Assembly (NCBI RefSeq): GCF_001713355.1
Contig: NZ_CP016448.1
Coordinates: 1,984,001 to 2,048,000, forward strand
DNA length: 64,000 bases
Direction: 5' to 3'
Origin: Methyloversatilis sp. RAC08
Lineage (GTDB): Bacteria; Pseudomonadota; Gammaproteobacteria; Burkholderiales; Rhodocyclaceae
The translations under genes and the position numbers were made by a program. Numbering within the stretch: the stretch's first letter is position 1; every line of letters starts with the position of its first letter. Below are positions 1 through 64,000 of this stretch, in pieces. The notes beneath the pieces are model-generated. The model made no database searches. It saw nothing but the letters and a program-made list of their open reading frames with translations, and had not been told where the DNA came from.

Positions 1-1835
1 GCCTTAAGACGCGCAGCGAATCCACGTTCTGCGGAGGCCGTCACCAGCAGGCGCTCGGTCGATCGCGTCATGGCGACATACAGCAGCTTGGCGTCGGCCG
101 CCACGCGATCCGCGTCGTCTTCGGCCCGCGGCAGCGTGTGGGCGCCGCACACGACCATGAACGGAAATTCCAGGCCCTTGCTGCTGTGCATGGTCATGAG
201 CTTCACGGTGTCCTCGGACGGGCTGAAACGACGCTTCGATCTCGAATCGGACAGCCAGTGCACCGGAATCGACGCGGCCATCAGGTAACGATGAAGACGA
301 TCGCCGATGTACTTGTCGGGGCAGGCAATGCACATGTCGGCCCACGCCACGCCGCGTTCCGCATGCATCTTCTTCAACGTGCGCGTGATCAGCGCCATTT
401 CCTCGGCGTCCGACTCGAGAATGCGCAGCACCGGCGGCGGTCCGCGACGGCCGCTCGACTGCGGTTCGAGCAGCGGCACGTGGTCGTCGTCGGCATCGGC
501 CGCGGTCAGGTAGGCGCGCGCGAAGTCGTAGGCGAAGCGGATCACGTCCTCGGTGTTGCGGTAGTTGAGCTTGAGCACCGTGCTGCGGCCGCGCGCCTGT
601 ATGCCCACGCTGGACAGACTGAAGTCCAGACCGCCGCGCTTGCCGTAGATGGACTGCGCATCGTCGTACAGCATCAGGAAGGCGTTGGTTTCCGGATCGA
701 CCATGCCGACGACGAGGCGCAACCACTCGGGCGCGAAGTCGTGCCCCTCGTCGATCATCACGGCACCGTACTGGGCGCGCGGTATGGCGCCCTTGTCGAC
801 GGCATCGATCACCGCGGACACGACACGATCGAAATAGTCCTTCCCGGCCGCCGGGCGCTCGACGTGATACGCCCGCAACTGCTCGCTGCACCAGTCGTGA
901 AAGTGGTACACGCTCACCTTGCCGGCAAGGCCGCGGGTGGCGATGAGGTCGCGCAGGCGAGCCGCCAGCGCGATGTTGTAGCAGAGCACGAGAATGGGTC
1001 TGGCGAGAACGCGCGCCAGATGCAGGCAGCGGTAACCGAGGATGAGCGTCTTTCCGGATCCGGCCACGCCGTGGATGACGCGGTGCCCCTCTCCCAGGCT
1101 GCGCGCCAGCATCTCCTGCTGCATGTCCATCACCCGGACGAGGTCCGGCAGCAGGCCGTCGTCCGAAGCGTCTTCACCCACCTCGGCGAAGAGGTCTGCC
1201 TGCTGATGACCGATGCGCACCTCCGGAAACAGATGCCAGCGTATGCGGTCGATCTGCGGCAGCGTGAGACTTTGCGGGAAGCTCACGTCGAACATGTTCC
1301 ACAACTGCTGCTGGAAGGCTTCGGCATCGCTCGCCTCGCGCATTTCGTCGGCGCAGATCACGCGATGCGGCGGCAATACGTCGCCGAGGTCGGTGGCTTC
1401 GAACTGTTTGCGCGTCATGCCGCTGAGTACGACGCCATAGCCCCACGGCAGCACGAGCTTGCCGCGATGCCGGCCTTCCTGCTGCACCAGCTGCGGATCG
1501 CGTTCCAGATCGCCGATCAGCTGATAGGCGCACTGCCTGACCTGTTCCAGCGGATTGCTCACCACCCTCGGACCGGCCTCGGTCAGAAGCTGCACGGATA
1601 CGCGGTCGATGGACTGCAGGGTGGCCAGGCGCCAGTCCTTCACCTCGAGCAGCAAAAGGCCGCGGCGGGGGTGCAGGACGATGAAATCCGAGTACCGCCG
1701 GCGGGCACCGACCGGCATGTCGTACCAGCACAGGTAGTCGTCTTCGAGCTTGTCTGCGAGACGCTGCGCGAAACGTCGTTCGCCCGCCTGCATGCGCGAG
1801 GCGCAGGCGCCGTATGAAGGAATGAGCGTGGCCAT
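1..1835 (-). CDS. NERD-domain superfamily I helicase (3' end beyond window)
   Basis: The reverse strand is open from an ATG at 1835 to the window edge without a stop, giving at least 611 residues. The N-terminus resembles a NERD nuclease-related domain, with acidic/basic residues D50, E64 and K66 in a D...ExK pattern. A UvrD/Rep-type helicase core follows: Walker A HGVAGSGKT (about 255-263), a Walker B-like MIDEGHDF, and near the edge motifs such as KLNYRNTED, MTMHSSKGLEF and LLYVAMTRS. Such proteins are ATP-driven DNA translocases or helicases, sometimes linked to DNA repair or phage defence. The specific role is unknown. The C-terminus lies outside the window. A long forward frame over the same bases is an antisense shadow. 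Confidence 0.85.
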   Translation of the reverse strand, partial: MATLIPSYGACASRMQAGERRFAQRLADKLEDDYLCWYDMPVGARRRYSDFIVLHPRRGLLLLEVKDWRLATLQSIDRVSVQLLTEAGPRVVSNPLEQVRQCAYQLIGDLERDPQLVQQEGRHRGKLVLPWGYGVVLSGMTRKQFEATDLGDVLPPHRVICADEMREASDAEAFQQQLWNMFDVSFPQSLTLPQIDRIRWHLFPEVRIGHQQADLFAEVGEDASDDGLLPDLVRVMDMQQEMLARSLGEGHRVIHGVAGSGKTLILGYRCLHLARVLARPILVLCYNIALAARLRDLIATRGLAGKVSVYHFHDWCSEQLRAYHVERPAAGKDYFDRVVSAVIDAVDKGAIPRAQYGAVMIDEGHDFAPEWLRLVVGMVDPETNAFLMLYDDAQSIYGKRGGLDFSLSSVGIQARGRSTVLKLNYRNTEDVIRFAYDFARAYLTAADADDDHVPLLEPQSSGRRGPPPVLRILESDAEEMALITRTLKKMHAERGVAWADMCIACPDKYIGDRLHRYLMAASIPVHWLSDSRSKRRFSPSEDTVKLMTMHSSKGLEFPFMVVCGAHTLPRAEDDADRVAADAKLLYVAMTRSTERLLVTASAERGFAARLK

Positions 1836-1990
1836 GCTTGAGGATGACGGCACGAAACATCGCGCATGATAGACGAATGGATCTGCCAGGGTCACCGACG
1901 CGCAGGCGCGCGGCCTGCAGACTTCGTGCCTTCAAAGCAAGGCGCCGCGCCCCGTTCCACTGCCAGGTGCGGTCAGCAAGCGGAGCGTAC

Positions 1991-2740
1991 TCAGGCCACC
2001 CGTCGCCAATGACCGGGCGGCAGGCCGAAGCGCTGCGTGAAGCGGCGAGTGAACGTGCTCTGGTCGGCGAAACCGGTGTCGAGCGCGATGTCGCCGAGCG
2101 AACGTGACCTGTCGTCGAGCAGGGCGAGCGCGGCGTCCAGACGCAAGCGGGTCAGGTAACGGTGCGGAGCTTCGCCGAAGGCGTCGACGAAAAGATCGTG
2201 AAAGCGGCGCGGACCGTAGCCGAAGCGGGCCGCCAGTTCCTTCAGCGGCGGTGCGTCGCCAGCGTGGCGGCGCAGCCAGGCGTCGACGCGTGCGACCGGA
2301 AAACGGCGCGCGTCGTCGTTCGCCGGGGCGGCATGCAGCCGGCCGGCCAGATCATCGGCCAAGCGGCTGGCCAGCAGCCAGTGACGCGGCCGCGACACGC
2401 GCTCGCCGGCCAGGCCGAGCAAGGGCTGCACGCGCCGGCGCAACGCGGCGTCAATGGCGAAGGCACGCGGACGCTCGAACAGCGACGCCGGCAAGGCGAC
2501 CGACGCCGCCGGCAGGTCGACCACCAGCTGGCGGTTTGCGGCGTCCAGCCCGCGGTAGTCGTGCCGGGTGCCGGCCGGTATCAGCAGGCCGGCGCCGGCA
2601 TCGACCCGGTGCAGGTGGCCCTCAAGCTCCAGTTCGGTGCCGCCGTCGCCGCCCAGCACGACCTGGTGGAAGTCGTGCGCGTGCCCGGCCGGTTCGGCCG
2701 CGTAGCAGCGGGTATCGACGTTGGGATCGGTGACGTGCAT
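1991..2740 (-). CDS. AraC family transcriptional regulator
   Basis: A 249-residue protein with a cupin-like N-terminal sensing domain (about 1-110; HxH pattern HAHDFHQ, then PAGTRHDY) and a C-terminal double helix-turn-helix. The second HTH carries the AraC signature DIALDTGFADQSTFTRRF, followed by GLPPGHWRR. It is a DNA-binding activator or repressor whose effector cannot be read from sequence. It lies 10 bp upstream of an EamA-type exporter gene on the same strand, so it probably regulates that exporter and is cotranscribed with it. The order regulator-then-target would need confirmation, because the exporter is the upstream gene in transcription. Confidence 0.9.
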   Translation of the reverse strand: MHVTDPNVDTRCYAAEPAGHAHDFHQVVLGGDGGTELELEGHLHRVDAGAGLLIPAGTRHDYRGLDAANRQLVVDLPAASVALPASLFERPRAFAIDAALRRRVQPLLGLAGERVSRPRHWLLASRLADDLAGRLHAAPANDDARRFPVARVDAWLRRHAGDAPPLKELAARFGYGPRRFHDLFVDAFGEAPHRYLTRLRLDAALALLDDRSRSLGDIALDTGFADQSTFTRRFTQRFGLPPGHWRRVA

Positions 2741-2750
2741 GGCATGGCCT

Positions 2751-3611
2751 TCAGCGACGCCGGCACAGTAGCACGCCGCCCAGAGCGAGCGCGAAACCGG
2801 CCATCTGTAATGGCGCCAGCCGCTCGCCGAACAGCAGGGCGGCCTGCACCGCGGCCAGCGGCGGAGCCAGCAGCACCAGCACGCTCACCTTTGCGGCCGA
2901 GCCCCGGCGCACCATCCACACCAGCAGCGTGCTGCCGATGGCCGACAGGCCGAACACCGCCCACGCCAGTGCCGCCCACAGTGCCGGGCCGGGCACCCAT
3001 AACGACTCGCCGAGCGCCAGCGCCACGACCAGACAGACCAGCGCGCCCCCGGCGTTCTGGATCGCACTCGAACTGAACAGATCGGCGGCGGCGATCGAGC
3101 TTTTCTGCACCAGCGTGCCGGCGGTGATGCCGGCCACGGCGACCAGCGCCACCCCGACGACCAGCGGCGACAGCGCCTCAGGGCCTACGCTTGCCAGCCG
3201 CGGCGCCAGCACCAGCACGACCCCCAGCGCACCGGCCAGCAGCCCGGCCCAGAAATGACGGCCCGGCGGTTCGTTGAACAGACGCTGCGCGATCAGGGCG
3301 GTGAACATCGGCTGCAGCGTGGCCAGCAGCGCCATCACCGCCGGCGACAGCCCGTGCGCCACCGCCCAATAGCCGCCGCCCATGTAGACGCCCTGCAGCA
3401 ACGCACCGGCCAGCAGGTGCTTGGGCCACTGGCTGCGCGCCGGCCAGGCGACACGCAGCGCGCCGGCGATGGCGGCGTACATCAGTGTGGTCAACGTGAA
3501 ACGGGCGAGCAGGAACAGCGCCGGATCGGCCACACCGTCGATCGCCCGCGCAACGATGAAGCCGGTGGACCAGACAAGTACGAACAGGGCAGGGGCGACG
3601 ACGGCAAGCAC
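2751..3611 (-). CDS. EamA/DMT family transporter
   Basis: A hydrophobic protein with about ten transmembrane segments and two EamA repeats, of the drug/metabolite transporter superfamily. Recognisable pieces are LVWSTGFIVARAID at the N-terminus and PLAAVQAALLFGERLAP near the C-terminus. The open frame extends upstream to 3806, but that part is read through palindromic repeat sequence and gives implausible residues. A GTG at 3611 yields about 286 residues, normal for the family, and I prefer it. No strong ribosome binding site supports any single start. It likely exports small metabolites or amino-acid-like compounds. It is paired with the AraC regulator 10 bp downstream. Confidence 0.82.
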   Translation of the reverse strand: MLAVVAPALFVLVWSTGFIVARAIDGVADPALFLLARFTLTTLMYAAIAGALRVAWPARSQWPKHLLAGALLQGVYMGGGYWAVAHGLSPAVMALLATLQPMFTALIAQRLFNEPPGRHFWAGLLAGALGVVLVLAPRLASVGPEALSPLVVGVALVAVAGITAGTLVQKSSIAAADLFSSSAIQNAGGALVCLVVALALGESLWVPGPALWAALAWAVFGLSAIGSTLLVWMVRRGSAAKVSVLVLLAPPLAAVQAALLFGERLAPLQMAGFALALGGVLLCRRR

Positions 3612-3715
3612 GACACGGGACCTGGAATGAAGGGCTGCCAGTCTGCACGGCCACTGCAGCGAAGTCTTGTCGAAAACTGCAATCCCTGCTTGCGCCGGGC
3701 ACGGCGGCAGCGGAC

Positions 3716-3857
3716 CTGTGGGAGGGACCTGTGGGAGCGGCCTGTGGGAGCGGCCTGTGGGAGCGGCGGCCTCGCCGCGATTGATGCTTCGATGATCGCT
3801 GATCAACGCGCCGATCGCGGCGAGGCCGCCGCTCCCACAGAACCGCCGCCGCTCCCG
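3716..3857. repeat. REP-like palindromic element with tandem half-units
   Basis: The core is a perfect 26-bp inverted repeat at 3756-3781 and 3814-3839 around a 32-nt loop. Its arms start TGTGGGAGCGGCGGCC. Immediately before it are three 13-bp units of the form CTGTGGGAGCGGC (3716, 3729, 3742), the first with changes near its end, i.e. repeated copies of the outer arm. A degenerate GCCGCCGCTCCCGCAG follows at about 3844. The same element recurs near 42.5 and 55.0 kb. It is an intergenic repetitive palindrome, possibly mobilised by a RAYT transposase encoded elsewhere. It lies upstream of the EamA gene and downstream of the formamidase gene and could act as a transcriptional attenuator there. 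Confidence 0.85.
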
Positions 3858-3899
3858 CAGGGGACACCCCCCGGGCCGATCGTTGTTGGCGGCGGTACG

Positions 3900-5387
3900 C
3901 TACAGGCTGCCGCCGGAGAACAGCGCCTTCCTGATCACCGCGTGCACGCCCCAGTTGCCATCCACCACCTGGGTCACGGCGAAATCGACGCCGACCGACA
4001 GCAGCGAAATCGCTTCGTCTTCGGTCAGCTTCTGCGTGTCCATCAGGAAGGCGCGGCTCTTGCGGAAGGCGTCCTTCAGCGCGAGGTCGACCGAAGACTT
4101 GGCGTAGATGTCGCTCTGCGCCTTGTCGCCCAGTTCGGCCAGATAGTTGGCGAAGCTGAAGCCGTGGATCACCCATTCGTCAGGTGTTTCGAGCAGCGGG
4201 TAGGCGAGCTTTTCGAGTGCGGTGCCGGCGAGGTCGGCCTTCTTGTGCAGGATGAACTGGAAGGTGCCGGTCAGCGAACATTCGATGGCGGTGCCGCACA
4301 GTTCGGAATCGCCCTGACCCGCGTGCGGGTCGCCGACCGAAAACAGCGCGCCCTTGACCGCGACCGGGTAGTACATCGTCGCGCCCTTGCCGATGCGCCA
4401 GTTGTCGATATTGCCGCCGGTATAGCTGGGCGGGATGGAATCGACCATGTCGGCTTCTTTCGGCGCCACGCCGGTCACGCCGAAGTGCGGCCGCGTCGGC
4501 ACACGCACGTTCTTCAGCACGCCGTGGTTTTCCTTGATCGTCGAGTGATCGACGATGACGCCCGGGTAGTCGATCGTCTTGTGCACCACGCCGAACGGGT
4601 CGGTCTGCGGCGTCCACTGGAAGTTGTACACCGCCTGCGCCCAGTTCTTCTCGCTGCTGGCATCGATCTCGTAGATCGTGATGACTTCGCGTTCCTTCGG
4701 CTCGGTGATCAGCTCCTTGAAGTGGAAGCCCCACCAGGCCGCGGCATTGACGCCGAAGCTCTTGCCCTTGTACTTCGGGTTGGCGCTCGGCCGCGGCGTG
4801 ACATCGACGATGCGCACCTCGAGCACGTCGCCCTCTTCCGCACCCTTCACATACACCGGCCCGGTGCATATGTGCACCCCGAGACCTTCGCCGGCACCGC
4901 GTCCGAACAGGCTGGCGTCCATCGGCCCGGCACCGCGGCGGATGACGCCCTTCTTTTTCTTGTCCCAGTAGAAAACGCTTTCCGCGCCCGGGTCACCCTT
5001 GATCATGCGGTCGAAATCGTCGCCCGCGTGGTGGGTCAGCGTTTCGATGGTGACGAAATCACCCGGTTCGACCGTCACCTGCGGCTTCAGCGACTTGCTG
5101 AAGTAACCCCAGTGCACCGTGTCGGCGCTGGCCGCAATGTAGTAGTGATTGACCGCCTTCATCGTGCCGGTGGCCGCATCCTTGGCCATTGCCGAACCGA
5201 CCCAGCCGGCGCTCAGCGTGCCGAAACCGGCCGCCAGCGAACCCTTCAGCAAGCCGCGCCGCGACGGATCCGGCGGCGCCGGCGTATCGAGCGCCGCTTC
5301 GCCGTTGCCGTCGACCTGTACCGTCAGGCGGCCTTTTGCATCACAGAAACTGCAGTGCTGATGTGCGGGATGAGTACAGCTCGACAT
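3900..5387 (-). CDS. Tat-exported acetamidase/formamidase family protein
   Basis: A 495-residue protein of the FmdA_AmdA family, which hydrolyses short amides such as formamide or acetamide to ammonia and the acid. The C-terminal part carries family features such as VGDPHAGQGDSELCGTAIE. A twin-arginine motif SRRGLLKGSLAAG (about 42-54) and a hydrophobic stretch ending in GSAMAKD predict Tat export. The first 20 residues contain a Cys/His cluster (C4, H6, H9, H11, C12, C15) before the signal, which is unusual. The ATG is preceded by AAGGAG. A sigma-54-type promoter lies upstream. Substrate and periplasmic location are inferred. Confidence 0.88.
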   Translation of the reverse strand: MSSCTHPAHQHCSFCDAKGRLTVQVDGNGEAALDTPAPPDPSRRGLLKGSLAAGFGTLSAGWVGSAMAKDAATGTMKAVNHYYIAASADTVHWGYFSKSLKPQVTVEPGDFVTIETLTHHAGDDFDRMIKGDPGAESVFYWDKKKKGVIRRGAGPMDASLFGRGAGEGLGVHICTGPVYVKGAEEGDVLEVRIVDVTPRPSANPKYKGKSFGVNAAAWWGFHFKELITEPKEREVITIYEIDASSEKNWAQAVYNFQWTPQTDPFGVVHKTIDYPGVIVDHSTIKENHGVLKNVRVPTRPHFGVTGVAPKEADMVDSIPPSYTGGNIDNWRIGKGATMYYPVAVKGALFSVGDPHAGQGDSELCGTAIECSLTGTFQFILHKKADLAGTALEKLAYPLLETPDEWVIHGFSFANYLAELGDKAQSDIYAKSSVDLALKDAFRKSRAFLMDTQKLTEDEAISLLSVGVDFAVTQVVDGNWGVHAVIRKALFSGGSL

Positions 5388-5437
5388 GCGGACGCTCCTT
5401 CTGGACAGTGGGGGATGTGCAGCACCGCATGTTGCGG

Positions 5438-5453
5438 TGCATCAATCGTGCCA
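5438..5453 (-). promoter_or_regulatory. sigma-54 (-24/-12) promoter candidate of the formamidase gene
   Basis: On the reverse strand the bases read TGGCACGATTGATGCA. This has the GG at -24 and GC at -12 separated by exactly ten bases, as sigma-54 promoters require. Transcription would begin near 5427, about 40 nt before the ATG. An adjoining inverted repeat, GCACCGCA/TGCGGTGC (5422-5440), overlaps the -12 region and could be an operator or leader hairpin. Nitrogen control through NtrC would suit an amide hydrolase. No NtrC site was identified with confidence. Confidence 0.55.
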
Positions 5454-5624
5454 GAGGGAAAGTCCTTATGAATCAATGGTCGGGAGTGTGAAATCTGCCC
5501 GCTTTGGGTGCGTTGCGCACTGCAACGGCGCAGTGTGGCCGCGCGCGAGGCGTCGCCAGCGAGCAACGTACGATGGCGGTGGGGAAGCGCAATGTGAACT
5601 GTAGTAATCGGCGCCCTACCCCGA

Positions 5625-6485
5625 TCAGACCGACGCCTGCTCGGCCTGCCACTCCTTCAAGGTCCGGCCCTTCGCGTCCTTCCACATCAGTCGGCCGTTG
5701 GAACACGTTCCGAGCACCATGTCTGACGCGGACGATGGCGAGCTGAATACATAGTCCTGGGTGAAGCGGTACACATCGCCTTCACGAGCGAGCGCGCCGT
5801 TCTCGATCAACTCCTGGCGCAGATCGCTCGACCGGCGCATTTGCTGAAAACTCGGCGTCACCACGACCACCGCCTGGGAACCCGCCTTCACGACGAAGCC
5901 CTGGCTGGACTCGAACCCGGTCGCCAGAACGCCTTTGGCATTGCAGGTCAGCAGTACCTCTCTCCTGCCTATCGGCGCGGGGCTCGATTCAAACGCATGA
6001 ACGCCCATCACCGGCAGCATCCCCAGCATGTTCTCCAGAAACACCATCATGTCTGCCCGGTCCGCTTCCGACAGGCTGGATTCGAGGGGCTGGGTCGCGT
6101 TGTCCAGTGGTACGCGGCGAGCCGCTTTCGCCAGGCGGATCAGGTGGGCTTCGAGAAACTGGACGTGTGCCTTGTTGAGCTGCCCCGGCGCCGCGATGAA
6201 GCAGATGGCGCGAGTCCAGAAGTCCTTCTGTACATAGTGACTTTCGAGCCGCGGGCGCACCGGGTCGCCTTCGCCGATGTAGAGCAGCTCTCCCTCGCCA
6301 TCCTCACGCGGACCGAGCAGCAGATAGACACCGGTCTGCTTCAGTTCATCGCGCTGCTTCACTTGGGGCAGCAGAGCGCGCGGGAACATCAGCGCCTTGC
6401 CGATCCAGTTCGATCGCTCGACGATGCGAAGGGCGTCGGGGTCGCCGTCGGCGACAAAGATGCGCAGCGAGAACGGCTTGTTCAT
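5625..6485 (-). CDS. GIY-YIG nuclease family protein with C-terminal DUF4357-like domain
   Basis: A 286-residue protein. The GIY-YIG fold is visible as GVYLLLG (52-58) and LLYIGEGD (67-74), with R78 and the glutamate in LEAHLIRLA as likely catalytic residues. The C-terminal part, ending in KDAKGRTLKEWQAEQ, resembles DUF4357, often fused to this nuclease type. The ATG at 6485 follows GAGGAAGAAG, so the in-frame sequence further upstream is not coding. It is the last gene of the leftward hsd/darTG/fic cluster, 112 bp after hsdR. It may be an accessory nuclease of the island. Its target is unknown. Confidence 0.82.
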   Translation of the reverse strand: MNKPFSLRIFVADGDPDALRIVERSNWIGKALMFPRALLPQVKQRDELKQTGVYLLLGPREDGEGELLYIGEGDPVRPRLESHYVQKDFWTRAICFIAAPGQLNKAHVQFLEAHLIRLAKAARRVPLDNATQPLESSLSEADRADMMVFLENMLGMLPVMGVHAFESSPAPIGRREVLLTCNAKGVLATGFESSQGFVVKAGSQAVVVVTPSFQQMRRSSDLRQELIENGALAREGDVYRFTQDYVFSSPSSASDMVLGTCSNGRLMWKDAKGRTLKEWQAEQASV

Positions 6486-6597
6486 ATCTTCTTCCTCGTG
6501 CAGGAACTCGCGGTTATTTGCGGTGGCATGTCGTTGGGATGCGTGCGCACCGAGCCAGGTGTCGGTAAGGCAGCCGCAGCGGGCAGGGTCGGGACGC

Positions 6598-9500
6598 TCA
6601 CGCCGACCAGGCCTCACCGAGCGCCTGCGCCTGCTGCAGCACCAGTTCCACCGCCTTTTCCTGCTCGTCGGGCGGGTAGCGGTATTTGCGCAGGATGCGC
6701 TTCACCATCAGGCGCAGCTTTGCGCGCACGCTTTCGCGTTCGGACCAATCGACCGTCAGGTTCCGGCGCAGGCTGTCGGTCAGTTCCTGGGCGATCTTCT
6801 TCAGGATGTCGTCGCTGAGTTCACGCACCGCCGATTCGTTGTCGGCCAGCGCGTCGTAGAAGCGCACTTCGTCCTCGCTCAGACCCAGTTCCTCTCCACG
6901 GCTGGCCGCCGCACGGAATTTCTTCGCCATCGCGATCAGCTCTTCGATCACCTGGGCGGTTTCGATGGCGCGGTTCTGGTAGCGCGTGATGACGTTGGCG
7001 AGCAGTTCGGAGAACTTCCTTTCCTGCACGACGTTGCTGCCGAAGCGTGACTTGATTTCACCCTGCAGCAGCCGGTCGAGCAGTTCGACCGCCAGATTGC
7101 GTTCCGGCAGGTTGCGCACGTCGGCGAGGAAGTCGTCGTCGAGAATGCCGATGTTCGGCTTGTCCAGCCCGACGGCATTGAATACATCGACCACGTCTTC
7201 GGACACAACCGCCGAGCTGATGATCTGGCGGATGGCCAGTTCGCGCTCATCGTCGGTGCGCTTCTGCTGTGTGATGTCGCGCTTGGTCAGGATGACCTTG
7301 ATCGCCTGCAGGAATGCGACTTCCTCGCGCACGGCCTTCGCCTCATCCAGCGTGCAGCACAGCGAAAATGCCTGGCTCATGGCCAGCACATTGTCGGCGA
7401 AGCGCTTCTTGCCCTCAGGCTGGCCCAACACGTGATTGGCTGCACCGGCCAGGCGCTTGTGGCTGGCGGTCAGGAAATCGCTCCAGTCGTAGCCGTGCAG
7501 CAGCGCGCGCAGCACGTCGAGCTTTTCCGCCAGCAGCGCATAGGCTTCTGCGGCATCCACCGTCGGCCGGCCGCGGCCGTTGCTAGCGGTGTACTCCTTC
7601 AGCGCGCTTTTCAGTTCGTTGGCGATGCCGATGTAATCGACCACCAGCCCGCCCTGCTTGTCCTTGAATACCCGATTGACGCGGGCGATCGCCTGCATCA
7701 GGTTGTGGCCCTTCATGGGCTTGTCGATGTAGAGCGTGTGCATGCACGGCGCGTCGAAACCGGTGAGCCACATGTCGCGCACGATGACCAGGCGGAGCGG
7801 ATCACCCGGCGCCTTGAAGCGCTTCTCGAGCCGCTTCTTGACCTGCGCGCTATATATATGCGGCTGCAGCAGGGCGCGGTCCGACGCCGAGCCGGTCATG
7901 ACGATCTTGATTGCGCCCTTCTCCGCGTCGTCGTCGTGCCAGTCGGGGCGCAACGCCACAATGGCGTCATACAGATGCACGCAGATTTCGCGGCTCATCG
8001 CGACGACCATGGCCTTGCCGGTCTGCGCGGCGTTGCGCGCTTCGAAATGCTCGACCAGATCGGCCGCCACGCGGGCGATGCGCGGTTCGGCGCCGACCAC
8101 CTTTTCGAGCGCGGCCCAGCGGCTTTTCAGCTTCGCCTGCTGGCATTCTTCTTCGTCTTCGGCCAGTTCGTCGACCTCGTCGTCGATCTGCGGCAGGTCC
8201 TCCTGCTTCAGCGACAGCCGGGCCAGCCGCGATTCGAAGTAGATGGCGACCGTCGCGCCGTCTTCGCGCGCCTGCTGCATGTCGTAGATGTGGATGTAGT
8301 CGCCGAACACGGCGCGCGTGTCGCGGTCTTCGCTCGACACCGGCGTGCCGGTAAAGGCGACGAAGGTGGCGTTGGGCAGCGCATCGCGCAAGTGCTGCGC
8401 GTAGCCGACCTGATAGCGCGTGACGTATTCGGTATCCGGCTGAGCCACCTTCAGCGCCCGCCCGCCGTCATTGGCGGCATCGGCTGAACTGCCGCGCGCG
8501 GGGCGCACTGTTTTCAGCTTCGCCTCGAAACCGTACTGTGTGCGGTGCGCCTCGTCGGCAATCACCACGATGTTGTGGCGATCCGACAGCACCGGGAAGC
8601 TGTCTTCGTCTTCGCCCGGCATGAATTTCTGGATGGTGGCAAACACGATGCCGCCCGACGGGCGGTTGCCTAGCCGGGCGCGCAGATCCTGCCGGGTGGC
8701 CGCCTGCACCGGCTGTTCGCGCAGCAGGTCCTGCGCCAGCGAGAACACGCCGAACAGCTGGCCGTCGAGGTCGTTGCGGTCGGTGATCACGACGATGGTC
8801 GGGTTTTCCATCGCCACGTCCTGCATCACGCGGGCGGCGAAGCAGGTCATCGTGATGCTCTTGCCGCTGCCCTGGGTGTGCCACACCACGCCGCCCTTGC
8901 CGCGGGTGAGCGGCGCACCGTCGGGACGCGACGCGGCCACCACCTGGCGGATCGCCGCGCGCACCGCGTGAAACTGGTGGTAGCCGGCGATCTTCTTCAC
9001 CAGCCCACCATCGTCTTCGAACAACACGAAGAAACGCAGAAAATCGAGCAGCATCGGCGGCGCGAGGACGCCGCGCACCAGTGTTTCGAGTTCGTTGAAG
9101 TGGCCCAGCGGGTCGAGCACGTCCCCGTCGATGGTGCGCCATTGCATGAAGCGCTCGGAATTGGCCGACAGCGAACCCAGCCGCGCCTCGCTGCCGTCGG
9201 CGATCACCAGCAGTTCGTTGTACTGGAACACATCCGGAATCTGCGCCTTGTAGGTCTGTATCTGGTCATAGGCCTTCCAGATGCTGGCAGTCTGGTCAGC
9301 CGGGTTCTTCAGTTCCAGCAGCACCAGCGGCAGGCCATTGACGAACAGGATCACATCGGGCCGGCGCGTGTGCTTCGGCCCCTTGATCGTGAACTGCCGG
9401 ATGGCCAGCCACTCGTTGCACGCGGGGTCGGCCCAGTCGATCAAGCGCACGAAGTCGCCGCGGGTGTCGCCGTCCTTCTGATACTCGACCGGCACGCCGC

Positions 9501-9774
9501 CGATGAGCAGCCGGTGAAACTGCCGGTTCGCCGCCAGCAGCGCCGGCGTGCCCAGATCGAGCACCTGGCGCAGTGCGTCCTCGCGCGCCGCCGTCGGAAC
9601 CGCCGGGTTCAGCCGCGCGATCGCGCTGCGCAAGCGACCTTCCAGCACCACCTCGCGGTAGTGGCCGCGCTCCGGGCGGCTGCCGTCAGGCGCCAGATCC
9701 GGGCCGTCGAGCGGCGTGTAACCGACGTCAGCCAGCCAGCCCAGCACTTCCTGTTCGAGGTGGTCTTCGGTCAT
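6598..9774 (-). CDS. hsdR: Type I restriction endonuclease subunit R
   Basis: A 1058-residue HsdR, the motor and nuclease subunit of a Type I restriction-modification complex. The N-terminal PD-(D/E)xK nuclease is visible as RRPDVILF (D140) and LLELK (E154, K156). The superfamily II translocase follows, with Walker A HTQGSGKS (299-306), DEAH at 407-410 ([14 protein letters not shown]), then [10 protein letters not shown] and [16 protein letters not shown]-terminal helical region probably contacts HsdM. With HsdM and HsdS it would cleave unmodified invading DNA after ATP-driven translocation. Unusually, it is separated from hsdMS by darT, darG and fic, all on the same strand. Confidence 0.95.
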
Positions 9775-9845
9775 GGCGTATCGCGCACCTTCTGTCGGAC
9801 GTCACGGCAGGCGCTCGCCGGTATCGATCTGGATGAAAACGCGGC

Positions 9846-11003
9846 CTAGTCTGCCAGCATTTCGATATAGGACTGATAGCTGAAGCTGCGGTTTTTCTTC
9901 TGGCCGGTCAGTTCGACCACAATGCCCAGCGTTTCGAGCAGCTTCACCGCCGCATTGGCGGTCGGGAAAGTCGTGTCGAGTTGTTGGCGCACGCGCTCAA
10001 TGGTGAAGCGCGGCATCATCGGCAGCAGTTCGAACAGCCGGTAGCTCGCCGGCGTGGCTTTCGGTTCGGCCAGCAGGCGGCGACGATCGGCGGCCACGAG
10101 GCTCGCGATCGCCACGATATTGCGTTCGGCCGCGCTGGCTGCGACCGCCACACCTTCGAGAAAGAACGCGACCCAGCCTTCCCAGTCGCCGTCGGTGCGT
10201 ATGCCGGACAGGCGGCGGTAGTACTCGGACTGATGCCGCTTCAGATAGCCGCTGAGGTAGAGCAGTGGTTCCGGCAGCAGTTGCCAGTGTTCCATCAGCA
10301 CGGTGATCAGCAGACGGCCCATGCGGCCGTTGCCGTCGAGAAAGGGGTGGATGGTTTCGAACTGCGCATGCACCAACGCGATCCTGACCAGTGGCGGCAG
10401 ATCGGCCGGCGCCGGCTCGTGGATGAAGCGTTCGACGTCGGCCAGCAGCGCCGCGACCTGTTCGGCCGGCGGCGGCACGAACACCGCGTTGCCAGGCCGG
10501 GTGCCACCGATCCAGTTCTGCGAACGACGCAATTCGCCCGGTTGCTTGCCGCGCCCCCGCGCGCCGTCGAGCAACAGCCCGTGCGCCTCGCGCAGCAGGC
10601 GCACGCTGAGCGGCAGGCCAGCGGGGTCGCGCAACGCATCGCGCACATGCCGGAAAGCGCGCAGGTAGTTGGTCACTTCCTCGACGTCGTCGGTATTGCT
10701 CACCGCAAGACCGGCCTCGTCGTCGAACAGGTCGGTCAGCGTCGCCTGCGTGCCTTCGATCTGCGACGTTAGTAAGGCCTCTTTACGGATCGCGCTGTAC
10801 AGCAGCCAGTCCACCGACGGCACCAACCCCGACACGCCGGACAGGCGCGCGAGCGCGTGTTCGGCCGCCTGGTTCAGCGCAGCGAACGCATCGACCGACA
10901 GCGCAGGGTCTCGCGGCGGCAAGACGTGCGGCACGAAGGCCTGCACGGATTCGCCGAGGGTCGAGGTGGTGACGCAGGTACCGGTGCTGCGCATGACAGG
11001 CAT
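9846..11003 (-). CDS. Fic family protein (class II-like, with winged-helix C-terminus)
   Basis: A 385-residue Fic/DOC protein. The AMP-transferase signature HPFLDGNGRMGR occurs intact at 219-230. An N-terminal inhibitory motif of the (S/T)xxxE(G/N) type is at T79-S-Q-I-E83-G84, so it is predicted auto-inhibited and class II. The last 60 residues (FTIERVRQQLDTTFPTANAA and the following) resemble a winged helix, suggesting self-regulation. It transfers AMP or another nucleotide to target hydroxyls; the target is unknown. It lies 71 bp upstream of hsdR, on the same strand, in the defence island. An inverted repeat just upstream may be its operator. Confidence 0.92.
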   Translation of the reverse strand: MPVMRSTGTCVTTSTLGESVQAFVPHVLPPRDPALSVDAFAALNQAAEHALARLSGVSGLVPSVDWLLYSAIRKEALLTSQIEGTQATLTDLFDDEAGLAVSNTDDVEEVTNYLRAFRHVRDALRDPAGLPLSVRLLREAHGLLLDGARGRGKQPGELRRSQNWIGGTRPGNAVFVPPPAEQVAALLADVERFIHEPAPADLPPLVRIALVHAQFETIHPFLDGNGRMGRLLITVLMEHWQLLPEPLLYLSGYLKRHQSEYYRRLSGIRTDGDWEGWVAFFLEGVAVAASAAERNIVAIASLVAADRRRLLAEPKATPASYRLFELLPMMPRFTIERVRQQLDTTFPTANAAVKLLETLGIVVELTGQKKNRSFSYQSYIEMLAD

Positions 11004-11318
11004 GGATTCTTTACACGACGCTTTTTATATTAAAGCATTCTTTAACTTGTAGAGATCCAGTTAAAGCCGGTTTGAACCTGAAAACGTCAGTTGATCGGCG
11101 TCGTCGGGATGGTCGGCAGGGTGTACGGCAAGGCGCGAGGACTGCCGCTTTCGCCGAAAGACGGAAATGATCGGCGAGCCAAACAGGGGTCAAGTACATC
11201 AACCCACTGTTTACATTGATTATCCAGTCACGCACCCTGCGGTGACCTGGGGTAGCAAGCGGGTTTGCTAAGCAATTGCTAAACAGACGTCGGCGGCGTA
11301 CGGCAACGGCAGCGCGTC
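11004..11318. other. Intergenic region between darG and fic
   Basis: About 315 bp without a supported gene. Apart from the inverted repeat near fic and an AT-rich stretch at 11024-11068, I see no convincing terminator, promoter pair or small ORF. It is the only long gap inside the defence island. It probably carries a separate promoter for fic-hsdR. Confidence 0.6.
11030..11045 (-). promoter_or_regulatory. Inverted repeat upstream of fic (possible operator)
   Basis: TTAAAG, four bases, CTTTAA: a perfect 6-bp inverted repeat 27 bp from the fic start, in the only AT-rich patch nearby. Because the Fic protein carries a winged-helix domain, autoregulation at this site is plausible. A second TTAAAG half-site follows at about 11062. 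Confidence 0.4.
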
Positions 11319-12422
11319 TTACTCGACTTCCAGCGCCTCGCTGTACTTCAGCCGCATCCAGTTCAGCATTTCGAGATTGCGTATCGTCCCGGCGATCGAC
11401 CGGCGCTTGTCCTCGCGGTCCCACGACTTTTTCCAGCCGAGGATGTAGCGATAGAGGTCTTCTTCCGACACTTCCTGCACAGCTTCCTGCTTGAGCTTGC
11501 GCACCGCATACAGCACGGTGGCCACCTCTTCGGCCTGATCGGTGTTCTTGATGCGGCTGAACAGGTCGACCGTCTTGTCGATCTTCTTCCGGTAGCCCTC
11601 CAGCAGCGACGCGTACCGGTCGCGGAACGCCGGGTAGGCCGACCCGGCGTACACGGCGGTCATGCGGCCCAGCGTGCGTTCCTCGATGAGGTTCGTATTG
11701 GCGAACACCTTGATCGCTTCCTGCAACTCGGCCGAGAACGGCCCGTAGCTGCCCTGCTCGAAACGGAAGCCGGTGTCCACACCCTGCTCAGTCAGGATGT
11801 AGGCGATCTTCTGGAAGATGGTCCGGCCGACCGGGTAGGCATACGGCTGCCGGCCCAGTTCATCGACCACGGCCAGCAGGGCCAGCCAGGCCGGATTGAG
11901 CTTCTGCTGCTGGCGCCCCTTCACGTTGTCGGCGCTCATCGTCTGGCTGAGAAACTCGGCCGACAGCTGCGACTGCGGCGTGCCGTAGGGCGCGTAGATG
12001 GTCACCGGAATGTTCAGCGCCGACAGCTTCTGAAACATGATCGGCCCGACCAGCGACCATTCGAGCCCGCCATTGCCGCAGCCGAGCGGCGGCACCGCCA
12101 GCGATTCGAGCTGCCACGCCGCTGCGTGCGAAATCAGGTGATCGAGGCCGCGCACGATGTCGTCCAGCCGTGACGGCGAACGCCAGTGGTCCTTGGTCGG
12201 GAAGTTGATGACCGACGTGCCCAGCACGTCGCGATACAGGTAGGGCTCACCCGGCTTCACCTGGCCGGCGGCACAGCGCGACGCATAGTCGGCGAACATC
12301 TGCGGATAGCGCTTCTTGAACTCGGCCGCCACACCCTTGCCCATCACGCCGACACAATTCACCGTATTGACCAGGGTGGCCGCGCCGCTTTCGAACATGT
12401 CGCCGATCAGAATCTTGATCAT
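11319..12422 (-). CDS. darG: DarG antitoxin: macrodomain DNA ADP-ribosylglycohydrolase
   Basis: A 367-residue protein. The N-terminal macrodomain shows ILIGDMFES, LVNTVNCVGVMGKGVAAEFK and PPLGCGNGGLEW, the ADP-ribose binding loops of DarG/ALC1-type macrodomains. The C-terminal half (from about 175, NPAWLALLAVVDELG) is the extra domain typical of full-length DarG, thought to bind DarT. It removes ADP-ribose from DNA bases and neutralises DarT. The ATG at 12422 follows TGAGG and starts 8 bp after the darT stop, so the pair is cotranscribed and probably translationally coupled. A TTG at 12434 is possible but less likely. Confidence 0.93.
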   Translation of the reverse strand: MIKILIGDMFESGAATLVNTVNCVGVMGKGVAAEFKKRYPQMFADYASRCAAGQVKPGEPYLYRDVLGTSVINFPTKDHWRSPSRLDDIVRGLDHLISHAAAWQLESLAVPPLGCGNGGLEWSLVGPIMFQKLSALNIPVTIYAPYGTPQSQLSAEFLSQTMSADNVKGRQQQKLNPAWLALLAVVDELGRQPYAYPVGRTIFQKIAYILTEQGVDTGFRFEQGSYGPFSAELQEAIKVFANTNLIEERTLGRMTAVYAGSAYPAFRDRYASLLEGYRKKIDKTVDLFSRIKNTDQAEEVATVLYAVRKLKQEAVQEVSEEDLYRYILGWKKSWDREDKRRSIAGTIRNLEMLNWMRLKYSEALEVE

Positions 12423-12430
12423 GGCTGGCC

Positions 12431-13015
12431 TCAATGGAAAAACAGATCGGCGTCTACGGTGATCGGAAGACCGAAACCGGTCATCTTGAGCAGGTTGCCG
12501 GCCGCCTCGCTCACCACATACGCACCGACAATCAGTTCGGGCGGAACACGCTGGGGCACCAGCACTTCAGCGCATTTCGCCGCCTTCTGCCGGTAATAGG
12601 CAATCAGGTCCGGGCTGGTCCAGTCACGTGCATAAACCAGATCGAGATTGATCGCCCAAAGCTGCGCCGGCCCCAGAAAGCGCACGTAATTGCTGGCAGC
12701 GTTCTGATCCGCCAGCACGACATTATCCAGATCGAACACCTCGCGCGATACCCTCAATACACAAAGGCCCGAAGCCTGATGGCGGCGCTTGAACATCATC
12801 GGGTTTCGCGCATGAAAGTACAGATTCGCGTACTGATGCAGCTTCAGGCCACCGGGTACCTGCACCTTGTCGCGACGGTCCTGTATCTCCGGCATCGCGA
12901 CCGAGTGATGCGTCAACGCCGCCGCAGCCTCGTACGACAGCAGGCCGTGCGCCATGACCGACGGCACATTGTCTATCGGCATGATCGAGTGCAGTTCGGT
13001 CACGCGATGAGGCAT
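12431..13015 (-). CDS. darT: DarT toxin: NAD-dependent DNA ADP-ribosyltransferase
   Basis: A 194-residue DUF4433/DarT protein. The N-terminus LHSIMPIDNVPSVMAHGLLS matches the conserved DarT opening. LKLHQYANLYFHARNPMMF (58-75) corresponds to the NAD-binding segment, and KCAEVLVP places a likely catalytic glutamate at E150. DarT enzymes modify single-stranded DNA bases and block replication. They act as toxins and as abortive anti-phage effectors. Its ATG shares one base with the hsdS stop codon (TAATG), so translation should be coupled to the specificity subunit. The antitoxin gene darG follows at once. Base specificity cannot be read from sequence. Confidence 0.93.
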   Translation of the reverse strand: MPHRVTELHSIMPIDNVPSVMAHGLLSYEAAAALTHHSVAMPEIQDRRDKVQVPGGLKLHQYANLYFHARNPMMFKRRHQASGLCVLRVSREVFDLDNVVLADQNAASNYVRFLGPAQLWAINLDLVYARDWTSPDLIAYYRQKAAKCAEVLVPQRVPPELIVGAYVVSEAAGNLLKMTGFGLPITVDADLFFH

Positions 13016-14302
13016 TACACACTGGCCTCCACCATCGCTTCCGCATCCGGCAAACGGAGCTGGCCGGAAATCAGGCGGGGCAGCAGGGTGTCGCGAAGGG
13101 TGGCGAGGGTCTGGGCTTGTCGGCTGTTTTCAAGCGCGCGTCTATGGAGCGTCATCGCCACAGCCTCATATCCAAGGAGCAATTCCTTCGGCGGTAGCAA
13201 GTACGGGAGTCCGTGGATGTGGTTTCTGTTCAGCGTCGGAACCGCAGAGCCTGCATTGAACGACGCGAAATCCAGCCGTTTCAGCAGTTCGAAGGCGTAA
13301 CAGGGCGTCGAATGCTTGAACTCCTTGACCCAAAGCGTCGTGTTCAGTGGCCAGTAGTCTTCGAGGACAAGAAAGACTTTGCCCAAGACGCCGGATCGAC
13401 CGGTCACGACCCCGGGACCGCTTGCCATTGCAACGTCATGCGTACCATTTGGACCGCTTGCAGCGATGAGGGGATAAGCGCCCTCCGTGCGCGAAGAGGC
13501 CGGCAGATCGAAACCCCGCTGCAATACCAGCAAGTCTTGAAGTTTGCCTGTCGGCCACCTCCGCGGCACCCAGCCCAGTTCCGATTCCTCGAAGCTGTCA
13601 GGAAAGAGGGCGGCGGTGGCGTCGTCCATGCCTTCCGGCGCGCGGCTTTCCATGCGGGCGCGGACGGGGTCGAAATCGACGAACCACGACTTGAACAGCG
13701 CCTGCGCGATGGCTTCGAGCGTGGCGTTGGTTTCGCGCAGGAGGGTTATGCGGTCATCGAGTGACGTTAAGACTTCGGCGATCTCGCGCTGCACAGCCTT
13801 TGACGGAAATGCGATGGCCAGTCCCCGAATAACCGGCAGGTTCAGACGTTCGGAAACAGTACCGTCTCGGAAGCCATGAATGTGGCCGTGTATCTGAGGC
13901 GAATTAAGCCAATACTTCAAAAACGCATGATCTACCTTTGATGAATCAGGTCTTATCAGCACCATCCGCTGTCCAAGGCACAGTTTAATTCCCCTTGGTA
14001 CCTCGGCTGCGATCCCGAAATATGTGCCTTCACGACTATATACAAGGTCGCCAAATCTTGGTTCGACCCTCTTGATGCGCTCCTCGTAAGTCCCGGGTGA
14101 AACCCTTGCGGCATTTGCCGTTAAGAATGACCCGGTTCTCACATCCTGCGATCTAACGACAAAGGGCGATGCAGGATCGTCAACGAGCTTAGGAGTGGAA
14201 TGAGGGCAATCAAATACCTGAGATATCTCATCGAGGCGACTCCACGACCAATCGGATTTAACCGTGGGGGCAAACAAAGGGCGAATTAGCGCCCGTTGCT
14301 TC

Positions 14303-14313
<11 letters not shown>
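13015..14313 (-). CDS. hsdS: Type I restriction-modification specificity subunit S
   Basis: A 432-residue HsdS with two target-recognition domains separated by conserved helical spacers. The first spacer is at about 200-225 ([20 protein letters not shown]) and the second at the C-terminus ([20 protein letters not shown]). The TRDs (about 1-165 and 230-380) are variable and fix the two half-sites of the DNA target. Codon and base use in the first TRD looks more AT-rich than its neighbours (for example 13870-14250), as expected for a recently exchanged recognition domain. It overlaps hsdM by 11 bp upstream and darT by 1 bp downstream. Confidence 0.95.
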
Positions 14314-15868
<1,555 letters not shown>

Positions 15869-16041
15869 GGCGTTCCGGGTCGTGGGTCAGCGTGCACCGG
15901 CTGCCCTGCGAACGCGCAGGCATCGGGCACCGCGCGACTTTAACCACAATCGCCGATCGGTGCGTTGGATGGTGGCGACCGACAGACCGTCATCGCATTG
16001 CCCGACCTGCGCGGCCCGGGCACAGACTCGAAGGCGGCCGA

Positions 16042-16380
16042 TCAGGCCTTCTTGACGAATTCGGACTTCAACTGCATCGAGCCGAAGCCGTCGATCTTGC
16101 AGTCGATGTCGTGATCGCCTTCGATCAGGCGGATGTTCTTCACCTTGGTGCCGACCTTCACGACCGACGAGGTGCCCTTGACCTTGAGATCCTTGATCAC
16201 GGTGACCGAGTCGCCGTCCTGCAGCACGTTGCCGTGGGCGTCCTTCCACACGCGCTTTTCCTCGACCGCCGCGGCGCCGCCCTTGCTCCACTCATGGGCG
16301 CATTCGGGGCAGACCAGCATGTCGCCATCTTCGTAGGTGTATTCGGAACTGCATTGCGGGCAGGGGGGCAGGCCGCTCAT
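16042..16380 (-). CDS. yjdM: Zinc-ribbon protein YjdM (PhnA family)
   Basis: A 112-residue protein with an N-terminal zinc ribbon (CPQC at 7-10, CPEC later) and a C-terminal PhnA domain ([20 protein letters not shown]). Despite the historical PhnA name, family members have no established phosphonate role. The ATG at 16380 follows AAGGA. A longer in-frame start at 16401 lacks a ribosome binding site. It lies downstream of gyrB on the same strand but after a terminator-like hairpin, so it is probably transcribed separately. Confidence 0.9.
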
Positions 16381-16460
16381 CGGTAGTCCTTGTTCGTTCA
16401 TGGGTCTGTCGGGGCCGACCGCGCACGCGCTGTAGTCTCCGGGTCTGCGTGGGCAATGAA

Positions 16461-16484
16461 AAGGGGGCAAATGCCCCCTTGACC
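16461..16484 (-). terminator. Rho-independent terminator downstream of gyrB
   Basis: Reading leftward: stem AAGGGGGCA, two-base loop, TGCCCCCTT, then a short T run (TTTTC). It lies about 25 bp after the gyrB stop. The short loop is unusual, but stem strength and T run fit intrinsic termination. Confidence 0.65.
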
Positions 16485-16506
16485 TGCTGCGTGAGCCGGA
16501 GCGACA

Positions 16507-19050
<2,544 letters not shown>

Positions 19051-19051
19051 T

Positions 19052-19085
19052 CAAAAAACACGAAGCCCGGCGCGCAGGCCGGGCG
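19052..19085 (-). terminator. Rho-independent terminator downstream of dnaN
   Basis: Reading leftward: stem GCCCGG, an eight-base CG-rich loop, CCGGGC, then TTCGTGTTTTTTGA. It lies 20 bp after the dnaN stop and before gyrB. Confidence 0.75.
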
Positions 19086-19104
19086 GTGGTGCAGGTGGCG
19101 CGGC

Positions 19105-20214
19105 TTACACGCGCATCGGCATCACGACGTACTTGAAGCCGTCGGTGCCGGGCAGCGTGATCAGTGCGCTGCTGTTGCCGTCGTTCAGGCGCAGGCTCAG
19201 CGTGTCGCCGGCCACATTGCCGAGCACGTCGAGCAGGTAGCTCACGTTGAAACCGATGTCGAGGGCGTCGCCGGTGTAGTCGACCTCCAGCTCTTCCTGC
19301 GCCTCTTCCTGCTCGGCATTGCTGGAAATGAGCTTGAGCAGGCCGGACGAAAGCACGACGCGCACACCCTTGAACTTTTCGTTGGTCAGGATGGCGGCGC
19401 GCTGCAGCGCCGGCAGGAAGGACGAACGCTGAAGCATGATTTCCTTCGGGTGATCCTTCGGAATCACGCGTTCGTAGTCGGGAAACTTGCCGTCGATCAG
19501 CTTCGAAATGAGCTCGACCGAGCCGAAGCGCAGACGCGCCTGGTTGCCGCCCAGTTCGATGTCGACCGGGTCGTCGGTGTCGGCAAGCTGGCGCGACAGT
19601 TCGAGCACGGTCTTGCGCGGCAGGATCACGTCGAGCTTGTCGGTCACGCCGGGCAGCGCCTCGGACACGTAGGCCAGACGGTGGCCGTCGGTTGCGACCA
19701 GCCGCAGTTCCTCGCTGCCGACGGCCAGCAGCAGGCCGTTGAGGTAGTAGCGGATGTCCTGCTGGGCCATCGAGTACTGCACCAGCGACAGCAGCCGCTT
19801 GAGCTTGCGCTGGGTCAGGCTGAGCTTGACGGTTTCACCCTCGGCGACCTGCATGCGCGGGTAGTCCTGCGCCGGCAGGGTCTGCAGCGTGAAGCGGCTC
19901 TTGCCGCAGCGCACCGTGAGCTTGCGGTCGTCGGCGTCGAGACTCACCTCCTGCCCTTCCGGCAGGGCACGCAGGATGTCCTGCAGCTTGCGGGCAGCGA
20001 CCGTCAGCGCAGCGGGCTGGGCGGCGCTGATGTTGCCGGTGGAGCGGGTACGGATCTGGATTTCGATGTCGGTGGCCAGCAGCGTGAGCGCATCGCCCTC
20101 GGTTTCGATCAGGACGTTGGACAGGATCGGCAGGGTGTGGCGCTTCTCGACGATGCCGCTGACCGACTGCAGCGGACGCAGCAGCTGTTCGCGTTCTATC
20201 TTCATTAAGAGCAT
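19105..20214 (-). CDS. dnaN: DNA polymerase III beta subunit (sliding clamp)
   Basis: A 369-residue sliding clamp that tethers polymerase III and repair enzymes to DNA. The three-domain clamp sequence is complete, beginning MLLMKIEREQLLRPLQ and ending VVMPMRV, the usual C-terminal MPMR. Two in-frame ATGs compete. The one at 20214 has AGAGG eight bases upstream, so I chose it, though MKIEREQ at 20205 is the family's more common start. It is downstream of dnaA across the putative origin and is followed by a terminator. Confidence 0.98.
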   Translation of the reverse strand: MLLMKIEREQLLRPLQSVSGIVEKRHTLPILSNVLIETEGDALTLLATDIEIQIRTRSTGNISAAQPAALTVAARKLQDILRALPEGQEVSLDADDRKLTVRCGKSRFTLQTLPAQDYPRMQVAEGETVKLSLTQRKLKRLLSLVQYSMAQQDIRYYLNGLLLAVGSEELRLVATDGHRLAYVSEALPGVTDKLDVILPRKTVLELSRQLADTDDPVDIELGGNQARLRFGSVELISKLIDGKFPDYERVIPKDHPKEIMLQRSSFLPALQRAAILTNEKFKGVRVVLSSGLLKLISSNAEQEEAQEELEVDYTGDALDIGFNVSYLLDVLGNVAGDTLSLRLNDGNSSALITLPGTDGFKYVVMPMRV

Positions 20215-20468
20215 TTTATAAACCTCTGTAAACCGTTAACGTCGACCATTTTCTGTGGAGAACACTTTAATTATTCTTTTTTTCAGCTACTTGCAGTATG
20301 TATCGTTGTATGTACAACTGCCTCATCTGCGCTTGAACAAATGTGGATGAAACCGTGACCTGCTGAAAACAGCCTGCTTATCCACAGCGGCCATACACGT
20401 TTTCACACCTGTTTATCCGTACAGCTTCAATACCGCTTCATCCACACCCTTCCAGCGGCGGTTTCCGG
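20215..20468. other. Candidate chromosomal replication origin (oriC), dnaA-dnaN interval
   Basis: A 254-bp interval rich in A+T against a high-GC background. DnaA-box-like sites (consensus TTATCCACA) are: exact at 20378-20386; TTATCCGTA at 20413-20421; TCATCCACA at 20438-20446 and, reversed, at 20342-20350; and a reversed one-mismatch site at 20254-20262. The run CTTTAATTATTCTTTTTTT (20265-20283) is a candidate unwinding element next to the weak site. The region also carries the leader of dnaN. Position between dnaA and dnaN with parABS nearby supports oriC. An additional exact box lies on the other side of dnaA. Confidence 0.75.
20378..20386 (+). promoter_or_regulatory. DnaA box (exact consensus)
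   Basis: TTATCCACA in the dnaA-dnaN interval, the best-matching box of the cluster. Confidence 0.8.
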
Positions 20469-21938
20469 CTATTTGCGCAAGGTCTGCACGAGCACGTGCA
20501 GGTCATGATTGAGCACTTCGTCCTTCAGCCTCAGGTCGGCAATGGTGCGGCAGGCATGCAGCACGGTCGTGTGGTCGCGCCCGCCGAAGGCTTCGCCGAT
20601 CGCCGGATAGCTTTCCGGCGTCAGTTCCTTGGCCAGCCACATGGCGACCTGACGCGGCCGCGCGATGGCACGCGTACGCTTCTTCGAATACATCTCCGAC
20701 ACCTTGATCTTGAAGTAGTCGGCGACGGTCTTCTGGATGAATTCGAGCGTGATCTGCCGGTTGTGTGCGCCCAGCAGGTCCTTCAGCGCCTCGCGGGCCA
20801 CTTCCAGCGTGATCGGCACCGTGTGGAAGTGGGCGAAGGCGATGATCTTCTTCAGCGCGCCTTCGAGTTCGCGCACATTGCTGCGGATGTTCTTGGCGAC
20901 CAGGAAGGCGACGTCGTCACCCACCTTCACCCGCTCCATCTCGGCCTTCTTCTTCAGGATGGCGACCCGCATTTCGAGCTCGGGCGGCTCGATCTGCACC
21001 GTGAGTCCCCAGCCGAAGCGCGTCGTCAGGCGTTCTTCGACACCCTGGATGTTCTTCGGATAGGTGTCACAGGTGATGACGATCTGCTTCTTGCCGTCGG
21101 TCAGCGCGTTGAACGCGTAGAAGAACTCTTCCTGCGTGCGCGTCTTGTTGTTGAAGAACTGGATGTCGTCGATCAGCAGCACGTCTAGCGAGCGATAGTA
21201 GCGCTTGAAGGCGTCGAAGCTTTTCTGCTGGTAGGCGCGTACCACGTCGGCGTAGTAGTCGTCGGCGTGCACGTAGCGAATGACCGCGTCCGGGTTGTGC
21301 CGCATCACCTCGTTGCCCAGCGCATGCACCATGTGCGTCTTGCCCAGCCCGACACCACCGTAGATGAAGATGGGGTTGTAGGACATGCCCGGGTTCTGCG
21401 CGACCTGTATGGCGGCGGCGCGCGCCAGCTCGTTGGCACGGCCGGTGACCAGGTTGTCGAAGGTGAATCCCGGGTTCAGGCGCGAGCGGTCGCGTTCGTC
21501 GGGCCGGCCGCGGTTGCGTTCATTGCGGTCGGACTGCGCGTCGCCGTTCGACTTGATGATGGCCGGCGGCGTGACGCGGGTGGTTTCTTCTCCGTCGGCA
21601 CGCAGATGCGTCTGGCGTACGCGTGGCGCGTCGGACGACGACGGCACCAGTATGGGTGCATCGGCAGCGTCGTTCGCCTGGCTGCCTGCCTGGGGCAGAC
21701 TCAGGCGCACCGATACCGGTTGCGAAAAATATTCGAGACCGAGCGCTTCGATGCGCGACACATAGCGCTCGCGCACCCATTGCAGAACGAAGCGGTTAGG
21801 GGCGACCAGCGCCAGTGATTCGGTTTCGGCATCGGCGCACGGATCGATGCGCAAGCCCTTGATCCAGGTGTGAAATTGTTGCGCGGGAAGTTCCTGCTCG
21901 AAGCGGCTGAGGCAGACTGCCCAAAACTGTTGCATCAT
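20469..21938 (-). CDS. dnaA: Chromosomal replication initiator protein DnaA
   Basis: A 489-residue initiator ATPase. Domain I begins [21 protein letters not shown] low-complexity linker follows (about 80-155). The AAA+ domain has Walker A GGVGLGKT (194-201) and Walker [10 protein letters not shown] (254-262). Domain IV ends with the DnaA-box recognition signature [13 protein letters not shown]. The frame extends upstream to 22049, but homologous sequence starts at the tandem ATGs at 21938/21935. It opens the origin and loads helicase. An exact DnaA box about 190 bp upstream suggests autoregulation. Confidence 0.97.
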
Positions 21939-22122
21939 GGTCTGCGAGGTCGCCGGGTCGATTTCTAGGGGGTATGGCACAGCCTTGTGACCTGACCCGG
22001 GACAGTCGATCCGTGAAGAAGGATCGCCTCTTTGCGGTGTTCCGGGCACTGCGGTGACCGGTGGCCCGGGTCCGCTTTTGCCAGCTGTTTTGAGTGACGG
22101 AGTCTAGCGCTTTCGGCCCTGC

Positions 22123-22131
22123 TTATCCACA
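22123..22131 (+). promoter_or_regulatory. DnaA box in the dnaA-rpmH interval
   Basis: An exact TTATCCACA in the 284-bp divergent interval between dnaA and rpmH. It could autoregulate dnaA or belong to a bipartite origin flanking the gene. Confidence 0.7.
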
Positions 22132-22160
22132 CCGGCCAAACCCGCGCCACTGCGGGGCGA

Positions 22161-22189
22161 TTGACAAGGCGCTGATGTTGCGCTGTAAT
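22161..22189 (+). promoter_or_regulatory. Sigma-70 promoter of rpmH
   Basis: TTGACA (22161-22166), a 17-bp spacer, then TGTAAT (22184-22189). The consensus -35 and near-consensus -10 lie about 33 bp before the rpmH start and would drive the ribosomal protein/RNase P operon. Confidence 0.75.
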
Positions 22190-22222
22190 CGCGGGCTTTT
22201 CCGTATACATAGTGAGCAGGCC

Positions 22223-22357
22223 ATGAAACGCACCTACCAGCCGTCATCTGTCCGCCGTGCCCGCACCCACGGTTTCCTCGAACGCATGCGCACCCGTGGT
22301 GGTCGCGCCGTCATCCGTGCCCGTCGGGCCAAGGGCCGCGTCCGGCTCGCGGTCTGA
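22223..22357 (+). CDS. rpmH: 50S ribosomal protein L34
   Basis: A complete 44-residue L34, beginning MKRTYQPS and very rich in Arg/Lys, a structural protein of the large subunit. GAGCAGG precedes the ATG. The canonical rpmH-rnpA-yidD-yidC order follows. In-frame sequence upstream of the ATG is not coding. Confidence 0.98.
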
Positions 22358-22445
22358 CGTAGCCAGACGTTTCCAGCCCGCGCTGCCGTGTCCGTGATCG
22401 TCCGGTCGTCTGCCATCAGGCAGCAAGCCGGAGGGTGAGTGCACA

Positions 22446-22913
22446 GTGAGCGATGCAGGCACGGCAGATTCACCGGAAACGCCGGCGCGAGGAACATGCA
22501 GTTTCCGCCCGGTCTTCCGGCTCAGAAAAACGGATGAGTTTTCATCCGTTTTTGCTTTACGGCGCACACAGCGCAGCCGTCATTTCGTGATCCATCACGG
22601 TCCGGTCAAATCGTCCGGCCCGGATGCAGAGACCGGAGCGCGTCTGGGTGTCGTGGTCGCGAAGCGGCACCTGAAGCGCGCGCATGATCGCAATCTGGTC
22701 AAGCGACTGGCGCGCGAAGCATTCCGCCATGCGCGGACGGGGTTGAGGCCGCTCGACATGGTTCTGCGCCTGAATTCGCGGCCTGAAAGCCTCGATCGCA
22801 AGGCGCTGCGGGCGGAACTTGACCATCTTTTTGGCCGGATGCGCCCGCCGGCCGTAGCGCCCGATGCCGGGCCGTCCAGCGGGAAGCCGCCTGTTTCGGA
22901 GCCAGCCAGTTGA
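22446..22913 (+). CDS. rnpA: Ribonuclease P protein component
   Basis: A 155-residue basic protein that binds RNase P RNA and helps mature tRNA 5' ends. The core starts [17 protein letters not shown]. The RNR signature is [19 protein letters not shown]. The C-terminal 25 residues (Pro/Ala/Gly/Ser-rich) are a non-conserved tail. The likely GTG start at 22446 gives an N-terminal extension of about 20 residues that may not be translated. Its stop overlaps the yidD start (TTGA). Confidence 0.95.
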
Positions 22914-23119
22914 AAAGTCTTCTGCTGTCCGTACTTGCCGTGTATCGCTACGCCATCAGCCCCATGCTGGGAGCCAATTGCCGCTTCCTGCCCAGCTGTT
23001 CCGAATACGCCACCGAAGCGATCCGCCGCCACGGCAGCCTGCGTGGCGGCTGGCTGTCGCTCAGGCGCATTGCGCGCTGCCATCCGTGGAATCCCGGGGG
23101 ACATGATCCGGTGCCGTGA
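22910..23119 (+). CDS. yidD: Membrane protein insertion efficiency factor YidD
   Basis: A 69-residue protein with an amphipathic N-terminus and the family cysteine pattern: [20 protein letters not shown], then [13 protein letters not shown]. It assists YidC-dependent membrane insertion. A TTG start overlaps the rnpA stop by four bases, indicating translational coupling. Confidence 0.95.
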
Positions 23120-23190
23120 GCACCGAGTCGTCCCGGCCGCCTCCACGATCGCTTTCCACTCAACGACGCATTTTTCCGACGATTCCCCAG

Positions 23191-24831
23191 ATGGATACCC
23201 AACGCTCCGCCCTGTTGATCGTTTTCCTGTTTTCGCTGTTCATGCTGTGGGACGGCTGGCAGCGCCAGTCGCAACCGCCGGTCGCCGCAGCACCGGCTGC
23301 CGATGCAGTGGCACAGTCGCCGGGTGCCCAGGCACCGGTGCCGACCGTGAGCACGCCGGCCGGTGCAGCCGATGTACCGGCCGTGCCGGTCGTGGCGCAG
23401 AAGACCGCGACCCGCGTGGTAACCGATCTGTTCATCGCCGATGTGTCGGCCGAGGGCGGTTCGATCATCCGGCTCGAACTGCTGCAGCACAAGGCGGGCC
23501 CCGAAGCGACCGGCAATTTCGTGCTGCTCGACAATGGCGGTGCCCACCTCTATCACGCGCAGAGCGGTCTGATTGGTGAGGGTCTGCCGACACACAAGAC
23601 GGTTTTCCAGCTGCCGGAAGGCGAGCTGACGCTGGCTGATGGCCAGGACAAGGTCGAATTGCGCATGACGGCAGCCGGTGGCGAAGGCGTCACGGTGACC
23701 AAGGTGCTCACCTTCACTCGCGGCAGCTACCAGATCGGCACGCGCTACGAAGTGGCGAATGCCTCGCAGGCGCCGGTCAGCGCGCATGCCTACTTCCAGC
23801 TGTTGCGCGACGGCAAGCCCACCGCCGGCGGCAATGCCATGTTGAGCACCTTCACCGGCCCGGCCTTCTATACCGATCAGGGCAAGTACCAGAAGATCGA
23901 CTTTTCGGACATCGCCGATAATTCGGCCAAGTTCGTCAACAAGGCGCCGGATGGCTGGGTGGCGCTGGTGCAGCACTATTTCGTCAGTGCCTTCGTGCCT
24001 CCGAAGGGAGCCGATCGAGAATTCTTTGCCCGCAAGGTCGGCAATGACCTGTACACCGCAGGCGTCGTCGTGCCGCTTGCTGCGGCAGCGCCGGGCGCCA
24101 CTTCGTCGATCGAAGTGCCGCTCTACGCGGGTCCGCAGATCCAGGAAGATCTGGTTGCATTGGCGCCGGGCCTTGATCTGGTGGTCGATTACGGCTTCCT
24201 GACCATCATCGCCTCGCCGATGCACTGGGTGCTGGAGAAGCTGCACGACATGGTCGGCAACTGGGGATGGGCCATCATCCTGCTGACGATTCTGATCAAG
24301 GCGATCTTCTTCCCGCTGTCCGCCGCCAGCTACCGCTCGATGGCCAAGCTGCGTGTGGTCACGCCGCGCATGCAGCAGATCAAGGAGCGCCACGGCGGCG
24401 ACCGCATGCGCATGCAGCAGGAAATGATGGAGCTGTACAAGACGGAAAAGATCAATCCGCTCGGCGGATGCCTGCCCATCGTGGTGCAGATCCCGGTGTT
24501 CATCGCGCTGTACTGGGTGCTGCTGGGCAGCGTTGAAATGCGCAACGCGCCCTGGATAGGCTGGATCACCGACCTGTCGATCAAGGATCCCTACTTCGTT
24601 CTGCCCATCATCATGGGCATCACGATGTTCGTGCAGACCAAGTTGAATCCGACGCCGCCGGACCCGATCCAGGCGAAAGTGATGCTCTTCCTGCCGATCG
24701 TGTTCACCGGCATGTTCCTGTTCTTCCCGTCCGGTCTGGTGCTGTACTGGGTGGTGAACAACGTGCTGTCGATCGCCCAGCAGTGGCAGATCACCCGCAT
24801 GATCGAAAGCGGCAAGGCCGCCAAGACCTGA
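23191..24831 (+). CDS. yidC: Membrane protein insertase YidC
   Basis: A 546-residue YidC of the Gram-negative type. An N-terminal membrane anchor (MDTQRSALLIVFLFSLFMLW) is followed by an Ala/Pro-rich linker, a large periplasmic beta-sandwich (about 60-330) and the conserved five-helix insertase core. Core elements visible are NWGWAIILLTILIKAIFFPL, EKINPLGGCLPIVVQIPVFI and LPSGLVLYW-like FPSGLVLYWVVNN. It inserts inner-membrane proteins alone or with Sec. The start at 23191 matches the family; in-frame codons upstream are leader. Confidence 0.97.
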   Translation: MDTQRSALLIVFLFSLFMLWDGWQRQSQPPVAAAPAADAVAQSPGAQAPVPTVSTPAGAADVPAVPVVAQKTATRVVTDLFIADVSAEGGSIIRLELLQHKAGPEATGNFVLLDNGGAHLYHAQSGLIGEGLPTHKTVFQLPEGELTLADGQDKVELRMTAAGGEGVTVTKVLTFTRGSYQIGTRYEVANASQAPVSAHAYFQLLRDGKPTAGGNAMLSTFTGPAFYTDQGKYQKIDFSDIADNSAKFVNKAPDGWVALVQHYFVSAFVPPKGADREFFARKVGNDLYTAGVVVPLAAAAPGATSSIEVPLYAGPQIQEDLVALAPGLDLVVDYGFLTIIASPMHWVLEKLHDMVGNWGWAIILLTILIKAIFFPLSAASYRSMAKLRVVTPRMQQIKERHGGDRMRMQQEMMELYKTEKINPLGGCLPIVVQIPVFIALYWVLLGSVEMRNAPWIGWITDLSIKDPYFVLPIIMGITMFVQTKLNPTPPDPIQAKVMLFLPIVFTGMFLFFPSGLVLYWVVNNVLSIAQQWQITRMIESGKAAKT

Positions 24832-24934
24832 TCCCGCAGATACCCGCTCCGGCGTCGAGGGCGCCGCGACTGCAATCACCCGCGGCGGGTTGTATTGTGG
24901 GCGCGGCGCCCTCTTCGTTACCGGACCCTCGACC

Positions 24935-26299
24935 ATGCATCCAGCCAGGTACCCTGCCGACACCATTGCCGCGATAGCGACCGCAACCGGTCGCGGCGGC
25001 ATCGGCGTTGTCCGGGTGTCCGGCAGCCGGGCGGCCGATGTTGCACTTGGCGTACTCGGGCGCCTGCCGCCAGTTCGTCAGGCCGCGTTCCTGAGATTTC
25101 AGGCGGCCGACGGGACGACGCTGGATCACGGTGTCGCGCTGTGGTTTGCGGCGCCAGCGTCCTACACCGGCGAACATGTGCTCGAGCTTCACGGTCATGG
25201 TGGCCGCGCGGTGCTGCAGTCGGTGCTCGCACGCTGCTTCGAACTGGGTGCGCGCCCTGCCCGCCCCGGTGAATTCACCGAACGGGCTTTCCTGAACGAT
25301 CGCATCGATCTGGCCCAGGCCGAGGCGGTCGCCGATCTGATCGACGCGAGTACGTCAACGGCGGCCCGTGCCGCCATGCGTTCCCTGGATGGCGAGTTTT
25401 CGCGTCACGTCCATCAACTGGAGGACGCGCTGGTCAACCTGCGACTGTTTGTCGAGGCGACGCTGGACTTTCCCGAGGAAGATGTCGAGTTCATCGAACA
25501 GGCAGGCGCCCGGCGCAAGCTCGATGAGGTGATGCAGGCGGTTGGCGCGTTGCGCGAAAGGGCTCGCTGCGGTGCCGTCCTCAGAGAGGGGCTGACGGTC
25601 GTGCTGGCCGGCGCGCCGAACGTTGGCAAGTCCAGCCTGCTCAATGCGCTGTCCGGCGAAGATCGCGCCATCGTGACCGATATCGCGGGAACCACGCGCG
25701 ACACCCTGCGCGAGCTGATTTCCATCGACGGCGTACCGCTGCACATCATCGACACTGCGGGTCTGCGCGACACGAGCGATCCGGTCGAACAGGCCGGTAT
25801 CGCCCGCACGCGGCGCGAGCTCGATCGCGCGCATGCCGTGGTTCACCTGATCGACGCGACGACCGGGTTCGATGCGGCGGCGCGGCGCATTGACGAAGGC
25901 TTGCCGGACGGACTGAAGCGCATACGCGTATTCAACAAGATCGATCTCACCGATGATTCGCCCCACTCCGAGCGCGCGGGCGATGTCGTCTCGGTATGGC
26001 TGTCCGCCCGCGAAGGTGCGGGGCTGGACCTCGTCCGCACGGCGCTGCTTGATTGCATCGGCTGGCATGGTGGCGCCGAAGACGCGTTGTCTGCCCGTGC
26101 TCGACACCTTCATGCGCTCGATGCAGCGATGGACAGGCTGGATGCCGCTCGTAGCTGCATTGCCGGCAAGGTTCTGCAGCTTGATTTGTTTGCGGAAGAG
26201 CTGCGTCTCGCCCATCGAGCGCTCGGCGACATCACCGGCGAGTTCACACCTGATGATCTGCTGGGTGAGATCTTTTCCCGCTTCTGCATCGGAAAGTGA
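24935..26299 (+). CDS. mnmE: tRNA uridine-5-carboxymethylaminomethyl(34) synthesis GTPase MnmE
   Basis: A 454-residue MnmE. The N-terminal folate-binding domain begins DTIAAIATATGRGGIGVVRV. The G domain carries G1 GAPNVGKSS (226-234), G2/G3 TDIAGTTRDT and DTAGLRDT, and G4 NKID. The C-terminal FCIGK has the active cysteine. With MnmG it modifies the wobble uridine of several tRNAs. The ATG at 24935 matches the family start. A parS site directly follows the stop codon. Confidence 0.97.
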   Translation: MHPARYPADTIAAIATATGRGGIGVVRVSGSRAADVALGVLGRLPPVRQAAFLRFQAADGTTLDHGVALWFAAPASYTGEHVLELHGHGGRAVLQSVLARCFELGARPARPGEFTERAFLNDRIDLAQAEAVADLIDASTSTAARAAMRSLDGEFSRHVHQLEDALVNLRLFVEATLDFPEEDVEFIEQAGARRKLDEVMQAVGALRERARCGAVLREGLTVVLAGAPNVGKSSLLNALSGEDRAIVTDIAGTTRDTLRELISIDGVPLHIIDTAGLRDTSDPVEQAGIARTRRELDRAHAVVHLIDATTGFDAAARRIDEGLPDGLKRIRVFNKIDLTDDSPHSERAGDVVSVWLSAREGAGLDLVRTALLDCIGWHGGAEDALSARARHLHALDAAMDRLDAARSCIAGKVLQLDLFAEELRLAHRALGDITGEFTPDDLLGEIFSRFCIGK

Positions 26300-26315
26300 T
26301 GTTCCACGTGAAACA
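26300..26315. promoter_or_regulatory. parS site 1 (ParB binding)
   Basis: TGTTCCACGTGAAACA, one base from the perfect palindrome TGTTTCACGTGAAACA. It starts one base after the mnmE stop and lies 4.7 kb from parB. It would nucleate the ParB spreading complex for chromosome segregation. Confidence 0.92.
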
Positions 26316-26329
26316 TCCGGAAGGTCGTT

Positions 26330-27091
26330 TTGTTGGCTGACTTCGCCTTGTTGTTTGTCGGCGCATTCTTCGCAGGTCTTGTGGATGCCATGGTCGGTGG
26401 TGGCGGACTGGTGCAGATACCGCTGCTGTTCAATGTGTTCCCGGGCGTCGCGCCCGCGACCCTGTTCGGTACCAACAAGGCGGTCAGCATCGTCGGGACG
26501 GCCTTTGCGGCGCGCCGCTATCTGGGCAAGGTGGACATGGATTGGCGCGTGCTCTGGCGCGCTGCCCTGGCTGCATTTGTCGCGTCATTTGCCGGCGCGG
26601 CTGCTGTCGGCCTGTTCCCGCCGCAGATGCTGCGACCACTGGTCATCGTGCTGCTGGTCGCTGTGCTTGCCTACACACTGAAGAAGAAGGACTTTGGCGC
26701 TTCGTCGCGCGGCATCGACCGCAAGCCGCGCCCGGTACTTGCGCTGTTGCTGGGTGCGGCGATCGGCTTTTACGACGGCTTCTTCGGACCGGGAACCGGC
26801 AGCTTCCTGATCTTTCTTTTCATCCGCTGCTATGCGTGGGATTTCCTGCGTGCGTCGGCGGCTGCCAAGGTCGTGAACGTCAGCACCAACCTCGCCGCGC
26901 TGTGCTGGTTCGTGCCTGTGGGTGCAATCATGATCAAGGTGGCTGCACTGATGGCGCTGGCCAACCTCGCCGGCGCATGGGTGGGCGCGCATCTTGCGAT
27001 GAAGAACGGCGCACTGTTCGTGCGCCGCGTATTCATTGTCGTGGTGGGTGTGCTGATCGCGCGTTTGACCTGGGATGTGCTGTCAGTCTGA
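26330..27091 (+). CDS. TSUP (TauE/SafE) family sulfite exporter-like permease
   Basis: A 253-residue membrane protein with about eight transmembrane segments and duplicated TSUP motifs: DAMVGGGGLVQIPLL near residue 20, and GFYDGFFGPGTGSFL at about 145. The family exports sulfite, sulfoacetate or other small anions. The start is a TTG at 26330 with AAGG upstream; other starts are possible. It is sandwiched between two parS sites, an unusual position, and its stop codon lies inside the downstream parS palindrome. Confidence 0.88.
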   Translation: MLADFALLFVGAFFAGLVDAMVGGGGLVQIPLLFNVFPGVAPATLFGTNKAVSIVGTAFAARRYLGKVDMDWRVLWRAALAAFVASFAGAAAVGLFPPQMLRPLVIVLLVAVLAYTLKKKDFGASSRGIDRKPRPVLALLLGAAIGFYDGFFGPGTGSFLIFLFIRCYAWDFLRASAAAKVVNVSTNLAALCWFVPVGAIMIKVAALMALANLAGAWVGAHLAMKNGALFVRRVFIVVVGVLIARLTWDVLSV

Positions 27092-27120
27092 AGGATGTTT
27101 CACGTGAAACATCCTTCAGA
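27087..27120. promoter_or_regulatory. parS site 2 within a 34-bp perfect palindrome
   Basis: The core TGTTTCACGTGAAACA (27096-27111) is an exact parS. Symmetry extends nine bases on each side (arms TCTGAAGGA... to ...TCCTTCAGA), giving 34 bp of perfect dyad that includes the TGA of the preceding gene. The extension might also form a hairpin at the mRNA 3' end. Confidence 0.94.
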
Positions 27121-27141
27121 CGTTCCTGCGCAGGCGCAGCA

Positions 27142-27468
27142 TCAATGACCGAAGCGGATTGGCGGCAGCACGATGGTCACGCCGCCACCACCTCGATGAC
27201 CGTGGTGACCGTAGCCACCATAGCCGTAGTAGCGTGGCGGTGCGACGTAGTAGGCCGGTCCGCCATAGTAGTGGTGGCTGATGCGCGGGGCGTGATGTCG
27301 GGGACCGTAGCCACGGTGATGGCGCCCGAAATCGTGATGGCCACGGAAGTCCTTCTGATAGCCATGGTGACGGTCGCCGCGGTGACCGCGCCAGTCGTCG
27401 CGGTCCGCCATCGCGACACCGCTGAACGTCAATGTGAGTGCAGCAAGTACCGAACTGAGGGTTTTCAT
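27142..27468 (-). CDS. Secreted His/Gly/Tyr-rich small protein
   Basis: A 108-residue protein. Residues 1-21 (MKTLSSVLAALTLTFSGVAMA) form a classic Sec signal peptide. The mature part is extremely rich in His, Gly, Tyr and Arg, with repeats such as RGHRGDRHHG, GYGGYGHHGHRGGGG and a C-terminus VLPPIRFGH. No family function is recognised. The His clusters suggest metal binding in the periplasm or envelope. It is divergent from mnmG and converges on the parS 2 palindrome. Composition and signal make it a likely real gene. Confidence 0.75.
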   Translation of the reverse strand: MKTLSSVLAALTLTFSGVAMADRDDWRGHRGDRHHGYQKDFRGHHDFGRHHRGYGPRHHAPRISHHYYGGPAYYVAPPRYYGYGGYGHHGHRGGGGVTIVLPPIRFGH

Positions 27469-27632
27469 GGTTCTTACTCTTGGTGAACACGACACAAGCG
27501 TAGTGAGCGCGGACGCTTTGTGCCGTAAGCAACTGTAAGAACTTGCAAGGCTGCACGGGCGTGCGACCTTGGTGATCGTTGCCTTCGGTCGTATCATTCA
27601 GCCCCTTCGCCTTATTTTGCATTGCAGCGAAA

Positions 27633-29522
<1,890 letters not shown>

Positions 29523-29570
29523 GCCGGTAAGCCGACCCCCCGAATTGAAGTTGACTCAAGCGATCTGCCC

Positions 29571-30209
29571 ATGACCCTGCAAACCGAACTGGCCGCCGGC
29601 CTGAACGTCCTCGACCTTTCGATTCCCGCCGCCGCGCAGACGCGACTGCTGCGATTCATCGCGCTGATGGCCAAGTGGAACGCGGTGTACAACCTCACCG
29701 CGATCCGCGAAGAGTCGCGCATGCTGACGCATCACCTGCTCGACGCGCTGTCGATCGCACGCTTCATTCCGGACGGTTCGACGCTGATCGACATCGGTTC
29801 CGGCGGTGGCGTGCCGGGCATCCCGCTGGCCATCGCGCGACCCGACCTCGACGTGCTGTCGATCGAGCCGAATTCCAAGAAGGCATCGTTCCAGCAGCAG
29901 GTACGCATCGACCTCGGTCTGGAAAACTTCGATGTGCAGATTGCGCGTGCCGAAGCGGTCGAACTGCCGCAGAGCCGTGATTTCATCGTGTCGCGCGCCT
30001 TCGGCGATCTGGCCGACTTCATCAAGGTGGCGGGGCATCTGCTGAAGCCGGACGGTCAGATGCTGGCGATGAAGGGCGTTTATCCGGACGAGGAAGTGCG
30101 GGCCATTCCTGCCGGCTGGGCCTTGCGCCGGGCCGAAGAACTGCAGGTGCCGGGCGTCGAGGGCGCGCGCCACCTGCTGTGGCTTGCCCGCGTGCCTGCT
30201 GCAGGCTGA
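29571..30209 (+). CDS. rsmG: 16S rRNA (guanine(527)-N7)-methyltransferase
   Basis: A 212-residue RsmG (GidB). It shows KWNAVYNLTAIRE (35-47), the SAM-binding DIGSGGGVPGIPLAIARP and the late SRAFGDLADF segment. It methylates G527 of 16S rRNA; loss gives low-level streptomycin resistance in other bacteria. It lies 48 bp after mnmG and 7 bp before parA, the standard order. Confidence 0.97.
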   Translation: MTLQTELAAGLNVLDLSIPAAAQTRLLRFIALMAKWNAVYNLTAIREESRMLTHHLLDALSIARFIPDGSTLIDIGSGGGVPGIPLAIARPDLDVLSIEPNSKKASFQQQVRIDLGLENFDVQIARAEAVELPQSRDFIVSRAFGDLADFIKVAGHLLKPDGQMLAMKGVYPDEEVRAIPAGWALRRAEELQVPGVEGARHLLWLARVPAAG

Positions 30210-30216
30210 CCGGCCG

Positions 30217-30987
30217 ATGCCGCGCATTTTCGCGATCGCCAACCAGAAGGGCGGAGTCGGCAAGACGACGACCAGCGTCAACCTCGCCGCCGCGCTGGGT
30301 CAGGCGGGCCAGCGCACGCTGCTGGTCGACCTCGATCCGCAGGGCAACGCCACGATGGGCGCCGGCGTCGACAAGCGCACGCTCAAATCCAGCGTCTACC
30401 CGGTGCTGCTCGGCCTGGCTTCGCTCGCCGACGCGCGCGTCACCAGTCCGCATGCCGGTCTCGACGTGCTGCCGGCCAACCGCGATCTGGCGGGTGCCGA
30501 AGTCGAACTGGTCGAAATTGAAAATCGGGAAAACCGATTGAAAAAGGCCATTTCAGAGTGCGCAGACGATTACGACTTCGTGTTGATCGACTGCCCGCCC
30601 AGCCTGAGCCTGCTCACGCTGAACGGCCTGTGCGCGGCGCACGGCGTCATCATTCCGATGCAGTGCGAGTACTACGCGCTCGAGGGCCTGTCCGATCTGG
30701 TGAACACCATCAAGAAGGTGCATGCCAACCTGAACCGCGACCTGAAGGTGATCGGCCTGCTGCGCGTCATGTTCGACCCGCGCAGCACGTTGTCGCAGCA
30801 GGTGTCGGCGCAGCTCGAATCGCACTTCGGCGACAAGGTGTTCAGAACCGTTGTCCCGCGCAACGTCCGTCTGGCGGAAGCTCCCAGCTACGGGGTACCG
30901 GGCGTGCTGTTCGACAAGAGCGCCAAGGGCGCGCAGGCCTACACCGCGTTCGCACAGGAAATGATCGAGCGGGTGAAAACCCTCTAG
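30217..30987 (+). CDS. parA: Chromosome partitioning ATPase ParA (Soj)
   Basis: A 256-residue Walker-type ATPase with the deviant Walker A KGGVGKTTT (11-19), DLDPQGNATMG and DCPPSLSLLT. It forms nucleoid-bound dimers that move ParB-parS complexes. The ATG at 30217 matches the family start (MPRIFAIANQ). It is followed after 37 bp by parB. Confidence 0.97.
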   Translation: MPRIFAIANQKGGVGKTTTSVNLAAALGQAGQRTLLVDLDPQGNATMGAGVDKRTLKSSVYPVLLGLASLADARVTSPHAGLDVLPANRDLAGAEVELVEIENRENRLKKAISECADDYDFVLIDCPPSLSLLTLNGLCAAHGVIIPMQCEYYALEGLSDLVNTIKKVHANLNRDLKVIGLLRVMFDPRSTLSQQVSAQLESHFGDKVFRTVVPRNVRLAEAPSYGVPGVLFDKSAKGAQAYTAFAQEMIERVKTL

Positions 30988-31024
30988 CCGCATTCATTCG
31001 CACTACACAAGAAGAAGGCAAACA

Positions 31025-31882
31025 ATGACCCCACCCAAACAGAAAGGTCTCGGCCGCGGGCTGGATGCGCTGCTGGCCGGCAATTCCGGCGAGTCCGGCA
31101 ATGCCGGCGAGTTGCGCACGCTGGCGGTCGGTGCGCTGCAGCCGGGCAAGTACCAGCCGCGCACGCGCATGGACCCGGGCTCGCTCGAGGAGCTGGCCGA
31201 GTCGATCCGCGCGCAGGGCATCATGCAGCCCATCCTGGTGCGCGAGGTCGCGCGCGAGCGCTTCGAAATCATCGCCGGCGAACGCCGCTGGCGTGCCGCG
31301 CAACTGGCAGGGCTGACCGAAGTGCCGGCGCTGGTGCGCGAAATCGCCGACGAAGCCGCGCTGGCGATGAGCCTGATCGAGAACATCCAGCGCGAGAACC
31401 TGAATCCGCTGGAAGAGGCGGCCGGCGTGCAGCGCTTGATCGATGAGTTCGGCATGACGCACGAACAGGCGGCCAACGCGATCGGCCGCTCGCGGTCGGC
31501 CACCACCAATCTGCTGCGACTGCTGCAGCTGGCCGAGCCGGTACAGGAACAGCTGATCACCGGCGATCTCGACATGGGTCATGCGCGCGCGCTGCTGACG
31601 CTGCCGCGCGCCGACCAGATCGCGCTCGCCAATCGCGTCGTGGCGCAGGGCCTGACCGTGCGCGACACCGAAAAGCTGGTGGCGCAGGGCGGTGTGGCCG
31701 AACAGGGGAGCAAGCGCACCGCCAGCGTGCCGCGCGATCTGGCGCGGCTGGAAGAGGAACTGTCCGATCTGGTGGGTGCCGTGGTCAGCGTGCAGGCCAA
31801 TGCGCGTGGCGCCGGCAAGGTCGCCATCCGCTTCAACGACCTCGACCAGCTCGACGGGCTGATCGCGCGCCTGCGCGGCTGA
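31025..31882 (+). CDS. parB: Chromosome partitioning protein ParB (Spo0J)
   Basis: A 285-residue CTP-dependent DNA clamp. Features: the ParA-stimulating N-terminus KGLGRGLDALLAG, the CTPase motif ERRWRAAQLAGL with ENIQRENLNPLEEA, the HTH (MTHEQAANAIGRSRSATTNL) and a C-terminal dimer domain. It binds the two parS sites 4-5 kb upstream. The ATG follows AAGAAGGC. Confidence 0.97.
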   Translation: MTPPKQKGLGRGLDALLAGNSGESGNAGELRTLAVGALQPGKYQPRTRMDPGSLEELAESIRAQGIMQPILVREVARERFEIIAGERRWRAAQLAGLTEVPALVREIADEAALAMSLIENIQRENLNPLEEAAGVQRLIDEFGMTHEQAANAIGRSRSATTNLLRLLQLAEPVQEQLITGDLDMGHARALLTLPRADQIALANRVVAQGLTVRDTEKLVAQGGVAEQGSKRTASVPRDLARLEEELSDLVGAVVSVQANARGAGKVAIRFNDLDQLDGLIARLRG

Positions 31883-31909
31883 TCGCCCTGACCGGCGTTC
31901 TGTCGCCGC

Positions 31910-32782
31910 ATGCGTTCTGCCATCGAATTCCTGCTGCTGGGTCTGGTCTGGGGAGCGTCGTTCGCGCTGTACCGGGTGGCGATTCCCGAATTCGGCCTCG
32001 CTGCGACGGTCAGCCTGCGCCTGCTGCTGGCGGCGACGGCGCTCTGCCTCGTATTCGGTTCTCCGTTGCGCAGCGTCGCGACCATCGACCGGCGGCGCAC
32101 GCTGGGCTGGCTCGCGCTGATCGGCGCCGGCACCACCGCGTTGCCCTTCACGCTGTTTGCTGAAACCGTCATGCGCTCCAGCGCCGGCTTTGCTGCGGTG
32201 CTCAATGCCAGTTCGCCCCTGTTCTCGGCGCTGCTTGCGGTGTGCGTGTGGCGTGAGGCGCTGTCGCGCAGCAAGGCGGTCGGCCTGATGCTGGGCTTCG
32301 CCGGCGTCGCATTGCTGGCCAGCCTGCGCGAGCTCGGTCCGCTGCGCATCGGTATCGACGCCGTGCTGCTCGGCCTTGCGGGCGCTGCCTGCTACGGGCT
32401 GGGTGTGCAGTTGGCGCGGCGCAAGCTCGGCGATCTGAACGCATCGGCGGTGGCTACCGGGTTTTCGGTCACCGGCGCGATACTGCTGCTGCCCTGGGCG
32501 CTGGTTTCGCTGCCCGCCGCGCTGCCGTCGTGGCCGGCGATCAGTGCGGTGCTGGTGCTCGGTCTGGTGTCGACCGCGCTCGGCAACGTCATGTACTTCC
32601 GGCTGCTTGGCCGCATCGGCGCGACGCCGGCGCTGAGCGTCACGTTCGTGATTCCGCCGTTCGCCATGCTGTGGGGCCACCTGCTGTTCGAAGAGGTGCC
32701 GACGCCCGCCATGCTGGCCAGTACGGCAGTGATTCTGGTCGGTACCGCGCTGACGCTGGGATGGCGGCGAACGCCCCGGTGA
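31910..32782 (+). CDS. EamA/DMT family transporter
   Basis: A 290-residue protein with about ten transmembrane segments and two EamA repeats (LLLGLVWGASFALYRVAIPE at the start; VTFVIPPFAMLWGHLLFEEV near the end). It is probably a metabolite or amino-acid exporter. It starts 28 bp after parB and may be at the end of that operon. The substrate is unknown. Confidence 0.9.
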   Translation: MRSAIEFLLLGLVWGASFALYRVAIPEFGLAATVSLRLLLAATALCLVFGSPLRSVATIDRRRTLGWLALIGAGTTALPFTLFAETVMRSSAGFAAVLNASSPLFSALLAVCVWREALSRSKAVGLMLGFAGVALLASLRELGPLRIGIDAVLLGLAGAACYGLGVQLARRKLGDLNASAVATGFSVTGAILLLPWALVSLPAALPSWPAISAVLVLGLVSTALGNVMYFRLLGRIGATPALSVTFVIPPFAMLWGHLLFEEVPTPAMLASTAVILVGTALTLGWRRTPR

Positions 32783-32955
32783 AATTCCCGGTCAACGGAC
32801 CGCCGGGGACTGCCGTTATGCACGAGGGTCGTTGCGACTCGCCAAACTTGTTCACCGTCAGCGGCTGGACTAGACTGGCGAGCCGCGCCGCCGAGTTGAT
32901 GCCGGAGAGCCCGGCCCCGCGATAATCATTGGTTAAACTACTGTCGAGGAACGTC

Positions 32956-33285
32956 ATGAGAACGATCATTTCCGCCGCCGTCTGTGCCATCGCGCTCGTG
33001 AGCGCACCGGCTTTCGCCAGCAAGGACCTGGCTACCGCCAAGGGCTGTCTGGGCTGTCACGCCATCGAAAAGGCGGGCGTCCTCGGCCCGGGCTATCAGG
33101 CTGTGGCGAAGAAGTACGAAGGCCAGAAGGACGCCGAAGGCAAGCTGGCGACCTTCATCCGCGCCGGCACGCCGGCCGGCTCCAAGCTGATGTGGGGCGG
33201 TGCGGTGCCGATGCCGGCCAATCCGGGCGTCAGCGAAGCCGACGCCAAGAAGCTGGCCGCCTGGATCCTCGCGGGCGCCAAGTAA
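32956..33285 (+). CDS. Small periplasmic class I cytochrome c
   Basis: A 109-residue protein with a Sec signal (1-22, cleavage near AFA) and one haem site CLGCH (31-35). A downstream methionine in GAVPMP (M86) is the likely sixth ligand. It resembles cytochrome c5/c551-type electron carriers. GAGGA precedes the ATG. A strong terminator follows 29 bp downstream, so it is monocistronic. Confidence 0.92.
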   Translation: MRTIISAAVCAIALVSAPAFASKDLATAKGCLGCHAIEKAGVLGPGYQAVAKKYEGQKDAEGKLATFIRAGTPAGSKLMWGGAVPMPANPGVSEADAKKLAAWILAGAK

Positions 33286-33313
33286 GGCTGCGCAGCACGC
33301 GTCGCAGCAGAAG

Positions 33314-33341
33314 GCCGGCTGGCAACAGCCGGCTTTTTTTT
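33314..33341 (+). terminator. Rho-independent terminator after the cytochrome c gene
   Basis: Stem GCCGGCTG, loop GCAA, CAGCCGGC, then eight T residues. A textbook intrinsic terminator. Confidence 0.92.
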
Positions 33342-33446
33342 GTTCAGCCGGAATAGCGGCGCTTACACCCCCTTTTCTCGGGCCTGCGGGTGACGCTGAC
33401 CTTGCTAAGCTCGCGACGGACATGTGTCTGTCAGGAGAAGTCGAGC

Positions 33447-34379
33447 ATGAGTGCAACGACCCCGCCGCGCGTCCGCTACGGCAAGCAGGTCACCGAATCG
33501 ATCAATCAGACCCGGGTCCGCTACGTCATCCTGTTCGGCTGCGCAATCGCCACCCCCTTCCTCTTTCCGCCGACCTGGCCGCTCGTGCTGCTCGCCGTCG
33601 CCAGCTACGCACTGCGCATGTTCGGCGTCGAAGCCATCTACCACCGCTACTTCTCGCACCGCGCCTTCAAGTGTTCGCGCCCGGTGCAGTTCGTGCTCGC
33701 GGTGATTGCGTCACAGTGCGGCCAGCACGGGCCGCTGTGGTGGGCGTCGGTGCATCGCGTCCATCACCAGAACGTCGAACAGCCGGACGATCCGATTTCG
33801 CCGCGCCAGCACGGGCTGATGCAGTCGCACGTCGGCTGGGTCTGGTGCGAGCGCTACAAGGACACGGATCTCGACGTGGTACCCGACTTCGCGCGCTTCC
33901 CGGAAATCCTGTGGGTGAACAAGCACTACACGCTGCTCATGCTGTCCGGCGCGTTCTTCATCTGGCTGCTGGCGACGGCGGGTGCCTTCGGTCCGACCGT
34001 GACCGGCGGTGCTGCGCTGATGTGGGGCTTCTTCCTGCCGACCGCGCTCGGCGTGCAGACGGTGTCGCTGGTCAATTCGATCGGTCATTTCGGCCATCTC
34101 CCCGGTGGCTATCGCCGCTTCGACACCGACGACGATTCGGTCAACCGCCCGCTGCTGGCGCTGCTGACGATGGGTGGCGGCTGGCACAACAATCACCACC
34201 GCTACGGCGCCAGCGCACGCGCCGGCTTCGCCTGGTACGAAATCGACCTGACCTACTACATCCTCAAGTTGCTGGCCGCGCTGGGCATCATCCGCGACCT
34301 GCGCGACCAGCTGCCGGAAGATGTGCGTGAAGAAGGCGGGCTGGCGCCAGCGGCCGCAAAGGTCAGTGACCTGCGCTGA
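33447..34379 (+). CDS. Acyl-CoA/fatty acid desaturase
   Basis: A 310-residue membrane desaturase. The three histidine boxes are visible: H66-RYFS-H71, H103-RV-HH107 and WHNNHHR (246-252), which hold the diiron centre. Four hydrophobic segments surround them. It is probably a delta-9-type enzyme introducing a cis double bond into fatty acyl chains and adjusting membrane fluidity. AGGAGA lies upstream of the ATG. An N-terminal extension in the open frame to 33390 is not conserved. Confidence 0.92.
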   Translation: MSATTPPRVRYGKQVTESINQTRVRYVILFGCAIATPFLFPPTWPLVLLAVASYALRMFGVEAIYHRYFSHRAFKCSRPVQFVLAVIASQCGQHGPLWWASVHRVHHQNVEQPDDPISPRQHGLMQSHVGWVWCERYKDTDLDVVPDFARFPEILWVNKHYTLLMLSGAFFIWLLATAGAFGPTVTGGAALMWGFFLPTALGVQTVSLVNSIGHFGHLPGGYRRFDTDDDSVNRPLLALLTMGGGWHNNHHRYGASARAGFAWYEIDLTYYILKLLAALGIIRDLRDQLPEDVREEGGLAPAAAKVSDLR

Positions 34380-34833
34380 AGGTGTGTCGCACTCTTTTTC
34401 AGAGTGGATGGCCGCCCTGCAATGCATCACCTGAGTGCCTTGTTCCGGCAATGGGTCTTTACGACATGGTTGTGATGAAACGACGGCGGCCAAGCGCCCG
34501 TATTGGGTTCAAGGCACTTCACCATGTTCTTTCGCCGTCTCCTGTTGCTTCCCGGTGGCGGTCAAGAAGGGGGCGGCGGCAGCTGAACCGGATCGTGCTG
34601 TCGCGGCCGGAGCCGGAAGCGTATGCGCTGTTCCCTGCCGGTCCGGGTCTCATCCTTAAGGCGCAAGCGGTTCCGAGGTTCTGAAAAGCCGGCGTGCGAG
34701 GTGATGCAAGCGCACGCCATCCATCTTGTCTGCCGCCCGCCCGGCGCCGCAGCGCACAAACAAAATTGACGCTGCCCGCAGCCGCCCGCAAAATCCGGCG
34801 CTGACCTTCCTTCCAGCCTTGCGGAGACCTTTC
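34380..34833. other. Intergenic region upstream of the liv operon
   Basis: About 450 bp with no gene I can support. A 100-codon open frame at 34382-34684 has no recognisable protein character. The region should hold the liv promoter, but no strong -35/-10 or -24/-12 element stood out to me. Confidence 0.5.
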
Positions 34834-36045
34834 ATGACCCAACCTTTCCCGTCGCGTCCCCTGCCTGCGCTTCTCATTCTGTCGGCCTGCCTGCTCGCGG
34901 CGTGCGGCGAGCAGTCCGATACGGCGCCGTCGGCGGCATCCGTGGGCGGCGCACCGGCGATGGATGCTCCGCTGATCGTGCGGCTGGGTCATGTGGCCCC
35001 GCTGACCGGGCCGCAGGCGCATCTGGGCAAGGACAACGAGAACGGCGCCAGGCTGGCCATCGATGATCTGAACGCCGAGGGCTTCCAGATCGGCGGCAAG
35101 CCGGCACGTTTCGAACTGCTCGGCGAAGACGATCAGGCCGACCCGCGCCAGGGCACGACCGTGGCGCAGAAGCTCGCCGATTCGCGCGTCAATGCAGTCA
35201 TCGGTCACCTGAACAGCGGCACCACGATTCCGGCATCGCGCATCTACCACGATGCGGGCATCGTCCAGGTGTCGCCGTCGGCGACCAACCCGCAGTACAC
35301 CCGCCAGGGTTACGCCGGCGCGTTCCGCGTGTTCGCCGACGACGTGCAGCAGGGCGGCGCGCTCGGTACGTTCGCGATGAAGAACCTGAATGCGCGGCGC
35401 ATCGCCATCATCGATGACCGCACCGCCTATGGTCAGGGCCTGGCCGACGAATTCGAAAAGGCCGCCAAGGCGGCCGGCGCAGAAATCGTCACCCGCGAAT
35501 ACACGACCGACAAGGCGACCGACTTCGCCGCCATCCTGACCAAGGTGAAATCGACTTCGGCCGACCTGCTGTTCTACGGCGGCATGGACACCCAGGCGGG
35601 CCCGATGGCGCGCCAGCTGAAGACACTCAATCTGGGCATCCCCATGCTGTTCGGCGACGGTGGCTGCACGGTGGAATTCCACAAACTGGCCGGCGAGGGC
35701 GCGGAAGGCCACTACTGCTCGCTGCCCGGCGTGCCGCTGGAAAAGATGGCCGGCGGCACCGCTTTCCGTGACCGCTACAAGGCGAAGTTCAACACCGACA
35801 TCCAGCTTTACGCGCCGTATGCGTACGACGCGGTGCGCGTCGTGGCCGAGGCGATGAAGCAGGCCGGCTCGACCGATCGCATGAAATTCCTGCCCGAACT
35901 TGAACAGATCAACTACCCCGGCCTGACCGCGCAGATCGCCTTCGACGAAAAGGGCGACATCAAGAACGGCGCGGTGACGCTGTACCAGGCGAAGGCTGGC
36001 GCATGGTCTCCGCTGGAGACGATGGGCGGCGACGCGACGCCGTAA
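34834..36045 (+). CDS. Branched-chain amino acid ABC transporter substrate-binding lipoprotein
   Basis: A 403-residue periplasmic binding protein of the LivJ/LivK type. The lipobox is LLAAC (lipidated Cys near residue 24), followed by a Ser/Ala-rich linker. The type I fold begins IVRLGHVAPLTGPQAHLGKD and includes the GHLNSGTTIPAS and SPSATNPQYT segments. It captures leucine, isoleucine, valine or a related ligand for the LivHMGF permease directly downstream. A GGAGA sequence precedes the ATG. Confidence 0.94.
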   Translation: MTQPFPSRPLPALLILSACLLAACGEQSDTAPSAASVGGAPAMDAPLIVRLGHVAPLTGPQAHLGKDNENGARLAIDDLNAEGFQIGGKPARFELLGEDDQADPRQGTTVAQKLADSRVNAVIGHLNSGTTIPASRIYHDAGIVQVSPSATNPQYTRQGYAGAFRVFADDVQQGGALGTFAMKNLNARRIAIIDDRTAYGQGLADEFEKAAKAAGAEIVTREYTTDKATDFAAILTKVKSTSADLLFYGGMDTQAGPMARQLKTLNLGIPMLFGDGGCTVEFHKLAGEGAEGHYCSLPGVPLEKMAGGTAFRDRYKAKFNTDIQLYAPYAYDAVRVVAEAMKQAGSTDRMKFLPELEQINYPGLTAQIAFDEKGDIKNGAVTLYQAKAGAWSPLETMGGDATP

Positions 36046-36052
36046 GCGCCGC

Positions 36053-36976
36053 GTGGACATTTTCATCCAGCAGATCATCAATGGTCTGGTGCTCGGCAGC
36101 ATCTATGCGCTGGTGGCACTGGGCTACACGATGGTCTACGGCATCCTCGGGCTGATCAATTTCGCGCACGGCGAGGTGGTGATGATCGGCGCGCTGACTG
36201 CGCTGACCGCCATCGGCCTGCTGGTGCCGTCGGGGCTGCCCGGCCCGGTGGTGGTGCTCGGCGGCCTGCTGATCGCGATTCCGGTCTGCATGGTGGTCGG
36301 CTTCTCGATCGAGCGCATCGCCTACCGGCCGCTGCGCAACGCACCCCGGCTGGCGCCGCTGATCACGGCCATCGGCGTGTCCATCGTGCTGCAGCAGCTG
36401 GCCATGATGGGCTGGGGCCGCAATTACCACACCTTCCCGGCCATTCTGCCGACCACGCCGCACCAGGTGTTCGGCGCCGCGATCACCGATCTGCAGATCC
36501 TGATCGTCGTCACCGCCGCAGTGCTGATGTCGGCGCTGCTGTGGCTGATCACGCGCACCCGGCTTGGCCGCGCGATGCGCGCGACGTCCGAGAATCCGGC
36601 GGTGGCGCGGCTGATGGGTGTCGACGTCGATCGCGTCATCGCCTTCACCTTCGTGCTCGGCTCGGCACTGGCCGCGGTGGCCGGCGTCATGGTCGCGGCC
36701 AACTATTCGATCGCGCACTACGCCATGGGCTTCATGCTCGGCCTGAAGGCCTTCACCGCCGCCGTGCTGGGCGGCATCGGCAATGTCGGCGGCGCCATGC
36801 TGGGCGGCCTGCTGCTGGGCGTCATCGAAAGTCTGGGCGCCGGTTACATCGGCGACCTGACCGGCGGTTTCCTCGGCAGCCACTACCAGGACGTGTTCGC
36901 GTTCTTCGTGCTCATCCTGGTGCTGGTATTCCGCCCGTCCGGCCTGATGGGCGAGAAAGTGGCGGAACGGGCATGA
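36053..36976 (+). CDS. livH: Branched-chain amino acid ABC transporter permease LivH
   Basis: A 307-residue inner-membrane permease with about eight helices. The LivH signature NGLVLGSIYALVALGYTMVYG is split across the first helix, and INFAHGEVVMIGA follows. The coupling EAA-like loop and GGIGNVGGAMLGGLLLGVIE are near the end. It starts with GTG 8 bp after the binding-protein gene. Downstream the operon is interrupted by a toxin-antitoxin pair before livM. Confidence 0.95.
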   Translation: MDIFIQQIINGLVLGSIYALVALGYTMVYGILGLINFAHGEVVMIGALTALTAIGLLVPSGLPGPVVVLGGLLIAIPVCMVVGFSIERIAYRPLRNAPRLAPLITAIGVSIVLQQLAMMGWGRNYHTFPAILPTTPHQVFGAAITDLQILIVVTAAVLMSALLWLITRTRLGRAMRATSENPAVARLMGVDVDRVIAFTFVLGSALAAVAGVMVAANYSIAHYAMGFMLGLKAFTAAVLGGIGNVGGAMLGGLLLGVIESLGAGYIGDLTGGFLGSHYQDVFAFFVLILVLVFRPSGLMGEKVAERA

Positions 36977-36992
36977 GCGCATGGCATCTTTA

Positions 36993-37026
36993 ACACATGA
37001 CCTGTGCTACGCTGGTCCTGTGTAAT
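36993..37026 (+). promoter_or_regulatory. Promoter/operator of the antitoxin-toxin pair inside the liv operon
   Basis: A near-perfect inverted repeat, ACACATGACC (36993-37002) and GGTCCTGTGT (37014-37023), nine of ten bases pairing. It flanks a weak promoter: ATGACC as -35, an 18-bp spacer and TGTAAT (37021-37026) as -10. This layout suits autorepression by the antitoxin. It would also supply livMGF transcription. Confidence 0.55.
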
Positions 37027-37046
37027 TTTTCGATGTCGAGGGTGCC

Positions 37047-37313
37047 ATGGCCAATCTTACGTTGGTGATCGATGACGAGTTGCTGCAGAAGGCGAGAATC
37101 CGGGCAGCGAGCGAAGGGACTTCGGTCAACGCTGTCGTGCGCGAGCAGATTGCCCGCTACGCCAGCGGCCGCGAGGCGCGCCTGCGCGCGTTGGCGGATC
37201 TCGACGCACTGGTCGACCGCCTCCAGCCCTCCAGCGGAGACGGCTGGACCTTCGATCGCAATGACATCTACGAAGAGCGGATGTCACCCCATGGCCCGGC
37301 GCGCGAGCAGTGA
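37047..37313 (+). CDS. Antitoxin of a VapBC-type pair (ribbon-helix-helix-like)
   Basis: An 88-residue protein. The N-terminus (NLTLVIDDELLQKARIRAAS, then EGTSVNAVVREQI) looks like a ribbon-helix-helix DNA-binding domain of the DUF6364/VapB kind. The C-terminus (about 60-88) would wrap the toxin. Its stop overlaps the toxin start (GTGA). It likely neutralises the PIN toxin and represses the promoter carrying the inverted repeat just upstream. Confidence 0.85.
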   Translation: MANLTLVIDDELLQKARIRAASEGTSVNAVVREQIARYASGREARLRALADLDALVDRLQPSSGDGWTFDRNDIYEERMSPHGPAREQ

Positions 37314-37735
37314 AGTTCTTCTTCGACACGAATGTCCTGCTGTACCGGATAGATACGGCTGACCCGATCAAGCAGCAGTCCGCCCGCGCGTGCTTCAACC
37401 ACCACGCTGAAGCCGGCAACGCCGTCATCAGCACGCAAGTCATGCAGGAGTTTCATTACGTGCTTCGGGCACGATTCGCGTCCACCGTTCCGGCGGAGGA
37501 CGCTTTTCGCATGACCGAGGCGCTGACGGTGCTCGATGTCGTACAGGTCACGCCGCAACTGGTACTGATCGCGGCGCGGCGCAGTCAGCATCATCGACTG
37601 TCGTTCTCGGATGCGCTCATCGTTTCAGCGGCCGCCCATGCCGGATGCGGCACGCTGATCACCGAAGACCTCAGCCACGGCCAGGTGATTGACGGCGTGC
37701 GTGTCGAGAACCCTTTTCTCGGTGACGCCACGTGA
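37310..37735 (+). CDS. PIN-domain ribonuclease toxin (VapC-like)
   Basis: A 141-residue PIN-domain protein. Acidic residues expected to bind Mg2+ are present: D6 (FFDTNVLLY), E47, D101 (LSFSDALIV) and D120 (LITEDLSHG). It probably cleaves a specific tRNA or rRNA site when free. The GTG start overlaps the antitoxin stop, and its own stop overlaps the livM start (GTGA). So the toxin is translationally tied to the amino-acid transporter genes. Confidence 0.88.
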   Translation: MKFFFDTNVLLYRIDTADPIKQQSARACFNHHAEAGNAVISTQVMQEFHYVLRARFASTVPAEDAFRMTEALTVLDVVQVTPQLVLIAARRSQHHRLSFSDALIVSAAAHAGCGTLITEDLSHGQVIDGVRVENPFLGDAT

Positions 37736-38838
37736 CCCTGCCCGGCGACCCGAAGCTGCGCGCCCGGCTGGGCATCGTGCTGATCGGCATCGCGCTGGCG
37801 GTGCTGCCCTTCGTCGTCGGCGCGAATTTCGGCAATTCGTGGGTGCGCATCATCGATTTCGCACTGCTCTACGTCATGCTGGCGCTCGGCCTGAACATCG
37901 TGGTCGGCTTCGCCGGCCTGCTCGACCTGGGCTACATCGCCTTCTACGCAGTCGGTGCCTATCTGTACGCGCTGCTGTCGAGCCCGCATCTGGCCATCGC
38001 CTTTCCGGCCGTGTTCGCCAGTGCGCCGGCGTGGTCGGTGTGGCTGGTGCTGCCGCTGGGTGCGCTGGTCGCCGGCCTGTTCGGTGTGATGCTGGGCACG
38101 CCGACGCTGAAGCTGCGCGGCGATTACCTCGCCATCGTCACGCTCGGCTTCGGCGAAATCATCCGCATCTTCCTGAACAACCTGAATGCACCACTGAACC
38201 TGACCAACGGGCCGCAGGGCATCAACAACATCCAGTCGGCGCAGATCGCCGGCCAGTCGCTCGGCCGCAGCTTCGAACTGTTCGGGCTGCAGATCCCCTC
38301 GGTCACCGCGCACTACTACTTCTTCCTGGCGCTGACGCTGGCGGTCATCTTCATCTGCGTGCGCCTGCAGGATTCGCGGCTCGGCCGCGCCTGGGTGGCC
38401 ATCCGCGAAGACGAACTGGCGGCGCGTGCCTGCGGCATCAATACGCGCAACGTGAAGCTGCTGGCGTTCGGGCTCGGCGCGACGTTCGGCGGCGTGGCAG
38501 GCGGCCTGTTTGCCGGCTTCCAGGGTTTCGTCAGTCCGGAGTCGTTCGGCCTGCTCGAATCCATCATGGTGCTGTGCATGGTGGTGCTGGGGGGCATGGG
38601 CCACATCGCCGGCGTCATCCTCGGTGCGCTGCTGCTGGCGTTGCTGCCCGAACTGCTGCGCTGGGGCGCCGCACCGGTGCAGCAATGGCTGTTCGGCAAG
38701 GTGCTGGTCGATCCGGAATCGCTGCGCCTGCTGCTGTTCGGCGTGGCGCTGGTGCTCGTGATGCGCTGGCGACCGGCCGGCCTGTGGCCATCGGCGCTGC
38801 GCAAGCGCGAACTGGCCGCGCACGCGGAGGCGACATGA
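37732..38838 (+). CDS. livM: Branched-chain amino acid ABC transporter permease LivM
   Basis: A 368-residue permease with about nine transmembrane helices. The LivM features NIVVGFAGLLDLGYIAFYAVG and VLGGMGHIAGVILGALLLAL are present. It forms the channel with LivH. The GTG start overlaps the PIN toxin stop by four bases, and its stop overlaps the livG ATG (ATGA). Confidence 0.95.
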   Translation: MTLPGDPKLRARLGIVLIGIALAVLPFVVGANFGNSWVRIIDFALLYVMLALGLNIVVGFAGLLDLGYIAFYAVGAYLYALLSSPHLAIAFPAVFASAPAWSVWLVLPLGALVAGLFGVMLGTPTLKLRGDYLAIVTLGFGEIIRIFLNNLNAPLNLTNGPQGINNIQSAQIAGQSLGRSFELFGLQIPSVTAHYYFFLALTLAVIFICVRLQDSRLGRAWVAIREDELAARACGINTRNVKLLAFGLGATFGGVAGGLFAGFQGFVSPESFGLLESIMVLCMVVLGGMGHIAGVILGALLLALLPELLRWGAAPVQQWLFGKVLVDPESLRLLLFGVALVLVMRWRPAGLWPSALRKRELAAHAEAT

Positions 38839-39644
38839 GCGACCCGGTGGGCACGTTCGCGCAGGACGCAGTGCTGCTGTCGGCCAGCGGCGTGTCGAAG
38901 CGTTTCGGCGGCGTGCAGGCGCTGCGCGACGTGTCGCTGACGATACGGCGCGGTGAGGTGTATGGCCTGATCGGGCCGAATGGCGCCGGCAAGACCAGCT
39001 TCTTCAATGTGCTGACCGGCCTGTACAGCCCGGACGAAGGTCGCGTCATGTTCGACGGCCGTGACCTGCCGCCGGGCGTGCCGCACCGCATCGCCGGCGC
39101 CGGCATCGCGCGCACCTTCCAGAACATCCGGCTGTTCGGCGCCATGAGCGCGCTTGAGAATGTCATGGTCGGCCGGCACATCCGGCTGCGTACCGGCGTC
39201 ATCGGCGCCATCCTGCGCACGCCGTCCGCGCGCGCCGAAGAGGCGGCGACGGAGGCGCGCGCGCATGCGCTGCTGCGCTATGTCGGCATCGACCATCTGG
39301 CCAACCAGCAGGCGACCCACCTCAGTTACGGCGACCAGCGCCGGCTCGAAATCGCCCGCGCGCTGGCGTCCGAACCCAAGCTGCTGGCGCTCGACGAACC
39401 GGCGGCCGGCATGAATGCCACCGAAACCGCCGGTCTGCGCACATTGATCGAAAAGCTGCGCGGCGACGGGCTCACCGCGCTGCTGATCGAGCATGACGTG
39501 AAGCTGGTGATGGGCCTGTGCGACCGTGTGGCCGTGCTCGACTACGGCGAGAAGATCGCCGAAGACGTACCCGACGTGGTGCGCCGCCATCCGCGCGTGA
39601 TCACCGCGTACCTGGGCCAGCAGTCCGACCCGGAGGCCGCCTGA
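38835..39644 (+). CDS. livG: Branched-chain amino acid ABC transporter ATP-binding protein LivG
   Basis: A 269-residue ATPase with Walker A GPNGAGKTS, signature LSYGDQRRLEIARAL, Walker B LLALDEPAAGMN and the H-loop EHDVKLVMGLC. It powers LivHM. It overlaps livM by four bases and livF by one (TGATG). Confidence 0.96.
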   Translation: MSDPVGTFAQDAVLLSASGVSKRFGGVQALRDVSLTIRRGEVYGLIGPNGAGKTSFFNVLTGLYSPDEGRVMFDGRDLPPGVPHRIAGAGIARTFQNIRLFGAMSALENVMVGRHIRLRTGVIGAILRTPSARAEEAATEARAHALLRYVGIDHLANQQATHLSYGDQRRLEIARALASEPKLLALDEPAAGMNATETAGLRTLIEKLRGDGLTALLIEHDVKLVMGLCDRVAVLDYGEKIAEDVPDVVRRHPRVITAYLGQQSDPEAA

Positions 39645-40345
39645 TGCTGGAAGTACGCGGGCTGACCGTGCACTACGGCGGCATCCGGGCGGTCAAGGGC
39701 ATCGATCTGGACATCGCGGCCGGCGAGAAGGTGGCGCTGATCGGTGCCAACGGCGCCGGCAAGACCAGCACGCTGAAGGCGCTGGCGCGCATGCTGCCGG
39801 CCGGTGGTGAAGTGCGTTTCGACGGCGGCGACATTTCGCATGCCCCGCCGCACACTCTGGTCGGTCGCGGTCTGGCGCTGGTGCCGGAAGGCCGCGGCGT
39901 GTTCGCCCGCCTGTCGGTGCGCGAAAACCTCGACATGGGGGCCTATGCGCGCGACGACCGCGCCGCCATCGCAGCGGATCTCGAACGTGTCTATACGCTG
40001 CTGCCGCGGCTGAAGGAACGCGCGGGTCAGACCGCCGGCACCCTGTCCGGTGGCGAACAGCAGATGGTCGCCATCGGCCGCGCGCTGATGAGCCGGCCGC
40101 GCCTGCTGCTGCTCGACGAGCCGTCGATGGGCCTGTCACCGGTCATGGTCGATACGGTGTTCGGCGTCATCCGCGACATCGCGCGCGACGGCGTCACCCT
40201 GCTGCTGGTCGAACAGAACGCGCGCCTTGCGCTGTCGCTGTGCGATCGCGGCTACGTGATGGACAGCGGACGCATCACGTTGGCCGCCGCCTCGGCCGAA
40301 CTGCTCGACAATCCCGCCGTACGCGCCGCCTATCTGGGCGAGTGA
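39644..40345 (+). CDS. livF: Branched-chain amino acid ABC transporter ATP-binding protein LivF
   Basis: A 233-residue ATPase. Walker A is GANGAGKTS, the signature LSGGEQQMVAIGRAL, Walker B LLLLDEPSMGLSP and the switch region LVEQNARLAL. It is the second nucleotide-binding subunit and the last liv gene. The ATG overlaps the livG stop. Confidence 0.96.
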   Translation: MLEVRGLTVHYGGIRAVKGIDLDIAAGEKVALIGANGAGKTSTLKALARMLPAGGEVRFDGGDISHAPPHTLVGRGLALVPEGRGVFARLSVRENLDMGAYARDDRAAIAADLERVYTLLPRLKERAGQTAGTLSGGEQQMVAIGRALMSRPRLLLLDEPSMGLSPVMVDTVFGVIRDIARDGVTLLLVEQNARLALSLCDRGYVMDSGRITLAAASAELLDNPAVRAAYLGE

Positions 40346-40417
40346 GACGACAGCAGCCGTCGACCGGCGCAGCGACGAGTGCAATCGGCTGATCGAACAG
40401 AACATGGCCGTCATCGA

Positions 40418-40454
40418 CAGCCTGCGCAACGGTCGCTGACCGACGCGCAGGCTG
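40418..40454. terminator. Hairpin between livF and the PEP-CTERM gene
   Basis: Outer stem CAGCCTGCGC / GCGCAGGCTG with an inner hairpin CGGTC/GACCG. There is no clear T run, but the convergent position suggests a bidirectional terminator. Confidence 0.5.
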
Positions 40455-40471
40455 CTTTGCTGCAACGACGT

Positions 40472-41299
40472 TCAGGCCCTGTTGCGACGGCGACGCGCCA
40501 CCATCAGCAGCAGACCCAGACCGGCGCCCATCATCAGCACCGACGACGGCTCCGGCACCGCACTGATCTGCAGGAAGGGGCGCATCGAGGCATCGGCCGA
40601 CGCCGACGACGCATACAGCGCGCCGACGTAGCGGCTGTTGCCGTCAACGTCGAATTCCACCACGTCGCGCTGCGCCAGCAGCACACCGTAGTTCGACGAC
40701 GGATTGTCGAGCCAGCTGCGTACCAGCGCCGTGGCATCGAAACTGACCCAGGTATTCACGCTGTTCTGCACCGTGCTCGAACTGGCCGTCATGGCGGTCA
40801 TCGGCGCCGTTTCCCAGGTCACGCTGCTTTCGTTCCACGCTTCGAGCACCTGGAACATTTCGGTGGTCGCTGGATGCTCGGCGCTCGGGCTTTCGAACGG
40901 CGACAGCGACGGCACGCCATACAGGTTGATCGTCGCACTGCCGACGCCGGCCGACGTCAGGTTAAGCAGCCCGAGGTCGAAGCGGATCAGGGTTTTGGTG
41001 TCGTGCGCCCGCTCGACGCCGCCTTCGCCGAAACGCGGGTCGGTGTCCGCGGTGCCGAGGAAGTTGCCGAAGGGCACGGCGGCCGGCGGGTTCAGCGCCG
41101 ACAGCGTGGTCGTGTCGAGATTGGTGCGGCGCGGTGCCGGAATACCGAATACACCGTCGATGCCGAATTCGTAGATGAACACGTCTTCGCTGGACGCTTC
41201 GTCCGGCTGCAGCGTGACATTGACGGCGGCGTTCGCGGCGTGGCCGAACGACAGGGCGGCTGCCAGGACAGCCGGTGCAAACAGGATTGAAGCTTTCAT
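40472..41299 (-). CDS. PEP-CTERM sorted exoprotein (DNRLRE-like domain)
   Basis: A 275-residue secreted protein. A Sec signal (1-25, KASILFAPAVLAAALSFGHA) is followed by a beta-rich domain resembling DNRLRE (TKTLIRFDLGLLNL, SSVTWETAP, VSFDATALVRSWLDNPSSNY). The C-terminus has a PEP-CTERM tag: VPEPSSVLMMGAGLGLLLM, then RRRRNRA. It is predicted to be processed by an exosortase encoded elsewhere and released to the surface or matrix. GGAGG precedes the ATG at 41299. Confidence 0.9.
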   Translation of the reverse strand: MKASILFAPAVLAAALSFGHAANAAVNVTLQPDEASSEDVFIYEFGIDGVFGIPAPRRTNLDTTTLSALNPPAAVPFGNFLGTADTDPRFGEGGVERAHDTKTLIRFDLGLLNLTSAGVGSATINLYGVPSLSPFESPSAEHPATTEMFQVLEAWNESSVTWETAPMTAMTASSSTVQNSVNTWVSFDATALVRSWLDNPSSNYGVLLAQRDVVEFDVDGNSRYVGALYASSASADASMRPFLQISAVPEPSSVLMMGAGLGLLLMVARRRRNRA

Positions 41300-41500
41300 C
41301 TGAACCTCCGGAGTGTTGTGGGGTGACTGCGTCATGCGGGAACCGGACCCGTGTCGGCGACACGGTCAGGCTCGCGACGTCTACGCAGCCACTGCGCCGT
41401 CAGATGCAATGTCACCTGCGAACATCTCCGACCGCTAAAGTTGATGCCATCCGCATGTCGGGGTTAAGCTGTGCATCCCGCTCCCCGATACATCGCCCCT

Positions 41501-42343
41501 ATGCTCCGATTGCGCGCATGGCTGTGCGTCGCGCTGTGCGCGGTGCTGTCGATGCAGGCCTCACAGGCTGCGCCGCCGGCACTGATGCACGCGCAGCGCC
41601 ATCACGACGGCATCGATCCGGCCGCCTACTGGGTCAGCGAAAAGCTGGACGGGGTGCGCGCGGTGTGGGACGGGCGGGTGCTGCGCTTTCGCAGCGGGCG
41701 GCCGATCGCGGCGCCGGCCTGGTTCACCGCGTCGCTGCCTGCGGTGCCGCTGGATGGCGAACTGTGGATCGCCCGTGGCCGCTTCGATGTGCTGTCCGGT
41801 GTAGTGCGGCGCGATGTGCCGGACGATGTCGACTGGCAGCCGGTGCGCTACCTGCTGTTCGACCTGCCTGGTGCGCCGGGCGACTTCAGCCAGCGCCTCG
41901 CGCGCCTGAAGCACATCGTCGCCGACGCGGGTCTGCCCTGGCTGCAGGCCGTGCCGCAACAACGTGTGGCCGACCGGGCCGAACTGGCATCACGCTTCGC
42001 TGAGGTGGTCGCCGGTGGCGGCGAAGGACTGATGCTGCATCGGGCCGACGCGCTGTGGACGGCCGGGCGCAGCGATGCCCTGCTCAAGCTCACGCCCTTT
42101 TTCGATGCCGAAGCAGCCGTGACCGGCCACGTGCCGGGCAAGGGCCGTCACCGCGGCCGGCTCGGCGCGCTCGAGGTGGTGGATGCAGAAGGACGGCGTT
42201 TTCGCATCGGCAGCGGCTTCAGCGACGCGTCGCGCATCGCGCCGCCGGCCATCGGCACACAGGTGACCTACCGCTATCGCGAACTGACCGCCCGCGGCCT
42301 GCCGCGCTTCCCGGTGTTCGTTCGGGTGCGCGACCTGCCGTAG
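41501..42343 (+). CDS. Secreted ATP-dependent DNA ligase (LigE-like)
   Basis: A 280-residue minimal ATP-dependent ligase with a signal peptide (1-23, ending SQAA). The catalytic lysine is K48 in SEKLDGVRAVWDG (motif I). Motif III is PLDGELWIARGRFD, motif IV EGLMLHRAD and motif V ALLKLTPF. An OB-fold lies at the C-terminus. Such periplasmic ligases seal nicks in DNA taken up or present outside the cytoplasm and are common in naturally competent betaproteobacteria. That role is inferred. The repeat cluster begins just after the stop. Confidence 0.9.
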   Translation: MLRLRAWLCVALCAVLSMQASQAAPPALMHAQRHHDGIDPAAYWVSEKLDGVRAVWDGRVLRFRSGRPIAAPAWFTASLPAVPLDGELWIARGRFDVLSGVVRRDVPDDVDWQPVRYLLFDLPGAPGDFSQRLARLKHIVADAGLPWLQAVPQQRVADRAELASRFAEVVAGGGEGLMLHRADALWTAGRSDALLKLTPFFDAEAAVTGHVPGKGRHRGRLGALEVVDAEGRRFRIGSGFSDASRIAPPAIGTQVTYRYRELTARGLPRFPVFVRVRDLP

Positions 42344-42350
42344 CGTTTCC

Positions 42351-42720
42351 TGTGGGAGCTTCCGCTGTGGGCGCGGCGATGCACGGTTGGCCCTGCATGG
42401 CCAACCGGCTCCGCGGGCGGCGAGCAGTGCTCGCCGAAACCCCCGCTCCGCCCTTGTGGGTGCGGCGGCCCCGCCGCGATGCGCACTTCGCGCTGCGATG
42501 GTCGTTGCACCGATCGCGACGGGGCCGTCGCTCCCAGAGGCGCTGCGCTTGAGGGCTTGCTGTGGTCTCCGAGGGTGCTGCCCTTGTGGGAGCGGCGGCC
42601 TCGCCGCGATGCGCACTTCGCGCTGCGATGGTCACTGAACCGATCGCGACGGGGCCGTCGCTCCCACATCCCTGCGCTGAGGTTTCGCTGTGGCCGTTGG
42701 TGGCGCCTCCCACAGGTCCC
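42351..42720. repeat. Cluster of REP-like palindromic elements
   Basis: Two near-identical complete elements in the same orientation, at about 42455-42536 and 42585-42668. Each starts TGTGGG(A/T)GCGGCGGCC and ends GGGGCCGTCGCTCCCA, with a shared middle GCGCACTTCGCGCTGCGATGG. Partial arms occur at 42351 (TGTGGGAGCT) and about 42710. The arms are less symmetrical than at 3.8 or 55 kb. The cluster fills the gap between the ligase and cytochrome c peroxidase genes, which end toward it. Confidence 0.85.
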
Positions 42721-42751
42721 CCGCTTCCACAGGGGGCCTGTGTCTCCGCGC

Positions 42752-43750
42752 TCAGTTCTTCGAGAACGGCGTCGGACGCGGCGTGCTGTCGGCGGATGGC
42801 GGCAGAATGGGCAGCGTGAAGCTGGGTTGGTCACCGGTCAGCGTCTTCAGAAAGGCGACGATGCGCGCGTTTTCGTCCGGCGAGAATTTCCGGCCCAGTT
42901 GCAGCCGGCCCATGATGGTGACCGATTCGGCCAGCGTATTGGCCGCACCGTCGTGGAAGTAGGGGTAGGTCAGTTCCACGTTGCGCAGCGTCGGCACCTT
43001 GAAGTTGAAACGGTCGATGTCCTGGCCGGTCACCGCCGAACGCCCCTCGGCCGAACTCGTGGATTTGTACGGCTCGACCAGCCCCATCTTCTGGAACGTC
43101 GCGCCACCGACCGCCTCACCGTTGTGGCAGGCAATGCAGCCGCTGTCCTTGAACAGCTCGTAGCCGGCAAGCTCCTGCGCGGTGAGCGCGTCGTCCCGGC
43201 CGAGCAGCCACTGGTCGAAGCGCGAGTTCGGCGTCACCAGCGTCTTTTCGAATTCGGCGATCGCCAGTGTCACCTGGTCGATGTCGATCTTCTCCTTGCC
43301 GAACACCTGGCGGAATTCGCGCACATAGCCCGGAATGGTGCCCAGTACGCTGATGGCCAGCGTGTGCGAGAACGCCATTTCACCCGGGTTGGCGATCGGC
43401 CCGCCCGCCTGTTCCTTCAGATCGGCCGCACGGCCGTCCCAGAACTGCGCGACGTTCAGGCTCGAATTGAGCACCGTCGGTGCATTGATCGGCCCTTGCT
43501 GCCACTTGTCGCCGATCGAGGTCGGAATGTTGTCGGTGCCGCCCATCGACAGGTTGTGACAGGAATTGCAGGAGATGAAGCCGGACTTGGACAGACGCGG
43601 GTCGAAGTAGAGCTTCTTGCCCAGTTCGACCATGCCCAGATTGATGTTCTGCGGCGGACGGATGGGCTTGATGGGCTCCTCCCTGAAGGCCTGGCTGACC
43701 GCCAAACCCGACACCGCGGCGATCGCCGCGGCCAGAAGAATGCGTTTCAT
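42752..43750 (-). CDS. Diheme cytochrome c peroxidase
   Basis: A 332-residue periplasmic protein of the CcpA/MauG family that reduces H2O2 with electrons from small c-cytochromes. A signal peptide spans about 1-21. Haem sites are CNSCH (61-65, peroxidatic) and CIACH (205-209, electron transfer). FDPRLSKSG and the conserved PTLRNVELTYPYFHDGA are present. A palindrome and an FNR-like box lie upstream. Confidence 0.94.
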   Translation of the reverse strand: MKRILLAAAIAAVSGLAVSQAFREEPIKPIRPPQNINLGMVELGKKLYFDPRLSKSGFISCNSCHNLSMGGTDNIPTSIGDKWQQGPINAPTVLNSSLNVAQFWDGRAADLKEQAGGPIANPGEMAFSHTLAISVLGTIPGYVREFRQVFGKEKIDIDQVTLAIAEFEKTLVTPNSRFDQWLLGRDDALTAQELAGYELFKDSGCIACHNGEAVGGATFQKMGLVEPYKSTSSAEGRSAVTGQDIDRFNFKVPTLRNVELTYPYFHDGAANTLAESVTIMGRLQLGRKFSPDENARIVAFLKTLTGDQPSFTLPILPPSADSTPRPTPFSKN

Positions 43751-43792
43751 GCTGGGTACTCCCCTGTAAATGACTGACTACAGTGTGGCCAA

Positions 43793-43823
43793 TCTGGACT
43801 CAGTCCAGACTGATCGAGGTCAA
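43793..43823 (-). promoter_or_regulatory. Palindrome and FNR-like box upstream of cytochrome c peroxidase
   Basis: A perfect dyad, TCTGGACT-C-AGTCCAGA (43793-43809), lies 43 bp from the start. Adjacent, reading leftward, TTGACCTCGATCAG (43823-43810) matches the FNR/Anr consensus TTGAT-N4-ATCAA in 8 of 10 positions. Oxygen-responsive control is common for this peroxidase family. Confidence 0.5.
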
Positions 43824-43844
43824 CGATGCTTTCGGTTAGCGCAG

Positions 43845-44762
43845 TCACGCTGATGTGGCGAGAAAGGCCATCAGCGCAGCGCGCGCCTGTGGCAGTGCCG
43901 CGCTCAGGTCATGTTCGGCATCGAGGGCAATCAGCGGCGTACCGGGCCGCGCGGCCACCAGTCGGTGCGCTTCGGTGATCGGCACGGTGCTGTCGCGCAG
44001 ACCGTGCGCCAGCAGCACCGGGCAGCGGACTTTCGGCAATGTGGCCAGCGGCGCGATGTCGTCGAAGCGCGCGCCGATCACTCGCTGCACCTGGCGCGTG
44101 ATCAGCGCACCGAACGGTCGCCACGGGATGCCCATCGCCGAGAGATAGCGCCGCATCATGTCCTGCGGGTGCGCGAAGGCGGACAGGCTGATGACCGCCT
44201 GCGCACGCGGGCGGCGGCTGGCTTCCAGCAGCACGGCGGCGGCGCCGACCGAATGGCCGATCAGCGACAGCCGCGCCGCATCGACGTCGCAGCGCGCGCC
44301 GAGCCAGTCCAGTCCGGTGGCCACATCGTCGGCGAAGCGCGGCAGCGACATGAAGTCAATGTCATCGCTGTCGCCGTGCCCGCGTGCATCAAGCAGCAGC
44401 ACGGCATGGCCGGCCTCGTGCAACGGGCGTGCGAGCGGCAGCATCATCGACGCATTGGCGCCCCAGCCGTGCATCACCAGTGCGGCCGGTGCGCGCGCTC
44501 CGGTGCCGGCCGGAACGAACCAGCCGTGCAGGCGCCGGCCATCGCAGGCCGTCAGCCATACGGTGACCGCCGGCAGTCCGCAGTCCGCCGGCGTGGTCCC
44601 ATGCGGCTCGCGGGTCGCCGCGAAGCGTCGCAGCAGCCAGCGTCTGAACGGCGACGCGTGGATGTCGACACGCTTCGCGACATGCGACGCTGTCGGTGGC
44701 TCCGGCGCGATTCCATTCCGGCAGGTGGCTCTGATCAAGGCAAACACAGGGTCTTGGGTCAT
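43845..44762 (-). CDS. Alpha/beta hydrolase
   Basis: A 305-residue hydrolase. The oxyanion region is VMHGWGANA, the nucleophile elbow GHSVG (Ser near 170), the acid probably D in AHGLRDSTVP and the histidine in DAEHDLSAALP. The N-terminal segment FRRWLLRRFA may be membrane-associated. It is a serine esterase or peptidase of unknown substrate, similar to dienelactone-hydrolase/BAAT-like enzymes. It stands alone. Confidence 0.88.
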   Translation of the reverse strand: MTQDPVFALIRATCRNGIAPEPPTASHVAKRVDIHASPFRRWLLRRFAATREPHGTTPADCGLPAVTVWLTACDGRRLHGWFVPAGTGARAPAALVMHGWGANASMMLPLARPLHEAGHAVLLLDARGHGDSDDIDFMSLPRFADDVATGLDWLGARCDVDAARLSLIGHSVGAAAVLLEASRRPRAQAVISLSAFAHPQDMMRRYLSAMGIPWRPFGALITRQVQRVIGARFDDIAPLATLPKVRCPVLLAHGLRDSTVPITEAHRLVAARPGTPLIALDAEHDLSAALPQARAALMAFLATSA

Positions 44763-45145
44763 GGGCTGGACAAGCGATCGAGAAAATGTCGGCGGACTGC
44801 GCGCAAGGATCGGTCCGCTGAATCCGTCCCGGCACCGTTGCCGCCGCCGGGCACGTTTCCCCTATCAAGATGCGTGCCGTGCGCGACGGCTCGTTCTTGC
44901 TGCGCAAAAGACGCATCCATTCATGGACTTGGGGCTGCGCCCGCCGACTGCATGCGTCCTGCCGCGCTGCCAGACGACTGCCCAAGATGGCAGCACCACT
45001 GCCAAAGTCAGTGCGTCCGCCCGGCCAGCTTGCCGCGCCCAGCGCTCATGCAACTGATTTGAATGGCTTTTCCCCCTCCTGCCGCATCTGGCACGGCACT
45101 TGATAGGACAGTGCACACACTCCTTCTCGCCCTGCCGAACCCATC
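44763..45145. other. Intergenic region upstream of the MBL-fold gene
   Basis: 383 bp between divergent genes. The only clear signal is the sigma-54-type element at 45089-45104. No protein-like small ORF was seen. Confidence 0.6.
45089..45104 (+). promoter_or_regulatory. Sigma-54-like promoter of the MBL/DsrE genes
   Basis: TGGCACGGCACTTGAT: a consensus -24 TGGCACG, four bases, then TTGAT at -12 (consensus TTGCW, so the C is replaced by A). It is the same form as the element at 51024. Predicted start near 45115, about 30 nt before the GTG. Confidence 0.5.
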
Positions 45146-45826
45146 GTGTATTTCCATCCGATAGAAGAACCCGATTCCGGACAGATCGGCTACCTGCTCG
45201 CCGATGGCGACACGCAGGACGCCGTCATCATCGATCCGCCGCCGCGCAGCACCGAACTGCTGCTTGCGTTGCTGGCCGAGCGCCGCCTGCGCTTGAGTCA
45301 CGTGCTGCGCACCCATGTCCATGCCCGCCAGCCGCTGAACTGCAGCGCGCTGAGCGAGCTGACCGGCGCCATGCTGGTGATCGCCGACGGTGTTGGCATC
45401 AATGCCGCCTGCCCGGCGAAGGTCGAGCGCGCGGTGCACGGCAGCACGCTGGTGTTCGGCCAGGAGGTGCTGCGCGTGCTGGCCACGCCCGGCCACACCG
45501 CGCACTGCGTGAGCTATCTGTGGCGTGATCGCCTGTTCTGCGGCGATGCCTTCGATCTGGGCAGTTGCGCCGATGGCGACGATGACGCCGATGCCGGCCT
45601 GCTGTACGACAGCCTGACCTGCCGCCTTTTCATGCTGCCGGAACAGACCCTGGTGTTTCCGGCCCATCCGCTGCGCGGCCGCCGCGTGGCCACGCTGGGC
45701 GAACTGCGCCTGCGCAGCGCACCGCTGCTCGCCGGCAGTCGCGACGCCTTCATCACCGACATGACATCCAGACGCGCCGCACATCTGCGGCACGCTCGTC
45801 CTTCGCCGACGGCGAAGCGGCGCTGA
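45146..45826 (+). CDS. MBL-fold protein with degenerate metal site (persulfide dioxygenase-like)
   Basis: A 226-residue metallo-beta-lactamase-fold protein similar in outline to ETHE1-type persulfide dioxygenases. The metal motif HxHxDH is degraded to H57-V-H59-A-R61-Q62. TPGHTAHCVSY (H117) and the D134-containing CGDAFDLGSC remain, and FPAHP stands where a metal histidine is expected. It may bind one metal or none, or have become a regulator. GTG start. A DsrE-like gene follows, and a sigma-54-like promoter precedes. Confidence 0.8.
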   Translation: MYFHPIEEPDSGQIGYLLADGDTQDAVIIDPPPRSTELLLALLAERRLRLSHVLRTHVHARQPLNCSALSELTGAMLVIADGVGINAACPAKVERAVHGSTLVFGQEVLRVLATPGHTAHCVSYLWRDRLFCGDAFDLGSCADGDDDADAGLLYDSLTCRLFMLPEQTLVFPAHPLRGRRVATLGELRLRSAPLLAGSRDAFITDMTSRRAAHLRHARPSPTAKRR

Positions 45827-45865
45827 CGCCCCACCCCTTCCAGTCACAACCCCGGAGACCTACCC

Positions 45866-46282
45866 ATGAAGAAAGCACTCGCCACTCTCGCACTCGCCAC
45901 CCTGTCGACCGTCGCACTGGCCGACAAGCAGGCCGTCACCGTCATCCTCAGTGCCGAAAGCGGCATGACCCAGGGCATGGCCCTGGTGCTGGCCAACCAG
46001 ATGCAGGAACAGGGCGGACAGGTCGACATCCTGCTGTGCGACAAGGCGGGCGACCTCGCGCTGAAGGGCGCCGGCGGCACGCCGCTCAAGCCCAAGGACG
46101 TCACGCCCGCGCAACTGCTGGATGCAGCCATGAAGAAGGGCGCCACCGCGTCGGTGTGCGCGATCTATCTGCCGAACACCGGCCACAAGCCGGACATGCT
46201 GAAGGACGGCATCGCACCGGCCAAGCCGGATGCCATGGGTCGTGCGCTGATGGAGCCGAACCGCAAGGTCGTGGCGTTCTGA
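45866..46282 (+). CDS. Periplasmic DsrE-like protein
   Basis: A 138-residue protein with a Sec signal (1-19, ending LALA). The mature part resembles the DsrE/F fold: AVTVILSAESGMTQGMALVL, VDILLCDKAGDLAL (a conserved Cys) and ASVCAIYLPNTG (a second Cys). DsrE-like proteins carry or transfer persulfide sulfur. Export to the periplasm and linkage to the MBL gene 39 bp upstream suggest handling of sulfane sulfur outside the cytoplasm. That function is inferred. Confidence 0.78.
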   Translation: MKKALATLALATLSTVALADKQAVTVILSAESGMTQGMALVLANQMQEQGGQVDILLCDKAGDLALKGAGGTPLKPKDVTPAQLLDAAMKKGATASVCAIYLPNTGHKPDMLKDGIAPAKPDAMGRALMEPNRKVVAF

Positions 46283-46453
46283 TTTTCGCGGTGGGCGGGC
46301 GGGCGCCTGTCGCCCGCCCGCACTGATACCTTGTCCTCTTCGGCGTCGGCCGTCGCGGATCTGCATCTGCGTGTCCGACAGCCAGCCTCACGCACTCGCC
46401 GCCATCCACGCGGTCTTCCACCTGTGGCGTGCCTGCCGCAAGCGAGGTGTGAA

Positions 46454-46642
46454 ATGACCATTCCAATTGATGTTCTCGAGGCCGAAGTCCTGAGCCTCCC
46501 TGAAGCAGAACGCGTCAAGCTCATCGACCGGCTCAACTCGAGCCTGGAGAAAGACCCCGAGTGGGCGACCGCCTGGTCGAAAGAGGCCGATTGTCGGGAG
46601 GCTCGCATCGCCAGCGGCGAAGCGGCACAAGTGCGCGGCTAG
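46454..46642 (+). CDS. Addiction-module protein (antitoxin-like, no toxin found)
   Basis: A 62-residue acidic protein resembling TIGR02574 addiction-module antitoxins: LEAEVLSLPEAERVKLIDRL followed by a short helical tail, EWATAWSKEADCREARIASG. These usually precede a RelE/ParE toxin. No such gene follows in the next 80 bp before the HNH gene. It may be an orphan antitoxin or act in trans. Confidence 0.78.
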   Translation: MTIPIDVLEAEVLSLPEAERVKLIDRLNSSLEKDPEWATAWSKEADCREARIASGEAAQVRG

Positions 46643-46724
46643 GACGTAGTGGCGCGTATCCGCTTACGGCGTCTGCCCCGGAAGACAGTGTAGCGAGCGG
46701 CGATCTGAACGCTTCGTTGTACCG

Positions 46725-47615
46725 ATGACCGGCGCGTTAGCTACACTCATTGCCACGTCATCAGTCCCCGGGGAGCCGGCAGCAGCAGCTTCGGTTGCAC
46801 TGCCTGAAATCGTCATGCGTGAAGGCCGTTGGACAAGAGATCAACTGAAGCTTGCCTTTCATTTGTATTGCCAGCTTCCATTCGGAAAGCTGCATTCGCG
46901 CAATAACGAGGTCATGCAGTTGGCCAGCCAGATCGGCAGAACGCCGTCAGCCGTGGCCATGAAGCTTGTGAACTTCGCCAGCCTTGATCCGGCGATCACG
47001 AGTACGGGCCGAAAGGGCCTTGATGGCGCGTCTGCGCTCGACCGCGAGATCTGGGCGGATTTCCATGCTGACTGGGAAAGTCTGGCACTTGAGTGCGAGC
47101 GACTGCGCAAGCAATTCGTGGCGGATGCTGCGGTCGACCCGATGGAAGAGGAGGCGCTACAGGGCTTCGAGATTCCGGACGATTTCACCGGCGAATCCCG
47201 CCGCGTCCTGACCGAACAGCGCATCAAGCAGAACTTCTTCCGCCGCGCTGTGCTGGCCAGTTATCGCGGTCGATGTTGCATGTCCGGGGTTTCCGAACCG
47301 CGGCTGCTCATTGCAAGCCATATCGTGCCGTGGAAGGCGGACAAGGCAAACCGGCTCAATCCGGGCAACGGGCTGTGTCTTTCCGCCATTCATGATCGTG
47401 CTTTCGACCAAGGGCTCATTTCGCTGAGCGACGACTGGAAAGTCCTGCTGTCGGACAAGCTGCGCCGATCCGATGAGCCCTTCGTCGAGTCCGTCTTCAA
47501 ACCGCTCGAAGGCCGCACGATCGAGCTACCGCATCGCTTTGTGCCTGAGGCCGCCTTTCTTCGAAGGCACCGCAGCGAGGTATTTCTCGACAACCGCTGG
47601 GCAGGTTTCGCATGA
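46725..47615 (+). CDS. HNH endonuclease
   Basis: A 296-residue protein. The C-terminal HNH domain (about 175-260) is LIASHIVPWKADKANRLNPG, then NGLCLSAIHDRAFDQGLI, with H199, N215 and H223 as likely ligand or catalytic residues. An N-terminal helical domain (WTRDQLKLAFHLYCQLPFGK) is found in restriction-like HNH proteins. It is probably a DNA endonuclease of a restriction or anti-phage system. Its stop overlaps the next ATG (ATGA), so the small downstream protein is a candidate partner. The start may be at 46725 or an internal GTG/ATG. Confidence 0.85.
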   Translation: MTGALATLIATSSVPGEPAAAASVALPEIVMREGRWTRDQLKLAFHLYCQLPFGKLHSRNNEVMQLASQIGRTPSAVAMKLVNFASLDPAITSTGRKGLDGASALDREIWADFHADWESLALECERLRKQFVADAAVDPMEEEALQGFEIPDDFTGESRRVLTEQRIKQNFFRRAVLASYRGRCCMSGVSEPRLLIASHIVPWKADKANRLNPGNGLCLSAIHDRAFDQGLISLSDDWKVLLSDKLRRSDEPFVESVFKPLEGRTIELPHRFVPEAAFLRRHRSEVFLDNRWAGFA

Positions 47616-47974
47616 ATGAGTACAGCATTTTCGACTACCTCTACCGCGATGCAGGCAACTACAAATCGTGGCGCAGCCTGTTGCTCGAAGGATGCGCGAC
47701 TTCAGCCGACATCGAGGCAGTCAAGGCAAGCCTTGACCGTGGTGAGTTCTTCATCGCCGAACAGCTCGGAATTCCGGCCGCGTATGCGAAGCCGGAGGAA
47801 GGCAAGAGCACGCCGACCGAGGATGACCACGTCTGGCATGAGTTTTCCGAACTGAGACCTGCACAGGCAGACGAGTTAGCTGGCGAGCCGTGGGGAGCGG
47901 TCGCTGAACTCGTGATGCGGTTCAGGTCGGTGACGCGATGGGATGAGCGGCTGTCGCCTCATTGGGATTTGTGA
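47612..47974 (+). CDS. Hypothetical protein translationally coupled to the HNH endonuclease
   Basis: A 120-residue acidic soluble protein of no family I recognise (begins NEYSIFDYLYRDAGNYKSW; ends WDERLSPHWDL, rich in Trp, Glu and Asp). Its ATG overlaps the HNH stop by four bases. Possible roles include an immunity or modulator protein for the nuclease, which is speculation from context. Confidence 0.75.
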   Translation: MNEYSIFDYLYRDAGNYKSWRSLLLEGCATSADIEAVKASLDRGEFFIAEQLGIPAAYAKPEEGKSTPTEDDHVWHEFSELRPAQADELAGEPWGAVAELVMRFRSVTRWDERLSPHWDL

Positions 47975-47982
47975 GGTCATCC

Positions 47983-48024
47983 GCGCAAGCGCTGAGCGGG
48001 AGGACGACTGCTCAGCGCTTGCGC
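47983..48024. terminator. Strong bidirectional hairpin between convergent genes
   Basis: A perfect 15-bp inverted repeat, GCGCAAGCGCTGAGC / GCTCAGCGCTTGCGC, around a 12-nt loop. It sits between the 3' ends of the HNH-linked gene and brnA. There is no T run, so it may act as a factor-dependent terminator or RNA stabiliser. Confidence 0.65.
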
Positions 48025-48045
48025 AATCTCATCCTCAGCGCTCCA

Positions 48046-48351
48046 TCAGTCCTTTCGCTCGCCGGGGTGCGTTTTCAGCCAATCGCGGAGCGCACTGTTG
48101 ATACGCGTCTGCCAGCCCACTCCGCCATCCTTGAATGCCTCAAGAATGTCCGCATCCAGGCGAATGTTGACGTGCGCCTTCGGCTGGAGCGTTACGGGTC
48201 GTCCTCGCTTGGGCTTCAGCATTTCTTCAGCCACGTCTTCGCCCATCAACTCGGGCAGCACGCTTTTCGCGGGCCGCGCTTTCGCGAACCATTCCTCGGT
48301 GGCCTCGGGTGCATCGGCGTCCAGGCATTCAGGGTTGGGTTTGCGCTTCAT
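48046..48351 (-). CDS. brnA: BrnA family antitoxin
   Basis: A 101-residue ribbon-helix-helix antitoxin. The C-terminal domain HVNIRLDADILEAFKDGGVG, then WQTRINSALRDWLKTH, is characteristic of BrnA. It neutralises BrnT and represses the operon. Its start lies 23 bp inside the end of brnT, the usual toxin-first order of this system. Confidence 0.92.
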   Translation of the reverse strand: MKRKPNPECLDADAPEATEEWFAKARPAKSVLPELMGEDVAEEMLKPKRGRPVTLQPKAHVNIRLDADILEAFKDGGVGWQTRINSALRDWLKTHPGERKD

Positions 48352-48604
48352 AACGAGTCCTTTCGCGTTTGTTGGCCCGGCGCAGGCTGATCACGTGCAG
48401 TGCGCCCTCGCGTGGTGTGAATACCAGCATGCACAAGTGCTCATCGATGAAGCCCAGCGCCTGAAAACGCCGCTCCGGGTAAGCTTGCCGAGTGTCCTCG
48501 ACGATGAGGGCGACGCTCCAGTCGAACTGTTGGGCAAGCGCGAATGGCATGCCGCGCTCTTGATCATTACGCTCACTTTTGGCAGGGTCGTAGGTCAGTC
48601 GCAC
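48329..48604 (-). CDS. brnT: BrnT family toxin ribonuclease
   Basis: A 91-residue RelE-like RNase toxin. Conserved pieces are YDPAKSERNDQERGMPFALA, the catalytic region PERRFQALGFIDEHLCMLVF and ISLRRANKRERTRYE. It inhibits translation until bound by BrnA. GTG start at 48604. The promoter's -10 lies only 6 bp before this codon, so the mRNA may be leaderless. Confidence 0.92.
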   Translation of the reverse strand: MRLTYDPAKSERNDQERGMPFALAQQFDWSVALIVEDTRQAYPERRFQALGFIDEHLCMLVFTPREGALHVISLRRANKRERTRYEAQTQP

Positions 48605-48638
48605 CGATTTATTGTATCCACAAAAATCGGATTGTCCA
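48604..48638 (-). promoter_or_regulatory. brnTA promoter with inverted-repeat operator
   Basis: Reading leftward: TGGACA (-35, 48638-48633), 16 bp, TACAAT (-10, 48616-48611). An inverted repeat CCGATTT / AAATCGG (48604-48610 and 48624-48630) brackets the -10, a likely BrnA operator. Confidence 0.7.
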
Positions 48639-48692
48639 CTGGGCCTTCGCCCGCCTCGCGACCACTGCCGCGATCGACTTAGGTTCCCGGCT

Positions 48693-49316
48693 TCAGGCCG
48701 CGGTCGCGCCGTCGTCCCCGATCAGCAGCCGCGTATCCGACAGCCACGCATGCGGTGGCACTTCGAGATTGGTGGGCGCTGGCTGGTTGCGGAACACGCG
48801 TCCTGCGAGGTCGAAGGTCGAGCCGTGGCAGGGGCACAGGAAGCCGCCCGGCCAGTCGTCGCCCAGACCGGAACTGCTGCCGGTGTCGATCTTTTCGGTC
48901 GGCGAGCAGCCGAGGTGGGTGCAGATGCCGATCACCACCAGATAGTCGGCGCGGCGCGCGCGCTCGCGATTGGCGGCATAGCCGGGCTGCTGTGCTTCGG
49001 CCGATGTGGCGTCGGCCAGACGTGCTTCGTGCCGCTCGAGCGCGGCCAGCATTTCGGGCGTCCGGTGCAGCACCCAGACCGGCTTGCCGCGCCATTCGAC
49101 GGTCATCATGCTGCCCGGCGCCAGCTTGCTCACGTCGGCTTCGACCGGCGCGCCGGCGGCACGCGCCCGATCGGACGGCGCGAAGCTGGACAGGAAGGGG
49201 ACGGCGGTCGCCGCGACGGCAATTGCGCCGACGCCGGTGGTGGCGATCAGCAGGCGGCGGCGGTCGGCGCACATCGCGTGCGGAAGGAGGGCGGGCAGTT
49301 CGGTCGTGTGGGTCAT
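48693..49316 (-). CDS. Rieske iron-sulfur protein (orphan, bc1-type)
   Basis: A 207-residue protein with a single N-terminal membrane anchor and Tat-like ADRRRLLIATTG (17-28). The [2Fe-2S] ligands are C132, H134 (CTHLGC) and C161, H164 (CPCHGS), with disulfide cysteines C137 and C163. It resembles the ubiquinol-cytochrome c reductase Rieske subunit, but no cytochrome b or c1 gene is nearby. A sigma-54-type promoter lies upstream. It may serve a separate quinol or sulfur-linked electron path. Confidence 0.9.
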   Translation of the reverse strand: MTHTTELPALLPHAMCADRRRLLIATTGVGAIAVAATAVPFLSSFAPSDRARAAGAPVEADVSKLAPGSMMTVEWRGKPVWVLHRTPEMLAALERHEARLADATSAEAQQPGYAANRERARRADYLVVIGICTHLGCSPTEKIDTGSSSGLGDDWPGGFLCPCHGSTFDLAGRVFRNQPAPTNLEVPPHAWLSDTRLLIGDDGATAA

Positions 49317-49409
49317 GGCACGGGCTCCGGTGAAGCATGCGGAAAAGGACGAAGCCGGCGACCCGGGTCACTGCCTGCCCCCGGTTGCCGGTTTCTGTCA
49401 CTGGACATT

Positions 49410-49425
49410 CGCAATCCGCGTGCCA
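49410..49425 (-). promoter_or_regulatory. Sigma-54-type promoter of the Rieske gene
   Basis: On the reverse strand, TGGCACGCGGATTGCG: GG and GC separated by ten bases, matching TGGCACR-N4-TTGCW except the last base. Predicted leader about 85 nt. Confidence 0.55.
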
Positions 49426-49551
49426 CTCGGCACTTTCACCGCAGCGCGCCGTTTGCGGTCGATGCATGTGCCAGCCGGAACTGCCGCGCTGCCAGCGCAG
49501 TCAGGGCTGCCTGCCAGCGATGGCGCAGTCGCACCGCTCGCAGCGCCGGTT

Positions 49552-50895
49552 TCAGTCCTGCGCGATGCCCAGCGCGCGCAGCCGGCGGTACAGCGTGCGT
49601 TCGCTGATGCCGAGCTTGCGGGCGAGGTCGTGGCGGCTGCCGGTGTGGTTGCGCACCACGCGCGCGAGCATCTGACGCTGCGCCTCTTCCAGATCGACCG
49701 CGCCCTCGCCCTCCACCGGCAGACCGTCTGTCGCGTCACGGCGGGCAGGGCCTGCGCAGCCGATGCAGATTTCCTCATCGAGATGCTGCGTGCCGATCTC
49801 TTCGCCGTCGCACAGCAGGCTGGCGCGTTCCAGCACATTGCGCAGCTCGCGCACATTGCCCGGGAAGGCATAGGCCTGCAGCGCGCGCATGGCCGCCGGC
49901 GCCACGGTCAGCCGACGGTTGGGTGCGACGCGTGCCAGCAGCGACTCGACCAGCAGCGGCAGGTCTTCGCGCCGTTCGCGCAGCGGCGGCACGACGATCG
50001 GGAAGGCGTTCAACCGGTAGTAGAGGTCCTGCCGGAAGCGGCCTTCGGCAATCATCTGCTTCAGCGGCCGGTGCGTGGCCGACACCAGGCGGACGTCGGC
50101 GCGCATCAGTTCGGTGGAGCCGACGCGGCGATAGGTGCCGGTTTCCAGCAGGCGCAGCAGCTTCACCTGCATGGTCAGCGGAATGTCGCCCAGCTCGTCG
50201 AGGAACAGCGTGCCGCCGCTGGCCGCCTCGATCAGACCTGCCTTGCGTGCGATGGCGCCGGTGAAGGCGCCTTTTTCGTGGCCGAACAGCTCGCTTTCGA
50301 ACAGGGTGTCCTGCAGGCCGGAACAGTCCACCGCAACGAAGGGGCGGTCGGCGCGCCGGCTGGCGTCGTGCACCGCCTGCGCCACCAGTTCCTTGCCGCT
50401 GCCGGATTCGCCCTGCAGCAGCACGCTGGCGTCCGAAGGCGCCACCCGCGCGACCAGTTCGAGCATGCGCTGGAAGGCGGGCGCGCGGCCGATCAGGCCA
50501 CTGCGTTCGGACACGCCGCGCGCCACCTTCAGCGGCTCCATCTTTTCGATGAACCACGCGATGTCGCCGCTGCCGTTGCGCACCGGTGTGAGTTCGATGT
50601 TCACGTACTCCTCGCCGCGCGGCGTCTGGTGCAGATGCAGCACGCGCTCGCGCTGTTCCGATTCCAGGCTGCGCGCCAGCGGGCAGGCCTCGCCGGCGCG
50701 GTCGCACGGCACGCTGTAGTGGTGCGACACGTCGTAGCAGGTGCGCCCGACCACGCTGCGACCGCCGCCGTACTGCGCGCGGTAAGCCTTGTTGGCGGCG
50801 ATCACGCGGTAGTCGCGGTCGAACAGGATGTGCGGCTCGGGCGCCAGTTCGATGAAGGACACCAGTTCGGGCAGCGGACGCAGTTCGTCTGACAT
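49552..50895 (-). CDS. Sigma-54-dependent activator (PAS, AAA+, Fis-type HTH)
   Basis: A 447-residue enhancer-binding protein. A PAS domain (about 10-120) holds cysteines C53, C64 and C71 ([11 protein letters not shown]), possibly a redox or sulfur sensor. The AAA+ domain has Walker A GESGSGKE (162-169), the sigma-54 contact GAFTGA (209-214) and [13 protein letters not shown]. The C-terminal Fis-like HTH is [20 protein letters not shown]. It hydrolyses ATP to open sigma-54 promoters. It lies between the Rieske and SQR genes, both with sigma-54-like promoters. Repeats upstream of its start may be its binding sites. Confidence 0.93.
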
Positions 50896-50899
50896 GGCA

Positions 50900-50945
50900 C
50901 TGACAGTTCTGACGTGATCGGGCTGTCAGTCTGTGTCGCTGTCAG
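50900..50945. promoter_or_regulatory. Candidate enhancer (UAS) repeats between activator and SQR genes
   Basis: CTGACAG at 50900-50906 and CTGTCAG at 50923-50929 and 50939-50945 form inverted and direct repeats 80-125 bp upstream of the sigma-54-like element. They sit directly upstream of the activator's own start. The 356-bp interval also holds a palindrome ATCCATATGGAT at 50991-51002, possibly an IHF-like or repressor site. Confidence 0.5.
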
Positions 50946-51023
50946 TTCCAGGGTCAAGGTCTACCGATAGGGTAGTTCGACAAATCACTCATCCATATGG
51001 ATTTTTGATCTTTGTCATCGTGC

Positions 51024-51039
51024 TGGCACGAGACTTGAT
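51024..51039 (+). promoter_or_regulatory. Sigma-54-like promoter of the SQR operon
   Basis: TGGCACGAGACTTGAT: consensus -24, four bases, TTGAT at -12 (C changed to A). Predicted start near 51050, leaving a leader of about 200 nt before the SQR ATG. Confidence 0.55.
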
Positions 51040-51251
51040 ATGTCATGGATACGGCCAAGCCGTGCGCCTTGAGTCTGGCGGACCCGAAACCCGGATGTCT
51101 CTCCGGGCGTCGGCGTCCGCTCGCACGGAATGCTGCGGCGAGCAGGTTTTTCGGCTCTGGCCTGCTTGATCGGCGACGCGCTCTCATGGCCGCGTCTGCA
51201 GGCCTTTGCGTGAGCCATTCCGACAAGGCGAAAAGCCGGGAGGAGACATTC

Positions 51252-52607
51252 ATGAAATACGGTAAACCGGAGGTCGCTGTACCAACTGCGCTGCCGGACA
51301 TCGGCCGGCGCCGCTTCATGCTGCGCGCCTCGGCACTGCCGCTGGGCGCTGCGGCACTTGGCGCTGCAACACCGCGCACGGCGCGGGCGGGGGTGAAAAC
51401 CTCGGCGCACATCGTCATCGCCGGCAGCGGGCTGGGCGGCGTGGCGATCGCCAATCGCCTTTCGCGCGAACTCGACGGCGCGAAGATCACGATTGTCGAC
51501 CGCAAGGAAATCCACAACTACCAGCCGGGCTACACGCTGGTGGCGACCGGCATCTGGCCGGTGGACAAGGTGAGCGACCGCAACGCCGACCTGCTGCCCG
51601 GCCGCGTCGAATGGGTGAAGGACATGGCGGCCGGGTTCGACCCCGACGCCAGCACCCTGATCACCGAAGGCGGCCAGCGCATCCGCTATGACTATCTTGT
51701 GGTGGCGACCGGCCTGCATCTGGATTACGCGCAGATCGACGGCATGGATGTGTCGGCGATCGGGGCCAACGGCCTGACCAGCGTCTATCCGGGTCCGCAG
51801 GCGGCGCAGGCGACCTGGCTGGCGATGGATGCCTTCCGCCGACAGGGTGGCGAGGCGCTGATGACGCTTCCGGCGACGCCGCTCAAGTGCGCCGGCGCGC
51901 CACTGAAGATGACCTTCATGCTGGCGGACCGCCTGCGCGAAGCGGGCACGCGCGCGTCGTCGAAAGTGAGCTTCCACTCCGCGCTGGACAACATATTCAG
52001 CGTCAAGCCGGTGAATGACGACGTGCTGCGCCGCTGGGCGGACCTGGACGTGCCGGTCACCTTCAACAGCAAGCTGGTGGCGATCGACATCGGCACCCGC
52101 CGCGCCACCTTCCTGACGCCGGAGGGCGAGCGCAACGAACTGGGCTACGACTTCATCCACGTGGTGCCGCCGATGCGCGCACCGGACGCGGTGAAGAACA
52201 GTCCGCTCGCCTGGCAGGACGGTCCGTTCGCAGCGGGCGGCTGGCTGGAAGTGGACAAGGAAACGCTGCGCCACCGCCGCTATCCGAATGTGTTCGGGCT
52301 GGGCGACATTAATGGCACGCCGCGCGGCAAGACGGCGGCGACGATCAAGAAGAGCGCACCCATCGTCGCGCGCAACCTGATCGACGTGATCGCCGGCGGT
52401 GAGCCGTCGCAGCGCTTCGACGGCTACACCTCCTGCCCGTTGCTGCTGCGCGAAGGCTCGGCGCTGCTGGTCGAATTCGACTACGAAGGCCGGCTGGTAC
52501 CTTCACTGCCCATGATCGAACCGCTGCAGGACAGCTACTTTGCCTGGTTGATGAAATACCGCCTGCTCAAGCCCGCCTACATGGCGGTGGCCAAGGGCAG
52601 GGTGTGA
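51252..52607 (+). CDS. Sulfide:quinone oxidoreductase-like flavoprotein, Tat-exported
   Basis: A 451-residue FAD disulfide oxidoreductase. A twin-arginine signal IGRRRFMLRASALP (18-31) predicts periplasmic placement. The FAD motif is AGSGLGG (57-63). Redox cysteines are C213 in TPLKCAGAPLK and C395 in GYTSCPLL, the pattern of SQR and flavocytochrome c sulfide dehydrogenase. It probably oxidises sulfide to sulfane sulfur and passes electrons to quinone or a cytochrome. AGGAGA precedes the ATG at 51252. The longer open frame upstream lacks conservation. Sulfide as substrate is inferred. Confidence 0.9.
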   Translation: MKYGKPEVAVPTALPDIGRRRFMLRASALPLGAAALGAATPRTARAGVKTSAHIVIAGSGLGGVAIANRLSRELDGAKITIVDRKEIHNYQPGYTLVATGIWPVDKVSDRNADLLPGRVEWVKDMAAGFDPDASTLITEGGQRIRYDYLVVATGLHLDYAQIDGMDVSAIGANGLTSVYPGPQAAQATWLAMDAFRRQGGEALMTLPATPLKCAGAPLKMTFMLADRLREAGTRASSKVSFHSALDNIFSVKPVNDDVLRRWADLDVPVTFNSKLVAIDIGTRRATFLTPEGERNELGYDFIHVVPPMRAPDAVKNSPLAWQDGPFAAGGWLEVDKETLRHRRYPNVFGLGDINGTPRGKTAATIKKSAPIVARNLIDVIAGGEPSQRFDGYTSCPLLLREGSALLVEFDYEGRLVPSLPMIEPLQDSYFAWLMKYRLLKPAYMAVAKGRV

Positions 52608-52617
52608 GGAGAACGAC

Positions 52618-52986
52618 ATGTACGAGATATGGCTGGGCCTGAATATCGTGTTCGAACTGGCGCTGACCGCCCTGCCCTGGATAGGGGGCGCGGCGGCGGT
52701 CTGGATCGCGCTCATGTCGGCGGCGCTGCTCCGCCGACACGCCCACTGGCGCGAAGCGCTCCCGGCATCGCTGGTGATCGGTGCGACCTTTGCTGCGCTG
52801 GGGCTCTGGCTGGTGCCGTTGCTGACCCGATCCTCGATCGGCGAAATGGGCTACTGGGTCGACTGGGTCAATCTGATCGGCCTGTCGGTGGCAGTCGGCG
52901 TTCTGGTGTTCGCATTCGTCTGGCCGCTGCTGACCGCGGTGTCCGGCCCGCGCCATGACACACACACGCCAGACGCACACGCATGA
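52618..52986 (+). CDS. Small integral membrane protein in SQR operon
   Basis: A 122-residue protein with about three transmembrane helices and a short His/Thr-rich tail (HDTHTPDAHA). No family assigned. It starts 10 bp after the SQR-like gene with GGAG upstream. It may anchor the exported flavoprotein or mediate quinone contact; context is the only evidence. Confidence 0.8.
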   Translation: MYEIWLGLNIVFELALTALPWIGGAAAVWIALMSAALLRRHAHWREALPASLVIGATFAALGLWLVPLLTRSSIGEMGYWVDWVNLIGLSVAVGVLVFAFVWPLLTAVSGPRHDTHTPDAHA

Positions 52987-53145
52987 AGGCGGCTGCAGGT
53001 CCGCGCGGCTCGGTATGCAAGCGTCTCCGGGCCCTGCGCAGAACACCCCCGCGAGTTCCGTCGGTGATCGCAGTCACTGGCAGGCACGCGCGAATGGCGC
53101 ACGATGAAACCATGAACCCGCACTGACCCCTGGAGAAGACACATC

Positions 53146-53694
53146 ATGAAAAGACTGTTCCTCGCTGCCGCGCTGTCGCTGGCAAGTCTCACCGCATCCG
53201 CCGTCGACATCGCGATTTCCGCGGCCGACGCGCACGCCGCCGTGCAGAAGGCCGACAGCAAGGTGCTGCTGGTCGATGTGCGCGATCCGGTCGAAATCAT
53301 GTTCGTCGGCTTCACCGACGCGGTGCACGTGAACATTCCCTACCTGATCGTCGACCGCACGAAGTGGAATGCCGAAAAGGGCGTGTTCAAAACCTTCCAG
53401 AATCCCGACTTCGCGGCGCAGATCAAGGCCGAACTGGACAAGCGCGGGCTGGGCATCGATGCCGAAGTCATCACCCTGTGCCGATCCGGCAGCGAACGCG
53501 GCGAACCGAGCGCAGCCTTTCTGCGCGCCAATGGCTTTCCGAATGCGCGTTTCGTCGAACACGGCTTCCAGGGCGCGCAGATCAAGGACGGTCCGCAGAA
53601 GGGCTTCCGCCTGCAGAACGGCTGGCAGAACTCCGGCCTGCCGTGGAGCATGAAGATGAATCCGGACAAGATGTACCGCAGCGACCGGCCCTAA
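53146..53694 (+). CDS. Periplasmic rhodanese-like sulfurtransferase
   Basis: A 182-residue protein with a Sec signal (1-19) and one rhodanese domain: VLLVDVRDPVEIMFVGFTDA, then the active loop LCRSGSERG with C112. It transfers sulfane sulfur or acts on persulfides. It follows the SQR and membrane-protein genes by 159 bp on the same strand and precedes a glutaredoxin-DsbD fusion, so sulfur handling in the periplasm is likely. GGAG lies upstream. Confidence 0.9.
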   Translation: MKRLFLAAALSLASLTASAVDIAISAADAHAAVQKADSKVLLVDVRDPVEIMFVGFTDAVHVNIPYLIVDRTKWNAEKGVFKTFQNPDFAAQIKAELDKRGLGIDAEVITLCRSGSERGEPSAAFLRANGFPNARFVEHGFQGAQIKDGPQKGFRLQNGWQNSGLPWSMKMNPDKMYRSDRP

Positions 53695-53739
53695 CAACAG
53701 CGCGATAATCGGGCGACCCTTCAGACGGCCTCTCGTCCG

Positions 53740-54858
53740 ATGAGCTTCGCCCGCGCCGGAACATCCCTGCTGCATCTGCTGCTGTACGTGCTGCTGGCCG
53801 TGTCCACGACGGCCGTCCGCGCCAGCGACGCCGACAGTACCCTGCATGTCTATGTGCAGCGCGGTTGTCCGCACTGCGCCGAGGCAAAGCGCTTTCTCGA
53901 TGGCGAACAGTCCGGGCGGCCCGGACTGCACATCGTCTATCACGACGTGATCGCCGATCAGGCGGCGCGCGATGAACTGATCGCGCTGTCGCAGCAGGCC
54001 GGCATCTGGCCGCCCGGCGTGCCCACCTTCGTGCTGGGCGGGCGGGTGATCAGCGGCTTCGAGGGCGGGCCGGCGCTGCTCGCCTTCATCGCCGACACCG
54101 GCCGGCCCCCGGCGTCCGCCTCACCGCACCTGCCGCTGATCGGCGAACTTGATGTGGCGCGGCTGGGCCTGCCGGCATTCACGCTCGCGCTCGGCCTTCT
54201 GGACGGCTTCAACCCTTGCGCGATGTGGGTGCTGCTGTTCCTGCTGTCGCTGCTGGTGCGCCTGCAGGATCGTCGGCGGATGGCGCTGATCGCAGGCGTC
54301 TTCGTGCTGGTCAGCGGTGCGGTGTACTTCGCCTTCATGGCGGCCTGGCTCAACCTGTTTCTGGCGGTTGGATTGACGCCGCTGGTGCGCGGCGTACTGG
54401 CCTTGCTGGCGCTGCTCATCGGTGCGATCAATGTGAAGGATTTCTTCGCCTTCGGCCGCGGCTTCTCGCTGTCCATCCCCGAGTCGGCCAAGCCCGGCCT
54501 GTACGCGCGCATGCGTCGCGTCGTGCAGGCACCGTCATTGCCGGTGTCGTTGATGTCGGTGGCCGCGCTCGCCGTGCTGGTGAACCTGATCGAGCTGCTG
54601 TGCACGGCAGGCCTGCCGGCGCTCTACACCTCGGTGCTGGCCCAGCATGCGCTGAGCCCATCGGCGCACTACGGCTATCTGGCGCTGTACATCGCCGGCT
54701 ACATCGCCGACGACGCGCTCATGGTCGGTACCGCTGTTGCCGCATTGGGCAGCGGCAAGCTCACCGAGCGCGGCGGCCGCCTGCTCAAGCTGGTCAGCGG
54801 TCTGGTGATGCTGGCACTCGGTGTGGTGATGCTGCTGCGCCCCGACTGGCTCGTCTGA
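53740..54858 (+). CDS. Glutaredoxin/thioredoxin domain fused to a DsbD/CcdA-like membrane domain
   Basis: A 372-residue fusion. An N-terminal signal segment is followed by a glutaredoxin-like domain with RGCPHC (C43, C46) and GVPTFVLGGRVISGF. Six or so transmembrane helices then carry C160 in GFNPCAMWVLL and C288 in LLCTAGLPAL, the paired cysteines of CcdA/DsbD proteins. It probably moves reducing equivalents across the inner membrane to periplasmic thiols. The order, periplasmic redox domain first, is not that of E. coli DsbD. Last gene of the presumed sulfur operon. Confidence 0.88.
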   Translation: MSFARAGTSLLHLLLYVLLAVSTTAVRASDADSTLHVYVQRGCPHCAEAKRFLDGEQSGRPGLHIVYHDVIADQAARDELIALSQQAGIWPPGVPTFVLGGRVISGFEGGPALLAFIADTGRPPASASPHLPLIGELDVARLGLPAFTLALGLLDGFNPCAMWVLLFLLSLLVRLQDRRRMALIAGVFVLVSGAVYFAFMAAWLNLFLAVGLTPLVRGVLALLALLIGAINVKDFFAFGRGFSLSIPESAKPGLYARMRRVVQAPSLPVSLMSVAALAVLVNLIELLCTAGLPALYTSVLAQHALSPSAHYGYLALYIAGYIADDALMVGTAVAALGSGKLTERGGRLLKLVSGLVMLALGVVMLLRPDWLV

Positions 54859-54869
54859 TCAGCAACTTC

Positions 54870-55095
54870 TGCGGGAGCGGCGATGCGTTGTGGGAGCGGC
54901 CCCTGTGGGAGCGGCGGCGGTTTTGTGGGAGCGGCGGCGGTTTTGTGGGAGCGGCGGCCTCGCCGCGATACGCGCTCTGCACAACGATGGTCGCTGCACT
55001 ATCGCGGCGAGGCCGCCGCTCCCACAGCAGGCTCCCACAGCAGGCTCCCACAGCAGGCTCCCACAGCAGGCTCCCACAGCAGGCTCCCACAGCAC
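54870..55095. repeat. REP-like palindrome with two tandem arrays
   Basis: A perfect 26-bp inverted repeat at 54944-54969 and 55001-55026, identical in its arms to that at 3756-3839. On the left, units reading TGTGGGAGCGGCGGCGGTTT repeat twice at 20-bp spacing. On the right, six 13-bp units of GCTCCCACAGCAG run from 55018 to 55095. It lies between the convergent DsbD-like gene and lipA and could act as a terminator. It has no spacer-repeat structure of CRISPR. Confidence 0.9.
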
Positions 55096-55112
55096 AAGCG
55101 CCGGCGGAGGCG

Positions 55113-56075
55113 TCAGCGGCCGATATCCACACCTGCGGCGTGCGCCTGCTGGTCGGCGTGGTAGCTGGAACGCACCATCGGGCCGCAGGCGGCGTGGGTG
55201 AAGCCCATGGCGTTCGCTTCGCGCTCGAACATTGCGAAGCCGTCCGGATGCACGTAGCGCAGCACCGGCAGGTGGCCGCCGGACGGTTGCAGGTACTGGC
55301 CCAGGGTGAGCATCTGCACGTCGTGCGCACGCAGGTCGCGCATCACCTGCAGGATTTCGTCGTCGGTTTCGCCCAGCCCGAGCATCAGGCCGCTCTTGGT
55401 CGGCACCTCCGGGTGCAGCGCGCGGAATTCCTTCAGCAGGCGCAGCGAATGCGCATAGTCCGAGCCCGGCCGCACCTGGGCGTACAGCCGCGGCACCGAT
55501 TCCAGGTTGTGGTTCATCACGTCCGGCGGCGCGGCGTTCAGGATGCCCAGCGCGACATCGAGCCGGCCGCGGAAGTCGGGCACCAGCACCTCGATCGTCG
55601 TGCGCGGCGATTGGGTGCGCACCGCGCGGATGCAGTCCACGAAGTGCTGCGCGCCGCCGTCGCGCAGGTCGTCGCGGTCCACGCTGGTGATCACCACGTA
55701 GTTGAGCTTCAGTGCGGCAATGGTTTTCGCCAGCTTTTCCGGCTCGTCGACATCCAGCGGATCGGGCCGGCCGTGGCCGACGTCGCAGAATGGGCAGCGG
55801 CGCGTGCACTTGTCGCCCATGATCATGAAGGTGGCCGTGCCCTTGCCGAAGCACTCGCCGATGTTCGGACAGCTCGCCTCTTCGCACACCGTGTGCAGGT
55901 CGTGTTCGCGCAGGATCTGCTTGATTTCGCCGAAGCGGCTGTCCGGGCGCGCGGCGCGCACGCGGATCCAGTCCGGCTTGCGCAGCGTTTCCGCCGGCAC
56001 CACCTTGATCGGGATGCGGGCGGTCTTCAGCGAGCCCTTCTGCTTGTGGGTCGGGTCGTAGGTGGTGTCGGTCAT
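55113..56075 (-). CDS. lipA: Lipoyl synthase
   Basis: A 320-residue radical-SAM enzyme that inserts two sulfurs into octanoylated proteins to form lipoate. Radical-SAM cysteines are C90, C94 and C97 (CTRRCPFC). The auxiliary cluster uses C64, C69 and C75 ([12 protein letters not shown]). The ATG at 56075 overlaps the lipB stop (ATGA). The 3' end stops 18 bp from the repeat array. Confidence 0.97.
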
Positions 56076-56713
56076 GGCGGTGTCGTGCCTGTCGGATAGA
56101 GGGCGCGCTGTAGCGCGTCGGTCAGTTGCCGGCAGATCGCCTCCGGTGGGAGATCGATGCCGAGGTCGCGCGTCTGTGTCACGCGCAATCCACTGTAGCC
56201 GCACGGGTTGATCGCGGCAAACGGTGAAAGATCCATAACGACGTTGAGCGACACGCCGTGATAGGTGTGGCCGTGCTTCACGCGCAGGCCGAGCGCGGCG
56301 ATCTTGGCGTCGTCACCGGCCGGGCCGACATAGACGCCGGGCGCACCGGCGCGCCGCCGGGCGTCGACGCCGTGGCCGGCCAGCAGGTCGATGACCGCCT
56401 GCTCGATGCGGTTCACCAGTTCGCGCACGCCGAGGCCGGCACGCTTCAGGTCGAGCAGCGTGTAGATCACCACCTGGCCGGGGCCGTGATAGGTGATCTG
56501 GCCGCCGCGGTCGGATTCGACCACCGGCACGCCGATGTCGCGCAGCAGGTGTTCGCGCTTGCCGGCCAGCCCGAGCGTGAACACCGGCGGGTGCTCGACC
56601 TGCCAGAACTGGTCAGGCAGATGTTCCGCTGCGGCGCGCGCGTTGTACGCCTTCATCGCGTCGAATACCTCGCTGTAGCCGGCCAATCCGAGCGGCACGA
56701 CCTGTGCGGTCAC
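56072..56713 (-). CDS. lipB: Octanoyltransferase
   Basis: A 213-residue LipB that transfers octanoyl from acyl carrier protein to lipoyl domains. [12 protein letters not shown] (69-80), K137 in AKIAALGLR and the catalytic C171 in INPCGYSGL are present. GTG start overlapping the ybeD stop by four bases; it in turn overlaps lipA. Confidence 0.96.
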
Positions 56714-56970
56714 AGCACGACTTTCACCATCGGGTGGCTGCTCAGTTCGCGATACAGCGCATCGAGCTGTTCGCGCGAGGTGGCGTTGATGGTCGCGGTC
56801 AGGCTGATGTAGCGCCCGCCCGACGACGGCCGCATTTCCAGGCTGGCGGGCACGAAGTCGGGCGCATGGCGCAGTACCACATTGACCATTTCCTGCGCGA
56901 AGTCGTCATGGCGCTCGCCCATGATCTTCAGCGGAAAGTCGGTCGGAAATTCGAGCAGGCTGTCAGTCAT
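56710..56970 (-). CDS. ybeD: YbeD family protein (DUF493)
   Basis: An 86-residue DUF493 protein: [11 protein letters not shown] at the start, then [20 protein letters not shown]. It has an ACT-like fold, and its biochemical role is not established. It sits between the dac gene and lipB, the standard arrangement. It overlaps lipB by four bases. Confidence 0.94.
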
Positions 56971-56979
56971 GTCAGCGTG

Positions 56980-58125
56980 TCACCAGCCGAACCACAGTCG
57001 TATCGTGTCCCAGATGCGGCGGAAGAAACCGCCTTCCTCGACCGCCGTCTGCGCCACCAGCGCCACTTCGCCGACCGGCTGGCCGTCGAGCAGCAGCTTC
57101 ATCGTGCCCAGTTGCTGGCCGACGGCGATTGGCGCGATCACCGGCGTGGTCAGCACGATGTCGCGCGTGGCCTTGGCGGCCTGACCGCGCGGCAGCGTCA
57201 GCACCACGTCGCTGGCCGGGCCGACCGTCACCTGCGCCGCTGCACCTTTGTATACCGCGGGTTGGCCGAGCGCCTCGCCTGCGGACGCGAGCTTCGCGTT
57301 TTCGTAGGCGTTGAAGCCGTAGTTCAGCAGTGCGCGCGACGATTCGATGCGGCCGTTCTCGTTCGGCGCGCCCAGCAGCACTGACACCACGCGACGGCCG
57401 TCGCGCCTGGCCGACGACACCAGGCACCAGCCGGCGGCATCGGTGAAACCGGTCTTCAGCCCATCCACACTGGGGTCTATCGTCAGCAGCCGGTTGCGGT
57501 TGCCCTGCTTGATGTTGTTGTAGGTGTAGTCGAGCGTCGAATACAGCCCGTAGTACTCCGGAAAGTCACGGATCAGCGCGCGCGCCAGCAGCGACAGGTC
57601 GCGCGCGGTCGTGAAATGTCCGGCTTCCGTCAGGCCGTTGGCGTTGCGATACTGTGTGCCGGTCATGCCGAGGCGCTGCGCCTCGCGCGTCATCATCTGC
57701 GCGAACGCTTCCTCCGAACCGGCGATGACTTCGGCCAGTGCAACACAGGCGTCATTGCCGGACTGGATGATCATGCCCTTGAGCAGTTCTTCCACGGTGA
57801 CCGGGCGATCCGGCGCGATGAACATTTTCGAGCCGCCGGTCTTCCAGGCCTTCACGCTGACCGGCACGGTCTGATCGGGTTTGAGCTGGCCGGTCTTGAG
57901 GGCCTTGAAAGTCAGATAGGCCGTCATCAGCTTGGTCAGCGAAGCCGGATCGACCTGTTCATCCGGTCGCGATTCGGCCATGACGGTGCCCGATTCATGG
58001 TCGACCAGCAGCCAGGATTTTGCATTCGGCTGCGGCGGCGGAATCAGGTCTGCAAGGACGGGAGACGGCATCAGCAGGCTCAGGACGGGAAGGACAAATG
58101 CGGTGCAGCGCAACAACTTCAGCAT
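56980..58125 (-). CDS. D-alanyl-D-alanine carboxypeptidase (PBP5/6 type)
   Basis: A 381-residue low-molecular-weight penicillin-binding protein with a signal peptide (1-25). Catalytic motifs are S62-L-T-K65, S122-G-N124 and K224-T-G226. The C-terminus FFRRIWDTIRLWFGW is an amphipathic membrane anchor. It trims terminal D-Ala from peptidoglycan stem peptides. The first gene of the dac-ybeD-lipB-lipA run. Confidence 0.95.
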   Translation of the reverse strand: MLKLLRCTAFVLPVLSLLMPSPVLADLIPPPQPNAKSWLLVDHESGTVMAESRPDEQVDPASLTKLMTAYLTFKALKTGQLKPDQTVPVSVKAWKTGGSKMFIAPDRPVTVEELLKGMIIQSGNDACVALAEVIAGSEEAFAQMMTREAQRLGMTGTQYRNANGLTEAGHFTTARDLSLLARALIRDFPEYYGLYSTLDYTYNNIKQGNRNRLLTIDPSVDGLKTGFTDAAGWCLVSSARRDGRRVVSVLLGAPNENGRIESSRALLNYGFNAYENAKLASAGEALGQPAVYKGAAAQVTVGPASDVVLTLPRGQAAKATRDIVLTTPVIAPIAVGQQLGTMKLLLDGQPVGEVALVAQTAVEEGGFFRRIWDTIRLWFGW

Positions 58126-58283
58126 GTAGGTTTACCGGTGTGGAAGAACAGCTGGCATAGTTTAGCAAAGCTGGCCAGGTGGCCGGCATGGATGGTGCTT
58201 GATGCTGTATCGTGGTGCACTGCAAAATCCGCGGCGCACCAAGGTAAGGAACTTTTGACCGACGCCACGACTCGGAGGCCTCT

Positions 58284-58619
58284 ATGGTTCTCGCACGTAC
58301 ACTGCTGTTCATCGGTTTGATGTTGATCGCGCTGTCGTCCCTCTGGACGAGTGCGGACACCGCCGTTGACGACAGTTTCGATGCACCGTTCGGGTGCGAA
58401 ACATGCACCGGCGTCGAAGCGTCGCTGGCTGTGCCGCTCGATGCGCACAGCGCACTGAGCCATTTTCTCAGCATCGCGGGTGACCCGACCGATCCGGTCG
58501 CGGCCCACATCATCCCCGGCCGGTCCTTCTCTGCGCGTCCTGCGCTGGATAGCGAAGTGTTCGCTCTGCAGCAGCCCGAACCCGCGCAGGTTCTGTTGCG
58601 GCCACCCCGGCTCGCCTGA
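58284..58619 (+). CDS. Small exported protein preceding the RND efflux genes (CzcI-like position)
   Basis: A 111-residue protein with an N-terminal hydrophobic signal or anchor (about 1-24) and a CETC pair (C38, C41). It lies 120 bp before the CzcC-like gene, where CzcI-type small proteins are often found. Similarity to CzcI is positional; I see no clear sequence match. It might sense or chaperone metal. Confidence 0.65.
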   Translation: MVLARTLLFIGLMLIALSSLWTSADTAVDDSFDAPFGCETCTGVEASLAVPLDAHSALSHFLSIAGDPTDPVAAHIIPGRSFSARPALDSEVFALQQPEPAQVLLRPPRLA

Positions 58620-58739
58620 TCGGGCGTCCTCCGGGGATGCCACGCGCCGGGTTCAGCCCGGTGCTCCTGACCGTTTCATGGCTGCGTGGCCGGACGTGCA
58701 CGCAGCCGGTCCTGTCCATCGAAATCACTACGCAGATAC

Positions 58740-59963
58740 ATGAAAACAAAAGCAATTGCCTTGCTGGCCGTCCTTGGCCTTTGCGTGCAGGTGGCTCACG
58801 CCGCCGAGCCTTACACGCTGGAACAACTGAAGGCCCTGGCGCTGGAATCGAATCCTTCGCTGGGCGCCGCGCGGGCCGATGTCGACGTCAGTCGCGCCGA
58901 CACCCTCACCGCGCGCGCCTACCCCAACCCGGAGCTGGAGGTGATGGGCGGCGACCGGAACTCGCGCGGTCCCAATCTCGCGCCCGGATCGCTCGGCACG
59001 ATAGGCCTGTCTCAGCGCTTCGATTACCCGTCGCAACGCGATGCCCGGCTGCGCGTGGCCGAGGCCGGCGTGGTGTCGGCGCAGTCCGGCGTGCAGTCGT
59101 TCGAAATCGACCTGCTGGCGCAGTTGAAGCAGAACTACTACCTGGTCATCCGTTACCAGGACGAGCTGCGCGCCGCGCAGGAAGATCTGGAACTGGCGCG
59201 CTCGATCCGCAACCGGGTCGAAGTGCGCGTCAATACCGGCGAGGCGCCGCGTTATGAACTGATCCGCGCCGACACCGAACTGCTGACCGCGCAGAAGAAC
59301 GCCGACGCTGCCGTGCTGCGCATCGTGCAGGCCAAGACCCGGCTGCGCGCGCTGGTCGCCGGTCAGTTGCCGGAAGAGTTCGAACTGCAGGGCGACCTCG
59401 AGCGCGATTTCGAGCTGCCGCCACTGGGTCAGCTGCGCGACGACATGCTGGCGCGCAACCCGGAAATCTTCCGTCTGAAGGCAGAAATCGATCGCTTCAC
59501 CGAACAGCGCGAACTGGAAAGGCTGCGCCGCATGCCTGACGTGTCGCTCAAGCTGGCGCGCGACCGCGATCCGGAATATGAGGCCAACCGCATCGGTGTC
59601 GCCGTGACCATCCCGATCTTCGACCGCCGTCAGGGCCAGATCGCGCAGGCCGGTGCGCAGGTCGAGCGCACCCGCCTGCAGCTTGAAAACAGGCTGTTCC
59701 AGCTGCAGCAGCAGCTCGATGCCGCCTACCGCCAGTTCGAACTGTCGCGCAACCAGGTCAGCGCACTCGAAACCGGCATCGTGCGCGAAGCCGAAGCGGC
59801 GCTGAAGGTGGCCGAAGCCGCGTACCGGTTCGGCGAGCGCGGCATCCTTGATTTTCTCGACGCACAGCGCGTGTTCCGCGCGGTACGCAACGAACTGATC
59901 AGCGCGCGCTATGACCTGAGCGCCGCCGTGGTCGAGATCGAGCGGCTCAGCGCCGTGCGCTGA
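58740..59963 (+). CDS. TolC-family outer-membrane channel (CzcC-like)
   Basis: A 407-residue outer-membrane efflux protein. The signal peptide is 1-21 (LCVQVAHAA). Two OEP repeats follow, including NPSLGAARADVDVSRADTL and the C-terminal KVAEAAYRFGERGILDFLDA. Long coiled-coil stretches match the tunnel helices. It forms the outer channel of the tripartite pump encoded downstream. Confidence 0.92.
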   Translation: MKTKAIALLAVLGLCVQVAHAAEPYTLEQLKALALESNPSLGAARADVDVSRADTLTARAYPNPELEVMGGDRNSRGPNLAPGSLGTIGLSQRFDYPSQRDARLRVAEAGVVSAQSGVQSFEIDLLAQLKQNYYLVIRYQDELRAAQEDLELARSIRNRVEVRVNTGEAPRYELIRADTELLTAQKNADAAVLRIVQAKTRLRALVAGQLPEEFELQGDLERDFELPPLGQLRDDMLARNPEIFRLKAEIDRFTEQRELERLRRMPDVSLKLARDRDPEYEANRIGVAVTIPIFDRRQGQIAQAGAQVERTRLQLENRLFQLQQQLDAAYRQFELSRNQVSALETGIVREAEAALKVAEAAYRFGERGILDFLDAQRVFRAVRNELISARYDLSAAVVEIERLSAVR

Positions 59964-60018
59964 CGCGCCGCCTGCCCGCTCCGCTACCCATTCCAATCAT
60001 CAAGATCCTGGACCGAAC

Positions 60019-61173
60019 ATGACTTCAATCACCCGTCCGCTGCTCTACGCCAGCCTGCTTGGCGCCTCCCTGATATTCGCCGGCTGCGGCGAAGCCGACA
60101 AGGCCGAACCGACCAAGGCGGCTGCACCGGCCGACCCCAATCTGGTGTCGGCCGGTGAAAACCTGACCCGCATCATCCAGCTGGGTGAAGTGACCAGCGT
60201 TGAACTGTCCGACATGCTGCGTGTGGCCGGCCAGGTCGATTTCGACGAACAGCGCATCACCCGCATCGGCGCCACCGTCACCGGCCGCATCAGCGAACTG
60301 CAGGCCATGCTGGGCCAGCAGGTGAAGGTCGGTCAGACGCTGGCGGTGCTCAACAGCACCGAACTGGGCGCTGCCCAGCTTTCCTACATGAAGGCACGCG
60401 CGCAGGCGCAGTTGAACCAGCGCAGCGTCGAGCGCGCCCGCCAGTTGCTCGACGCCGACGTGATCGGCAGCGCCGAGCTGCAGCGGCGCGAGAGCGAACT
60501 GGCCATTTCGCTGTCCGAACAGCGCGCCGCGGCCGACCAGCTGCGCGTGCTCGGCGTCAGCCAGCGGGCGCTCGACAAGCTGACCGAAACCGGTGCCATC
60601 AATTCGGTATCGCCGGTGGTCGCGACCATGGCGGGCACCGTGGTCGAGCGCAAGGTCACCCAGGGTCAGGTGGTGCAGCCCAGCGAAGTGCTGTTTTCCA
60701 TCGCAGACCTGTCGCGCGTGTGGGTCGAAGCCGAAGTGCCGGAGCAGCAGGCCGGCCAGGTGCAGGCGGGCCAGAACATCCAGGTCGAAATTCCGTCGCT
60801 CGGCCAGCAGCTCACCGCCAAACTGATCTACATCGCCGACATCGTCGATCCGGTCACCCGCACCGTCACCGTGCGCAGCGAGCTCGACAATGCCGACCGT
60901 TCGCTCAAGCCCGCCATGCTGGCCACCGTGCTGATCGAAACCCGTCCGACCAAACGGCTCGCCGTGCCGGGCAAGGCGGTCGTCCGCGAAAGCGACAGCG
61001 ACCAGGTGTTCGTCGAAGTGGCGCCCGGCCAGTACCGCATGACGCCGGTCAAGCTGGGCCAGGCGATCGGCGAGGTGCGGCCGGTGATGTCCGGACTGAC
61101 CGAAGGGCAGCGCATCGTGGTCGATGGCGCCTTCCATCTGAACAACGAGCGCAAGCGCAAGGAAACGGATTGA
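60019..61173 (+). CDS. RND efflux periplasmic adaptor subunit (CzcB-like)
   Basis: A 384-residue membrane-fusion lipoprotein. The lipobox is LIFAGC (Cys 23). A barrel-sandwich lipoyl segment (RISELQAMLGQQVKVGQTLA) flanks a helical hairpin, then the beta-barrel and AGQNIQVEIPSLG. No long His-rich metal-binding N-terminus is seen. It links the inner pump to the outer channel. Confidence 0.93.
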   Translation: MTSITRPLLYASLLGASLIFAGCGEADKAEPTKAAAPADPNLVSAGENLTRIIQLGEVTSVELSDMLRVAGQVDFDEQRITRIGATVTGRISELQAMLGQQVKVGQTLAVLNSTELGAAQLSYMKARAQAQLNQRSVERARQLLDADVIGSAELQRRESELAISLSEQRAAADQLRVLGVSQRALDKLTETGAINSVSPVVATMAGTVVERKVTQGQVVQPSEVLFSIADLSRVWVEAEVPEQQAGQVQAGQNIQVEIPSLGQQLTAKLIYIADIVDPVTRTVTVRSELDNADRSLKPAMLATVLIETRPTKRLAVPGKAVVRESDSDQVFVEVAPGQYRMTPVKLGQAIGEVRPVMSGLTEGQRIVVDGAFHLNNERKRKETD

Positions 61174-61221
61174 TGCCGTCTTCTTCGCCTTGTCCCCACT
61201 CGCTACCGGATTGGATGAAAC

Positions 61222-64000
61222 ATGATTGAAGGACTTGTACGCGGGGCGCTCAAACAGCGCCTCGTGATCGTCGTGGTTGCGCTGTGTCTGCTGGCCTTCG
61301 GTCTGGACGCCGCGCGCAAGCTGTCGGTGGATGCCTTCCCCGACGTCACCAACGTTCAGGTGCAGATCGCCACCGACGCGCCCGGGCGCTCGCCGGAGGA
61401 GGTCGAGCGCTTCATCACCGTGCCGGTCGAAATCGGCATGACCGGCCTGCCCGGTCTGGTCGAAATGCGCTCGCTGAACAAGCCCGGCCTGTCGCTGATC
61501 ACGCTGGTGTTCACCGACAAGACCGATCTGTACTTCGCGCGCCAGCTGGTGATGGAACGCCTGCTCGAAGTCCGCGACCGCATGCCGGCGGGCGTCGTGC
61601 CGGTGCTCGGCCCGGTGTCCACCGGTCTGGGCGAGGTGTATCAGTACACGCTGGTCAGGCCCGATGACGGTGACCGCGAACTGACGCAGGCCGAACTGAC
61701 CGAGCGGCGCACCATTCAGGACTGGGTGGTGCGGCCGCTGCTGCGCTCGACCACCGGTGTCGCGGAAATCAATTCGCAGGGCGGCTACCAGAAGCAGTAC
61801 AAGGTGCTGGTCAATCCTGACCGGCTGCGCCATTACGGCCTGACGGTGAAGGATGTGTATGAGGCGCTGGGCCGCAACAACGCCAACGCCGGCGGCGGCA
61901 TCCTGCCGCAGAACGCCGAGCAGTACCTGATCCGCGGCGTCGGCCTGGTGCAGAACCTGGAAGACATCCGCCTCATCGTCGTGAAGGAGGTCGGCGGCAC
62001 GCCGGTCTACATCCGCGACGTGGCCGAGGTCGCCTTCGGCCATGCGGTGCGCGTGGGTGCGCTGGTCAAGAACGGCACGACCGAGGCGGTCGGCGGCATC
62101 GTCATGATGATGGCCGGCGGCAACGCCAAGGCCGTGGTGTCGGACATCAAGAAGAAGGTGGCCGAGATCAACGACAAGAACATGCTGCCCGGCGGTCTGA
62201 AGATCGAGCCCTATTACGATCGATCCGAGCTGGTCGACGCCGCGCTCGCCACCGTCATCAAGGTGCTGATCGAAGGCGTCATCTTCGTCGTCATCGTGCT
62301 CTACCTGTTCCTGGGCGACCTGCGGTCGTCGATCATCGTGATCGCCACCTTGGTGATCACGCCGCTGGTCACCTTCATCGTGATGAATCAGGTCGGGCTG
62401 TCGGCCAACCTGATGTCGCTCGGGGGTCTCGCGATCGCGATCGGACTGATGGTGGATGGCTCGGTCGTGGTGGTCGAAAACGCCTTCGAGCGGCTCGGCC
62501 ATGCCAAGGAAGAGGGCGAAAGCCGCATCCGCGTCATCCTGTCCGCGGTGATGGAGGTGGCCACACCGGTCATCTTCGGCATCGGCATCATCATTCTGGT
62601 GTTCCTGCCGCTGATGACGCTGCAGGGCATGGAAGGCAAGATGTTCGCGCCACTCGCCTACACGATTGCCATCGCGCTGTTCGTGTCGCTGGTGCTGTCG
62701 CTGACGCTGACGCCGGTGCTGTCGAGCTACCTGCTCAAGGGCGGTGCCGATCACGACACCTGGCTGATCAGGATGCTGAAGAAGCCCTACATCCCGATGC
62801 TCACGTGGGCGGTGGCCAACAGCAGGAAGACGGTGTCGCTCGCGGTGCTGGCCTTCGTCGGCGCCATCGCGATGCTGCCCTTCCTCGGTACCGCCTTCAT
62901 TCCGGAAATGAAGGAAGGATCGGTCGTGCCGGCGATGGACCGCGTGCCCAATATTTCGCTCGAAGAGTCGCTGAAGATGGAGCGCGAGGCGATGCGGCTG
63001 GTCATGGAAGTGCCGGGCGTGAAGTCGGCGGTGTCCGGCGTTGGTCGCGGCGAGTCGCCGGCCGACCCGCAGTCGCAGAACGAGTCGACGCCCATCGTGT
63101 CACTGAAGGCGCGCGACGAATGGCCGGACGGCTGGACGCAGGAAACCATCCAGGACGCGATGCGCGAAAAGCTGACTGCGCTGCCCGGCGTCAACATCAT
63201 CATGGCGCAGCCGATTTCCGACCGCGTCGATGAAATGGTGACCGGCGTGCGGGCCGACGTGGCGGTGAAGATTTTCGGTTACGACCTCGACACGCTGCGT
63301 GACAAGGGCGCCGAAATCGCGCGCGTGGCGCGCACCGTTCCGGGCGCGTCGGAAATCAAGATCGAGCGGGTGACCGGCCAGCAGTACCTCACGATCGAGA
63401 TCGACCGCCGCACGATCGCCCGCCATGGCCTCAATGTGGCGGACATCAACGACCTGATCGAAGCGGCCATCGGCGGTCGTCACGTGACCGACGTGTTCGA
63501 GGGCGAGCGGCGCTTTGCCGCAGTGGTGCGTCTGCCTGAGCGCTTCCGCGACAACATCGAAGCCATCAGCAACATGCTGATCACCACGCCTGACGGCGCC
63601 CAGCTGCCGCTGTCCAGCCTGGCGAGCATCGACGTGCGTGACGGCCCGGCGCAGATTTCGCGCGAAACCGGCAAGCGGCGCATCGTGATCGGCATCAATG
63701 TGGCCGATCGCGACCTCGGCGGTTTCGTGGCCGAGCTGCAACAGAAGGTCGGCGCCGAGGTCGAACTGCCCGAGGGTTACTACTTCGAGTGGGGAGGCCA
63801 GTTCCAGAACATGGAACGCGCGCTGGGTCACCTGTCGATCATCGTGCCGATCACCGTGGCAGCGATCTTCTTCCTGCTGTTCCTGCTGTTCGGGTCGGTC
63901 AGGTTCGCCACGCTGATCATCACGGTGCTGCCGTTCGCGTCGATCGGTGGCGTGATCGGGCTGTTCATCAGCGGCGAATACCTGTCGGTGCCCGCGTCGG
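61222..64000 (+). CDS. CusA/CzcA-family RND efflux pump (3' end beyond window)
   Basis: The frame is open from the ATG at 61222 to the window edge, at least 926 residues. It begins MIEGLVRGALKQRLVIVVV, has the porter domains (SVDAFPDVTNVQVQIATDAP) and the helix-4 segment GGLAIAIGLMVDGSVVVVEN. The helix-4 pattern lacks the first Asp of CzcA (DFG) but keeps VDG and VEN, closer to CusA-like subfamilies. Proton-driven export of a heavy metal is likely; the ion is not decidable here. Ends in the second transmembrane bundle. Confidence 0.93.
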   Translation, partial: MIEGLVRGALKQRLVIVVVALCLLAFGLDAARKLSVDAFPDVTNVQVQIATDAPGRSPEEVERFITVPVEIGMTGLPGLVEMRSLNKPGLSLITLVFTDKTDLYFARQLVMERLLEVRDRMPAGVVPVLGPVSTGLGEVYQYTLVRPDDGDRELTQAELTERRTIQDWVVRPLLRSTTGVAEINSQGGYQKQYKVLVNPDRLRHYGLTVKDVYEALGRNNANAGGGILPQNAEQYLIRGVGLVQNLEDIRLIVVKEVGGTPVYIRDVAEVAFGHAVRVGALVKNGTTEAVGGIVMMMAGGNAKAVVSDIKKKVAEINDKNMLPGGLKIEPYYDRSELVDAALATVIKVLIEGVIFVVIVLYLFLGDLRSSIIVIATLVITPLVTFIVMNQVGLSANLMSLGGLAIAIGLMVDGSVVVVENAFERLGHAKEEGESRIRVILSAVMEVATPVIFGIGIIILVFLPLMTLQGMEGKMFAPLAYTIAIALFVSLVLSLTLTPVLSSYLLKGGADHDTWLIRMLKKPYIPMLTWAVANSRKTVSLAVLAFVGAIAMLPFLGTAFIPEMKEGSVVPAMDRVPNISLEESLKMEREAMRLVMEVPGVKSAVSGVGRGESPADPQSQNESTPIVSLKARDEWPDGWTQETIQDAMREKLTALPGVNIIMAQPISDRVDEMVTGVRADVAVKIFGYDLDTLRDKGAEIARVARTVPGASEIKIERVTGQQYLTIEIDRRTIARHGLNVADINDLIEAAIGGRHVTDVFEGERRFAAVVRLPERFRDNIEAISNMLITTPDGAQLPLSSLASIDVRDGPAQISRETGKRRIVIGINVADRDLGGFVAELQQKVGAEVELPEGYYFEWGGQFQNMERALGHLSIIVPITVAAIFFLLFLLFGSVRFATLIITVLPFASIGGVIGLFISGEYLSVPAS

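What the first reader, a model, noticed from the sequence alone, without database searches (positions are those of the whole stretch)
45089..51039. Sigma-54 regulon for periplasmic sulfur oxidation
Elements with TGGCACG-N4-TTGAT precede the MBL/DsrE genes (45089) and the SQR gene (51024), and TGGCACG-N4-TTGCG precedes the Rieske gene (49410). The matching activator gene is among them. The products (MBL, DsrE, Rieske, SQR, rhodanese, thiol-redox fusion) form a coherent but unusual periplasmic set. Sigma-54 control of such a set is not something I know as standard.
Basis: partly seen in the sequence, partly recalled or inferred. Interest (0 to 1): 0.75.

Follow-up and report, generated by a model that had tools for sequence, protein, structure and literature searches.

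The report
FisR sulfide regulon with orphan Rieske
The three promoter sites look real and belong to a known type of bacterial sulfide switch (FisR with sigma-54); what looks new is that the switch also seems to control a spare respiratory-chain subunit and, in relatives, a bd-type oxidase.

Summary
TGGCACG-N4-TTGAT occurs twice in the window and three times in the 3.94 Mb genome; the third copy lies inside a coding frame. All three elements are conserved in related species (7 of 7, 7 of 7, 6 of 6). The activator is FisR-type: PAS-AAA-Fis with three cysteines conserved in 20 of 20 loci. Sigma-54/FisR control of sqr and pdo is already published, so the central novelty claim fails. Beyond the finding: (1) a FisR-family upstream site, TGNCA-N4-TGNCA, exact at 26 of 43 FisR-divergent promoters (0.05 by shuffling); the window promoters have only one-mismatch copies. 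(2) cydA (bd oxidase) is divergent from fisR in 4 of 7 genus loci and 19 of 95 others; the window has lost cydPAB by deletion, leaving the promoter on sqr. (3) The Rieske gene is an orphan bc1-type isoform: 0 of 9 fisR-linked Rieske genes, but 25 of 25 others, lie beside cytochrome b. Likely role: sulfide-induced remodelling of quinol oxidation. The metallo-beta-lactamase has no signal peptide and a degenerate metal site, so "all periplasmic" is wrong. Expression, sulfide response and function were not testable. New variant of a known kind.

The parts
44979..44992 (+). Predicted FisR site TGCCCAAGATGGCA, 110 bp upstream of the -24 element of the MBL promoter
   Evidence: one mismatch to TGNCA-N4-TGNCA; upstream block partly conserved in the genus
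45089..45104 (+). Sigma-54-type promoter TGGCACGGCACTTGAT of MBL-DsrE
   Evidence: conserved 7 of 7
45146..45826 (+). Metallo-beta-lactamase-fold protein (226 aa, GTG start), persulfide-dioxygenase-like, HxHxDH degenerate (HVHARQ), no signal peptide
   Evidence: Pfam Lactamase_B; PDB 9rhq, 4ysb, ETHE1; alignment
45866..46282 (+). DsrE-like small protein (138 aa) with a leader; Cys58 and Cys98 invariant in 8 rows
   Evidence: alignment A2; no family match
48693..49316 (-). Orphan bc1-type Rieske protein (207 aa)
   Evidence: TIGR01416 211.8 bits against cut-off 97.4; no cytochrome b beside it
49410..49425 (-). Sigma-54-type promoter TGGCACGCGGATTGCG of the Rieske gene
   Evidence: conserved 6 of 6
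49490..49503 (-). Predicted FisR site TGACTGCGCTGGCA, 78 bp upstream of the Rieske -24 element
   Evidence: one mismatch
49512..49525 (-). Predicted FisR site CGCCATCGCTGGCA, 100 bp upstream of the Rieske -24 element
   Evidence: one mismatch
49552..50895 (-). fisR: PAS, sigma-54 AAA and Fis HTH activator (447 aa) with Cys53, Cys64, Cys71
   Evidence: Pfam; cysteines 20 of 20 loci and invariant in 17 rows
50901..50914 (+). Predicted FisR site TGACAGTTCTGACG, 123 bp upstream of the fisR-divergent -24 element
   Evidence: one mismatch; the block is largely kept in the genus
51024..51039 (+). Sigma-54-type promoter TGGCACGAGACTTGAT, now in front of sqr
   Evidence: conserved 7 of 7
51089..51105 (+). 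Junction of a deletion of about 3.25 kb that, compared with L035, removed nearly all of cydP, cydA, cydB and part of a ybgE-like frame
   Evidence: both sides align to L035
51252..52607 (+). Sulfide:quinone oxidoreductase, human-like, with an RRRFML (Tat-like) leader
   Evidence: PDB 6mp5, E 1.1e-74, both cysteine motifs aligned
52618..52986 (+). Small membrane protein, at most weakly DUF5368-like
   Evidence: below the Pfam cut-off
53146..53694 (+). Rhodanese with a leader
   Evidence: PF00581, E 7e-7
53740..54858 (+). Glutaredoxin domain joined to a membrane part (DsbD-like by eye only)
   Evidence: PF00462, E 6e-7

Best explanation
This is a FisR-type regulon for sulfide and sulfane sulfur. 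Sulfane sulfur modifies Cys53/Cys64/Cys71 of the FisR PAS domain (inferred from published FisR). FisR, bound about 80-125 bp upstream at TGNCA-N4-TGNCA-like sites (predicted), then activates RNA polymerase with sigma-54 at three promoters: MBL-DsrE, Rieske, and SQR-membrane protein-rhodanese-glutaredoxin fusion (promoters shown by sequence, transcription not shown). The probably exported SQR passes electrons from sulfide to quinone, and the rhodanese, DsrE-like and glutaredoxin proteins handle the persulfide formed (inferred). Quinol is re-oxidised through cytochrome bc1 carrying the regulon's own Rieske isoform and, in relatives that still have it, through a dedicated cytochrome bd (inferred from linkage).
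For: Promoters: exact matches above chance, rare in the genome, conserved as footprints. Activator: FisR architecture and cysteines; one rpoN gene; C. metallidurans CH34 has a 52% identical protein divergent from an intact dioxygenase and SQR. Family: strict promoter facing away from fisR in 43 of 95 other loci, towards it in 0, shuffles 0.16; upstream site exact in 26 of 43, shuffles 0.05. Content: SQR nearest human SQOR, MBL nearest persulfide-dioxygenase-type structures. Respiratory link: cydA divergent in 19 of 95 and 4 of 7 genus loci; orphan Rieske in 6 of 7 fisR-positive and 0 of 6 fisR-negative genus genomes, and in 3 loci outside the genus.
Against: No expression, binding or sulfide data. 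Two of three -12 boxes read GA. The window's upstream sites have one mismatch each, and 5 of the 24 other genome sites also have a one-mismatch copy within 220 bp, so a single such copy is weak evidence. 60 of 95 FisR loci have none of the marker genes and 52 of 95 lack the strict promoter; other divergent genes include molybdopterin oxidoreductases, response regulators and hydrolases. A. baumannii FisR lacks the three cysteines yet responds to sulfide, so the cysteines do not define all FisR proteins. The MBL has lost DH of HxHxDH. The Rieske group has only 85/81 support. This genome no longer has the fisR-linked bd oxidase.
Confidence: 0.72

Rival explanations
1. The activator is FisR-like but answers another reactive signal (nitric oxide, cyanide, oxidants); the sulfur genes belong to a wider respiratory-stress set.
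For: Cysteine-based PAS sensing is not specific in principle; bd oxidase also helps against cyanide and nitric oxide (PMC11837568, listing only); divergent genes differ between FisR loci.
Against: SQR, persulfide-dioxygenase-type MBL and rhodanese recur beside fisR; published FisR proteins respond to sulfide or sulfane sulfur.
Confidence: 0.15
2. The regulon is right, but the orphan Rieske is not a bc1 subunit: it is a separate periplasmic redox protein or a remnant with redundant function.
For: No cytochrome b beside it in 9 of 9 fisR-linked cases. In Rubrivivax and Rhodospirillum an orphan Rieske is described as redundant with the one in the bc1 cluster (PMC6256036, passage).
Against: It scores well above the bc1 Rieske equivalog cut-off, keeps both cluster motifs, has its own conserved promoter and recurs beside fisR outside the genus.
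Confidence: 0.35
3. The elements are chance matches or serve another of the genome's sigma-54 activators.
For: With two mismatches allowed there is no excess; the genome has 17 strong activator-domain matches.
Against: Exact matches exceed chance, are conserved in the genus, and the 51024 element lies in the fisR-divergent gap where such promoters recur in other genera.
Confidence: 0.04

Closest known systems
FisR with sqr-pdo in Cupriavidus (C. pinatubonensis JMP134, Li et al. 2017, seen only as cited; C. metallidurans CH34 locus L182)
   Same: PAS-AAA-Fis activator with the same cysteine spacing; SQR and dioxygenase-type MBL genes nearby; sigma-54 control
   Different: In the window the MBL motif is degenerate, the SQR has a Tat-like leader, and a Rieske, a DsrE-like protein, a rhodanese and a glutaredoxin fusion are added
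FisR of Acinetobacter baumannii (PMC7315123, abstract and passages)
   Same: Sigma-54 activator divergent from a sulfide-oxidation operon (pdo1-sqr-tauE)
   Different: It lacks the regulatory cysteines; cydAB is sulfide-induced but lies elsewhere, and the passages seen do not tie it to FisR
Orphan exchangeable Rieske of Rubrivivax gelatinosus (Ouchane et al. 2005, seen only as cited in PMC6256036)
   Same: A bc1-type Rieske gene outside the bc1 cluster
   Different: Here it sits beside fisR with its own sigma-54-type promoter; whether the Rubrivivax gene does was not tested
Persulfide dioxygenases (PDB 9rhq, 4ysb, ETHE1 4chl)
   Same: Best structural relatives of the MBL by sequence; first HxH, PGHT and GDA positions kept
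   Different: DH of HxHxDH is lost in all 7 genus rows

Membership tests
FisR sulfide-responsive activator | PAS - sigma-54 AAA - Fis HTH architecture | tested here: met
   PAS_4, Sigma54_activat, HTH_8
FisR sulfide-responsive activator | three regulatory cysteines (positions 53/64/71 in JMP134 are recalled, from no call) | tested here: met
   20 of 20 loci, invariant in 17 rows, spacing in 95 of 95 further loci
FisR sulfide-responsive activator | gene beside sulfide-oxidation genes | tested here: met
   SQR divergent, MBL within 6 kb
FisR sulfide-responsive activator | activation by sulfide/sulfane sulfur through sigma-54 | not testable with these tools
   needs expression and binding data
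sigma-54 promoter | GG at -24 and GC at -12 with standard spacing (consensus recalled) | tested here: inconclusive
   GG and spacing met in 3 of 3; GC met only at the Rieske promoter, GA in the two others; GA or GT also in 18 of 43 FisR-divergent promoters
bc1 Rieske subunit | equivalog model and both cluster motifs (CTHLGC, CPCHGS) | tested here: met
   TIGR01416 211.8 bits, cut-off 97.4; motifs
bc1 Rieske subunit | gene in the bc1 (petABC) cluster | tested here: not met
   no cytochrome b frame beside it
SQR, human-like | nearest solved structure and the two cysteine motifs | tested here: met
   6mp5, E 1.1e-74; CAGAP and TSCPL aligned
persulfide dioxygenase | HxHxDH metal motif | tested here: not met
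   HVHARQ in the window; DH lost in 7 of 7 genus rows
DsrE/DsrF family | match to a family model or solved fold | tested here: inconclusive
   no family match; model mean pLDDT 50.9

The most novel reading that the evidence does not exclude
Sulfide-triggered exchange of the Rieske subunit of complex III: a FisR/sigma-54 switch installs a dedicated Rieske isoform (and, in many lineages, a dedicated cytochrome bd), so that quinol made by SQR can be re-oxidised while the usual chain is poisoned. FisR would then be a controller of respiratory-chain remodelling under sulfide, acting through TGNCA-N4-TGNCA, and not only of sulfide detoxification.
Probability: 0.33. Interest if true: 0.78.

Novelty: new variant of a known kind. 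Interest (0 to 1): 0.55.

Why it matters
If right, bacteria use FisR not only to remove sulfide but also to re-wire quinol oxidation, bringing in a special Rieske protein and a bd oxidase. That would give orphan Rieske genes a testable role, and it gives a candidate DNA motif with which to look for FisR targets in genomes.

Tried and rejected
The two-mismatch promoter scan shows no excess and is not used. The third genome copy of TGGCACG-N4-TTGAT was rejected as a promoter because it lies in a coding frame. Further FisR targets in the genome: of the 24 sites other than the two in the window, 5 have a one-mismatch upstream site within 220 bp and none an exact one, so no further target is claimed. 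L248 was first counted as Rieske-linked; the match is 33 residues and the Rieske search finds none there, so it was dropped, leaving 3. Seven Rieske matches below the cut-off were left out of the tree. Origin of the orphan Rieske as a recent duplicate of the genus' own petA was rejected. The DsrE fold model was too poor to search with. Rfam found nothing in 42000-57000 at gathering thresholds. The scan of named genomes returned mostly unrelated activators; 78 of its 80 loci served as a rough control. A first cytochrome b check with motif PEWY found nothing, because these proteins read PVWY.
Full report
OBSERVATION. Exact TGGCACG-N4-TTGMW occurs twice in 64 kb against 0.04 expected, TGGCACG-N4-TTG three times against 0.32. 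In the 3,937,190-base genome TGGCACG-N4-TTGAT occurs three times: two are here, the third lies in a coding frame. The looser TGGCAYNNNNNTTGHW gives 26 sites in the genome against 5 for the reversed pattern. The genome has one rpoN and 21 activator-domain matches, 17 of them strong.

CONSERVATION. Seven of 13 genus genomes carry a close ortholog of the activator (84-100% identity over nearly the whole length); for the other six the listed matches cover the AAA and C-terminal part only. In the seven, diverged upstream DNA keeps the elements: MBL 7 of 7, fisR-divergent 7 of 7, Rieske 6 of 6.

THE ACTIVATOR IS FisR-TYPE. Domains: PAS, sigma-54 AAA, Fis HTH. Cys53, Cys64 and Cys71 are present in 20 of 20 loci and invariant in 17 rows; the spacing occurs in 95 of 95 further loci. 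FisR is described as sensing reactive sulfur through three conserved cysteines (PMC9774590, passage) and as a sigma-54 activator of sulfide-oxidizing genes (title of Li 2017 as cited; the paper is not held). The positions 53/64/71 for JMP134 are recalled. In C. metallidurans CH34 a 52% identical protein lies divergent from a dioxygenase with intact THVHADH and an SQR. In A. baumannii FisR controls pdo1-sqr-tauE but lacks those cysteines (PMC7315123, passages). So sigma-54 control of SQR is known.

FisR-FAMILY SITES. I compared 95 FisR loci outside the genus: 13, 2 from plasmid records, 80. They are not independent; several come from one genus. The strict promoter faces away from fisR in 43 of 95 and towards it in 0; the reversed pattern gives 0 and 1; base shuffles 0.16. 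Reading 13 of these loci suggested TGNCA-N4-TGNCA. Between fisR and the promoter it is exact in 26 of 43 (base shuffles 0.05) and within one mismatch in 39 of 43 (2.65); the other spacers from 0 to 10 give 0-6 exact. Of the 35 promoters not used to propose it, 23 have it exactly (my tally). Median distance 123 bp. The window promoters have one-mismatch copies at 110 bp (MBL), 123 bp (sqr), 100 and 78 bp (Rieske). This is modest: 5 of 24 other genome sites also have a one-mismatch copy. Papers holding both 'FisR' and 'inverted repeat': 3, by title on other subjects; whether Li 2017 reports a site I cannot say.

CYTOCHROME bd. In L035, L037, L038 and L039 the divergent promoter is followed by cydP-cydA-cydB (CydP, CydB and a sub-cut-off YbgE match for L035). 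A fisR-linked cydA exists in these 4 of 13 genus genomes (G002, G006, G010, G012). Another cydA elsewhere exists in 11 of 13, the window's included; G010 has only the linked one and G008 none. No sqr was found in the fetched stretches of L037 and L038. In the window, 50896-51088 aligns to L035 10342-10533 and 51106-51255 to L035 13785-13941, so about 3.25 kb is missing and sqr follows the promoter with a 213-nt leader. L034 shows nearly the same edges; L036 also lacks the genes, with another junction. Outside the genus cydA is divergent from fisR in 19 of 95 loci: the Pseudoalteromonas record and 18 loci in 13 genera and 11 families by the labels, six of them one genus; 14 of 19 have the strict promoter. 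In 78 other activator loci from many phyla (median 13.7 kb) none matches CydA, SQR, PDO, Rieske or DsrE; this control is rough, being of other taxa. Cytochrome bd is reported to sustain sulfide-resistant respiration (PMC4815019, title and abstract start), and sulfide raises cydAB in A. baumannii (PMC7315123, passages). Five papers hold both 'FisR' and 'cytochrome bd': in PMC7315123 the passages do not tie cydAB to FisR; in PMC8148161 and PMC9774590 I saw only the FisR passages; two I saw as listings. Within I found no report of FisR control of cydAB.

THE RIESKE. It scores 211.8 bits against a cut-off of 97.4 for the bc1 Rieske equivalog. All 13 genus genomes have one Rieske with a cytochrome b frame beside it; 6 of 7 fisR-positive genomes have a second, at the fisR locus, and 0 of 6 fisR-negative genomes have a second above the cut-off. 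Of 34 genes above the cut-off in the two searches, 25 of 25 not linked to fisR lie beside a frame with the cytochrome b motif PVWYF and 0 of 9 linked ones do. The 9 form one group in the tree, 85/81, not strongly supported; joining the genus' orphan and housekeeping copies as one clade is rejected, p 0.0007. Outside the genus the link recurs in L232 (own promoter-like element and exact sites), L241 (exact sites and, by eye, AGGCACG-N4-TTGAT) and L247, where a DsrE-like gene and a glutaredoxin fusion are near. Papers holding 'Rieske', 'sulfide' and 'sigma54': 1, by title on another subject.

OTHER PRODUCTS. The SQR is nearest human SQOR, E 1.1e-74, both cysteine motifs aligned, with an RRRFML leader that suggests Tat export (by eye). 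The MBL is nearest 9rhq, 4ysb and, further off, ETHE1; HxHxDH is degenerate in the genus but intact in L048, L045 and C. metallidurans. The DsrE-like protein has a leader and two invariant cysteines but no family match.

MECHANISM. Shown by sequence: promoters, activator type, recurring sites, linkage, deletion. Inferred: sulfane-sulfur sensing, transcription, persulfide handling in the periplasm, Rieske exchange. Against: no expression data; imperfect window sites; 60 of 95 FisR loci lack the marker genes; of 10 other divergent genes examined, two are molybdopterin oxidoreductases, two response regulators and two hydrolases, so FisR targets vary.

VERDICT. A member of the known FisR/sigma-54 sulfide regulons with variant content. 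What deserves follow-up is the Rieske isoform and the bd oxidase link.

Noticed in passing
48046-48604 (-): A BrnT/BrnA toxin-antitoxin pair (PF04365, PF14384) lies between the DsrE-like and Rieske genes.
   Followed up: partly
46725-47974 (+): An HNH_2 endonuclease-type gene and a small unknown partner lie inside the cluster; both recur at this place in L035, L036 and L038.
   Followed up: partly
54869-55094: Perfect short tandem repeats behind the cluster: a 13-bp unit 5.9 times and a 20-bp unit 2.8 times.
   Followed up: no
43845-44762 (-); L239 8759-9646; L254 5806-6717: An alpha/beta hydrolase gene lies next to the MBL promoter region here, and hydrolases of similar Pfam matches are the first divergent gene of two other FisR loci.
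   Followed up: no
L238 2670-5462; L242 8681-11479: FisR-divergent molybdopterin oxidoreductases with the promoter and exact upstream site: possible polysulfide or thiosulfate reductases under FisR.
   Followed up: no
L183 3475-8293: Pseudoalteromonas xiamenensis plasmid: fisR divergent from cydP, a fused or jointly annotated cydA-cydB frame, cydX and ybgE.
   Followed up: partly
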